DNA from: Nymphaea colorata
Taxonomy: Eukaryota > Streptophyta > Magnoliopsida > Nymphaeales > Nymphaeaceae
Length of the DNA stretch: 64,000 bases
Assembly: GCF_008831285.2 (NCBI RefSeq)
Contig: NC_045147.1
Coordinates: 11,721,427 to 11,785,426, forward strand
Reading direction: 5' to 3'
In this document: positions 1 to 64,000 of the stretch, piece after piece
How positions within the stretch are numbered: position 1 is the first letter of the stretch
Layout: the number at the start of each line of letters is the position of its first letter
The notes under the pieces: generated by a model
What the model saw: only the letters and a program-made list of their open reading frames with translations
What the model was told of the DNA's origin: nothing
Databases searched by the model: none
Position numbers and translations under genes: made by a program

Positions 1-1160
1 GTAATGGTGAGGTATTGAAGAGCCCCAACTGTCTGGCGATATAGTGTGGCATCTGAGAAGCATGTTCCAACCTTTGTCAGTGAGGAATTTGCTGGTAGAA
101 GCGTTGAGATAGGCTTGACACCAGTCATATGTGTTCGAGCCAAAATGTCAATGATATATTTTTGTTGTGACAGGAGCAGTCCTTCTGTTGTTGGAATAGC
201 CTCAATACCCAAGAAATAATGTAACTCGTCGAGATCTTTAGGAGAGAAGGTTGTACTGAGGCGATGAATTAATTCAGTAACCTGTACAGTAGAGTTACTT
301 GTGATTAGAATATCATCAACATAAACCATGATAATGATCCTAACTTAATCTGTAATCAAGGTGAACAATGAGGTGTCAGCTTGAGACATTTTAAAGCCCA
401 TATGAGATAGTGCCTGACTGAGACGATGAGACCAGGCTCTTGGAGCTTGTTTAAGTCCATAGATTGCTTTATGAAGTTTGCACACATAAGATGGGTGATG
501 TCGATCCTCAAATCCTGAAGGTTGAGCCATATATACATATTCAATCAGATCTCCATGAAGGAATGCATTATTGACATCAAGTTGTTTTATAGGCTATTTG
601 AGGGAAGTAGAGAGAGATAAAATAGTGCGCACGGTGGCTGGTTTTACAACAGGGCCGAATGTTTCATAGTAGTCGATGCCTTCAATTTGATCATAGCCTT
701 TGGCGACCAATCGAGCCTTGTAACGTTCCAAAGTTCCATCAGTTTTACGTTTAATCTTGAAGATCCATTTACACCCTATAATGGTATATCTTCGGTTTGG
801 TGGAACAAGAGTCCATGTTCCATTTTGATGAAGAGCTTGCATTTCTTTGGCCATAGCCTCTTGCCAATGGACTGACTTGAGTGCTTGGACATAAGTTGTT
901 GGTTCCTGATTGGATCAGTATTGAGTTACAAGAGCAGTGGGAAGAGGGTAGGGTGTTGGAAAAGAGAGTTTGGGTTTTCTCATACCATCTTGTGACCGAG
1001 TGAACATACTATGGGTTCGAAGAGATGGCATTTGAGGATCTGTAGTTGGAGGTTCGGCAGGCATAAGTGTTGTGGATTGGGTGACATTTGGTTCACATGT
1101 AGAACTAGTTAGATTGGATGGTGGCTGACCTGAGGGATTGTTGGGTAAGGGAGGTATCAC
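1..1160 (-). pseudogene. R1 reverse transcriptase, partial
   Basis: A linker with the common copia motif HSMFTRSQDG (about 1000) leads into the RVT_2 reverse transcriptase: GTWTLVPP, CKWIFKIKR, RLVAKGYDQ and ETFGPVVKPAT at 600-850, then [13 protein letters not shown] near 460 and the catalytic YVDD near 310-325. Two in-frame stops interrupt it, one at 594-596 and one at about 345. The sequence runs to base 1 at GALQYLTIT, just before the RNase H domain, which is outside the window. Confidence 0.9.
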
Positions 1161-1217
1161 ATGTAAAAGAATAGGTATTGGTGTGGTGGTAGGATGGGTA
1201 ACATCAAGTGATTTTGG

Positions 1218-2629
1218 CTAATCGAGGAATGGAAAATTTGACTCCTTGAACACAACATGTCGGCTGACAATGATTTTGGAACTTTGTAGGTTGTTACATA
1301 AGTATCCCTTGTGGACATTAGAGTACCCAAGAAAGATGTGCTTGGAGGATTTGGGCTGAACCTTGTGGTCGCGATAAGATTGTAGGTTTGGGTAGACAGC
1401 GCAGCCAAACACTCGCAAAAAGGAATAATCTGGAGGTTGTTTGTGTAGAGTTTCAAAGGGAGACTTGCCTTTGAGTCTGGTTGTAGGAACACGGTTCAAT
1501 AAGTATGCTACTGTGCTGAAAGCATATGTCCAAAATTCTGCTGGAATGCCTCCATGTTTAAGAAGAGAGACCAGTTTCTTCAATGGTGTGATGTTTCCTT
1601 TCAGCAGTGCCATTCTGCTCATGTGTATGAAGGCATGAGATTTTTCTTTCAATAGCATGATCTTGAAAGAATTTGTTAAGCACTATATACTCACCACCAC
1701 CTTCAGATTGGAAAAATTTAATTTTTGTAGCATACATATTTTCAACTTTCACCTTGAATGCTTTGAACGCCTTTTCAACATCAGACTTATATGCTAGAAA
1801 GTAAATCCATGTAAACTTAGAGTATTCGTACATAGTATCGATATATGTCTTTGCTAATCATGGGCACTGGACCCCAGACATCCGAGTGAACAACTGCTAA
1901 AGGTTTAGTGGCCTTATGATCAGATTGGGTAAATGGAAGTGCATGTGACTTCCCAGATTGGCAAGCATCACAAAAATAATTGTTTTTGACATCATAATCA
2001 AAAGGAAGTTGAAATTGTCCCAAAATAAAATTAACAGTATTCAAGGCAGGATGTCCTAGTCTAGCATGCCATCTACTAACTGGCGTCCGTTCTCCATATA
2101 ATGCCACCTTTTCAATTTGACGCTGATTGATTTCTGGTTGTGGGAGTTGAAGACGATAAAGGCCATTGTTACTTTTTCCTTGAAGTATCACCACCCCTGT
2201 ACGCTGGTCCTTCACCACACAATAATCAGTAGAAAATTCAAACACAACTTGTTTATCCTTGCAACATTTATTTACAGATAACAGATTTGGAACCATTTTA
2301 GGAGCATGAAGAATATTACGCAAGGCAACAGTAGATTTAGGAAGATGGAAGAAAGCTGACCCAATATTTTTAATGTACACACTTGTTCCATCTCCAACCT
2401 TGACGGTGTCATTGCCTTCATAAGGTTCATGAATAGTCATCAACCCAAGAGAATTAGTGATGTGATGGGTTGCTCCTGTGTCAGGGATCCAGTTTGCATC
2501 ATCTAGCATATGGGGAGCTGAGTGATATACCTGAGCATTTGAGGATGGTGACGAGTTCATGTTGGTAATAGTTGCTCCGTTGTGATCTTTCTTTGCTATT
2601 TTAAAGCAAGTCTTGGCACTATGACCCAT
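1218..2629 (-). pseudogene. R1 protease and integrase region
   Basis: The aspartic protease box WIPDTGATHHIT lies near 2480. The gag-pre-integrase motif (RWHARLGHP, then CDACQSGKSHALPF) lies near 1910-2080. The integrase core starts HSDVWGP near 1870. The second catalytic position reads QSEGGGEY where the family has QSDGGGEY, an Asp-to-Glu change. The third acidic residue is kept in HEQNGTAERKH. The region is split over three frames (1817-2629, 1558-1833, 1218-1658). It cannot make an active integrase without repair. Confidence 0.85.
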
Positions 2630-3443
2630 TTTATCACAAAATTGACAAATAATACGTTTTTTTCACCAAAATCAGACCTGCCATGTCCTGCATCAGATCT
2701 GCCACGGCCTCGACCACGACTCCTTTGAATCATTGAGGACTGTCTTCGGTTGAAATTTTTCCTTGTCGTTGAATATGGTTGGGCATAATGGGCAGTAGGA
2801 GTAAATGTTTCATGCTCAAAATTATGATCTTTAAGTTGTGTCTCTTGAGTGAGTAGTAGGCCGTGCAAGTCACTAAGAGATATCGGATCTACTCGAGTGG
2901 TCAAAGAAGTTTTGAAAGCTGAGTATTCTCGAGGAAGTCCTCTCAAGATGAGCATAATTAAGTCTTCCTCTTCTACTGGTATAAAAATAATCATCCATAG
3001 TTAAATTTCCTTTTCGAAGTCCTTGTAGTTGTTCCTTGAGTTGCATGATTCTTGAGTGGGAATGAGCAGCATAGGATCTTTTAAAAGCATTCCATACTTC
3101 ATATGACGGCTTGAGCCCAACTACTTGCGCAAGTATAGTTTCAGACAATGAGGAGATAATACAACTTAAGAGAAGTTCATCTTGCCTCATCCAAGTCACA
3201 TATTCAAGATTAATAGATTGAGATCTCCCATCACTACTAGTGATATATTGGTTCGGACATGGTTTAGAACCATCGATGAACCCAAGCAAATCATATGAAT
3301 ATAACAAAGGTAGAAATTGCTAAAAAATTATCCACAGTCAACTTGATGTTCAAGTATTGCTGTAAAGTGGTTGGTGCAGGCAGTAAAGGTAAAGCAATAC
3401 CTTGCAATGGCGTCTGAGTTACAGCTCTGTTTGATGCCATCAT
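2590..3443 (-). pseudogene. R1 gag (UBN2-type capsid/nucleocapsid), frameshifted
   Basis: Gag packages the element RNA. The start is taken as a double ATG at 3443, giving MMASNRAVTQTPLQG, a typical copia gag N-terminus. The frame breaks near 3320 and resumes as LPLLYSYDLLGFIDGS. The capsid region follows (about 2870-3310), then an Arg/Gly-rich linker and an intact CX2CX4HX4C knuckle (CQFC...GHSAKTC) near 2600-2650. Another frame change just before the knuckle separates it from the linker. At least two shifts make gag non-functional. Confidence 0.85.
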
Positions 3444-3997
3444 GAATCACAAATCTGATCAAGTTTGGAGCCGTTGAATCCTCAACGGAATGAAGGTACT
3501 TTCTGCTATAAACTTGCAGTGAACGATCACCTGAGGAGACAACACGAGTCAATAAACAAGAAGGGCAGAAATCAGCAACCGTTCTTCCTGCTTCTCAACC
3601 AGCGATGCTTCAAAAATCAAGTGCTTCTTTCTCCAAGGCCCAAAAAATCTGCAAATGCATTGGAAGCATCTGCACACGTCCAGGAAACGTTTGGATTCCT
3701 GCTCGATAGCTGGAGTGACCGATTTTGACAACGCCAGCACAAAAAGATACCGTGAATAGGTAGGCAGAACTGCCTCTTTTCTGCCTCCGTTTCAGCAACA
3801 GGGAGCAATCATTTATTTCCTCTGGCTCCAGAAAAATGCAGAAACGCCTTGGGGAATGATATGCAGAACCCTTGGGTTATTCTAGACTCTACCCAACGAC
3901 AAGAGTTGTCGGACTTGAACACACCAGTAGAGATTCTCACCATGAGTGGTGATTTCCGGTGGAAGGCGCAATCTGTTTTCAACAGCTGCTTTTCACA

Positions 3998-4009
3998 GCT
4001 CTGATACCA
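3998..4009 (-). other. primer-binding site of R1
   Basis: The minus strand reads TGGTATCAGAGC, the usual copia primer-binding site complementary to the 3' end of initiator-methionine tRNA. It follows the LTR end after a short spacer. Confidence 0.85.
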
Positions 4010-4012
4010 TAT

Positions 4013-4393
4013 TGAAAAACAAGGAGGAGAGAATGAGAGACACAGAGCTTAACGTGGTTCGGAGAATGATTCTCCTACACCCACAATGATCCTCTCTCAC
4101 AGATTATTCTAAGTGAGGTTTCATTATTTATAGAGGAATACATCTCGTCAATCTTGGAAAGATGTCTTTCCTTTTGTTTACAGTTTGGCTTATTCATCCG
4201 TTGGGATTTTCTTCCCTTTGTTGGCTTGACAGTTTCTTCTTCCTTGCTATTGTAATCATGGGATTTTATCAGTTGACGCTGGTTTTTTTTTTCAATTTTC
4301 TTGCCTTTGTCTTCAGCTTGTTTTTCTTGCCTTTGTGGTGTGTTTCCAGAATCACCGCTAGATTGGGATTTCGTTGGATCTGCTATGCTAACA
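4013..4393 (-). repeat. 5' LTR of R1
   Basis: On the minus strand it starts TGTTAGCAT at 4393 and ends TTTTTCA at 4013, two bases before the primer-binding site. Length is about 381 bp. The right boundary is supported by the start of R2 LTR homology at 4394. The partner LTR is off the window, so the ends come from one copy only. Confidence 0.75.
4125..4132 (-). promoter_or_regulatory. TATA box in the R1 LTR
   Basis: TATAAATA on the minus strand, about 115 bp before the LTR end. Position and sequence fit the U3/R promoter of a copia LTR. Confidence 0.5.
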
Positions 4394-4644
4394 CAATATT
4401 GGTGTTGAAAACTTGATCTTATGCTCGCACCCCTGTGATTTCAATTTTCAGCAGTTTTGTGCATGTCCAACTATCAAACTAGTTGGTTTGGGCTGTTTTA
4501 TTGTTGTTAAAAGCTGCCAATAGCTGCGTAATTTTGGACACATATATTGTTGAAGTTTGGGAGCATTTGTGTTAGCTTTGAGAGTTGTTTTTGGCTGGTT
4601 ATTGTCTTCTTAAACATTCTTTTTAGGAGAAAACATCTATAACA
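4394..4644 (+). repeat. R2 5' LTR, right-hand 251 bp
   Basis: Aligns almost base for base with 8288-8539 of the 3' LTR, with scattered substitutions. It ends ATAACA before the primer site. The left 560 bp or so of this LTR are absent because R1 inserted at 4393/4394. Confidence 0.85.
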
Positions 4645-4646
4645 AA

Positions 4647-4662
4647 GTGGGATCAAAGCGCC
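4647..4662 (+). other. R2 primer-binding site, degenerate
   Basis: GTGGGATCAAAGCGCC stands two bases after the LTR end. It resembles the copia consensus TGGTATCAGAGC with substitutions, in keeping with an old element. Confidence 0.6.
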
Positions 4663-4691
4663 AGGTTTGTTGTGTGCATTCTTATTGAAGG

Positions 4692-5606
4692 ATGAAATCA
4701 ACCCCCACTAAAATGGTCTCTCTAAATGGGAACAATTGGACTATATGGAAAGCAAAAATGGAGGATTTGCTGTATTGTAAAGATTTGTATGCACTCATTG
4801 AAAACCAGAAGCCAACGAATATGACAGATGAAAAATGAAAGTTATTAAACAGGAAAACTATTGGCACTATCAGACAATGGTTAGATGACAGTGTTTTTTA
4901 TTTGGTATACGCAGAGATGAGTGCGAAGTCATTATGGCAGAAGTTGCATGATCTTTATGAGAAGAAAACAGCTGGAAACAAGGCGTTCTTGATTAAGCAA
5001 TTGATAAATCTGAAACTTAGAGAGGGAAAACCAGTGTCAGAACATTTGAATGAACTGCAGAGCATAATCAATTAGTTGTCGGCAATGAAAATGATATTAG
5101 ATAATGAGTTACAAGCACTCTTATTGTTCAGTTCTCTTCCTGATAGTTGGGAGACTTTAGATGTTTCTTTGAGCAACTCCACTCCAAATGGTGTGCTAAC
5201 GATGAAGCATGTAACCACCAGCATTTTAAATTGAGAAATAAGGAGAAAGTCTCTTGGCACTAGTAGCTCACAAGTGCTAGTGATGGAAGACAGGGGCAGG
5301 CAAAAGAACCGCAACAAATGGCATGACAGATCAAAATTTAAGTTCAAATCAAGACCCAAGATGACAGGTAAATTCTTTCACTGTGGTATTCCAGGTCACA
5401 AGAAGATTGATTGCAGGAAATGGAAAGAAGAAAATGAACAGAAAAAGAAGAGTCAAGAGAATGTGAAGCCAAAAGAATACACTGCAATTGCTTCAGATGA
5501 TGAAGTAGTATTATTTTTATCTGAAGAAAATGATTGTCTTACAGTTCAGAATTGTGATTCTACATGGATTTTAGATACTGGGGCATCATATCATGCCACC
5601 ATGTAG
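4692..5606 (+). pseudogene. R2 gag and protease start, three in-frame stops
   Basis: The ATG at 4692 opens a gag frame (MKSTPTKMVSLNG, then NNWTIWKAKM) like the TNT1-94 class. The frame runs through to 5606 but has stops at 4836 (TGA), 5073 (TAG) and 5232 (TGA). The zinc knuckle near 5370-5415 has lost its first cysteine (KFFHCGIPGHKKIDC). The protease box WILDTGASYHATM is at about 5566. It is dead but was once a single frame. Confidence 0.85.
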
Positions 5607-7640
5607 AGAGTTGTTCTTATCCTACAGAGCATGTGATCTTGGAGTAGTTCACATGGGCAACAATGACATTTCGAGCATTGTTGGGATATGAGATGTTTGC
5701 ATTGAGACGAGCACAAGATGCAAATTGACTTTGAGAGATGTGAGGCATGTTCCAGGTCTTAGAATCAATCTGATTTCTGCAGGAAAACTAAGTGAAGATT
5801 GATATTGTACTTCGTTTAGTCAGACAGGTTAGAAACTGACAAAGGGGGCAATAGTATTGTCTAAAGGTAGCAGATTTGACTTTTTGTATGGTATGAAATC
5901 TCGAATCAATAGTGTTGAGGTAAATGCAGTTACTGATGGCACTTCGTCAGATTTGTGGCATAAGATATTAGGTCACATGAGTCAAAAAGGAATTGATTTG
6001 TTCACCAAGAAGAATTTGTTACTAAAGGCAGATGGTGCACAGTTATCTCTTTGTGATCATTGTTTGATTGGTAAGTTGCATAGAGTTTCTTTTCAGAAAA
6101 AACGCTCTTCAAAAACTAAAGATGTATTGGATTTAGTTTATTCAGATATGTGTAGACCTATAAATGTCATGGGAGACATAAAGTCAGGTGTGAATGCTGG
6201 TGGTATTCATGAGCCAACCTATGCAGAACCTAAGGAATTTTCATCTGAGCATGGTGAAACTGATGAAAATGTAGATGAAGAAGAAATAGAGGCAGATGAG
6301 TAGTATACAGATGGTAGCCCTATAGAGACTCAAACTGATCATGAGCATGAGTTAGAGGGAGAGCTTCTTTCACGTTCAGAACCAATTAAGGAGCAATTGG
6401 GAAAAGGTAAAAAAACACGTATACCATCTACTAGATATTCTACTGATAAATATATTATATTTACAGATAGTGGAGAGCCAGAATCTTATTCAGAGTTGCT
6501 AGATGATGTGCATAAAGATAAATGGATTAAAGCTATGCAGGAGGAGATGAATTTTTTGTATAAGAATCACACTTTTGATTTGGTAGAGTTACCAAAAGTA
6601 AGCAAGTGTTGCAAAACAAGTGGGTCTGCAAGTTTAAAAATAAAGGTCACGACAAGTTGAGATACAAAGCTTGGTTAGTGGTGAAAAGTTTCAAGCAGGA
6701 AAGAGGTATTGATTTTGATGAAATTTTTTCTTATGTGGTTAAAATGTCATCTATCAGGGTAATACTTGAGTTGATGGTATATCTAGACTTGGAGTTGGAA
6801 CAGTTAGATGTAAAAACTGTTTTTCTTCATGGAGATCTAGAAGAAGAAATCTACATGACACAGCTAGAATGTCTTGTAGTTGCTAGGAAGAAGCACATAG
6901 TTTGCAAGTTAAAGAAAAGGTTGTATGGACTTAAGCAAGCACCTAGGAAATGGTACAAGAAATTTGATGTTTTTATGATAAATCAAAAGTATCGCAGGTC
7001 AGCCGTAGATCACTGTGTCTATATCAGAGAGTTCTCATCAGGTAACTTCATTATCTTGTTGTTATATGTAGGTGACATGCTTACTGTTGGATAAGATTGT
7101 CAATTGCTTAGCTAATTGAAGAAGGACATGGTAAGTTCTTTGATATGAAAGACTTGGGGTCAGCACAACAATTTTTAGGCATGAGGATTGTTCGTGATAG
7201 GAAGACCAATAAGTTGTGATTATCACAAGAGAAATACATTGAAAATGTGTTTAGCAAGTTCAACATGAAAGATGTCAAAACAGTAAGTACGTCTTTAACA
7301 GTACATTTTAAATTCAGAAATGAGCAATACTCATCCTCAATAGATGAGAAAGAAAGAATTGAGAATATACCATATATCTCTGCAGTAGGGAGTCTCATGT
7401 ATGCTATGGTTATGCAGTTGGTGTAATTAGCAAGTTTTTGTCAAATCCAGCCAAAGTGTTATACACTTGATGAAGAATTCAGCGTTCCACTCAAGGACCA
7501 AGCACATTGATGTCAGATATCAATGGATTTGTGATGTGTTTAAGCAAAAAACTGATCCAGTTAGAGAAGATACATACAGAGAAGAATCCTGCAGATATGA
7601 TGACGACGTCTCTACATAAAGAGAAGCATGACATGTATAG
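5607..7640 (+). pseudogene. R2 pol remnant with integrase and RNase H deletions
   Basis: After a frame break, the gag-pre-integrase box LWHKILGHMS and the Cys pair CDHCLIGK occur near 5955-6075. Integrase begins LVYSDMCRP and then jumps directly to the acidic inter-domain linker (about 6185-6300), so the DDE core is deleted. Reverse transcriptase covers 6397-7094 with a frameshift near 6640. Its active site reads YVGD rather than YVDD. After 7440 only the tail of RNase H (SRTKHIDVR) remains. No enzymatic activity is expected. Confidence 0.85.
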
Positions 7641-7722
7641 AGTCCTAGTTGGGATGACTACCTTTAAGGCAGTCTAATAATTTTATTTATTTTGTAGGTA
7701 TGATGAGGCTGGAGGGAGAGTT

Positions 7723-8539
7723 TGTTGGGTCGGGTCCAGCCTCAAGTGAGGACTCGGCCCGACCCGTCACTTAAGTGACGGGCGGAGGAAAAGGGGAAGG
7801 CACCCGATGGTGCCCCCATCGCCCTTACATCTCTCTCTCTCTCTCTCTTGGGTTTTCTTTTGGGGAAAAAGAAAAGAGATCTCCCTCTTCTGGCTGCACA
7901 CAACAAGAGGAGAAGGAGAAGAGGAAGGCAAGGAAGAGAAGAAGGAGAAATCGCAGCAAGGTTGCATGTGTTGATTGGCACGTCAAGAAAAGAAAGGAAA
8001 GACAAAGAAGAAATGAAGGGAGTCGTCATTGGGTGATTCTTTCTTGTTTCTTTGAGGCTCTTTCTTTCATTCGTATAAGAGAGTGTTATTTCTCTCTTGA
8101 GTTCATTGTTTTTCATAAAACAGTAGGGATATTGCGGCTGGTGTATTTGACTTCTTTCTTGATATATAGAAAGTCTCTCTTGCCCGTGGTTTTTTACTCC
8201 ATTATTGGGGGGGTGGGGGGAGGTTTACGTAAATTAGTGTCTCTTATTTTCTGCATTATTTAGCATATATTTTGATATATATTGCTGCAATATTGGTGTT
8301 AGAAACTTGATCGTAATGCTCGTAGCTTTGTGATTTCGATTTTCAGCAGTTTTGTGCATGTTCGACTATCAAGCTAATTGGTTTGGGCTGTTTTATTGTT
8401 GTTGAAAGCTGTCATTAGCTGCCTAATTATTGGACACATATATTGTTGAAGTTTGGGAGCGTTTGTGTTAGCTTTCAGAGTTGTTTTTGGCTGGTTATTG
8501 TCTTCTTAAACATTTTTTTGGGGAGAAAACATTATAACA
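7723..8539 (+). repeat. R2 3' LTR with preceding polypurine tract
   Basis: A purine-rich tract (GGAGGGAGAG at 7711-7720) precedes TGTTGGGTCGGG at 7723. The LTR ends TATAACA at 8539. Length is about 817 bp. The open frames at 7742-8263 are LTR sequence and not genes. A CT tract (7831-7849) and a G run (8206-8220) lie inside. Confidence 0.85.
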
Positions 8540-10004
8540 CTAATAGAGTAAGAAAACAATAAAATGTCATTTAAAAGAAGGTAAGAGCAAATACCGACCA
8601 AATTGAAGAGCAACTAAATTAAGTCCAACCGACGCATGCTTGGGACATTTAAACGTTATTCATGGAACTGCAATTGCATGACTGTAATTCAACAAATATC
8701 CAAACAAGAACGATCGAAACTAAGGATGAGACGGACTCAGCCCGTAGATAGAAGTCTACTGGTCCTTAGGTCACTTTATGACAAAAAAGATCAATCGACA
8801 GAACACATTTGCTTCTCAAATGCCATAAGTTTTTAGTTATCCTCAAAAGTCGGCATCCTTCCTTTCCAGGAAGTTGTGGCCGGAAGGGCCGCCGGCAGGC
8901 AGAAGAGCAATGCGCACCAAATTCGCAGCCCCTTCAGCCAGAGAGAAGTCGCTTGTGCCAAAGGTCATGTCAGTGATCACATAGCCAGGGTGCACGCTGT
9001 TGACACAAGTTTTGTCGCCCAATTCAAGGGCCAAGAGCCTCGTGTACGCGTACAACGCCATCTTGGAGATGGAATAAGAGGGATACTTGAGGGGCCATTT
9101 CTCCATGCCCTTCTCCGACTGCACGTCTTCAAGGAACATGGCCAACACACCATCGATCTTCTGCTCAGTCAAGCCCGTCGCGTCACACAGTTGCTCCCTC
9201 AACTTCTCGTCCCTTAGATGCTGTCACCACCATTGTTGATCTACAGTCAAAACTCTTTCCCAAGAAATATTGTGATACAATGGAGAACAGTAAAGTGCAT
9301 GGCTAGATTTTTTTTTTCTAAGGATGCAATATATAATTTTCAGGATTGATTCTTATAGTGACTAAATTAAAAATTTTATAAATATTAAACGGTAGATTTT
9401 AATTTTTCATAAACTGATGGGGCCATGGCCCCTGCCCTCGATCATGATATATATGTTATGGCCGCAGGGACCGCATTATGCATCAGAAATTAGCAAAATG
9501 TACAAAAGCCGCTCACCTTATAAGGATAAAAGCTGAACAAAATTTCACCCTATTAAATTACCAAAACACCCCATAGTAAAACGTGGGAACAAGTTTTTCC
9601 ATATTAGTGGCATCACATGGAAAATGTCTTTCAAGGGATGCCAATATATCTAATTTGAATCAGATATGATCGAAACATAAAAAATTCAGGTATAGAAAAA
9701 ACTTTTGTCTGATTAAGATAATTGAATCAGATTCTGATTTAAGAAATGGCGTTTTCGGATTCAAGTATATATAAATATCTGATCAGATTCAGATATGAAT
9801 ATAAAAATTGTATTCAGATCGGATTTGAATGGTGAAATTTCATTTCGGATTCGGATATACATTTTCTTCATTCAGATTTGGATCCGATTTTGAGTCCGAG
9901 TATGTGAACATCTAAAAGGTGAATGTAGTTAGGAGTATATATGGTTCAAATCCGATTTGTTGACATCCTTGCCCATGGTCCGGACATGTTCGGGCTCTTA
10001 GCAT

Positions 10005-10356
10005 CGATGTCACCAGAGTGTGGGGTGCAGGTGCCGGTGCCGGTGCCAGAGCGGTACATCCCAACAAATTTAGGTGCGGTGGTGTGGTGAGGATATTTTA
10101 TTATTAATTTATTATATATATAACAGAATAAACATGTATACATTATTACTGCAATTTAGTTATTAATGTATATAACATATTTGAATCATTGTATTGCATA
10201 AGAAAATATCAAAACAACATATATTATACATGTAATTTAGTAATATGACATGCTAACTGGGTTCGGGTGTGAGTCGGAGCCGCACCCATGTCCGGTGCAC
10301 ACCCATCTCGATGCGGCTCGGGTGCGGCAGTAAAATAGAAGGGTCTGGTGACTTAG
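10005..10356. mobile_element. hAT-type MITE in copy A intron 3
   Basis: A 352-bp insertion is absent from the colinear copy E (near 31040). It is flanked by an exact 8-bp repeat CTTAGCAT (9997-10004 and 10357-10364). The ends are imperfect inverted repeats: CGATGTCACCAGA at the left, and CTAAGTCACCAGA at the right when read on the minus strand. It has no coding capacity. An 8-bp TSD and short TIRs fit the hAT superfamily. Confidence 0.85.
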
Positions 10357-10752
10357 CTTAGCATATGTCCATCTTCGGAGTGGGTGGTATCCTCATTAAT
10401 GTGAAAGGAAACAACAAAAATTTGGGTGGATGAGCTCAAATATCAGACCGACCCACATGGCCGGTTCGGTCATATTCAATTTGAACTAATAGAAGAAGTT
10501 CATGTTAAAGAATTAGACTTACACATGATAGTCCATAGCTGGATGAGACGTTGACAATCCTGGGCTTGTAAGAAGAGGGGCGTAAGAGAGGAAGCAGCGC
10601 CTTGGTCAATCTCTTCGTTCCAGAGAAGTTGGTCTCTATGTTGTGCTTTGCCGATTCATACTTCTCCGAAATCCCCTCCGTCCATGTAGGATGTGCCTGT
10701 GCGCAAAAAGTGAGAGGAGAGAGATCAGCAAATCAGTATTGTGTAAATCACT

Positions 10753-10783
<31 letters not shown>

Positions 10784-11526
10784 CAGATCACTTGGGAAAG
10801 GGATGAAAACTAAACCTCTTAAATTCGTGTTAAAAAGTGTTTTAAACAGAATAGAAAACACTAATTCAACATAAATCATGTTTTAGTTGAAGTCATTCTT
10901 GTAAAAAAAAACAGATCTTTCTACTATCAAAATTTTGATGTTCTAAAAGTGATTAATTTGTTTATTATTAAAAAACATTATTTAAGTAAGAAAAGAACTA
11001 ACCTAATATAAGTTTATCACCAAATGACTCTTAATATCATGTCTATAAGGTTATATTGCAATAAACATATTTTAATAACTAAATTTCATTGGTCTTATTT
11101 TTGTCTCTTACCAAAAGTGGTCTACTTTTTACCAACTTTCTTATTTATATAGATAAGAAAGCGAAAGAGAGAAAAGTAATTGCTACATCTCATACCACTA
11201 GGTCATGGACAAAAACCAAACCACTCAAATTTGATTATTGAAGTACTTTTTTTTTTGTATATTCCAATCATATAGATATGCTCTTACGAATGTTTTCTGA
11301 GTTTAACATGCTTCTATAGCAATAAGAAAATGAACGGCTCTTATGACTTCAAAATTTTATTGGTAGCTTTTACACAATGGATAGAGCAATGGGGAGCTGC
11401 CGTGCGGCTCCTCTCCTGCCGCTGGTGGGGAGGAGAGGGAGAGGGAGAGGGGGGGAGGAGAGAGAGAGAGAGAGTTGAGGAAGCTAGGCCTTCCAATCTT
11501 TGATCGGATGTCCCAGTTCTGATGTT

Positions 11527-11528
<2 letters not shown>

Positions 11529-11584
<56 letters not shown>
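11529..11584. repeat. (TA)n microsatellite
   Basis: Uninterrupted alternating TA of about 55 bp at the edge of the copy A-specific insertion. A GA-rich stretch precedes it (11428-11475). Confidence 0.9.
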
Positions 11585-11586
<2 letters not shown>

Positions 11587-12028
11587 GTCACTAAAATGGT
11601 CGAATGGCTAAAAGGATTAAAAACTGTCACTAAAATCTTTAGTCATGCCCATGAGTGATGATTTGTGGACCGTGGTTTAAGTACATTTTTGGTAGTCTTA
11701 TCAAGGGTTAAATGTCTTTTGTCATCATTTTTATTCACGTCGCAACATGCAGCCAACTGATTTCAATTATGGATATTTAAAACTTTAGAAACCATACTTA
11801 TATATATATATATATACTAGAATAATGTGTTAGTCCGTTACCCCAATCAAGCTCTTACCTAGCAGTCATTCTATATGGATTGATTTTGGAGCTTGGTGCA
11901 GCTAGTCGCCTTTTCATTTACAAGCAAGTGATGCTGAGTGTGTGCAGAGCTTGGTGCAGTTAGTCGCTTTTTCATTTACAGGCAAGTGTTGCTGTGCATG
12001 TTTATGCTTCTAACCCCAACACCCATGG

Positions 12029-12200
12029 GCGGAGCCAAGAATTTTTCATGGCCAGGGCCGAATGATAGTTTTAAATTTTTTAAAATCCTGAAATATAATT
12101 TTTCAAAATTTTTATATAAGATAAATAAAAAAATTACATATAAATTGTTTTAAAAAAATCTTTTAAGGGGGAGCCAGGGTCCCTGCCAGCCCCCTTGCTA
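12029..12200. repeat. dispersed GGCGGAGCCA repeat, copy 1
   Basis: Starts GGGCGGAGCCAAGAATTTTT and ends with a GGGCC(A)GGGTCCCTGCCAG-like motif after an AT-rich core. Related copies lie at about 28146-28310, 32156-32335, 50850-51020 and 53570-53750. Probably an old non-coding plant repeat. I could not assign it to a named family. Confidence 0.6.
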
Positions 12201-13141
12201 ACACTGTTTGGGGTTACTTAAAGATCCTATTATTAGTGTTTTTTAATTAGTATAAATGGAGGCTAATTAAATGACGAGAGCTCACATAAATCAAGCTTAC
12301 CTTGTTTGCCTAAATAACTTCAGCTAACTCGTCTTGTTCTACAAACAAGGTAAGCTTGTATATGTTTTGCCAAGTTGAGATTGGACAAATTCTACTAAGT
12401 AGTGATCACTTGGTAATGGCAACAGTAACAAACGGTTACAAAAATCCGCCCCAATAATTGTGATATAATTTATGAAACATTGCTCATGAAAATGAAAATG
12501 AAACAATTTTGCTATTATTTTCTTTACCAAACAAGTTGTTTGTTCTGCACGTCACCCTAACTCCTACCTACCAGAGTTTCTGGAAACTTTCTCTCAGAAC
12601 TATTAAACTAATTAAAGGGGAAGAGGAAAGACAAGATTGACGGGTTGAAGAAATGTTATGGGCAAGATTGCGGCAGTATTCATTGATTTAAGATGGCATG
12701 AGACAGAATGGCATTAATAATTCTGCCGCTTTGCCTGATAACATGGCAACTTTTTATTGGGCTAATAATGTTATACTGTTTACTACTTTATTTACGTTAA
12801 GACAAACAATAGCCGCTAGTCAAACAGCAACACGAGTCGAGCCAACTCGGGCTCCACTCGAACTCGCTCGGAAAAACTCGAGCTCGACTCGTTTATAAAC
12901 GAGTTGAGTTCGAGCTGAAAGTTAAAACTTGAATCAATAAACGAGTTGAGTTCGAGTTGTAAGAACTCGACTCGTTTATGTTTGGCTCGGCTCGATTATT
13001 GAAATTCTTTTCTTTTAATTATATGAACCGGTTCACCGAGTCACCGATTCATCGATTTAGGTTAAACTTTTTTTGTTTATTACGTTTTCATCTTTTAACA
13101 CTTTCGTTCCAACTTCTCCCTGTCGCTTTCTCATTTCTACC

Positions 13142-13310
13142 GCCCACGATTGCAGCGACCCACCACCGCTCTCTCTCCTCTCTACCACTCACCGCCGCAC
13201 ACGCCATAACCACCACCACTCCGCCCACGGCTGCAGCGACTCACCACCGCTCTCTCTCCTCTCTACCACTCACCGCCGCACACGCCATGACCACCACCAC
13301 TCACCTGATG
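13142..13310 (+). repeat. 81-bp tandem duplication
   Basis: Two nearly identical units (TGCAGCGAC at 13151 and 13232, period 81 bp) of a CT/CA-rich sequence inside the hAT-like element. The open frames across it are by-products of the repeat. Confidence 0.85.
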
Positions 13311-13530
13311 TGCAATGGCACCAAAGCGGTGGAAGGGACATTGGGGCAAACGTCAGGGTTCCTCCGATTCTAATCACCTTTCCTCGCGACGGAAAGATGC
13401 AATAAGGGTAACGATGCGACCATCCAAAAGAGTCCGGCCACTATACTGGTTCGTCTCTCTTCTCCCCTTTCCCTGAAACCCTAATGTTTCTTTGAAGCTC
13501 TGCCATACATGTTTAGGGCTTTTTTTACAG

Positions 13531-13793
13531 GTGGATGTCGAGACGGAGGTCGCCGGAAGACAGATGAAGAAGAGTTGATCTTGATGCCCTCCTTGACATG
13601 CCCACAGAGGAGCTCATCAAACTCTTCCATGCCCTGGTTCAAATAAGGTTTGTATCTCTCGCACTCTAGTTTCCATCGTCCTCTCTCTCTCTTTCTCTTT
13701 TATATGGTTTTCCACCTTTTTGATGAATGTGTAGGTTCCAGAGAGGTTTGAAGAGGAAGCCAATGGCATTGATCAAGAAAATGCACAAATCAG
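13531..13793 (+). pseudogene. captured fragment of cytosolic 40S ribosomal protein S15 (uS19) gene
   Basis: After an acceptor-like TTTTTTACAG, the segment from 13531 encodes VDVETEVAGRQMKK and, after a frame change, VDLDALLDMPTEELIKLFHA. An 87-bp intron (13648-13734, GT...AG) follows. The next piece encodes FQRGLKRKPMALIKK. These are the N-terminal and central parts of eukaryotic RPS15. The segment that normally links the basic N-terminus to VDLDALL is missing, and everything after about residue 65 is absent. Intron retention shows capture from genomic DNA rather than from mRNA. It is not a functional ribosomal protein gene. Confidence 0.85.
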
Positions 13794-15108
13794 TAATCAA
13801 TCTCTTCCTTAAATTTCATTTTGTTTGAGAAACATCTTCCTGGTTGAGTTTGAAGTGGGGCTTCGGCACATAGTTGTTTTTCATGGTGGATTTTGTTTGC
13901 CTGCATTTTTCCTTTTTTAGTTGTATCATAGAATTTGCTTCGTAAATGAATTAAACGAGTTGACATAAACAAGTTAAAAAAAACAAGTCATAAACCAGTT
14001 AATCGAGTTAAGGGAGCCGAGTTCGAGCTCGACTCTGCATAATCGAGTCGAGCTCGAGCTTGTGTCATGGAGCTCGACTCGAGTTCGAGCTCGAGCTCTG
14101 TGAGCCAAGTCGAGCTCGAGCTGGGCAAGCTCGACTCGGCTCGTATGCAGCCCTAGCCGCTAGGCTGACGTGCGCTCGACAATCTTGTAAAAATTCTTGC
14201 AAATCGTTTCTTTTGATATCTATTCTACAAAATGAAACATGAAAAACAAGGATACACGTTTCCAATTGTACAACAATACAAAGCTTAAGATATTAGGTAT
14301 CTATTCGCCTACATTACCGCCAAGCATCAAACATGCTGTTGGATTTTTAAGAAATCATTTTGATACATGAAAAGGAGATGGATTTTGAAAGACAACTTTG
14401 GAATTTTGATATAAGAAAAGGAATTCAGCATCTCTTCCACGAATGGTGGATTTTTGTAAAACAACTTTGAAACTTCGATATAAAGAAAGGAACTCAATGC
14501 ATAGAACCCTTGCTCAAAGCATTACATTTTGTTTAAATGGTCAGTAAGATTGAAATGTATCTGGAGATGAGTTCGAGAGAGTACCACAATGGTTCTTGTG
14601 TCGATGTCGACGGTTGGCAACACCAGCATTATTTACCTGCAGTTGTAACAAATACGTCCATCACAGAACGAAACTCTTACATATGTAAACTTAGCTCAAC
14701 ATGTATTTTTCCATCAGGGAAGAACGATCATTTATCTTTTTCTAGCGTGTGAAAGAATTTTACCGGAATATCGACGAACCAATCAAGTGATTTCAACCAA
14801 TCAACGAAATCCAACACACTTTGCTGCTGAGTGGTATCCAGAGTGTGGAAGATGAGGTTCTTTCTCCCCATTTCTGCTGCTTCTTGCAGGAACTGTTGAG
14901 CAGAGGATGAGAGTTGTTCCTGGGGCTTACGAGCAGTCATGATGACGGTCAGCCCCTTGCCTGCGAGCTGCCGGCATATCTTCAGGCCGATCCCTCTGTT
15001 CGATCCCGTACCCAGTGCCACCGTCTCCCACTCCACCACTCTGCTCCCTCTCCTGCCTGCAACCAAGAAAACAAACACCATGTACCTGTGATTTCCTGTA
15101 GCATACAT

Positions 15109-16818
15109 ATATAGAAACAGGGCCTCTCATTACAAATTGAAGTGACCTCTATGATCAAGTTCTACAGAAGCAAAGCAAAGCAACACAAAGATGGAGCACC
15201 CAACGTAGCACCTATGCATATGCTTCCTCTACATCCCAATTAAATCAACTAAAAGTGCTCATTTCTCTCACCATTTTGGTCGGCCTTCTCTACCTCTCTC
15301 ACCAAATGAAGCAGCTGGAACCTCAATGGTCAATGAAATGGAGAGAAGGATTTTATATATATATATATATATATATGTATAGGCCAGCACCAAGTAGACC
15401 AATATATTACCCGTGCAAAATTTGGTGAGGATACCACTTTAATCAAAGCCCTTGCAACCTCTTTAGATTTAAAAAATTTTAGTTTAATATCATATAAAAT
15501 TTAAAAAAATTTATTTTGGCCTTGTTAAAATTTTAAACCCTACTATTATACATGCCCAATCCGGTACATTGGGTAGAGTGGACAGATTGTCTTGCACTAA
15601 AAGCTGTACACGGTGTACCCGACTAACACGTCATCACTTCTCCCATACTTACTACTTATGCGTGTTACTCTCCTTTTTAGCTTTGAGAGTTACAGCTAGG
15701 GGTATGCCCTGTCCCATGGAAATATAAATACATGAATAACCTAATTTGTTTGGGCTGACAAGAAAAATTGCAACTACCAGCCCACACCTCCACATTGGGC
15801 ACATCTTATTGCCTTAATTTGTCGGCAGCTTGACTTCAATCTGAACCCCATGGAGCCTAACTTGAAGCATATATCATATGCAACCCATATACGGTGCTTC
15901 CACTAAGGCCTTCAACCCGACAAATTGGAGTTGGCTAAGTATGTTTAAGAGCTGTTTGGGAACAGTACGTTACTCTTGCATGCATCTGTCTCAAAAATAC
16001 TGTAAATTCATGCAATACTTTTTAAAAGTGTCTGATGAATCTAGCTAATTTTTTGGTTAGATGCATGATCTCAAATAGTTCTTTAAAAATCCTTTGGCAA
16101 CCAGAACATTTTGAAAATGTCTCATAAATTTGCTGCCTAGTTGAATCTACCATTTTGAAAATGTCTCATAAATCTGCTGCCTAGTTGAATCTACCATAAT
16201 ATCTCTGATGCCAAACAGCCTTTTAAGAGTATTAATTGATGCAAGAAACGCCTTTCATGCAACAAAATATGCGCAACAAAATATGTGTTAGTGAAAGACA
16301 AAAAAAAAATCTCCACCAAAAATATTAAAAGAAATCTTTCACCCATTTTCCACGTGTTCTGAAATGCGCTTGTTCCATGGGCCACTGCCTTTACCAGCTG
16401 ACATAAATTACTTACTTATATACAAGTGTCCCTTAAAGTATAAAAATAAACTGTTAGTGACATTTAGCTAGAAATTTAGATTACTCGCCGCAGTTCTAGG
16501 AGGCTAGATTCAAAATGTAAGGTGGTCTCGGTCATAGCAAGTGGGTCCAATGTAGGGGCGATGCATATCAATACAACATCTTTATGTAATATGGTGCATA
16601 TCTGTATACATCCTCTATAGACTAGATATACGTTGCATAAACTATCTCTTGCTTACACGAACATTTCTAAAAATCTTCATTTCGCACTGTAAAAAGCATT
16701 TGAAACATAAATTTGGTCCCCTTAAAAAATTTTCAACCGTTTCTTTGAAAACTTTCAGCCACCCAAAAAAAAAAATCGGTGATCAATGTAGCAAAAACAA
16801 ATTAATCTTCAAGAGGAA
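15109..16818. other. upstream flank of SDR copy A
   Basis: No gene. Colinear with 26218-27900 (copy C) and, on the far side of the hAT, with 48261-50620 (copy E). The proximal 270 bp hold the 5' leader region. A (TA)n stretch (15354-15380) replaces the short TATATATA motif seen in C and E. The distal part is AT-rich, with no coding signal. The sequence CCCTTAAAGTATAAAAAT near 16430 is the unoccupied form of the site that carries a Harbinger-like element at 49440. Confidence 0.75.
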
Positions 16819-16823
16819 GAAAG

Positions 16824-17272
16824 TGATGAAAGTTAATGCAAAATTAATGCAGCTGCCTTTATGAAGAAGGTGAACGGTTTAACTTTTGGGTTCTCCAAAA
16901 GTTTCATCGTTCCAATACATGTGCCCCTTCACCTTGCCTATTTTAATTTTCAGTTTCATGTTTTTAATATGGTCATTATATTTTCAGTTTTCTGTTTTTA
17001 ATATGTCCATAATGACCATAGTGGAGTTATCAAGAGTCAATGTCATTTATTTTTCAGTTTTTTCTTACATGTATATATAGTTTGCTAAATATGTCAGAGA
17101 AAGCATTTCAAGTGTGCTCCAAATTTTTAGTGTTGTGTGTTCTTATCACGTGTCATGTCTTTGTGATCACTTGTACAAACAAGTGCTCGATTAGTGTGTT
17201 GTGTTCTTGTGTTGTGTCATTCACATGGGCATAAGAAGAGGAAGTGCAGACAGGTAATTCCTTTTGCTAACA
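16824..17272 (+). repeat. R3 5' LTR
   Basis: Starts TGATGAAAGTTAATGC and ends GCTAACA, 449 bp. Highly similar to 21385-21857. The 3' LTR is longer, mainly through a (TA)n expansion near 21633-21652. Confidence 0.9.
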
Positions 17273-17273
17273 G

Positions 17274-17285
17274 TGGTATCAGAGA
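17274..17285 (+). other. R3 primer-binding site
   Basis: TGGTATCAGAGA follows the LTR by one base. It matches the initiator-methionine tRNA-type copia primer site. Confidence 0.85.
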
Positions 17286-17398
17286 CAAGTCAATTGTGTT
17301 GTCGTGATTATTGGTAAAAGTGCAAAAGAGAGGCTTGCAAGGTAAAGTCTGCACATAACTTGTTCGACAAAATTTCTGCGAGAAATTTTTGTTCATTA

Positions 17399-18305
17399 TG
17401 GCTAATGGCATGTCCACTTCAATATTTTTCAATCGCTCATACTTGTATTTAGTTGTGATAATTATGGTTTTTGGAGCATAAAAATGAAGACTTTCTTTTT
17501 GTCACAAGATCTCTGGGATTTAGTTGAGAATGGCTATATAGAAAGTGCGGAGAGCTCAAAACAAGGAGAAAAGACAGTTGAATCAAGAGAGCAACGGAAG
17601 AAGGATTCAAAAGCCTTGCTTGTTCTTCAACAAGCTGTAAGTGAGACTATCTTTCCTCGAATTGCTGGTGCTACTAGTTCAAATGAAGCTTGGACTATTC
17701 TCAAGCAAGAATATCATGGTGATAATAAGGTAATGACAGTGAAACTCCAAATCCTCCGTAAAGAGTTTGAGACATTGTTTATGAAAAACAATGAATCAGT
17801 CCAAGATTTTTTTTCAAGAGCTTTCATAGTTATAAATGAGATGAAAACCTTTGGAGAAGTTGTTAGCAACCAGAAAATTGTAGAAAAAATATTGAGGAGC
17901 TTACCGCCTAAATTTGATCATGTGGTTACGGCTATAGAAGAGTCTAAAAATTTGACTGCATACTCTGCTAATGAACTATTGGGTTCTCTTTTAGCCCATG
18001 AACAAAGAATGAACAGGTCAACTGAGAAAAATGTTGAACAAGCATTCCAAGCTCAAGTCAAGTTGGATGACTTTAGCAAAGAGAGAAAGGGAGCAACTGT
18101 ACGAAAGAATGCATATCGCGGGCGAGGTAGAGGTAACTATCGTGGACGTGGACGAGGAAGATTTGAGGCAGTCAGAAACAAGTCAGAAGGAGGTGACACT
18201 AACAATAAAAAAATATGGCCACAAAAACAAGTACTGTGTTTTTTGCAAAAGAAATGGTCATACTGAAGCGTACTCTTGGGATAAAGCAAACAACAAGCTA
18301 ATGTA
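17399..18305 (+). pseudogene. R3 gag, frameshifted
   Basis: The likely original start is the ATG at 17399 (MANGMSTSIF). The frame is lost within about 25 codons and resumes at 17484 as MKTFFLSQDLWDLVENGYIE. The UBN2-type capsid continues to about 18180 with a basic RGRGRGNYRGRGRGR linker. Near 18220 the frame shifts again, and the knuckle reads CVFCKRNGHTEAYS, with Ser in place of the last Cys. Confidence 0.85.
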
Positions 18306-21300
18306 GTGGAAGAGAAAGGAGAAGATGGTAACTTATTTTTTACTCATACAGAGTCAAATGAAAATATTGATCATGTATGGTTTTTAGATAGTGGATGCAG
18401 TAATCATATGACAGGAAAGAGAAGCTTGTTTTGTGACATTGATGAATCGGTGAAGCAACAAGTTCGACTTGGAGACAACAAAAAGGTGCAAATTGATGGT
18501 AAGGGCACAATTGAGATATCAATTAAAGGTGGTACTAAAAGTTTGGTACATGATGTTTATTATATACCTGGATTAGAATATAACTTACTAAGTGTTGGAC
18601 AGTTAGCACAAAAAGGATATTTGATTTCATTTCATGATGATGTATGTGAAATCAAAAAGAAATGTTCTACCATGACACCTATAGTAGTGCACATGACAAA
18701 AAACAAAATGTTTCCAATCGATCTTTCACACTTTGATGCATATGCCTTAGTAGCAGACATGAATAAAGTGTCTAAATTATGTCACTTAAGATATGGACAC
18801 TTGCACTACAATGGACTGAAGTTATTGGGGTAGAAAAAATTAGTTATTGGTTTACCTCGTCTTACCAATAATGAAGATATTTGTGAAGCATGTGTGTATG
18901 GAAAACAACATCGTCTTCCATTTCCAGTTGGAAAAGCATGGAGAGCAAAAACTCCTTTAGAATTAGTGCATGCTGACATTTGTGGACCAACAAGAACTCC
19001 ATCTCTGAATAATAGTAGATATTTTCTACTATTCACTGACGAATTTTCTCGCATGAGTTGGGTGTTTTTTCTTGTTGAAAAATCCGAAGCCTTTGAAAAA
19101 TTCAAGGAATTTAAAGTGTTTGGAGAAAAAGAATGTGGGCGTCCTATAAAAATATTTCGTACTGATAGAGGGGGAGAATTTTTGTCAAATGACTTTGACA
19201 ATTTTTGCAAATTACATTGCATACGTAGACAGTTGACAGTAAGAAAAACTTCTCAACAAAATGAAATAGCTGAAAGAAAAAACCGTACAGTGGTAGAGAT
19301 GGCTCGTAGCATGTTGAATGAGAAGCATCTTCCAAATGAGTTTTGGGCTGAAGCAGTAGCTACAGCTATGTATCTTCTCAACATATCACCAACCAAAACA
19401 GTCTGTAATATGACTCCATATGAAGCATGGTGGAATAAAAAACCTGATGTAAGTAATTTAAAAGTTTTTAGATGCATTGCCTACTCTCTACTTGATTCTA
19501 GTAGTCGAGACAAAATGGATAAAAAGAGTGAGAAATGTATTTTTGTGGGTTATAGTAATAACTCAAAAGGTTATAGACTATACAATCCAGTAACAAAGTC
19601 TTTAATTATTCGGCGTGATATCATTTTTTATGAGAATGGATCATGTGAGTAGACAACAATAGAAGATCAACATATTCCATTTGTTGATTCAACTTCTCAC
19701 TCAAATGCATCAACGTCAAGTGCTACTCATTCAAAGGAGACCAATTCAGATCATGAAGAAGATGTCGAAAGAACTACAGATGGGTCTTCTCCACCAAAAA
19801 AGGTACGATCTCTAAATGGTCTTGTTCATTTGCTTTTATGGTAACTGAACCATCATGTTATGAGGAAGCATGTAGTAAAGAAGAATGGGAAAAAGCAATG
19901 CAAGAAGAGATCGATACAATTAAGAGAAATGATACATGGCAGCTAGTAGATTTGCCACAAGGAAAGGAACCTATAAATGTGAAATGGGTTTACAAATTGA
20001 AGTATAATGTTGATGGAGATGTGCAAAAATACAAGGCCAGACTAGTCATCAGAGGGTATGCACAAAAATATGGCATTGATTATTTTGAAACTTTTTCTCC
20101 TGTTGCTCATTTTGAGACTATTACGCTAGTATTGGCATTTGCAGCTCACTTAAAATGGAAAGTATTTCAATTTGATGTCAAATCTGCCTTTTTGAATGGT
20201 GCTTTAGAAGAAGATGTATATGTACATCAACCATAGGGCTTTGTCATAAGTGGACATGAGAAGAAAGTATATAAGTTGAAGAAGGCCCTTTATGGCCTCA
20301 AGCAAGCACCAAGAACATGGTATGGGAGGCTTGACACATATCTTCACAAAAATGGGTTTCAACGTTGTGAGAGTGAACCCACATTATACTTGAAAAATGA
20401 AGGCATTGATATGCTTGTGGTATGTGTTTATGTAGATAACATTATCTACATGGGATCAAGTGATGTGCTCATTCAAAAATTCGAGGACAGTATGATAAGT
20501 GAGTTTGAAATGACAGATTTGGGTTTATTGCATTTCTTTCTTGGTCTTCAAGTTGTCCAAACAAATAATGGTATTTTTATCTCTCAAGAAAAATATGCAT
20601 TAAGCCTACTTAAGAAGTATAAAATGTTAGATTGCAAGTCATGCTCTACTCCTATGAATGCAGGTGAAAAGTTGACTTTGTCTGATGGGACTGCTAAAGC
20701 CAATGAAACATTTTTTAGAGGTCTAGTTGGTGGCTTGTTATATTTGACTCATACACGACCAGATATTTTATTTGTTGTCAGCTTGTTATCCAGATTCATG
20801 TACAATCCATCATTACACCATTTGGGGGCAGCAAAACGTGTTTTGCGTTACATCTGTGAAACTACTGAATATGGAATTTGGTATAAATCATATGTTTGTT
20901 TTAACTTACTTGGTTACACTGATAGTGACTGGGCAAGAGCTGTAGATGATCGAAGGAGCACAAGCGGTTATGTTTTTACACTTGGATCAGGTGCTATATC
21001 GTGGTGTTCAAAGAAGCAAAGTACAACGGCATTATCATCTTCAGAAGCAGAGTATATTGCTGCATCTGCAGCTACTTGTCAGGCAATTTGGATGCGTCGA
21101 GTTTTGGAAGATCTTGGTCAAAGTCAAACTGAAGGAACACCAATTCATTGTGACAACAAGGCAACTATAGCAATGACAAGAAATCCGATTTACCATGGAC
21201 GGACAAAACATATTGAACTTCGTCATCATTTCATTCGTGAGATTGTTGGTAAAGGTCAAATCGTGTTGAAGTATTGCTCAACCAATGAGCAAGTTGCAGA

Positions 21301-21397
21301 TGGATTTACAAAGGCACTTTCATACCCAAAATTTATGAAGTTTCGGTCTCACCTTTGTGTTTCAGACTTTGCATTAAGAGGGAGTGATGAACGTTAA
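18306..21397 (+). pseudogene. R3 pol: protease, integrase, reverse transcriptase, RNase H
   Basis: Protease box WFLDSGCSNHMTG (about 18380). Integrase after a TAG at 18831-18833: HADICGP, RTDRGGEF and EIAERKNRT hold the three acidic positions (18960-19290). A stop at about 19650 ends the integrase frame. Reverse transcriptase runs 19838-20236, has a TAG after HQP, and continues from 20237. The catalytic box reads YVDN instead of YVDD near 20430. RNase H is open to 21397 (DSDWARAVDDRRSTSG, SSSEAEYIA). The RNase H frame ends 13 bases inside the 3' LTR. Confidence 0.88.
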
Positions 21398-21857
21398 TGC
21401 AAAATTAATGCAACTGCCTTTATGAAGAAGGTGAACGGTTTAACTTTTGGGTTCTCCAAAAGTTCCATCATTCCACGACATGTGCCCCTTCACCTTGCCT
21501 ATTTTAATTTTCAGTTTTTTGTTTTTAATATGGTCATTATATTTTCAGTTTTCTGTTTTTAATATGTCCATAATGACCATAGTGGAGTTACCAAGAGTCA
21601 ATGTCATTTATTTTTCAGTTTTTTCTTACATATATATATATATATATATATATGGTCCTTTTGGTTGGCTAAATATGTGAGAGAAAGCATTTCAAGTGTG
21701 CTCCAAATTTTTTAGTGTTGTGTGCTCTTATCACGTGCCATGCCTTTGTGATCACTTGTACAAACAAGTGCTCGATTAGTGTGTTGTGTTCTTGTGTTGT
21801 GTCATTCATAGGGGCATAAGAAGAGGAAGTGCAGACAGGTCATTCCTTTTGCTAATA
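21385..21857 (+). repeat. R3 3' LTR
   Basis: 473 bp. Starts TGATGAACGTTAATGC and ends GCTAATA, so the terminal CA has become TA. A (TA)n stretch and a few substitutions distinguish it from the 5' LTR. Confidence 0.9.
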
Positions 21858-21901
21858 GAAAGAACATAGTTGTTTCTTGAATACCAAGTTTTTAGTTATC
21901 C

Positions 21902-23992
<2,091 letters not shown>

Positions 23993-24282
23993 TTCACATA
24001 TAAGAAAAGGAATTCAGCATCTCTTCCACACATGCGGCAAGTGGATTTTTGTAAGACAACTTTGAAATTTCGATATAAGGAAAGGAACTCAATGGATAGA
24101 ACCCTTGCTCCATGCATTACATATTGTTTAAATGATCAGTAAGATCGTAATTTCAAGTTGAAGCTGTCAGTTCCACAAAACTCTCATGCTGCAAATCGCG
24201 CGGTCCACGACGCTTTTTTTCCATTCAAGACAAATAAAAGGATATTGCCTTCCCAACGCAAGGACGACATCTTGATCTACAA

Positions 24283-24283
<1 letters not shown>

Positions 24284-24350
<67 letters not shown>
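24284..24350. repeat. (TA)n microsatellite
   Basis: About 66 bp of uninterrupted TA in the B/C inter-copy segment. No gene is associated. Confidence 0.9.
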
Positions 24351-24351
<1 letters not shown>

Positions 24352-24515
24352 GTAAAATTTTAAAGTTAATTTATCATTAAAAGGACTATAAATTGTTATA
24401 AAACCATTGTAAACTATCACTAATGCTAATATAATGACTGTTATATTCTTAAATTTTAATCATCCAGCAACATTCACATGATTGAAATGTATCTGAGATG
24501 AGCTTAAGAGAGTAC

Positions 24516-26217
24516 CACGATGGTTCTTGTGTCGATGTTGTTCCTTTCCATGAAGTCCCAATCTATCACTGAGTTGGTAACACCAGCATTATTTACCTGC
24601 AGTTGAAACAAATACATCCATCACCGAACGAAACCCCCACATACGTAAACTTAGCTCAACATGTATTTTTTCATCGGGCCGGTTTGATGGGCAGGAAAAG
24701 CACTGTAGCTCTAAAAAAAATTCAAATTTTTTTAATTTTTCTTGCTTATCAAAAGTAGAGAAATTTTTTTTACCGTTAAAAGGTGGAAATGAAAATATAT
24801 TTAAGAAAAATGTTTCCAAGTACAAACATTTTTTCGGAATTTTTTTTTTTAACCATTAGGAAGAAGAAGGATGCCGAGGAAGAAGGGAAGGATGCCGAGG
24901 AAGAAGGGAATGAGGAACGAGGAGGGAGGAGGAAGAAGGGACGCAGAGGGAGGAGGAAGAAGGGAAGGAAGGAGGAGGATGATGTGGAAGAAATTCTGAA
25001 ACGGCGTCCCAGGTGGTCTCAGGCCTGACAGAGAGGACCGCAGGCAATGATTTTTAGAAAAATCAGGAGATCTCCTAAAATCACGAAACTTGGTTCTCAA
25101 CAAGAGCACCAGCCACGCTCCAATTTTGAGAGAAATCTGAGCACTCTCCAGCAGACTGTTGAGATTGAAGATTCGGGACGCCTGTCGCCTGTGACGGAGT
25201 TCAGTTCTGGGCGTCGCCGTTTCCCGCCAGATCATCTCCTCCAGTTTCGTGGTCCGTGGTCCGACCAGCTTCAAAATTGGTAGATATGATCTCCTAGATG
25301 TTACAGATCGAATGACATGGAAACCAACAAAATATCCGAAAAAGCCTTGGAAATAGGAACTGGTCGGTGGAAAGACAGGGCAGAGCCTGGGTCGTCTTTC
25401 ACTGCTTGAATCTTGCTCTACACTACTACAATAGCCGTGATTCCACCTTCCATCCACAGATTAATCCGAGGGGAATCCATTGGCCCCAAAATCCCCAAGA
25501 ACGATCAACGAATGAGTTGCTGCCTCCCTTCTTTCTCCTTCCTCCTTCCCTTCTTCCTCCCTCCCCCTCTCTTTTGTTCCTCTTTCCTCCTTCCCTTCTT
25601 CCTCCCTCGCTCCCTGTTTCCTCTTTCAGCCACATCTTTTGATCAACCCACCATTTCCATCGATTTTTCCTCCCTCGCCATCAAACAATGAAATTTATTT
25701 TCAAAAAATTAATTTCAAATTAACAAACACAACGTGGTTTTGAAAATATAAAATTTTATTTCTCATCTACCAAATTTATAAATAAATTTTTAAAAATTTC
25801 TTTTCAAAAACATACTTCTAGCCATCAAACACAGTGAAACCATCATTTTTCTTTCCTAGCGTATGAAAAATTTTACCAGAATATGGACCAACCAATCAAG
25901 TGATTTCAACCAATCAACGAAATCAACACACTTTGCTCTTGAGTGGTATCCAGAGTGTGGAAGATGACGTTCTTTCTCCCCATTTCTGCTGCTTCTTGCA
26001 GGAGCTGTTGAGCAGAGGATGAGAGTTGTTCCTGGGGCTTACGAGCAGTCATGATGACGGTCAGCCCCTTGCCTGCGAGCTGCCGGCATATCTCCAGCCC
26101 GATCCCTCTGTTCGCTCCCGTCACCACCGCCACCGTCTCCCCACTCCACCACTCTGCTCCCTCTCCTGCCTGCAACCAAGAAAACGGAGGCCATGTACCT
26201 GTGATTTCGTGTAGCAT
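24516..26217 (-). pseudogene. SDR copy C: exons 1 and 2 only
   Basis: Exon 1 (25877-26217, ATG at 26217) encodes EWWSGETVAVVTGANRGIG and is nearly identical to copy E. It lacks one base near 25924, so the frame ends at SVLISLIG. Exon 2 (24516-24596, 81 bp) is intact (VNNAGVTNSVIDWDF). No exon 3 or 4 follows. The sequence downstream joins the truncated exon 1 of copy B at about 23992. The intron between the two exons carries a 1.17-kb insertion (24676-25841). B plus C thus look like a deletion fusion of two former genes. Confidence 0.85.
24676..25841. mobile_element. insertion in copy C intron 1, probable non-autonomous DNA transposon
   Basis: Absent from the colinear introns of A (14710-14745) and E (33480-33515). 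The left end reads GGGCCGGTTTGATGG. The right end contains CCATCAAACACAGTG, so the ends carry a short inverted repeat GTTTGATGG. Flanks share ATC (24673-24675 and 25842-25844), and about 10 bp of the target were lost. Inside, a purine-rich arm (24857-24990) is matched by a pyrimidine-rich arm (25525-25625). The GTTTGATGG end resembles that of the Harbinger-like element at 49440, but the right terminus is not clean. Family assignment is tentative. Confidence 0.6.
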
Positions 26218-28990
26218 GCATATATAGAAACAGGGCCTCTAATTACAAATTGAAGTGAACTCTATGATCAAGTTCCGCAGAAGCAGACGAAAGCAACACA
26301 AAGATGGAACGACACCCAACGAAGCACCTAAGCATATGCTCTCTCTACATCCTAATCAAAGCAACTAAAACTATTCATTTCTCTCACCATTGTGGTCGGC
26401 CTTCTCTACCTCTCTCACCAAATGAAGCAGCAGGAACCTTAATGGTCAATGAAATGGAGAGCAGGATTATGTACGCATATATATAGGCCAGCACCAAGTG
26501 GACCAATATGTTACTCGTGCAAAATTTGGTGAAGATACCACTTTAATCGAAGCCTTTGCAATCTCTTCTTCACATTTTAAAAACTTTAAAAAATTATATG
26601 TAAACCTAAAAAAATAGTTTAATATGTATATAAAACTTAAAAGTTTTTATTTCGACCATATTAAAATTGAAATTATAGTTTGATTCTTGAGACAAAAAAA
26701 TTTCTAGAGTGGGCCAGATGTCGAAACCAGTGGACAGATTGTCTTCCACTACAAGCGGACGACGACGAACATAATTGTGTCTCCCTGGCTGAGGGGTATG
26801 CCCTGTCGCATTTATCCAAATATCAATAGATAAATAACATAATTTGTTTGGGCTGGCATGAGAAATTGCTCCTACCAACCCACACCTCCACATTGGCCAC
26901 ATCTTATTGCCTTAATTTGTCGGCAGCTTGAATCTGAACCCCATGGAGCCTAACTTGAACCATATCATATACGATCCGTATAAGGTGATTCCAGTAAGGT
27001 CTTTAACCTGACAAATTGGAGTTGGCTAAGTGGGTTAAATATAATGTTACTGTTGCATGCATCTATTTCAAAAATACTGTAAATTCATGCAATACTTTTT
27101 AAAAGTGTATGATGAATCTAACTAATTTTTTGGTTAGATGCATGAGAACAATAACATTATTATTATGTTATTGTTTCCAAACAGTTTTTTAAGAATCGAT
27201 TGGCAACCAGAACATTTTTCACCAAAACATTTTGAAAATGTCTCATAAATCTGGTGCCTAGTTGAAATCTACCATAATATCTCTGATTCCAAACAGCCTT
27301 TTTAAGAGTATTAATTGATGCAAGAAACGTTTTTCATGCAAAAAAATATGTGTTGGTGAAAGACAAAAAAAAATTCTCCACCAAAAATATTAAAAAAAAT
27401 GTTTCACCCGTTTTCCACGTGTTCTGAAATGCGCTTACCAAATGTCCTTAAGGTTAGGTAGGAACACACGGGCCACTGCCTTTATCAGCTGACATAAATT
27501 ACTTATTTATATACAAGTGTCCCTTAAACTGTTAGTGACATTTAGCTAGAAATTTTAGATTACTCGCCGCAGTTCTAAGAGGCTATATTCAAAATGTAAG
27601 GTGGTCTCGGTCATAGCAAGTGGGTCCAATGTAGGGGCGATGCATATCCATACAACATCTTTATGTAATATGGTGCATATCTGTATACATCCTCTATAGT
27701 CTAGATATGCGTTGCAGAAACCATCTCTTGCTTACACGAACATTTCTAAAAATCTTCATTTGGCATTGTAAAAGTTTTTGAAACATAAATTTGGCTCTCC
27801 TTAAAAAAATTTCAACGGTTTCTTTGAAAATTTTCAGCCACCCAAAAAAAAAATTGTGGTCAATGCAGCAAAAACAAATTAATCTTCGAAAGAGAGGAAG
27901 AAAGAACAAAGTGAAGAAAGCAGGTTAGAAAAAATTATTTGGCAAGTCAAGAAAATAGGTTAGAATATAGTTCCAAATAAAGTCAAGGAACTAGTCTTTA
28001 GATTGCTTGGGAAACATTTCTGCATTAGAAAACTATTCTTTGAAATTAAAAGAGAAAGTAAACTTGAAAATTACGTTAGAAAATGCCAACTGTTTGAAGT
28101 TGCTCTCTTTTATAGTGCAAACACGTCCCTAGCTTTGAAATTGCTTTTGAGCACGTGCCCATGAATTTTTCACCAAGGGGGTTCGAATAATAGTTTCAAA
28201 ATTTTAACAACATATAATTTTTTAAAATTCTTAACAATTACATCTAAAAATTTTGTTTTTGAAATTTTGAGAGGGGCCAAGGCCCTGCCATCCCCTTGGC
28301 TCCGCCCCAATTTGAAATTGTTTTTTGAAAACACTATCCTGAGGGCTGGATTTAACATAGTTTTTTGAAAGGTTTTCAATGTAGATAGATCTGAAATTTT
28401 TTTTGGAAGAGTTTCAATTGAATTTGAATTTTATTTGAACAATTTCCAACATGAGGTTCAATTTGAAATTTTTGTTGAAAGATTTCCAACACGAGGGCTG
28501 GATTATTTGAAATTGTTTTGACAATGTCAGCTCAGAGATTGGATTTGAATATGGATTTTAAAACCATTAATCCAGAGGTTGTGTTTGGAAAAAGATTGTG
28601 AAAATGCCCGTTCAGAGGCCGGGTTTGAACTGGACGTCAAGTAGAAAGGCCAAGAGCTTTCAAACAGATAATCAAATGGCTGATGGGAACCATGCAGACA
28701 AAGGAGGGGCACCTACATACGAGTAAAATAAATTGTTCAAGAAACCAATGTAAAAAAAAAAAAAACATTTGCCAGACTGTGTGGGCGGATGCCCACACAA
28801 GCCCAATGCATGCAGACTCACCATTGAGTTCTGATTATAGCACTACCAAAGGAGAATATTTTATGTTTGGGACAGGAATGAGTTCAGTATGTTGCTTCGT
28901 GTACATAACGAGTGTATGATGAATGTGGATCATACTTTCAAAATTCATATTTACTTTAATGTCTTAACATTGCATTGTGTATAACCAATA
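26218..28990. other. upstream flank of SDR copy C, with TATA-like motif
   Basis: No gene. Leader and promoter-proximal sequence (26218-26500) is conserved with copies A and E. TATATATA on the minus strand at 26477-26486 is the likely core promoter. GGATTATG (26464-26471) beside it is the unoccupied form of the hAT target in copy E. Beyond that the AT-rich flank matches 48270-51640. It includes a copy of the dispersed GGCGGAGCCA repeat (28146-28310) and, from 28300 to 28640, a run of loosely repeated TTGAAATTGTTTT/GAGGGCTGGATT phrases. Confidence 0.7.
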
Positions 28991-29280
28991 TTCTTAATCA
29001 TGTTGTTATCTCATATCTCTGTTATTATCTCATATTCATTATCTCATACCCATTTTCTTATCTTACTCGTATCATTATCTTGTACCAATGTCATTATCAT
29101 TTCTATAGTATTTCATACACAAAATAGAAAACCAATCCAACACCTGGGTTCGATATTCGAGCATTTTTCTTCCCTCTTGCGAGGAAGATCTTAACATACA
29201 AGGAATTAATTTCTTGTATACTTCGTGCCTAATAAGTTTGATGGACGAGGGAAACCTAACAAATTTTGGTTTCTGGTTAC
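28990..29280. repeat. degenerate TTATCTCATAC repeats and copy D downstream sequence
   Basis: 28998-29110 is a run of degenerate 12-18 bp phrases around TTATCTCATAC, shared with the left arm of the inverted array at 51660-51850. 29115-29280 matches copy B sequence at 23600-23812. No gene. Confidence 0.6.
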
Positions 29281-29352
29281 CATGATGTCGATAAATCCAA
29301 CACGTAGCTTCAACCAGTCGACGAAATCCATCACACTCTGCTGTTGTAATAT
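29281..29352 (-). pseudogene. SDR copy D: 3' end of exon 1 only
   Basis: Encodes QQQSVMDFVDWLKLRVGFID and ends at a donor-like ATG/GTAACC, like copy B exon 1. The intron downstream of it also matches copy B (23600-23812). Everything else of this copy is gone. To the right the sequence passes within 160 bp into the 3' flank of copy E. Confidence 0.75.
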
Positions 29353-29867
29353 CCTGCATAACAAATAACCTGCATCGGTTACCCTACTCCCAAATTTGGT
29401 GCAAAAAACTTTAGTAGTATCTACAAAGTACAAACCCAGCCAGTTTTGGAACACAACAAATATTTGGTTTCTTTTAGTTACTTGATTTTTTGACACAGTT
29501 ACAAGGTTTAATAGAATAACAAAACAATAAAATGTCATTTAAGAGAAGGTGAGTGCAAATATTAACCAAATTTGCGCAGGTTCATGAGGTTAAGACATAC
29601 TTGAGCATGAGACATGCCTTAACCTCGAGCAGTATCCAACTAAATTAAATCCAACCAACACATGCATGGGACATTTAAACGTTATTCATGGAACTACAAT
29701 CGCATGACAGTAATTCAACAAATGTCCAAACAAGAAAGATGGAAACTAAGGATGAGAAGGACTCAGCCCGTAGATAGAAGTCTACTGATCCTTAGGTCAC
29801 CTATGACAAAAAAAATCAATCGACGGAACACATTTGCTTCTTGAATGCCATAAGTTTTTAGTTATCC

Positions 29868-32800
29868 TCAAAAGTCGGCATCCTTCCTTTCCAGGAAGTT
29901 GCGGCCGGAAGGGCCGCCGGCAGGCAGAAGAGCAACGTGCGCCAAGTTCGCAGCCCCTTCCGCCGGAGAGAAGTCGCCGGAGCCAAAGGTCATGTCAGTC
30001 GTCACATAGCCAGGGTGCACGCTGTTGACACAAGCTTTGTCGCCCAATTCAAGGGCCAAGAGCCTCGTGTAGGCGTTCAACGCAATCTTGGAGATGCAAT
30101 AAGAGGGAAACTTAAGGGGCCATTTCTCCATGCCCTTCTCCGACTTCACGTCGTCAAGGAACATGGCCAACACACCGTCGATCTTCTGCTCAGTCAAGCC
30201 CATCGTGTCACACAGTTGCTGCCTCAACTCCTCGTCCCTTAGATGCTGTCACCACCATTGTTGATCTACAGTAAAAAACTCTTTCCCAAGAAATATTCTG
30301 ATACAATGGAGAATAGTAAAGTGCATGGCTAGATTTTTTTTTCTAAGGATGCAATATATAATTTTCAGGATTGATTCGACTAAATTAAAATTTTTAGAAA
30401 TATTGAACGGTAGATTTTAATTTTTCATAAACTGATGGAGCCATGGCCCCTGCCCTCGATCATGATATATATGTTATGGCCGCAGGGACCACATTATGCA
30501 TCAGAAATTAACAAAATGTGCTATTTATTAAATGGAAGGCCCCTTACCTTATAAGGATAAAAGCTGAACAAAATTTCACCGTATTAAATTACCAAAACAC
30601 CCCACAGTAAAACGTGGGAACAAGTTTTTCCATATTAATGGCATCACATGGAAAATGTCTTTCAAGGGATGCCAATATATCCAATTTGAATCAGATATCC
30701 GATCGAAACATAAAAAATTCAGGTATAGAAAAAACTTTTATGTCCGATTAAGATAATTGAATCGGATTCTGATTTAAGAAATGACGTTTTCGGATTGAAG
30801 TATATATAAATATCTGATCAGATTCAGATATGAATATAAAGATTGTATTCAGATCGGATTTGAATGGTGAAAGTTGATTTCGGATTCGGATATGCATTTT
30901 GTTCATTCACATTTGAATCCAAATTTGAGTCCGACTATATGAACATTTGAAAGAGGAATGTACTTAAGAGTATATGTGGTTCAAATCCGATTTGTTGACA
31001 TCCCTATCCATGGTCTGGACATGTACGCGCTCGTAGCATATGTCCATCTCCAGAATGGGTGGCCTCCTCATTAATCTGAAAGGAAACAACAAAAAATTTG
31101 TTGGGTGAGCTCAAATATCGGACCGACCCACATGGACGGTTCGGTCATACTCGATTTGAAATAATGGAAGAATTTCATGTTAAAGAATTGGACTTACACA
31201 TGATAGTCCATAGTTGGATGAGACGTTGACAATCCTGGGCTTGTAAGAAGTGGGACGTAAGAGAGGAAGCAGCGCCTTGGTCAATCTCTTCGTTCCATAA
31301 AAGTTGGTCTATACTCGATTTGAACTAATGGAAGAATTTCATGTTAAAGAATTGGACTTACACATGATAGTCCATAGCTGGATGAGACGTTGACAATCCT
31401 GGGCTTGTAAGAAGTGGGACGTAAGAGAGGAAGCAGCGCCTTGGTCAATCTCTTCGTTCCATAAAAGTTGGTCTCTATGTTGTGCTTTGCCGATTCATAC
31501 TTCTCCGAAATCCCCTCCGTCCATGTAGGATGTGCCTGTGTGCAAAAAGTGAGTGGAGAGAGATCAGCAAATCAGTATTGCACAAATCACTTAAAGTTTT
31601 ATATGTATATATAATGTGGTCGAATTGCTAAAAAGATTAGAAAGTGTCACTAAAATCTTTAGTCACCGCCATTAGTGATGATTTGTGGTTTAACTAAGAG
31701 TTAATTGTCTTTTTTAGTGAAAGGTTATAATTTTTTATTCATTTGGCAACATCAGAGGCAGCCAACTGATTTCAATTCTGGATGGCTAAAACTTTAGAAA
31801 CCATACTTATACATATACACTAGAATAATCTGTCAGTCTGCAACAAAAATAAATCGCTTAAAATGTTGTTATATATAGGAACTTTCAAGAAGACCAATAA
31901 AAGCTAATTAAATGGCTTGAGTTCACTTTACTCGATCAAGTTCATCTTGTTTGCCTAAACGAGTTATCTCAAATCTTTCTGCTGTCATTTGCCCACACAA
32001 ACGAGGTAGCACGTTTTCCGTTACCCCAATCAAGCTCTTACCTAATAGTCATCATATATGGATTGACTTAGGAGCTTGATGCAGTTAGTCGCCTTTTCAC
32101 TTACAAGCAAGTGATGCTGAGTGTGTGCATGTTTGAGCTTCCAACCCAAACACCCATGGGCAGAGCCAAGAATTTTTATAGCGAGGGATAGTTTTAAAAC
32201 GTTTAGAAGGCTGAAATATAATTTTTAAATATATATATATAAGATAAATGAAGATTTTTAAAATTTACATGCAAATTGTTAAAAAAAAAATTCTTTAAAG
32301 GGGTGCCGGTGTCCCTGCCAGCCCCCTTGATAACACTGTTTGGGGTTACTTAAAGATCTTATTGTGAGTGTGACTTTTTAATTTGACCAAATGGAGGCTG
32401 GTTAAATGACGAGAGCTCGCTTAAATCCAGCTTACCTTGTTTGCCTAAATAACTTGCTCGAACTTGTCTTGTTTTACAAACAAGCTAAGCTTGGAGCCTT
32501 GGATAGGTTTTGAGAAGTTGAGATGGACAAGCCGAATTCAGTAGTGAACGCTTGGTAATGGAAACCGTAACATGTCCCAATGTTAATACACATTTCATTA
32601 AACTATCCTAGAATGAAACAGTTTATTCCCGGTTGGCATAACCACCAATGAAAATATGAAACAATTTGTTACTGTTTTCATTACCAACTTGTTCTGCACG
32701 TTACCCCAACTCTTACCTGACAGATTTTTTTGGAATCTTCCTCTCAGACCTTTTAAACTAATTAAAGGGGAAGAAGAAGATGCTTGACAGGTTGAAGAAA

Positions 32801-33877
32801 TCTTACGGCAAGCAGCAGCACTCATTAATTTAAGATGGCATGAGACAGAATGGCATTAATAAATTCCGCCGCTTTGCCAGATAATATGGCAGCTTTTTAT
32901 TGGGCTAATACTGTTATACTTTTTACTTTTTTACTATTTTATTTACGTTAAGACACAAAATAGCCGATAGGCTGACGTGCGTTGGACGATCTTGGAAAAA
33001 TTCTTGAAAATCATTTCTTTTGACTATCTAACGATGCTTTTTTCTACAAAATGAAACATGAAAAACAAGGATACATGCTGTTGGATTTTTTAAGAAATCA
33101 TTTTGATACATGAAAAAGAGATGGATGATGAAAGACAACTTTGGAATTTTGATATAAGAAAAGGAATTCAGCATCTCTTCCACGCATGGTGGATTTTTGT
33201 AAAACAACTTTGAAATTTCGATATAAAGAAAGGAACTCAATGCATAGAACCCTTGCTCAAAGCATTACATGTTGTTCAAATAATCGGTAAGATTGAAATG
33301 TATCTGGAGATGAGGTCGAGAGAGTACCACGATGGTTCTTGTGTCGATGTTGTTCCTTTTCACGAAGTCCCAATCTATCACTGGGTTGGCAACACCAGCA
33401 TTATTTACCTGCAGTTCAAACAATTACATCCATCACCGAGCCAAACTCCCACATATGTAAACTTAGCTCAACATGTATTTTTTCAGCAGGGAAGAACGAT
33501 CATTTGTCTTTTTGTAGCGTCTGAAAGAATTTTACCAGAATATCGACGAACCAATCAAGTGATTTCAACCAATCAACGAAATCCAACACACTTTGCTCTT
33601 GAGTGGTATCCAGAGTGTGGAAGATGACCTTCTTTCTCCCCATTTCTGCTGCTTCTTGCAGGAACTGTTGAGCAGAGGATGAGAGTTGTTCCTGGGGCTT
33701 ACGAGCAGTCATGATGACGGTCAGCTCCTTGCCTGCGAGCTGCCAGCATATCTCCAGCCCGATCCCTCTGTTCGCTCCCGTCACCACCGCCACCGTCTCC
33801 CCACTCCACCACTCTGCTCCCTCTCCTGCCTGCAACCAAGAAAACAGACACCATGTACCTGTGATTTCGTGTAGCAT
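29868..33877 (-). CDS. SDR copy E: intact short-chain dehydrogenase/reductase, menthol/salutaridine-reductase type
   Basis: Predicted cytosolic NADPH-dependent carbonyl reductase of the plant neomenthol-dehydrogenase/salutaridine-reductase group. The substrate cannot be told from sequence. Exons: 33536-33877, 33328-33408, 31362-31535, 29868-30245, all phase 0 with GT/AG borders, giving 324 aa (family about 295-315). The cofactor motif TGANRGIG is at residues 33-40, NNAG at 116-119, helix Asn at about 164, catalytic Ser at about 193 in NVSSSYG, and Tyr248/Lys252 in YCISK. The ATG at 33877 adds about 16 residues before AGEGAEWWSGETVAV, so the true start, or a short upstream exon, is uncertain. 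ICWQLAGKE differs from ICRQLAGKG in C. A 14-kb hAT lies about 255 bp upstream. It is the only copy without a visible coding lesion. Confidence 0.82.
31147..31474 (-). repeat. 164-bp tandem duplication containing the 3' part of exon 3
   Basis: Units 31147-31310 and 31311-31474 are nearly identical. The unit covers about 113 bp of exon 3, its donor site and 51 bp of intron. The downstream copy lacks the exon 3 acceptor and 5' part, so it lies in intron 3 as a partial pseudo-exon with its own donor near 31197. Copy A has a single unit here. Confidence 0.9.
32156..32335. repeat. dispersed GGCGGAGCCA repeat, copy E intron 2
   Basis: Colinear with 12029-12200 in copy A: GGGCAGAGCCAAGAATTTTT at the left, AT-rich core, and GTCCCTGCCAGCCCCCTTG at the right. 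It was present before the A/E duplication. Confidence 0.6.
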
Positions 33878-34123
33878 ACATATATAGAAACAGGGCCTCT
33901 AATTACAAATTGAAGTGAACTCTATGATCAATTTCCACAGAAGCAAAGCAAATCAACACAAAGATGGAACGACACCCAACGAAGCACCTATGCATATGCC
34001 CTCTCTACATCCTAATCAAATCAACTAAAACTATTCATTTCTCTCACCATTGTGGTCGGCCTTCTCTACCTCTCTCACCAAATGAAGCAGAGGGAACCTC
34101 AATGGTCAACGAAATGGAGAGCA

Positions 34124-34131
34124 GGATTATG
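34124..34131. repeat. left 8-bp target-site duplication of the composite hAT
   Basis: GGATTATG, repeated exactly at 48253-48260. Copy C has the single unoccupied form at 26464-26471. Confidence 0.92.
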
Positions 34132-34189
34132 TAGGGGGTGGGCATCGGGTCGGCCCGTTGGGCCCCAAACCTGGGTCCGGGTCCGGCCC

Positions 34190-34440
34190 GATGGAGGGAA
34201 TGGGGAAGAAAGGGAGGGCGAGAGGGGGAGGAGGTGGAGGCGGAGGGGAGGGAAGGGGGAAGAAGGAGAGGCAGAGGGGGAGGGGAAGGGGAAAGAAGGA
34301 GAGGTGGAGGAGGTGGAGGCTGAGTGGGGGAAGGGGAAAGAAGGAGAGGCGGTGGGGAAGGGGGAAGAAACAGAGGATGGGGGACCGGAGAAGGAGGAGG
34401 TGGAGTCAGTGGCGGAGGGTGGGGGCCCTACCCCAAGAAA
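34190..34440 (+). repeat. purine-rich low-complexity tract
   Basis: Almost pure GA/GGA sequence near the hAT left end. It is much shorter in the second body (43194-43215). Open frames across it (34052-34514) are compositional artefacts. Confidence 0.85.
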
Positions 34441-35439
34441 ATGAAAAAGAAAATTTTAATTATAAAAATTTAAAAATTTTATTACTTCTATATAATATTT
34501 GGATCCGGGTTTAATTTGGCTCTACCTGTATCCAACTCCAAGTCTCGAACCCACAAAACCTGGCCCACCCCCCTTCGCTTTGACCTGTTTCAACATTTGG
34601 GGGAAAACACCGGCTGCGCCAGAGAGAGACGGAGAGATTAGAGAGTGCGAGGGGGGAGAAAACGAGAGACAAAGAGAGAGGGACATGGTCTAATAGAGAA
34701 ACACTAGTGAGAAAGGGAGCAGTAGGAGAGACCAAGAGACAAGAGAGCAGTGACTACTGAGCACGCTGTTGGCTTCAGGAAGAGGTGGGGCTGTTTCCTG
34801 ACTTTCTTTATTTTAGTGGTCTTCATTTTTGTTGGATAGTGAATTATGGTGGGGCCGTTTCTTTCATACTTTAGCTTTTCTTTTTCTTTTTCTTAACCTT
34901 TTCTGTCATTTTCTTTTTCTCTCCGTTTTATGGTGGGTTTCTAATTTCTATTCGGCACATTTTTTATTTTTTAACCTTGATCTTTCACTGTGAATCTATT
35001 ATTGTCTCCTGTTGACCTCTTTTACTGTGTTGCGCTTAAGTCTTAACTCTACTGTTGCCCTGCCGTGTTCAGTTCCTTCTTAGTTCTTCCTAATCTTTGT
35101 TTATTATGTGTGTGTGTGTTAGTGTGTGACAGTGTGAGTTTTGTTCTTTCCTTTAACTTAATCGTCAAGATTTCCTGATGTTGAACAACTAACCTTTATT
35201 ATGTGAATGTTGCCTTGCCAAGACGCAGCGAAGATTCATGTTTGTGTGTGTGTGCTATGCTATACAGACTGATTGTCGTTGCTTTGTCTTTCTAGATGGA
35301 AGCTTTGGTTATGAAAGAAATTTGCAATTTTTCAACATGAAATTTACACATTCCTTATACTTTATGGACTCCTCTTCCACATACAATATTGTTTTGGATC
35401 AGGAGGGTGTTTGTTCAGGTTGAAGAGCATGATAGAAGT

Positions 35440-35738
35440 TGTTAAGGAAATAGATGTCAAACCGTGTGAAGCATTAAGGAAAGAGGCAATCAAGGATTAC
35501 CGTGTGGAGAAATAAGGCAAGAAAATGAAGATTGGCAATCAGGAATTGCCGTGTGAAGATTCATTCCAGCGAATGAAGATTTTCAAATGATGTAACTCCT
35601 TAACATATGTATAGCTGCCTCATCACGTTGTATCTAGTTACCATTTCTGTATCAACCGTGTAAACATTATAAATACAGTGAAAACTCTTGCAAAATAAAT
35701 AACAAGAGATTTACTCACTTGCTTGTGTCGTTTCTTCA
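35440..35738 (+). repeat. R4 5' LTR
   Basis: Starts TGTTAAGGAAATAGATG and ends GTTTCTTCA, 299 bp, directly followed by the primer-binding site. Confidence 0.95.
35668..35675 (+). promoter_or_regulatory. TATA box of the R4 LTR
   Basis: TATAAATA about 70 bp before the LTR end, in the position expected for the U3 promoter. Also present in the 3' LTR. Confidence 0.6.
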
Positions 35739-35751
35739 TGGTATCAGAGCC
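35739..35751 (+). other. R4 primer-binding site
   Basis: TGGTATCAGAGCC directly after the LTR, complementary to the initiator-methionine tRNA 3' end as in most plant copia elements. Confidence 0.92.
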
Positions 35752-36252
35752 AGGCTTCATATTTTCTTATGCAGCCTTGGTTTCTCTGCGCGGTCATCGG
35801 ATAGGTCTCTCTTATCCAAATTCCTGCTGCTCTTCTGTTCAGCCATAGTTCCTTTCTTTTTCAGCGTACCTGTTCTGCAGCAAACCGTCGCCAGTGCCTT
35901 CCTCTGATTGTACCCAAAACCATCTGCCTGGAATCCTCTGTTTTTCGTCCGCCTCCCTTGCTGTTTCTTCTTCCTCTTCAACGTGTGAAACAGGGTTTCA
36001 GCCCTTCACTTCAAGAACCCGGCGCCTCCTCTGTTCTCATTTTAGGTTTACCCTACGTCGAGTAGAGGAGACCCAGCCGTCATCTCCAATCGCTCGCAGC
36101 TTGCCCGACGAGCTCTGCCCACTGCTTCCCAGCCGTCATCTCCAACCACTCGCCCACCATCTGCCCAATCGTCATCTACCCACTGCCGAACAGCCATCAT
36201 CCGCCCACCGCTCGCCCATGCCGTCATCCGCCCACTGCTCGCCCCTGCTGTC

Positions 36253-36380
36253 ATCCGCCCATCGCTCGCCCCTTGCCGTCATCCGCCCACCGCTCGCCCT
36301 TGCCGTCATCCGCCCACCGCTCGCCCTTGCCGTCATCCGCCCACCGCTCGACCCTGCCGTCATCCATCCATCGCTCGCCC
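36253..36380 (+). repeat. 27-bp minisatellite in the R4 leader
   Basis: About four to five units of CGCTCGCCCTTGCCGTCATC plus CGCCCAC, with small variations, in the untranslated leader between primer site and gag. The 214-codon open frame at 35894-36538 crosses it (SPLALAVIRPPL repeats) and is probably not a gene. Confidence 0.85.
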
Positions 36381-36580
36381 CTTGCCTCACGAGCCCTGCC
36401 CACTGCTCGACCCCTTGCCCGACAAGCTCCTGGCAGACCACTAATCCTTGCCCTTTTCACTTCCGCTTCCTTCTCGTATTAAGGTTTTTCCTTCCCTTTG
36501 GCTGCGGCACCCTATTTTTCTTTTGGACATTATATTAAGCACATATTGTCGATTTTGGACTTCATTGGTGTCTAAGTACC

Positions 36581-39500
36581 ATGGCTGCTCCGTCGCCTAT
36601 ACAATGGAACGCTGCTGCAGCGTTGGTCTCCATCAAACTCAATCGAGATAACTACTTGTTATGGCGAAGTCAACTAGAGTCTGTAATGGACTCTCAAGAT
36701 CTTCTTCAATTTGTTGATGGGACTCAAGTCGAACCACCAAAGGAGATAACAAAGGACGGCAAATCTGAAGTAAATCCAGATTTTATAGCATGGAGAAAGC
36801 TGGATCGACTTGCATTAAGCTAGATCAAGGCAACGGTCACTGAAGCTATCTTGGGGCAGATTATGCGTGCCAAAACTGCCTATGATGCTTGGTCGACTCT
36901 TGAGAAATCATATGGTTCTCAGTCTCCTTTGAGAATCATGTTGCTGCGTAAAGAGTTGCTTCTTATCAAGAAGGGAAGTATGTCTATGCAAGCTTATCTA
37001 GATCAAATCAGATTTCTTTCGGATACTTTATCTACTGCTGGTCAAGAAATTTCTGATCAAGATTTAGTACAAGTCACACTTAATGGATTATCGTCCGAAT
37101 ATGAAAGTTTTATAACCATGCTTACTGGCCCATCATCATCAAATCTTTCATTTTCTGAACTTTTTGATCTTCTGGTCAATCAAGAAAAACGGCTTGCCCT
37201 ACTTAAGTCGACTTCAATAAACTCGACTGAATTTGTTCAGCCAGCATCGCAGATTGTCAACCAAACTGCATTCAATGTTTTTTGTGGGCAACGCCGAGGC
37301 CGAGGATTTTTTCGTGGTCGAGGAGGAAGAAATCAAGGTGGTCGTGGATATCAATTTCAGGGACGTGGAAATCGGCCTCAGTCACAAATACAACCTGGTA
37401 CGACCAATTCACAATACCAACATCCTCCTATTGTTTGTCAATATTGTGGACGGAAGGGGCACTCAGCTCGCACATGCTATGACATTCCACAAGCCTACTC
37501 TGCCATGAGTCTGCAGGACTCATTAAATGAATACTGGTACCCAGATACAGGGGCTACAAACCATACTGTAGCAAGTGATGATATGATGCACAACAAAGCT
37601 CCTCAGGATGGACAAGAAAACGTCATGATTGGTAATGGCTCTCGCCTTTCTATTAAACATATTGGTGATCTATTAGTTGATGTTGATGGGAATTCCTTTA
37701 AACTAAAGAATACTCTCCATGTTCCCACTATTGCTCACAATTTGTTATCAGTCGGAAAATTTACTACTGATAATGATTGTATTTTTGAGTTCTCACCATA
37801 TGAATTTGTGATCAAGGATCGGCGAACAAACAGGATTCTTCTTCAAGGACCAAAGAAGCGTAATGGACTCTATCCCATTGCGCTTAAGTGAGCTAGCGAG
37901 AATCAAGAAAGAGCCGCCTTCAGCAGTTGGTTTTCACGTCAAAATAATGCAGCCTCATATGAATTATGGCATCGCCGGTTAGGACATGCGAATAAAAGGA
38001 TTGTGAATCTTTTGAATACTAGTTGTTTGATTTCAATAAATTCTTCATCTCGAAAAGAGATCTGTGAATCATGTCTTGTTGGCAAAATGCATAAACAATC
38101 ATTTCCTTCTTCTGATTTTCATGCTTCTCGAGTTCTTGAAGTTTTGCACATGGACGTTTGGGGACCAGCTCCAGTACTCTCCAAGGATGGTTTCAAATAT
38201 TTTCTTCTAATAGTTGACAATTTCTCTCGCTACTCATGGTTATTTCCTTTAAAGACAAAATCAGAAGTGGTTGACTGTGTTTGCAATTTTAAGGTCTTGG
38301 TGGAAAATCAATTAAGTTCTAAAATTGCCACCATTCAATCAGACAATGGAGGAGAATTTTGCAACAAGGTGTTGGAGTCATTCTGTGAAGAAAATGGAAT
38401 TCTTCATCGATTTTCATGTCCCTATACGCCCGAGCAAAATGGCATAGTGGAAAGGAAAAATCGACATGTTGTTGAAACCGGTTTGAGTATGATACATGAC
38501 TCTGGCCTCGATTATAAGTTCTGGGTCGAATCTTTCAGAACGGCAGTATATATTATTAATCGGCTCCCGACTCTCAAGCTCAAACGAAAGACTCCTTTTC
38601 AATTGGTGTTTGACAAGGTGCCTGATTATACTCATCTACGAGTTTTTGGAGCCATATATTATCCACTGCTTTCTCTATCAAACAGCACCAAATTCCAACC
38701 AAGGACCACTCGATGCATTTTTCTTGGCTATGCAAGCAGACATAAAGGGTATCTCTGTTATGATACTACACTTCAAAGGACTCTTATATCTCGACATGTA
38801 ATTTTTTATGAAAGTTTGCATATTGGGCATTCACCACCAACTTTTGATTCTTCTCTATGGATGCCCAGGGCTCAAATTGATCAAGGTACGTTCGATCTTG
38901 ACCACAGCAACTCTCATAACATGAGCACTTCACTAGTCGAGCCGACATATCAAGAACATCTGCTTTCATTAGTCAATCCTGCATCATCACCATCTCATCA
39001 CCAAAGTTCTTTTGTGCCACACGTCGTTGAACTTCCAGCCTCTCATTCAGACATGTCTGTCTCTCCTTTACAAGATCTTGCTGAAACTACATTCATACCA
39101 CGACAACCAAGCCCGTTGTCACTGGTAGATAATCTTATGCACACACACGAGGCTGAAAATGGAGCAATACATGAACTTGCTGAAAGCTCATCTATCACTC
39201 GACCAGATCAGCATACTCACCCTATGGTCACCAGATCAATGACCGGTTCCTTGATACCAAAAACTTTTTGTGCTATATTCGATCAAAAGGAACCATCCTC
39301 TTTCAGAGAAGCAATCAAACATGGTGATTGGCAGCAAGCAATGAAGCATGAGATCAATGCACTCAAAGAAAATAAAACGTGGCGACTCATTCCCCCACGT
39401 TCTGACCTTCATGTCATTAGCTCAAAATGGGTGTACAAGATTAAGCGGAATGTTGATGGGACCATCGCTAGACATAAGGCACGTCTTGTTGCTCGTGGTT

Positions 39501-40906
39501 TTCTTCAAGAAGAAGGCATCAACTACTCGGAAACATTCAGTCCAACAATAAAACCCACTACTATTAGGGTTTTACTTTCCTTAGCCATACAATATGGGTG
39601 GCCTCTTCATCAACTTGATTTTGACAATGCTTTTCTTAATGGCTACCTTCATGAAGATGTCTATATGACTCAACCTGAAGGATTTGAAGATCAAAAACAT
39701 CCTACTTATGTATGCAAACTGGAAAAAGCTATCTATGGTCTTAAACAAGCACCCCGAGAGTGGTATCAACGGCTCAGTTGTCATCTTCAAAAGCTTGGTT
39801 TCTTCATCTCACAATCGGATGTGTCACTGTTTATCTATTCCAAAGACAAACATAACATTTACATACTTGTTTATGTTGATGACATAATTGTTATTGGCTC
39901 GTCTCCATCTCTTATTGATTGGGTTATTCGACAACTCCAGGTTACATTTTCAGTAAAGGATCTTGGACCCTTATCGTACTTTCTTGGGATTGAAGTCAAA
40001 AGGACAGCACACTCATTATATCTATGCCAACATTCTTATATCACCAACATCATCAAACGTACCAATATGGCCAGGGCTAAGCCTACTGCTTCACCGATGA
40101 GTACTAGTAAAGACAAAGCATCATCTCCGACGTCCTTTGATGATCCTTCATTGTATCGAAGTGTGGTAGGGGCGTTACAATATGCAACCCTTACTAGACC
40201 GGATATAGCGTTTGCTGTTAATCGAGCATGTCAATTCATGCATTCTCCTACAATGAATCATTGGATCATGGTGAAGAGAGTCTTGCGATACTTGAGTGGC
40301 ACCAGTCACTATGCTTTGCACTCCAAAAGATCGTCAACATTGCAACTCTGTGCTTTTGCAGATGCTGATTGGGCCGGAAGCCCAAAAGACCGAAAATCTA
40401 CAGGTGGATTTGCTGTGTTCCGAGGAGAAAATGTCATATCTTGGGCTTCTAGAAAACAAAGAACTGTAGCCCGATCCAGCACTGAAGCGGAATACAAATC
40501 CCTAGCATGTGCAGCTGCTGAACTACTTTGGTTAAAAGCTCTTCTCAAAGAATTAGGGATAAATTCCTCATCTTCACCTGTTCTCTGGTGTGACAACATT
40601 GGAGCATTATACCTTGCAGCTAATCCAGTCTTTCACGCTAGAACTAAACATGTGGAAGTGGATTTTCATTTTGTTCGAGATCATGTCAATCAAGGAAATA
40701 TCCAAGTTAAATTCATACGCTCCGCTGAGCAAGTAGCTGATGGAATGACGAATGCTCTCAGCACTGGTTTATTTCAATCATTTCGAGGCAAGCTAAACGT
40801 GGCTGATCCAACGTTCAGCTTGAGGGAGCATGTTAAGGAAATAGATGTCAAACTGTGTGAAGCATTAAGGAAAGAGGCAATCAAGGATTACCGTGTGGAG
40901 AAATAA
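36581..40906 (+). pseudogene. R4 gag-pol polyprotein, one frame with two stop codons
   Basis: A single frame of 1,441 sense and stop positions from the ATG at 36581 to the final stop at 40904-40906. In-frame stops: TAG 36821-36823 in gag and TGA 37889-37891 between protease and integrase. Order: UBN2 gag, RG-rich linker, knuckle CQYCGRKGHSARTC (about 37437), protease WYPDTGATNH, gag-pre-integrase LWHRRLGHAN, integrase HMDVWGP / IQSDNGGEF / EQNGIVERKNR, reverse transcriptase with intact YVDD (about 39875), and RNase [17 protein letters not shown] and SSTEAEYKS. All catalytic residues I can check are present. The last 25 codons lie inside the 3' LTR. Confidence 0.92.
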
Positions 40907-41129
40907 GGCAAGAAAATGAAGATTGGCAATCAGGAATTGCTGTGTGAAGATTCATTCCAGCGAATGAAGATTTTCAAATGATGTAACTCCTTACCATATG
41001 TATAGCTGCCTCATCATGTTGTATCTAGTTACCATTTCTGTATCAACCGTGTAAACATTATAAATACAGTGAAAACTCTTGCAAAATAAATAACAAGAGA
41101 TTTACTCACTTGCATGTGTCGTTTCTTCA
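40831..41129 (+). repeat. R4 3' LTR
   Basis: 299 bp, same ends as the 5' copy. It also carries the C-terminal codons and stop of the polyprotein (to 40906). Confidence 0.95.
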
Positions 41130-42189
41130 GAAGTTACTTATGTTCAAAGCCCAAACATCAGGTAATGCATCTCTATTTGTTTCCACATTTAATTTTTTTT
41201 GTAAGGGACTTTTACTTTTCTTTATCTGTTTATAGTTGTTGCAATCATGCATGTTGGCATGATCATGCATTTCACTTCGATGTTTGTAATGGGCACATGG
41301 AATGTCCAAGTATTTCTTCCTACCCTTGCTGGGCTGTCAGAGTCCTCTTTCAAACTCAAGATCATCCTGCCTAAGACTAGGAGATAATACATTACAGTGG
41401 CCTTTCCCAAGGAAGGCTTAGTGTTCAAGATCTTGCTTGCAAATGGTTGTATGATATGCCATCAGGAAGCAGAGACCATTAATAATCTATTTGTTAAGTG
41501 CAAAATCACATGGCTAGTCTGAAAAAAGATTCCAGGTACATTTAATGTTTTATTTAAGAGGTCTACAACTCTTAACGAGTTGCTGCTGCTATGGTGAAAG
41601 AAGCGATTTAAATTGAAATAGGTAAGAACATGGGTGAAGGAAGCGATTTAAATTGAAATAGGTCAGAACATGTTGAAGAGTGAAGACTATCTTTCACCAT
41701 GACAATATGCAACACTTGGAAGCAACAAAATTCTATCATCCAAGAAGGGGATAAGACAAACAATGACATGTTCAGAAATTTGAGGAGAGAATTTAAGATT
41801 CTAATGTGTGAGCTGGAATGGAGACCAAAGGTTAACCGGGGGATGCTTATGTGGTTTTCATCATTTGCAGTATGAGTGTGGCATCCATAGGAATTTATAA
41901 AAGTAATTTCATAAAGGTCTAACATCATTCTTTGTTTCATTTTTCAGACTTCATTCAACTCGTGGTAATTCGAAAAGCAAGTTAGCGAAGGGAGAAAACA
42001 ACTCTTCGTTGTTCTACAGAGTGCAAGAGGTTCAATAGGTGAATATTGTATTCTTTATTTATTGTTTATAAGGTGGTTGGTTTGGTTCTAAATTCCTGCT
42101 TTTCATAGGTTAAAATTTTATTACTTTATTCGATGTGTATAAATTTTGTTCTCTATTTTGAATTTCAGTTTTTTTGTGTTAGCTTATTT
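41130..42189 (+). other. left hAT body, non-coding 5' region after R4
   Basis: Matches 44224-45240 in the right hAT body (introns or leader before the transposase). It has a short local duplication at 41600-41670 (GAAGCGATTTAAATTGAAATA twice). No independent gene seen. Short open frames here are not conserved in frame between the two bodies. Confidence 0.7.
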
Positions 42190-43193
42190 AGAAGATAAAG
42201 AAAAATATTCAAGATTATTTCAAAAAAAAACAAGTTATTGATCAATTGGGAGAAAACCAAGAGTGAGAAAACAAAAATGTTGGTTGTTCTAGTCTGAAAG
42301 CTCTTGATGTTGTTCTTTTTGACTCAGATTCTCCACCTTTTAAGTATTCAAAAATTGAAACTATAGAAAGCATCGTGCGTGATCCAGGGTCGCGACGTCC
42401 TATATGGGAGATACAAATAAATAAGAGAGATTAAGTTATGCGATCAATTATGGGTCATATCAGCATAAGCTTCATAGATATCCAGTGTCAGGTCTTTCAA
42501 GTCATCCTCGTAAATTTCAAGGTTCTTGGTTTCAAAGATTTTCATGGTTAGAATATTCTCCAAAGACAGATAGTGCATATTGTTTACCATGTTATATTTT
42601 CAGTACTCCACATTCAAATGACAGTCCATTTATTACTGAAGGATTCAGAGCTTGGAAGAGGGTGGGTGGTATTGAGAGAACATGTGTTTTTCGTAGTCAT
42701 AAAGGGACTAGTCAAAATTCACCTCATAATATGAATGTGTGAGGATTTAATGACTTAAGTCTTTAAAGCAAACATATTGATAAAATGATGGAAAAGTAAA
42801 GTTCAGAGCTTGTTTACAACGATCGCTTGAGATTGAAGGCATCTGTGGACGCAGTTTGTTGGTTAGCATTCCAAGCTTGTGTTTTTAGATGTCATGATGA
42901 AAGTTCAAGTTCATTGAATCAAGATAACTTTATTGAGTTCATTAAAATTTTAGCTAATTATAAGGACAGAGTTGCAGAAGTTCTTTTGGATAATGCCCCC
43001 AAAAATGCTAAATACACATCACCAACAATTCAGAAAGAAATTTTGCATGTTTTTTAAAGTAAAGTGAGAGCTAAAATTATAGAAAAAATTGGTGATGCAA
43101 AATATTGTATTATTATTGATGAAGCTCAAGATGAGTCCAATTGAGAGCAAATGGTTGTTGTTCTTAGATTTGTTAATAAGCAAGGTCAAGTTC
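42190..43193 (+). pseudogene. hAT transposase, left body, truncated
   Basis: N-terminus KKNIQDYFKKKQVIDQLGEN, then DPGSRRPIWEIQINKRD and a TAA stop at about 42432. After a frame change come the TTF-type zinc-finger region (SWLEYSPKTDSAYCLPCYIF, 42548-42607) and part of the DUF4371-like region (42890-43057). It breaks off at about 43193, where sequence of the second body begins. Extra stops compared with the right body include NMNV-stop and HVF-stop. The dimerisation domain is missing. Confidence 0.88.
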
Positions 43194-45236
43194 GATGGCA
43201 GAGGGAGAGGGGGCCGCCTGGGCCATGGCCCTACCCCAAGAAAATGAAAAAAAAAATTAATTACAAAAATTTAAAAATTTTATTACTTCTATGTAATATT
43301 TGGATCTGTGTTTAATTAGGCCCTACCCGGATCCAACTTCAAGTCTCTAACCCACAAAACCGGGCCCGCCCCCTTTTGCTTTGCCATGTTTCAACATTTG
43401 GGGGAAAACACAGGCTGCGCAAGAGAGAGACGAAGAGATTAGAGAGGGCGAGGGAGGAGAAAACGAGAGACAAAGAGAGAGGGAGATGGTTTGATAGAGA
43501 AAAAAGAGTGGGAAAGGGAGCAGCAGGAGAGACCAAGAGACAAGAGAGCACTGACTACTCAACACCTGCTGGCTTCAAGAAGAGGTGGGGCCATTTCCTG
43601 ACTTTCTTTATTTTAGTGGTCTTCATTTTTGTTGGGTAGTGAATTATGGTGGGGCCGTTTCTTTCATACTTTAGCTTTTCTTTTTCTTTTTTCTTAACCT
43701 TTTCTGTCATTTTCTTTTTCTCTCCGTTTTATGGTGGGTTTCTAATTTCTATTCGGCACATTTTTTATTTTTTAACCTTGATCTTTCACTGTGAATCTGT
43801 TATTGTCTCCTGTTGACCTCTTTTACTGTGTTGCGCTTAAGTCTTAACTCTACTGTTGCCCTGCCGTGTTCAGTTCCTTCTTAGTTCTTCCTAATCTTTA
43901 TTTATTATGTGTGTGTGTCAGTGTGTGACAGTGTGAGTTTTGTTCTTTTCTTTAACTTTTTCCTGATGTTGAACAACCAACCTTTATTATGTGAATCTTG
44001 CCTTGCCAAGACGCAGCCAAGATTCATGTTTGTGTGAGTGTGTTGTGCTATACAGACTGATTGTCGCTGCTTTGTCTTTCTGGATGGAAGCTTTAGTTAT
44101 GAAAGAAATTTGCAATTTTTCAACATGAAATTTACACATTCCTTATACTTTATGGACTCCTCTTCCACAGACAATACTGTTTTGGATCAGGAGGGGTGTT
44201 TGTACAGGTTGAAGAGTAGGATAGAAGTTACTTATGTTCAAGGCCCAAACATCAGGTAATCCATCTCTATTTGTTTCCACATTTTAATTTTTTGTAGGGG
44301 ACTTTTACTTTTCTTTATATGTTTATAGTTGTTGCAATCATGCATATCGCCATGATCATGTATTTCACTTCGATGTTTGTAATGGGCACATGGAATGTCC
44401 AAGTATTTCTTCCTACCCTTGCTGGGCTGTCAGAGTCCTCTTTCGAACTCAAGATCATCCTGCCTAAGACTAGGAGTACATTACAATCGCCTTTCCCAAG
44501 GAAGGCTTAGTGTTCAAGATCTTGCTTGCAAATGGTTGTATGATATGCAATCAGGAAGCAGAGACCATTAATCATCTATTTGTTAAGTGCAAGATCACAT
44601 GGCTAGTCTGAAAAAAGATTCCAGGTACATTTAATGTTTCAATTAAGAGGTCTACAACTCTTAAAGAGTTGCTGCTGATGTGGTGAAAGAAGCGATTTAA
44701 ATTGAAATGGGTCAGAACATGCTGAAGAGTGAAGACTATCTTTCCCCATGACAATATGGAATACTTGGAAGCAATGAAATGCTATCTTCCAAGAAGGGGA
44801 TAAGATAAACAATGACCTGTTCAGAAATTTGAACAGAGACATTGACATTCTAATGTGTGGATTGGAATGGAGACTAGAGGTTAACCGGGGGATGCTTATG
44901 TGGTTTTCATCATTTCCAGTATGAGTGTGGCATCCGTAGGAATTTATAAAAGTAGCTTCGTAAAGGTCTAACATCTTTCCTTGTTTCATTTTTCAGACTT
45001 CATTCCACTCGTGGTAATTCGAAAAGCATGTTAGCGATGGGAGAAAACAACTCTTCGCTGTTCTACAGAGTGCAAAAGGTTCAACGGGTAAATATTGTCT
45101 TTTTTATCTGTTTTTATAAGGTGGTTGGTTTGGTTCTAAATTCTTACTTTTCATAAGTTAAAATTTTAGTACTTTCTTCGATGTGTATAAATTTTATTCT
45201 CTATTTTAAATTTCAGTTTTTTTGTGTTAGCTTATT

Positions 45237-47618
45237 GAGAGGATGAAGAAAAATATTCAAGATTATTTTAAAAAAAAACAAGTTATTAATCAATTGGGAG
45301 AAAACCAAGAGGGAGAAAACAAAAATTCTGGTTGTTCTAGTACGAAAGCTCTTGATGTTGTTCTTTTTTACTCATATTCTCCACCTTTTAAGTATTCAAA
45401 AATTGAAACTATAGAAAGCATCGTGCGTGATCCAGGGTCGCGACGTCCTATATGGGAGATACAAATAAATAAGAGAGATTAAGTTATGCGATCAATTATG
45501 GGTCATATCAGCATAAGCTTCATAGATATCCAGTGTCAGGTCTTTCAAGTCATCCTCGTAAATTTCAAGGTTCTTGGTTTCAAAGATTTTCATGGTTAGA
45601 ATATTCTCCAAAGACAGATAGTGCATATTGTTTACCATGTTATATTTTCAGTACTCCACATTCAAATGACAGTCCATTTATTACTGAAGGTTTCAGAGCT
45701 TGGAAGAGGGTGGATGGTATTGAGAAAACATGTGTTTTCCGTAGTCATAAAGAGACTAGTCAAAATTCGCCTCATAATATGAATGTGCGAGGATTTAATT
45801 ACTTAAGTCATTAAAGCAAACATATTGATAAAATGATGGAAAAGCAAAATTCAGAGCTTGTTTACAACAATCGCTTGAGATTGAAGGCGTCTGTGGATGC
45901 AGCTCGTTGGTGAGCATTCCAAGCTTGTGCTTTTAGAGGTCATGATGAAAGTTCAAGTTCATTGAATCATGGTAACTTTATTGAGTTCATTAAAATTTTA
46001 GCTAATTATAACGATAGAGTTGCGGAAGTTGTTTTGGATAATGCCCTCAAAAATGCTAAATATACATCACCAACAGTTCAGAAAGAAATTTTGCATGTTT
46101 TGGCAAGTAAAGTGAGAGCTAATATTATAGAAGAAATTGGTGATGCTAAATATTGTATTATTGTTGATGAAGCTCGAGATGAGTCCAAGAGAGAGCAAAT
46201 GGTTGTTGTTCTTAGATTTGTTAATAAGCAAAGTCAAGTTCAAGAGCGATTTTTATATGTTGTGCATGTGAGGGATTCTACAGCAATTACGTTGAAAAAT
46301 GCAATTTCTACTTTGTTGTCTAAACATAATCTTAGTATTCAAGATATACGGGGTCAAGGATATGATGATGTATTATGTTCATTGTTTTGCTCATAGATTA
46401 CATCTTACACTTGTTGCAGCTTCAAGAGAAGTTGTTGATGTTCATAGCTTTTTTAAACAGTTGACATATGTAATTAATGTTGTTAGTGCAAGCAGTAAAC
46501 GTAATGATGAACTACGTGAAGCTCAAGCAAATAAAATTGCACTTAGAATTGCTATAGTTGAACTTCAAACAAAAAAATGACTTAATGAAATTAATTCACT
46601 ACAGCGGCCTGGTGAGACTAGATGGGGATCTCATTTTTCATCTTTGTATAGTTTGATAAAAATGTTCGATGCAGCATGTGTAGTATTGAAAAATTTAAGA
46701 GACAATGGATCAACATATCAAATACGAGGTGAAGATAATTCAGCTTACAAAATGATAACATCATTTGACTTTGTATTTATTTTACATTTTGTACAAGAAA
46801 TTTTGAGATAGAGTGATATTCTTTGTCAGGCATTGGAGAGGGATAGACATGACATTATAAATGCAATGACTTTGGTTTATAATTCAAAAAAGTTTTTACA
46901 AGAACTTAGAGAGACTGGTTGGGATTCATTTATAGATATTGTGGGAGTATTTTGTATGAGACGTGATATCTCCATTTCAGATATAGATGAACAATATTTT
47001 GTAAGAAGATCACGTTCCCGTTGTGAACGTAATTTCATTACAGTGAGACATCATTATCATGTTGATATTTTTATTACTGCCATTGATTCTCAGCTGGTAG
47101 AGTTGAATAGTAGATTTAATGAGAATTCTATGAAAATACTTCGTTTGATGTCGAGATTCGACTCTAGAGATCAATATGAGTCTTTTAATGCACGAGATAC
47201 ATACACTCTTGCACAGAAGTTTTATCTTGAAGATTTTCTAGACCCAGATTTTATGGGTTTAAATTATCAGTTGAAACATTACAAAAATAATATTTGTCAT
47301 CATCCAAGCTTTTAAAATTTGGGTACAGTATCAGATGTATGTGAAGTATTCATATGAAGTAGAAAAAGTGAAGAATATTCTTATGTATACAGGTTGCTTA
47401 GTCTCATTCTAACACTTCTTGTCTCTACTGCAACCACAGAAAGGGCATTCTCTGTTATGAAACTTATTAAAACAAGGTTGCGTGATAAAATGGAGGATGA
47501 ATTCTTTGCAGATTGTCTACTTTTGTATATTGAGAAAGAAATTACTCAAATATTTGATTCAGATGATATTATTGATGTCTTTTATAAGATGAAAAGTGGT
47601 AGAGCACAATTACAATAG
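45237..47618 (+). pseudogene. hAT transposase, right body, full length but broken
   Basis: Zinc-finger MYM/TTF-type hAT transposase. Order: N-terminus MKKNIQDYFKKKQ (45243); TTF zinc finger around YCLPCYIF (45625); DUF4371/RNase H-like core with CIIVDEARDES (about 46155) and CFAHRLHLTL (about 46385); GETRWGSH (about 46610); C-terminal hAT dimerisation domain LVSTATTERAFSVMK (about 47410-47600). Lesions: TAA at about 45480 shared with the left body, frame changes near 45490 and 46370, and stops near 45812, 45910, 46578, 46808 and 47312. A GA(S)N-type segment appears deleted at GQGYD/DV. Not functional. Confidence 0.9.
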
Positions 47619-48050
47619 GTAAAGTATTTTGTTGCATCCTTTTTATGTTAATGTTTATTTGAGTTATTATTTAGTTGCAATAATAAATGATATAGTTTTT
47701 ATTTACATTTTATTATGCAGGTGAATGAATGATGGTATGGAACTATTTTCAATAAAAATAAAGGCAAAAACTGATTGTGTTACATAGAAAGAATGCAAAA
47801 TTAGTTGTTTTGGGTAAGTAATATTTACTTTAGTTTTCGAGTTTGTAAATATCTTTGTTTGCTATATTTTTTGTTGTGATATTTGTATGTTCACTTTATG
47901 TTCACACATACGTCACTGTAATAGAAATAGAGCACCTTATCTGTTTAGGACAGATCGTGCTTTGTGCTAATGACACAAACAATTATTAAAATGTGCCGTT
48001 ACAATTAAAATATGTCGGGTACTTGTACGTAAGACGTGGACAATTTTATA

Positions 48051-48119
48051 CGACATATGTTCACTTTTAATTATATACGACATATGTTCACTTTTAATTA
48101 TATACGACATATGTTCACT
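48051..48119 (+). repeat. 27-bp tandem repeat, about 2.6 units
   Basis: CGACATATGTTCACTTTTAA plus TTATATA repeats at 48051, 48078 and 48105 (period 27), just inside the hAT right end. Sub-terminal repeats of this kind often hold transposase-binding sites. That role is inferred. Confidence 0.8.
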
Positions 48120-48252
48120 CCTGGAGGAGGAGGATGGGGACGGGAGGAGGAGGACGATGGAGGACAGGCCTGGCCGGGCCCAGCCCGGGACCCGGTTTTC
48201 CCGGGCAGGGTACCGGGTACCCGCCGGCAGCCCGGCCCGACATCCAGGCTTA

Positions 48253-48260
48253 GGATTATG
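48253..48260. repeat. right 8-bp target-site duplication of the composite hAT
   Basis: GGATTATG, identical to 34124-34131. Confidence 0.92.
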
Positions 48261-49439
48261 TATGCATATATATAGGCAAGCACCAAATAAACCAATATGT
48301 TACCAATGCAAAATTTGGTGAAGATACCGCTTTATTGAGAACCCCTGCAACTTTTTTCGATTTTAAAAGCTTTAAAAAATTATATGTAAATCTAAAAAAT
48401 TTTAGTTTAATATATATATATAATTTAAAAAAATTTATTTCAGTCTCATTAAAATTTTAAAACTATAGTTTGACTGCTGTGGCAAAAAATTTCTGGCATA
48501 CATGCTGAATCTGGTATATTATTGAGTGGGTCAGACGTCCAAATAGAGTGGACAGATTGTCTTGCACTATAGCTGTGCACGACGTACCCCACGAACACGT
48601 AATCAATACATAAATAACCTAATTTGAGAATTATGTTACTCTCCTTATGCGTGTTACTCTCCTTTTTAGCTTTGAGAGTTATAGCTGAGGGGTATGCTCT
48701 CTCGCATTTATGGAAATATCAATACATAAATAACCTAGTTTGTTTGGGCTGACATGAGAAATTGCTCCTACCAGCCCACACCTCCACATTGGGCACATCT
48801 TGTTGCCTTAATTTGTCGGCAGCTTGAATCTGAATCTCATGGAGCCTAACTTACCTAAGACGTACGGGACAAAAGCAAAGCATATCATATGCAATCCATC
48901 TATGGCGCTTCGATTAAGGCTTTGAACATGTCAAATTGGAGTCAGCTAAGTATGTTTAAGAGCTGTTTGGGAATAATATGTTATTGTTCCATGCATCTGT
49001 CTCAAAAATACTATAAATTCATATAGTACTTTTTAAAAGTGTTTGATGAATCTAACTAATTTTTGGGTTAAATGCATAAGAAAAATAACATAATGTTATT
49101 GTTTCCAAACAGTTCTTTAAGAATGATTTTGCAACGAGGACATTTTGAAAGTGTCTCATAAATCTACTACCTAGTTGAATCTAACATAATGTCTCTCATG
49201 CCAACAGCCTTTTAAGAGTATTAATTGATGAAAGAAACGCCTTTCATGCAACAAAATATGTGTTAGTGAAAGACAAAAAAAAAATCTCCAACAAAAATAT
49301 TTAAAAAAAAAATGTTTCACCCATTTTCGACGTGTTCTGAAATGCGCTTACCACATGTCCTTAAGGTTAGGTAGGAACGCACGGGCCATTGCCTTCACCA
49401 GCTGACATAAATTACTTATTTATATACAAGTGTCCCTTA

Positions 49440-50217
49440 GGCCACGTTTGATGGCCTGGATTTTTTCATAGGGAAGATTTTTTCAAGGGAAAAAATCCAG
49501 GGTAAGTTTACCTAAGGTAAAGTTTCCTTCTTCCATTTTCAGGCCATGTTTGATGGCCTGGAAATCTTTTTCGAGGTAAAAAATTCAGTGTTCGTCGTCT
49601 TGGTGAGGGGAGAAGGTGAAGCCGGACATCCCTCACCTCCCCTTACAGCCACACCGCACTCACCGCCATCACTGCTGCCAAGCCATGGATATGGCTGGTC
49701 ATGGGACGCGTCTGCGCCAGATCCCTGCTTGCCGGAGGTAAGTACAACCGAATGGGCTGCGTTGAGCTCTCCCAACTCCAGTGTGCATATGGTAGGAGAG
49801 GGGAGGAGGAAGAAGAGGAAGAATGAGTGAAGTGTGGGCCGCCGTGCAGTGGCCCTTGCCTCTTTCCTCTCCCTTCCACTATTAGTGGATACGGCCCTCC
49901 CTCCACCCTCCCTTATCCTTATGCGGCTGGTGTTGGCATCCATCAGTGCCAGCGTTGCCATCGGAAGAGGTCTTGCGCTCCCTCTCGGCTTTTCACAGCG
50001 CCCTTCTTCTCCGTCGCCCTTCCTAATGGGCAGGAAAAAAATCCACGGAAAAAAGTCGGACCTCTGAAGGTCCGACTTTTTTCCGGGGTAAAGTTACCCT
50101 TATCGTACTGTTTTTGCAGAGGAAAATTTCCTGCGTTTGATATGCTTGTGAAAAACCGTACAAAAACGGTAAATTTCATCCCATGCACAGTAATATCTGC
50201 GCGCATCAAACGTGGCC
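49440..50217. mobile_element. Harbinger/Tourist-like non-autonomous element
   Basis: 778 bp with perfect 14-bp inverted ends (GGCCACGTTTGATG). It is flanked by TTA on both sides (49437-49439 and 50218-50220). Copies A (near 16430) and C (near 27520) carry the uninterrupted flank; in A the join CCCTTAAAG is exact. TTA target duplications and GGCC-starting ends are typical of PIF/Harbinger. A second copy of the left-end sequence (GGCCATGTTTGATGGCCTGG) lies at 49543, so the left part was duplicated. No transposase. The open frames on both strands (49539-50248) are not conserved proteins I recognise. Confidence 0.88.
50046..50085. repeat. perfect 18-bp hairpin inside the Harbinger-like element
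   Basis: Arms 50046-50063 and 50068-50085 are exactly complementary around a CTGA loop (core AAAAAAGTCGGACCT). No mismatches. Confidence 0.95.
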
Positions 50218-51659
50218 TTAAAGTATAAAAATAAACTGTCAGTGACATTTAGCTAGAAATTTTAGATTAGTGGCCGCAGTTCTAGGAGGCTAAATTCCGA
50301 TTGTAAGGTGGTCTCGGTCATAGTCAATATAGGTGTGATGCATATCCATACAACATCTTTATATAATATGGTGCATGTCTGTATACATCCTCTGTAGACT
50401 AGATATACGTTGCAGAAACCATCTCTTGCTTACACGAACATTTCTAAAAATCTTCATTTGGCATTGTAATTTTTGGAACATAAATTTGGCTCCCCTTAAA
50501 AAATTTTCAACGGCTTGTTTGAAAATTTTCAGCCACCCAAAAAAATAATTCGGTGAACAATGCAGCAAAAACAAATTAATCTTCGAGAGAGAAGAAGGAA
50601 GAACAAAGTGAAGAAAGCAGGTTAAAAAAAAATATTTGGCAAGTCAAGAAAATAGGGTAGAATATATTAACAAAAAAAGTCAAGGAACTGGTCTTTAGAT
50701 TGCTTGGAAACATTTTTCCATTAGGAAACTATTCTTTGAAATTGGAAGAGAAAGGAATCTTGAAAATTAGGTTAGAAAATGCCAACTGAGTTTGAAGTTG
50801 CTTTTTTTATAGTGCAAACACATGCCTAGCTTTGAAATTGCTTTTGAGCACGTGCCCTTCCCCTAACAATAGTTTCAAAATTTTAACAGAGTCGAACATA
50901 TAAATTTTTTAATTTTTTTATAGGATAATTGAAAATTCTTAAAACTTACATCTAAAAATTTTGTTTTTGAAATTTTGAGAGGGGCCAAGGCCTTGCCATC
51001 CCCTTGGCTCTGCCCCTGTTTTTTGAAATTGTTTTTTGAAAATACTAACATGAGGGCTAGATTTAAGATAGTTTTTGAAAGATTTCCAATGTAGATAGAT
51101 CTGAAATTTTTTTTTTGAAAGAGCTTCAATTGAATTTGAATTTTATTTTGAACAATTTCCAACGTGAGGTTCAATTGGAAATTTTGTTGAAAGGTTTCCT
51201 ACACGAGGGCTGGATTTGAAATTGTTTTGACAATGTCAGCTCAGAGATTGGATTTGAAAATGGATTTTAAAACCATTAATCCAGAGGTTGTGCTTGGAAA
51301 AAGATTGTGAAAATGCCCGTTTAGAGGCTGGGTTTGAAATGGACGTCAAGGAGAAAGACTAAGAGCTTTCAAACAGATAATCAGATGGCTGATGTGCACC
51401 ATGCAAACAAACGAAGGGCACCTACGTACAAGTAAAATAAATTGTTGAAGAGACCAATGTAAAAAAAAAAAAAAAAATACATTGACCAGACTGTGTGGCC
51501 AATGCATGCAGCCTCACCATTGAGTTGTGATTATGGCACTACCAAAGGAAAATATTTTAGTATGCGGCTTTGTGTACATAACGAGTGTATGATGAAGGTG
51601 GATCATACTATCAAAATACATATTTACTTTAATGTCTTACATTGCATGTGCATAACGAA

Positions 51660-51975
51660 TATATTTAATCATGTTGTTATTTCATATGTCTGTCATTATT
51701 ATCTCATACCCTTGTCATTATCTTACTCATATCATGGTCTCATACTTATGTCATTATCATGCTCCTATCTTTATCTTATACTCCTATTATTATCTCATAC
51801 TTACAGTGTTCCATATTGACCTTTCATACCCATTGTTATTTCATACCTTAGTCCTTATTGTGGTATGAGACAACTATAAGGATATGAGATCATAAGTACG
51901 AAATAATGACAGAGATATGTGACAATATATATGAGATAATAACAAAGGTGTGAAATAATGACAAGATTATGGAAT
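51660..51975. repeat. inverted array of degenerate TCATTATCTCATAC units
   Basis: The left half (51660-51850) repeats phrases like TTATCTCATACC. The right half (51855-51975) repeats the complement (GGTATGAGACAA, GATATGAGATCA). The two halves form a loose palindrome. Only the left-type array is present in the copy C flank (28998-29110). Confidence 0.65.
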
Positions 51976-53047
51976 AAGAAAATGAGTGGAACAAAAAAAA
52001 AATCTTTGCTGCTCAAAGAGATATATTGATCACAACTATATGCATATCAAAACTGCCACGTTTGAGTTTTATTGAATCTTAAAATCTCCCTTTTTGAGTT
52101 CTTTTTTTTCCTACAAAAGTTTTTTTTATTAATTAAGGACACTCCGCTTCCTAATTAAAATGACGCACAAAACAGACCCGTTATATAACCAGCTTCGGTT
52201 TGGTTTAACCAAGGAACATATTTTAGTTGCACTGAAACACTAAAGCACCCCTAACTGCATAAAATAGAATGAAGTGAAATTCTATCTGCAGATTTGCGGT
52301 TTAAGTCTGAATTCGAGTAGAAATCTCAAAAGAATTTGAAACGTGCACAAATTTTATAGGGGGTGCCATGTTATTCGAGGAGAATCTATTCACCTGAAAA
52401 AATTCGTGTGCTTATTTTAACATTTCTTCAAAGGGGGTGCCATGTTATTCGAGGAGAATCTATTCACCTGAAAGTTTGAAATGCAAGGTTTTTTAGGCTG
52501 GTTGCAGTAAATAATCCAATTATGATCTAGATTTTTCCTCTTATAACGACCCAACAATGTGCATGTGGGCCTCATCAAATATAAGGAGACTACCAAATAC
52601 CAACCTCTCATTTTTTTGTGTAGATCAGTACGTCCACGAGTTTATGCAGTTGACACTATATCTTTTCTCGGGAGGTCACCGTCATAGGTCTGAGTATACA
52701 CTCTCATTTTCTCCTTTAATTGCAACACAACAGTGTGTAAATAGCTTCTCTTCATATACCATGGAGCCAACCAACTACTGATCATGATTTTTTTGAGAGG
52801 GCAAACAGCACGAGTTTATTCAGTTGGATTGTTAGATTCTCCCTCTTCACGAATGATGAATCCGAGTATATGGAAAGTCTGCCGATCTGTGACGATACAA
52901 ATTAATGGTCGCCGACTGTGTTTTCTTTAAAACTTTACACAGATGGAGCCCTTGCGGACTAGGAATTGAAAGATTCATTCTAGTTGTGAGGAACGAATTT
53001 CCTGCAACTACTGAAATTGCTAGAAATTACATACTGGAGATAATTAC
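51976..53047. other. non-coding stretch before SDR copy F
   Basis: I see no gene. A 44-bp direct repeat occurs twice (GGGGGTGCCATGTTATTCGA, at about 52360 and 52434). No exon 4 of the SDR family could be found here. Confidence 0.6.
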
Positions 53048-53210
53048 CATTAGCATTCCGCAGACGGAAGAGACATTGTGACTATCCTGGTTTTGTAGGA
53101 AGAGGAAGCAAGGCCTTGGTCAGCCTTTTCGTTCCATAATAGTTCGTCTCTATGGCTTCCTTTGCCAACTCATACTTCTCTGAGGACACGTCTGCCCATG
53201 CTGGATCCGT
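53048..53210 (-). pseudogene. SDR copy F: isolated exon 3
   Basis: Begins after an acceptor TTGCAG-like site with TDPAWADVSSEKYELAKEAI, then ETNYYGTKRLTKALLPL, and ends at a donor-like ATG/GTAATTATC. Length is 163 bp instead of 174, an 11-bp deletion that shifts the frame inside LLPLLRPSSYK. No other exon was found nearby. It is more diverged than A, C and E. Confidence 0.8.
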
Positions 53211-56200
53211 CTGCAATGCCAAATTTGAGTGTTATATTGCATTAAAATGTTTATTTTTCTCATAGGCATTGAGCTTTGTGGGCTTGAAGAAGTTAATTTT
53301 GCATATTCCAAACGTAAGTAAAGCGTGCAAATGGTTCGAAGAAAACCCAAAGTTTCTTGGGTAGCATACTTTAGCAGCTTTAATAACATATGAAAGCTAT
53401 TCTATTTCTTACATCCTACATTATTATGGTGTAAATTCTAGCAGATCAGAAAAAAAAAAAATAAGTTTCCATGTTATTACTTTAAAGTTGCCTACGCCAG
53501 TTGTTAAAGCTAACGTTTTCTAATTTTCTAAATGGATAGATGATTGTATGGACACTATGGGGTTTTGTAGACAGAGACAGAGCTAGAATTTTTTTTTAAA
53601 AGGTACTGAATTAAAGTTTTCAAGTTTTGACACGGGCCGAAATATCATTAAATTTTTATATAGAAAAAGTAAAATTTTTAAAATTTACATGTAAATTTTA
53701 AAAAAAATTGAAGTGGGGCCAGGGTCTATACGGCCACTACCCCTGTTTGTAGAGGACATTGACAAGGCAACCTTTTTTTCTGTCTTATGGATCACGTGTA
53801 TGAGGTATTGAAGATCCGAGTTTGGCATTATCTTTCACGAGGGATCCATACAATGTTTCATGATGCTAGTAGCATTTCTGAAAGCAGATATCCTTTTCGT
53901 GGCCACCAATTTTGTTTTTGTTGTTTATATTCAGAAGGTTTTCCTAGCGTCCAAATTATGACGTTTGTTCCAGCTCCTTGATTTTCATATATGCTGCTAA
54001 TTTGAAAGCTTCAAACTGTTGTTAACATGAACATTTCAAACTGCTGGTAGCTATGATTGAATTGAGCAAGTAGCTACCAGTAAAAGCTTCTATTTTATTG
54101 AGAAATACAAAGTCTAGAAGACAGTGCAAGAATATCATGTTCTGACTTTGTTGTTCTAATTCTATTTACTTTGATATTCTACCAATGATGATGTTCTAAA
54201 AGATAGTTCAATGTTGATCACTTTCACATTTCACATCTTCGTATTGTGCAGAACTATCAGTGTCCTTTCTGCCGAAATTAATTTATAAAGATGTTAGCGC
54301 TAGAAGTGTAAGTGAATGCGGTGTTGCAGAATCTACTAGAGAAATTCGATCCAAAGATACATTTATGCAACTAACTGCAAATCAACTACCATTCTGCCGA
54401 AATTAATTTATAAAGGCACCTCCAAGGCCCTTTTTTTTTGTCATCCAAACAAAAACCATGTCTTAACCTGGCTTTTGTCATGCTACCCAAACACTAAAAC
54501 AAGGTTTTGAAAACACATTAAACAAATTGGTTTTCACAAAACCAGGTTTTGTCAAAAAGCATTTTTTCAAGTGGTTTATCCAAACGCTACTGAAGATTGC
54601 AGCTTAAAGACAACATGGGATTGACCCACCTTTAAAAAATGGAAAAAAAAAAAAAAAAAAAAAAAAAGCCCTTGGTCGTCTTCTCAGTCTATCATTAGGC
54701 TATCCCCAATTAAGAAAGGATTTTTGAAATAAAGAGAAATGGCAAATCTGAAATCCACAAAAACGTAAATTCCAGATATGAAGTATTAAATCAGATTCCA
54801 TTCACAATTTTAATCAAAATTCCTGCTAAAAGTAATCTGTCATCTCTTTTTTGGCAAGAGAGAGCGGAGAGATCTCCAGTACTGAGTTAGACGACCTTAT
54901 TACTGAGTGTTTTAAATTACTGTGTTCTTTTCTTTTCCTAAGGTGGCGTTTGGTTGCCCCGGATATAAAACTCAGAATTTGAAAACCATGGATTTAAGAT
55001 TAGATTCTTCCTTCTCACCTTTTTTTCAATGCAAAAAGACAAAATAAAGATCTTAATAAACAAACACTGGATTTTACCATTGTGGAAAAAAGAATATTTT
55101 AGAACCAAATTTATGAAGGGTCCACCTCAGTAGAATGGGCAGGAGCCTTGAATGATCTATTTCCAGCGCGGTTTCCTTCGTCAGGACCTGTGGGAAGATG
55201 CATATCTTTTTCCTATATAAACCACTTAACTGCTTTATTTATTACTCTTTACATTACTGTCCAATATGGAATAAGTAAGTCCAAGTAGTAGTTCAATATC
55301 AGGCTGATTGAGAAAAGTTAAAAACGAAAATAACTCTGTTTTTAGCCCCAGAAAAATGCAATTTGTGCTTCTAGTTGATTGTTTTATATCCAAAATGGAT
55401 ACAGAGAAAACTAGTTATTCAATTAGTGTGTGCCTTCAGCTAAAAGCTTCGCGTACAACTGCGGATAGGTTGGATTTGGTCAGAGGATTTTTTGCCATGG
55501 TTTGTTGTACTGAATCTGATTTCACCTTGATTTCCAATGAATTTAGCTGTCTTTCAATCCAAGAGAACACAGAAATCCGCCTTAATAGAATTGTTATAAC
55601 CTTCTCATGGCATGTAAATGGTAATGATATATTTTCCTCAGAAGATCTTTTGCACCCAACATAGCCGATAATTCACCAAACAGGAATCAGGAATACATTT
55701 AAGGATTGGAAGCTATAATTTTTTGCTTGGGAGAAAATCAACTGTTGGAGGGGTCAACATATTTTTTGAAAATTCTTATAGGGGTAAAACTCAAATTTTC
55801 AAAAATTTGAACGGGTAAATTTAAATTTAAAAAATTCTTATAGGGGCATATCTCGCAGATCCCAAAGCTAACTTCCTAAGCCCTAAAGTTGTCCCTCTAA
55901 CCTTGAATCCCTTGCGTTTAGCAGTTAGTGCGCACCCCGGTGTGCCTTTGTTTTCAAAGTTTTGATTACGTTTTCAAAGTTTTGACCTGAAACCGGAGAT
56001 AAATGAGCTACGCTGAAGTGCATTCATCTGTGCAATAAAACACCACCTTCTGGCAGTAAAGCGGAAGGGGCGACCAGATTATGGCCGCAAACGCAGTTGT
56101 GGAATGAATTCTCTTCTTCCTCAACGAAGGGCGCCTGCAATGTCATTAAGCTGTTCATATGTTTCCAGTGGCAAACTGAATCCCCAGCGTTTTGTTCTGG

Positions 56201-57895
56201 CGATGGCTTCCCAATATTCTGAAAGTCGGCCATGGTTCATGACAAGCAAGGTTGTTTTATACTAATGAAAATGTGCATCTGTTTTAGCAATGAACGTTTC
56301 TGTGAAACAACTGATTTTTCCAAACTGGGCATAAAGAGATACCAAAGGCAAGAAAACTGCAGCACGTTTGTTGGCAGCCTTCCTGGTGGTGATTCCAAAA
56401 ATATAGGGAACTCGGAACAACAGTGTCGCCTGCAGACGTCCATGTCTTAGCATTATACTATGTGCTCAACATTGGCGAGTCTGTGTGTGGTTGCTGAACA
56501 TTGCCAAGTCTGAATTCCTTAGAATTGGTGGAAAGTGGCATCCACTGTCTGGTATATGAAAATTTCATGGAGCTAAGTTGCATAAAATCGCAGGAACGAG
56601 ATCCATTTATCTGCACTAAACAGTTCTAGCGACCACACAGTATGTAGAAGAGAAGTGTTAAAGATGGTATCTCAGACATTGGGATTTATTAGTCCCTCGT
56701 CAAAAATAACCAACATGCAGTGTCAAAGTTGTCAAAAAAGGATTGCCCATGGTTGGCCTGCACAGAAGTCATGGATTGTAATAGAGCCGACAAAAATGGG
56801 AATAACTCAGGGATTGTAATAATGGATAAGAGAAACCCCCGGACTGACTTCTCTATCTTCACTCGTTACTTAAATATAGGGAAAAAGAGCTTTACAACGG
56901 ATTTGTGGGAGTTTCTGCCATCGGTTTAAGTCTCAAACATGGAAAGTAAACTGTCAATACATTCAATCTGCATTTTCTTGTTTCCCAACCACCAGAACAG
57001 CAAACAGGACTAACTGAAAGCAAATTTACCAGCAGAGCAGCCTGAACAAATTTACCAGCAGAGCAGTGTGAATGCTAAAAAGACGATGCATGCACACTAG
57101 ACTTTCCAAGTAAGAAGTTTTCTGCTTGGCATCTGCAGATAGTGTCTTCTACGAGATGGTCATCTACATTCTATTTTAAAATTGGCCTAACATATCCAAT
57201 AAATGTATCTTGTTCAAAAATATCAGCCTCAAAGTAAAAGAAATTTCTTACCTTGCTCTTGACACACAAAGGAAACAGAGAAGATAAACAGTACGAGTGA
57301 GAGAGACAGGGGGAGGAAGAGGGACTTTTAATGTTTTCACGTCTAATCATCGGAAAAATATCGCGGCCACTGCGCGTTCCTGCTTGCACAGCCGGTGAAG
57401 AAAAAGAAAGGTACTCAATGCTCAGGCATGGCATGCTTGATTACGGACGATAAAAAGAAGGTACCAAACCATTCATGCTTGCTCGTGCAAAGAAAAAGCA
57501 ATAGAATATATAATTTCCAAAGGCAATGGATGATTACAAATTAAAGAAGGAAAGCATTAATTGATCCCCCACCCACAAAAGAGTAAGGTTAGATCACTTA
57601 AATGGGAAAACAAGAAAAAGAAAAAGGAACCAACCATTAGGTTAGCTCACCCGGGTACCGGTCACAAATGAGCCGGAAAAATCAAAATCTTGGTTCATTT
57701 GCATTATCACTACCACAACTCAAAAATAATAATTCGACAAGAACAAAGAAGAGAAGAAAATCTATCTTCATGACCTGGGATATCCTTGGTCCGATCACAA
57801 TCTCCAAAAGAATGGCTTCAATTGGCTTTCGATAGTCTGTACAAAAATTTCATCAACCACCTTTTTTCAATCGTCTTCCAGATGCATCTTTACTG
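53211..57895. other. intergenic region without a supported gene
   Basis: AT-rich sequence with a dispersed GGCGGAGCCA-type repeat (53570-53750), a 22-bp direct repeat CTGCCGAAATTAATTTATAA (54268 and 54393), a poly(A) run (54643-54667) and possible MITE remnants (54418-54600, 54950-55100, with CCAAACGC/GCGTTTGG-type ends). A 118-codon open frame at 55308-55664 and shorter ones near 56024-56450 have no motif I recognise and no splice partner. Confidence 0.55.
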
Positions 57896-58954
57896 CTAAT
57901 ACTGAGACCTAGATCTCTTCTTGGCTTCGCTATAAAGCACAACCCCCATTATGGTAATTGCAAAACCCGTTATCCCCATTACAGTCACCGGATTCCTGAA
58001 GATGAGAACAGAAACCACAGCAGCCACGGCGGCCTTGGCATTGCCCAGCACCTGAAGCGTAAGGGCGCTGGTGTGCTTGGTCACCAAGAAGTTGGTCAGG
58101 TTAACCAGATAGGCTACAGTCATGTTGCCCAACAAGAGCAGGAGGAGGAACGGCTCCCCCGTCACCTTCTCGATGGTGACGGCAGCCACATTCCCCTCAA
58201 CGGCGAGGCTCACGGGCAGCAGCAGCACGGCCGCCATGGGGGCCATGTACATGAGCAGGTTCATGGAGTTAAGCCGCTCTGCCTCGGAGGTGAGCAGGAT
58301 CCCCTGGACCACCGATTTGAGGGCACGGCCTGCGGTGGAGCCAAGACAGACAATGAATCCAAAGAGGTGGAAAAGAGGTTCACTATTGCTGGCGAGCACA
58401 ATGCCCAGAACCACGGGAAGCAGAGCAAGGTACACGCCGGCGGTCTCGCGCTTGCAGGTGATGAGGAAGGCGAAGACGGCAGTGAAGAAGGGAGTGGTTG
58501 CGCCAATGGCCTGGTTGAAGGAGACGGGGAGGTAGCGGAGGGAGGTGTTGCCACAGACGACGCTGAAGCAGAAGATGGCAGAGAGGGCCAAGATCTTGAG
58601 GAACTGGCGGCGGGAGACAATGAGCTGGAGGGGAACAAGGGAGAGACCGTGGATGGCGAGGAGGCTGTAGAGGGCGCAGGCGCACATGTGGAGCATGGTG
58701 AGGAAGATTGGGTAGCGGTAGCCATAGAAGCTGAGAAGGTACTTGTTGAGGATGAGCACGCCGATGTTGGACAGGTACCAGGACACGATGAAGAAGGCGG
58801 TCACCAAGTCTTGCGACGAGGCTCCAAACACCGAGGCGCTGCCGTACTTTCCTTCGCCGGTGGGCGTCGGCGGGATGTCCACGATGGTCTGGCTCTCGAG
58901 CTTCGGGTTGCTACCCCTCCTCGTCGTCCATGTCTGCGCGTGCCCTTCTGCCAT
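57896..58954 (-). CDS. Golgi-type nucleotide-sugar/triose-phosphate-family transporter, At1g12500-like
   Basis: Integral membrane antiporter of the TPT/DMT family (PF03151), with about ten membrane helices, expected in the Golgi. The clade includes UDP-uronic-acid transporters such as UUAT1, so UDP-sugar import for wall polysaccharide synthesis is the likely role. The substrate is not proven. Single exon. The ATG at 58954 gives 352 aa starting [13 protein letters not shown]. An ATG 7 codons upstream (58975) is less likely because At1g12500 also begins a few residues before its WTTRR. Matching blocks: [85 protein letters not shown] and [16 protein letters not shown]. Acidic-hydroxyl N-tail and basic C-tail (KKRSRSQY) face the cytosol. 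High GC and open. No lesions. Confidence 0.93.
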
Positions 58955-59261
58955 CGATCCAATCCGATCCAACACCCTCTTCTTCAGAGAGTGAGAGAGA
59001 GAAGGGGGAGAGAGAGAGTTTGGTGATCAGAGTGGATCTAGGAAGACGGATTGCAGACTGAGAGGGAGAGAAATGGAAGTGATTAAAAAAAGCGAGATCT
59101 TATCGGACGGCTGAGAGTTAGATTTGAGAGGGAAGGGTGAAGGCCGGCCGATGGATGGAGGAACAAGTAGATTCTTTGTCACGCGACGAATGAACCGTGT
59201 CGGCAGAGGGAGGAGGGGCATGATGTGGCGCCAAGCAGGTCAATGAAATTTTTTTATAACT

Positions 59262-59262
<1 letters not shown>

Positions 59263-59300
<38 letters not shown>
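59263..59300. repeat. (GA)n microsatellite upstream of the transporter gene
   Basis: About 38 bp of GA, which is CT on the gene strand, some 310 bp upstream of the ATG. CT tracts are common in plant 5' leaders. Shorter GA stretches lie at 58990-59015. Confidence 0.9.
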
Positions 59301-59301
<1 letters not shown>

Positions 59302-59308
<7 letters not shown>

Positions 59309-60757
59309 GCATTATAGAGTGATGATTAGGGAAGAAGAGAGGAAGTGTTAAAGAGTGGGTAATTCTCCTTGATCTGCCGCTGGCCTTCCTCCCATCTTGG
59401 CAGATGCAGAGTAATATCCCGCAGGGTTAACGTTGGTGAAAAGAAAAACCAGAGAGAGAGAGAGTCTGCAAGGTAGGCGGTCGCTCGTGTACCCATACAT
59501 GCTTTGACAGTTTGACCACGGGCTGTGCATCACTCCATTCCCTACTATTACTGTCGTACACACGCGCGCGCGCGCACACACACACACAGGGGCACAATTG
59601 CTAACGCTCGTGGAGCAAGTAAAAGACTTCACTGAGGAGAAGCTTAATCTAAATGAGAGAAAGGTATGCCCAGTTGATGGGCACGTGACATGTTCCCTAC
59701 GATGACGCGCCAACTATATCCCAAATGTACAGGGAGGAATCATCCGGCAGAAAAAATCTCTCTCGCGTGCGTGTGTTGCGTGTATATGCTTGTCATCAAG
59801 GGCACACCAAAACTCCTCTGGTCTTATATGAGCAACGTAAGAATGACACAGTTAACCAGAGTTCACGAAAGGAGGTCCAACACCCCTTGCTACAGGGAGC
59901 AGTTACTGGCAAAAGGGCTGCTGTGTAATGGTCCTGCAGGTTGTTACATACGGCATATGTATTAGGGACATCGTGCACATGCAATCTTTGTCTTTTCTGA
60001 ACCCACACCCTCCATGTATTCATAATGTGCACTCTTAAGTAGCGCCTGAAACAAGATGCATCTAATAGCCCATCTTCCTACCATTTCTCTCGAAAAGGCA
60101 AAACTAGTCCTCCCACAGCCATGGTGAATCTTCTGCACGGGAAGAGGGATTAAGGGGCAAACGGGTCGATTTGAATCAACTAAAGCACTGACAATCGAAT
60201 TAAATCAGATTCAGCACAGCCAAAACAAAAGGAACACCCGAGAAGTATAATCAAACCATTTGCCCCCCAAGATCATCCAGATGTTATACAAAAGTACTGG
60301 CTACCACCTATTCTTCACTGCAACTGATGTTTTGATATTGACGTCAAAACAATGCAGCGGAACACCACCGACCCCTTTAATCCTCCTGACACTGTTGGCA
60401 GTGTAACATGGGCCACAGATGAGGAAAAAAAACGCTTTCATTATTTACCTGAAAGAATGCGAGGAACACCAGTGGCCCCTTTAATCCTCCTAACACCCCT
60501 TTTCCACCTCTCAGCATTAAACAAAATTTGAAAAAAAAAAAAAAGTTTCAATAAGCACTTTGTAGAATGCTTTATCAGTGAAGCCGTACTTGTTTTTCCA
60601 TTTTTCATAGAAAAATTTGTATGGTACAATAAAATTAACGCTATAAAAAGAAGCAAAGAAGGACAAAATTGGAACGAATAAGGGACCGTAGACCATTTTG
60701 GCATGAGGCAACCCTTTATAACTAGAATTACCACCATGAGAAGAGGGGGAGAAAGAA
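59302..60757. other. intergenic region between transporter and Vms1-like gene
   Basis: No gene seen. Contains an alternating purine-pyrimidine tract (CA/CG, 59557-59588) and a direct repeat of about 35 bp (GGAACACCA...CCCCTTTAATCCTCCT at 60358 and 60467). The part next to 60758 should hold the 3' UTR of the Vms1-like gene. Confidence 0.6.
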
Positions 60758-63398
60758 TTAACTATCCTCTAACATCTCCCTGTGGACATGCATGCATGAA
60801 GTACTACAGTATTTATAGTGGTACCTGTGGAAAGGTACCTTTCCAGCCAATGAAGCCAGGCAACAAGAACACTTTACATCATCCTTCACTTCTCCTAACT
60901 TGTAATCGTGAGATGGAGTTGTATTCATCCCAGCAACGCCATTACGAGCCTCTGCAATTCTCTTCTCAGCTGCAGCCGCCCTCTTCTCTCTCTCTGCAGC
61001 CAAAGCTGCCCTTTTTTCCTGATTGGACACAAATGCATCGTGAAGACGGTATTTGATGACTAACATGAAGTACAATCATCATCTTATCCACAATGGCAAA
61101 ATTCTGCTTACCTCTTCACTTGTAGCGGAAGGCAAGTCATTGGAGCGCCTCCTATGATTTGACATAGTTACAGCTTGCGAACTGCCAGATACTGTGGTAG
61201 GGGCCTGGGAAACTGCCGACTGAGCCTGTTGTCATGAAAACGAGTTTATTAGCATGAAACCAAAAACAAATGGATGGACGAAAGTGTGTATCATGGTATG
61301 TCTGGAGAAAAGCTTGTATCATGGTAATGCACACACGGAAACTTTTAACAGTAGTAACAGAAAGTAAGAAAACAGAAAGATGGGAAAAGGAACCTGAGCC
61401 TTTTCTTTGGCTTTACGCAGTTTCTTTAGTTCTTTGGCCCTAGCCTTCCGTTTTGCATCTTTCTCTGCCTGAAATATGTAAGGTCAAATTACAGTGATAA
61501 GCTCAAAAGATTTCCACATAAGTGTGTCCCAACCAAAAATAGCGCATATAACCATCTACCGAAACCAAAAAGTATTCCAATTCAAGTCAATCTCAGACAT
61601 GTTCAGATTGAATAAGACAAGCGTACGCTTCACATACACTATACAGGACTCACCTTCAACCTCCCAGGTTTGTCCTAAGCACACAACTAGTGCAATCCAA
61701 GTAATGACCCCATTCTGTTACGACAACCAGGCAATTCAGCTTTTTAAAAGGATGAACTAGTCAAATCATAAAGGTAGTAAGGAGAAACAAAAGAGGATTG
61801 ATTGCAGACAAGAGTTCTTTATGTTGTCTTTCAAAATGGAAGTAAACCCATGTTTACTAGTTATCCAACGGTCAAAAAATGCTTACATTATGCCAACATC
61901 GAAAGAACAAATATAGGCAAATTTCACTATTCATGAAACAGCAAAAGCTGTCACTACTTCCAGAGGACTTTCAAGAAGCTTTCGCTACTCATATAATACA
62001 GGAAATTATTGAAAATCTTACAGCTACAGTTGGTCAGTGGTACTTAGACGTGGATTCTACTACTCATATTTGACCTTATGCTTGAACAAGATATATTTTT
62101 CTTCCTAGACCTATATAATCTTGATGAAATCAGAGAAACCATGGTTATTTTTCAAACTAAAACTATTCAGTCTATTCTAACTTCAAAAGTGACCAACAAC
62201 ATTCTATAACATTTGCAAACATATTTATACTGATAATCATGACGGGCCTTTTTATTTCACAAGTATGCAAGATTAATGAAAGGCAGAACATAAGATATAT
62301 AATATACTATATCAGTAACATACTGACCTGTTTAGCTACTTGAGACTCCTCCAGTTCCTTAGTCAGTGGACTGGGCACATTAGCAGCATGCCAATCCCAC
62401 TTTTCTAGGTTCAAAGCCATGAATCTCCTAAATGTATTTCTTACTTCTTTGTCTGTCGCGACCATATAAGGCGTTTTCCCTCGTTCATTTTTAATGCACG
62501 GGTCCAAGCCTTGCTCCAGAAGTTCCAGAGTTTTTTGAGCATTGCCTGATTTAGCAGCTTCATGCAGCGGTGTTGTGTTATTTTGAGAAATTTTTGTGTT
62601 GGTTGCTTCGCCAGTGCCATTTTCTGTTTCCATGCTCATATCATTATTATCACAAAGTTGTTCAGATGTTGCATTTTTCTCATTCTTCAAATGGTTTTCC
62701 AACATCAAACCACCCAAATCTTGAGATATGCTATCTGTTCCAGTATGAAGATCATCCTTCAGGTCCTTCAGATGGGTGGTTTGAACTTCCTCGTAGGTAA
62801 TGCGAGTCAACAGGTCATAAACACGTTTGGCTTCTTTCAGGGTAGGCCGACGGACAGTCAAAGGAACATGTCTTATATCATTCTCATGAAGATGAAAAAA
62901 TGATTTTTCATTCTCAAAGAAAAGCTCGCGATTATTTGATGGAGCATGAAGGAAAATACATTTGGATGCACCAAAATAGGGCTTCCAAGCATTCAGCAGC
63001 TCACTGATGTCCTGCATAAACAAACAGCTATATTAAAAGCTTAATATGATAAATCAGGTGGGTCCAATTCTCATAGTTGTAACATAAATCATACTTATGA
63101 AAGAGGAAATCTCTAAGGAGGAAAATTTTATAAAGCAAAAATAGAACCAAAATCATCAAAAGAAGAATGAAAGTAATATTTGTTAGGAACTTAGGACCAA
63201 GTATGAGTGGCAGAATCAAATGTTGATCAGCACAAGCAAGAGAATGCATAACAAGCTGTGGCATTCAGAAACAATGCCCACACCCTTTTTAAAGCAGCTT
63301 CATTATGCCGTCGAAGAGATGCTCCAGCAGAATTTGCAGCCTTACCAGTGGCATCTTTAGCTGACTGCTTCTTTCCTGACTTTGCCCTCACAACATAC
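60758..63398 (-). CDS. Vms1/ANKZF1-type peptidyl-tRNA hydrolase, 3' five exons (5' end outside window)
   Basis: Releases nascent chains from stalled 60S ribosomes in ribosome quality control and binds Cdc48/p97. Exons: 63284-63398, 62328-63011, 61394-61468, 61112-61225, 60758-61018, with GT/AG borders and compatible phases, giving about 415 residues in the window. The first exon carries the VLRF1 core AKSGKKQSAKD, whose Gln is the catalytic residue in yeast Vms1. The second carries the rest of VLRF1 (CIFLHAPSNNRELFF, VPLTVRRPTLKEAKRVYDLL), a variable acidic segment and ankyrin repeats (NNTTPLHEAAKSGN, ERGKTPYMVATDK). The last exons carry a Lys/Arg-rich coiled coil, a VIM motif (REKRAAAAEKR fits RX5AAX2R) and the VATC treble clef (CSCC...YCSTSC). 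It ends REMLEDS. N-terminal zinc-finger exons lie beyond 64000. Confidence 0.9.
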
Positions 63399-64000
63399 CT
63401 AAAATACAACAGAAAATTTTCCTTGTAAACAAATGACAGAAAACCTCAAAGATGTATGAAACATCCGGCAATGAAAAGAAATCAGCATAATACGATGATC
63501 CAAAGGCATGCAGGGACAAACATTTCAGGATATGATTTTCTGCAAGCTCTCATGGAAGCAGGAATTGGGGACATATGCAGCTACCCAACATTTTTCGCAT
63601 CAAATTCTTTGTTCAGAAAATCAATTTACAATAACCTGGATTCAAATGAAAGGTTTCATATACAAAATTATCACCAGATGGATGCATTTATTTTGCAACC
63701 GCTTCCCCCAGCCCGACAATGGAGGAAACGCATCCATCCAGGAGAGACAAAAAACCGACTGTGGCATACATTAAACCAAAGTGACAGTTATTGAAGCCAA
63801 ATCAGTTACAGTCATCGATTATTCAGATTTCCATTCACAAAAAGCAAGAACCCATCAACCAAATTCATGCCCGCCAATGCAAAATCATGCAATACAACTC
63901 ATCGTGGAGATAAGTTTGCTTTATAGTTCATATGGTCATTCAAAATTTCACTCAACACTTGCATGCACTTGTGATACCAATTTAGACAGCCATTTGCAAT
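63399..64000. other. probable intron of the Vms1-like gene
   Basis: No exon of the family is visible. An open frame on the plus strand (63456-63794) has no recognisable motif and is antisense to the gene. The acceptor at 63399-63400 requires an upstream exon to the right. Confidence 0.55.

Follow-up and report, generated by a model that had tools for sequence, protein, structure and literature searches.

Bg/rbg is a hAT element, and mPing is a MITE of the PIF/Harbinger type. In the maize opaque-2 allele described in the sections of PMC3887028 drawn on here, rbg, an element of about 4.5 kb, lies between the TATA box and the initiator codon at 250 bp from the ATG, with an 8-bp direct repeat, and loss of the transcript was measured. 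For mPing in rice, the cited part of PMC3782648 describes insertions near core promoters, with the stress response studied by measured expression. In this study, an insertion in a duplicated SDR gene of Nymphaea colorata was analyzed; the window is the whole 64,000-nt stretch of contig NC_045147.1 (11,721,427 to 11,785,426). As with rbg in opaque-2, the insertion was found between the TATA box and the start codon, here of the gene copy designated E.

Gene copy E and the insertion site

Copy E is encoded on the minus strand and has an open frame of 309 aa across five exons. Exon 1 consists of the 5′UTR and an ATG at 34050, which alone forms its coding part; the junction ATG/GTGAGAG is preserved in copies A and C, both copies on contig C1, and P6. 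The parts of the gene are as follows.

29868..30245, minus strand: exon 5, including the stop, open frame
31362..31535, minus strand: exon 4, open frame
33328..33408, minus strand: exon 3, open frame
33536..33829, minus strand: exon 2, open frame, containing R30W and G36E
34048..34050, minus strand: start codon, directly 5′ of the intron 1 donor GTGAGA
34051..34123, minus strand: leftover leader, set by alignment, predicted start about 34115 (from the spacing of about 30 nt to the TATA motif and a CA step)

The cofactor motif TGxxxGxG and YxxxK are marks of classical SDRs, and TGxxxGIG, NNAG, VSS, and YxxxK are SDR motifs. The latter four are all retained in copy E, whose frame contains TGANRGIG and YCISK and matches the adh_short family (E-value 9.4e-29), with residues 13-302 matching (-)-menthone:(+)-neomenthol reductase 5L51 (E-value 7.1e-57). 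The predicted product is a classical SDR, menthone/salutaridine reductase-like.

In exon 2, copies A and C each carry a 1-nt deletion; copy A is also short of 29 bases in exon 3. An earlier note on this DNA had called E the only intact SDR copy; this holds within the trio of A, C, and E, where A and C are frameshifted, but not genome-wide, as the coding exons were open in 6 of 7 further copies tested, with GT/AG borders and the stop at the positions of E. The members of the trio complement one another: in A and C the TATA motif is kept and the frame lost, and in E the frame is kept and the TATA motif lost. The sequences defining the site are as follows.

34124..34131, no strand: left copy of the target-site duplication, GGATTATG, from 8-mer search and end comparison
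48253..48260, no strand: right copy of the target-site duplication, GGATTATG, from the same search and comparison
48265..48275, minus strand: TATA motif CTATATATATG, presumed former core promoter of E, exact pair with copy C
26464..26486, minus strand: unbroken equivalent in copy C, CTATATATATGCGTACATAATCC, from motif searches and alignment

The 8-bp duplication flanks 34132-48252, as the earlier note had reported. Since GGATTATG occurs three times in the window (the third at 26464-26471 in copy C) against 2.32 expected from shuffles, the 8-mer by itself is unremarkable and the duplication is carried by the alignment: when the flanks of E were joined across the insertion, they were collinear with copies A and C through the site. 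At the site, the TA run was longer in copy A than in its C and E alignment partners. The insertion bracketed by GGATTATG is real.

CTATATATATG was present exactly twice in the window, on the minus strand of copies C (26476-26486) and E, with a shuffle mean of 0.00. The motif order proposed for these two copies was borne out on the gene (minus) strand, which reads CTATATATATG-CATA-CATAATCC-leader, but not in its literal form, TATATATA followed by GGATTATG on one strand, for which 0 matches were obtained at gaps of 0-20. The motif is conserved as claimed, with TATATATA adjoining the leader on its upstream side in each of the six paralogs whose leader could be aligned (related copies, of about three lineages), including those whose upstream DNA by now aligns poorly; it is absent today from the 150 bases upstream of the ATG of copy E. 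The insertion lies about 9-16 nt upstream of the predicted start of E with the TATA motif on the far side, now about 14.16 kb from that start, and thus parts the motif from the leader.

Copies C and E differ at 52/268 positions in the first 300 bases upstream and at 17/299 in the leader and intron 1; for copies A and C the counts are 50/223 and 29/296. The insertion was ruled out as the cause of the drop in identity above the site because the pair A and C, without the insertion, falls likewise. The step is steeper for C-E than for A-C.

Elements between the duplication copies

The interval 34132-48252 had been taken for a single 14-kb hAT. Judged from relatives of its parts, it is a nest, in which only about 275 + 133 bases come from the element that made the duplication (the outer hAT). 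Its components are as follows.

34132..34406, no strand: left part of the outer hAT, beginning TAGGGGGTGGGCATCGGG, identified by relatives sharing this end; rich in pyrimidines on the gene strand
34407..43193, plus strand: first DUF4371 hAT piece, left end CAGTGGCGGAGG at 34407, from a full relative and a self-match
35440..41129, plus strand: copia LTR element in the first DUF4371 piece, LTRs 299 bp and 98.3% identical, GAAGT flanks
43194..48119, plus strand: second DUF4371 hAT piece, borders approximate, without right end, DUF4371 frame 45962-46396
48120..48252, no strand: right part of the outer hAT, with an approximate inner border, from relatives L022 and L030

A single element was excluded by the short relatives with paired ends and by an interior that matches another family with distinct ends, the left one of which lies at 34407, inside the outer left part. 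Twelve loci of the outer family were found, one being the window itself; six had paired ends, spanning 321, 422, 435, 532, 559, and 1137 bp, and six had no pair. The 8-bp duplications were perfect at L020, L022, and L027 and had 1, 2, and 6 mismatches at L026, L021, and L029, respectively, the last being the 435-bp pair, without a matching duplication. The right end of the window copy was matched by L022 (48213-48252, 90%) and L030 (48201-48251, 86%). As in the hAT superfamily, the outer element has an 8-bp target-site duplication, where copy C has a single GGATTATG, and TAGGGGTGGGCATCGGGC-like terminal inverted repeats common to its relatives; the window's own two ends match one another only partly. 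The 18-base terminus of the family occurs 141 times exactly in the genome and 0 times in the control, and this number of copies, with the short relatives, is that of a non-autonomous, MITE-like family. By its termini and relatives, the element that made the GGATTATG duplication is a GC-rich, MITE-like hAT of about 0.4 kb. The transposase within 34132-48252 belongs to the nested family.

The two DUF4371 pieces are in tandem and belong to a 4.4-kb family distinct from the outer hAT, matching one another in pieces (34424-43193 versus 43227-46241). The first is broken off within the transposase gene. A full relative on contig C5 is 4408 bp long, and through this one relative the family shows the dimerization domain (Dimer_Tnp_hAT, E-value 7.1e-10) and 8-bp duplication (GTAATTAC on both sides) of hAT elements; its DUF4371 match has an E-value of 1.1e-64, compared with 2.4e-39 for the window copy, in which the right end is missing. 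Frame 46833-47315 gave no family match at 0.001. Growth to 14 kb most likely occurred through later insertions into the outer hAT; alternatively, a ready-made 14-kb nest may have transposed as a whole.

Promoter and expression of copy E

The account that we consider probable is that the TATA motif was a working core promoter until the outer hAT inserted between it and the transcription start, that the DUF4371 pieces and copia would later have entered the outer hAT and moved the motif about 14 kb off, and that E, with its TATA box removed, would be silent or almost so and drifting. Because a transposon was inserted between TATA box and gene start, the normal promoter of E has probably been lost, as the earlier note had suggested it might be, and E is most likely little or not expressed from it. 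Against this account, the frame of E is open and its SDR motifs are retained. The open frame as a sign of selection was dropped as uninformative, the probability of its being open if silent since the arrival of copia being 0.15-0.48.

Changes private to E were 9 replacement and 3 silent and those private to the broken copy A 15 and 4, compared with 87 and 67 between E and its relative on contig C1 as the reference. Fisher p values were 0.24 for E, non-significant alone, 0.08 for A, and 0.04 for both, in a test whose compared sets overlap and whose private changes could be older than the insertion. R30W and G36E fall at positions identical in 10/10 other copies compared. Raised ratios were also observed in recent pairs of open cluster copies (P1/P2 0.48, P2/P4 0.58, and P1/P4 0.58; for comparison, E/A 0.67 and C1a/C1b 0.27), and odd residues at invariant positions numbered 5 in E, 11 each in P6 and P7, 10 in A, and 8 in P5. 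The weak excess of replacement changes may hint at drift in E.

It is possible but unlikely that the left end of the outer hAT, raised as a driver of E in the earlier note, acts as a TATA-less replacement promoter of the Y-patch type, giving E a different start and pattern of expression. On the gene strand, pyrimidines make up 91.6% of the region 34193-34406, and eight listed Y-patch hexamers gave 16 matches there (0 on the opposite strand, about 1 expected). However, the tract matched 11 of 11 relatives looked at and is thus counted as a family-wide trait, not one selected at E, and its lower border is 78 nt upstream of the former predicted start. This is at the margin of the Y-patch range, given for plant promoters as -100 to -1 in the portion of PMC1832190 consulted. 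Exact TATAWAW was not found in the gene direction in 34132-35440, where the sites present all have one mismatch, the nearest lying at 34464, and starts above 34145 would include an upstream ATG in weak context:

34143..34145, minus strand: upstream ATG from the outer hAT, out of frame, opening a 48-aa frame that overlaps the SDR start, assuming the predicted splicing of intron 1

That this family carries in its pyrimidine end a portable core promoter of the TATA-less Y-patch type, which exchanged the promoter type of E and does likewise at its relatives elsewhere, seems more doubtful still.

We also regard it as improbable that the TATA motif was never essential, with a start in the leader or drive from intron 1 and unchanged expression of E. 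Intron 1 and the part of the leader below the site remain, 94% and 95% like copy C, respectively, but the presence of TATATATA above every alignable leader, compared with 1.8% of 60-base stretches of the window, argues otherwise. Least credible is firing of the old TATA motif, retained with the DNA upstream of it, from a start near 48244 in the right end of the outer hAT, with the nest spliced as a giant 5′ intron at a candidate acceptor near the leader (a pyrimidine tract, then CCCAG), as this requires transcription to run for 14 kb through two transposase pieces and copia in antisense.

Comparison with known systems

Like the plant menthone/neomenthol reductase-like SDRs 5L51, 5LCX, and 3O26, the product of E gives a near full-length match with the cofactor motif and YxxxK retained; it differs in coming from a duplicated cluster with several broken copies, and the likeness is one of sequence. 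The locus is a clean natural test of TATA removal from a gene with an open coding part, with sister copies A and C beside it in the opposite state. It also illustrates that what looks like one giant transposon can turn out to be a nest, of which only a few hundred bases contact the gene. If the portable-promoter reading were true, the 141 exact termini would act likewise in a probably early-branching flowering plant; because other plants already offer examples of such promoter-splitting insertions, interest is local as long as the hAT end is not shown to act as a promoter.

The insertion at E is an element of about 0.4 kb with a 14-kb nest, about 74 bases above the ATG, which sets it apart from rbg, and of the hAT type, analyzed here at the sequence level, whereas mPing is of the PIF/Harbinger type with measured expression. 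In the parts of the two reports used here, mPing (PMC3782648) resembles the outer hAT of E in being short, non-autonomous, near a start site, and equipped with core-promoter-like motifs of its own, and rbg in opaque-2 (PMC3887028) is a close precedent, sharing the 8-bp repeat and the location between TATA box and initiator codon.

Insertion site and gene start of copy E

The 8-mer GGATTATG was found on both flanks of the insertion in copy E (minus strand), one of three close SDR gene copies (A, C, and E) in the window. This 8-mer alone is no proof, since 3 occurrences were found in the window and approximately 2.3 are expected; proof of the insertion is the collinear alignment of the joined flanks of E with copies C and A. 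When the flanks were joined at one duplication copy, the minus (gene) strand of E read GCCTATATATATGCATACATAATCCTGCTCTCCATTT.., collinear with copy C and, save for a longer TA run, with copy A. Self-comparison of the window agrees with this alignment: C 25838-26473 paired with E 33495-34133, and C 26463-26705 and further pieces paired with E 48252-48494 and beyond. The duplicated motif that the earlier note had placed at 34124-34131 and 48253-48260 is thereby borne out, and the anatomy stood as described except for the strand, the single-element reading and the scope of "only intact", which needed correction.

Exon 1 of E consists of the leader and ATG (34050-34048) immediately followed by the donor GTGAGAG; the same junction is found in A, C, the two copies on contig C1 (C1a and C1b), and P6, a cluster copy on contig C10. 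Translation of the five exons gave 309 aa, of which residues 13-302 matched (-)-menthone:(+)-neomenthol reductase (5L51, E = 7.1e-57). A search of the genome gave 21 matches from 20 scored candidates, and six places reached the leader: E, C, A, both C1 copies, and, through a short match only, P6. TATATATA, present in 1.8% of the window's 60-base stretches, stood directly above the leader in 6/6 places, in E only with the flanks joined; since these are related copies with a leader match, they count as approximately three lineages and not as six independent cases. Counted from the ATG, its first T is 95 nt upstream in C and joined E and 67-101 nt upstream in the remaining copies; in some of these TATATATA occurs several times within a TA run. 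Above TATATATA, the DNA of the C1 and P6 copies no longer aligns well. TATATATA was not found in the 150 bases above the ATG of E as it stands.

Some 1.2 kb upstream of the old TATA lies an insert (49440-50217) that A and C lack. Its ends are GGCCACGTTTGATG and the complement of that sequence, TTA flanks it on either side, and we take it to resemble a Tourist-type MITE. Other features of the window are as follows.

16822-21855, copia-like element upstream of copy A, LTR-like ends 91.3% alike, several separate frames
22735-22862, dense self-complementary repeat, parts matching themselves in both directions
57896-58975, minus strand, open 359-aa frame, triose-phosphate/nucleotide-sugar transporter family (TPT, E = 1e-46)
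62307-63023, frame with bVLRF1 release-factor domain, then a weak ankyrin match below cut-off, as in ANKZF1/Vms1 proteins

Plant promoters, according to PMC1832190, have the TATA at -50 to -20 and follow the YR rule at the start. On this basis the CA step at 34116/34115, approximately 30 nt below the first T of TATATATA, is the predicted start of E, which would put the duplication at about -16 to -9.

Composition of the inserted DNA

The earlier note's single 14-kb hAT did not hold up, since the interior matches another family, the DUF4371 hAT family, whose left end sits at 34407 within the outer element. Likeness to the outer family is limited to 34132-34406 and about 48120-48252. The 18-base terminus of this family occurred 141 times in the genome (407.8 Mb, 783 contigs; control, 0), and its left terminus recurs in the relatives L021, L025, and L027. 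Twelve loci, one being the window itself, were fetched by the terminus; 6 had paired ends and 6 were without a pair.

Relatives of the outer element: length and flanking duplication
321 bp, GTGATTCC, perfect 8 bp
532 bp, ATAAATAA, perfect 8 bp
1137 bp, ATTAGCAT, perfect 8 bp
559 bp, 8-bp duplication with one mismatch
422 bp, 8-bp duplication with two mismatches
435 bp, 8-bp pair with six mismatches

The interior comprises two pieces of the DUF4371 hAT family, 92.7-94.1% alike.

34407-43193, first piece, head-to-tail with the second
about 43194-48119, second piece, right end missing, so that its duplication is not visible

Contig C5 carries a complete relative of 4408 bp, flanked by GTAATTAC copies; it begins CAGTGGCGGAGG, ends ..CCGCCCCTG, and has frames with DUF4371 and the hAT dimerisation domain. 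The first piece contains a copia element with LTRs 98.3% alike and GAAGT on both sides. The simplest order is that the outer hAT arrived first and the 14 kb then grew in place; the whole nest may also have moved in as one unit.

Open copies and changes in E

Copy A is missing 1 nt in exon 2 and 29 bases in exon 3, copy C is missing 1 nt in exon 2, and copy E is open. Exon borders were tested in seven other SDR copies (cluster copies P1, P2, P4, P5, P6, and P7, and C1a), the test covering exons 2 to 5; further copies of the family are P3, B, and C1b. In the six cluster copies (C10, about 11.628-11.719 Mb), the matched stretches had no stop, GT followed and AG preceded the exons, either at the exact border or no more than a few codons from it, and the stop codon was at the same place as in E; in C1a, the match to exon 4 ends 10 codons short. 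The description of E as the only intact copy therefore applies to the trio and not to the family. At least 10 SDR exon-2 places, several broken, were observed in about 130 kb of C10:11628000-11775000 (window, C10:11721427-11785426).

In E, the intron after exon 4 carries a second copy (31139-31310) of the 3′ portion of that exon; this tandem duplication (31139-31474) is 97.7% alike at a 164-bp offset. AG precedes the second copy and the frame is kept, and a transcript containing the exon twice is conceivable. Whichever two of A, C, and E are compared, similarity is higher over the leader and exon 2 than over the upstream DNA, so gene conversion among them is possible.

Private changes, polarised against the two C1 copies and P6, were 9 replacement and 3 silent in E and 15 and 4 in A (15 and 3 with P7 added). 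E differed from C1a as a whole by 87 replacement and 67 silent changes, and from C in exon 2 by 6 and 0. The replacement excess (p = 0.24 for E alone, 0.08 for A, and 0.04 for both together, the compared sets overlapping) is suggestive, not proof, of decay of E, and the changes are undated relative to the insertion. Replacement ratios were 0.67 for E/A, 0.27 for C1a/C1b, and 0.48-0.58 for recent open cluster pairs; these high ratios in open pairs count against decay. E differs at five positions from a residue shared by all other copies compared: R30W and G36E (invariant in 10/10 others) and S167T, E215D, and H299R (8/8). The number of such positions ranges from 0 to 11 among the other copies, so E is not extreme. 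Had E been silent since the copia arrival, the chance of an open frame would be 0.15-0.48, at assumed indel rates of 0.2-0.05 per substitution.

Probable loss and possible substitution of the promoter

Judged from the sequence, the likeliest effect of the insertion is that E lost its native promoter, which we consider somewhat better than an even chance; what slightly tempers this judgement is that the replacement ratios of the open sister copies are almost as high as that of E. A substitute promoter from the outer left part is possible. On the gene strand this part is 91.6% pyrimidine over 34193-34406 and has 16 matches to Y-patch hexamers against about 1 expected (opposite strand, 0), counted with eight hexamers from a table in PMC1832190. 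Such a promoter would be handicapped unless starting below 34145, because exact TATAWAW is absent from 34132-35440 in the gene direction and a transcript starting above 34145 would include an upstream ATG; this ATG is not in frame with the SDR start, and the 48-aa frame that it opens overlaps that start. By the usual context rules, the upstream ATG is weak and the SDR start strong.

An allele closely resembling that of E has already been published for maize o2 (PMC3887028), and the insertion in E is a further case of this known kind.
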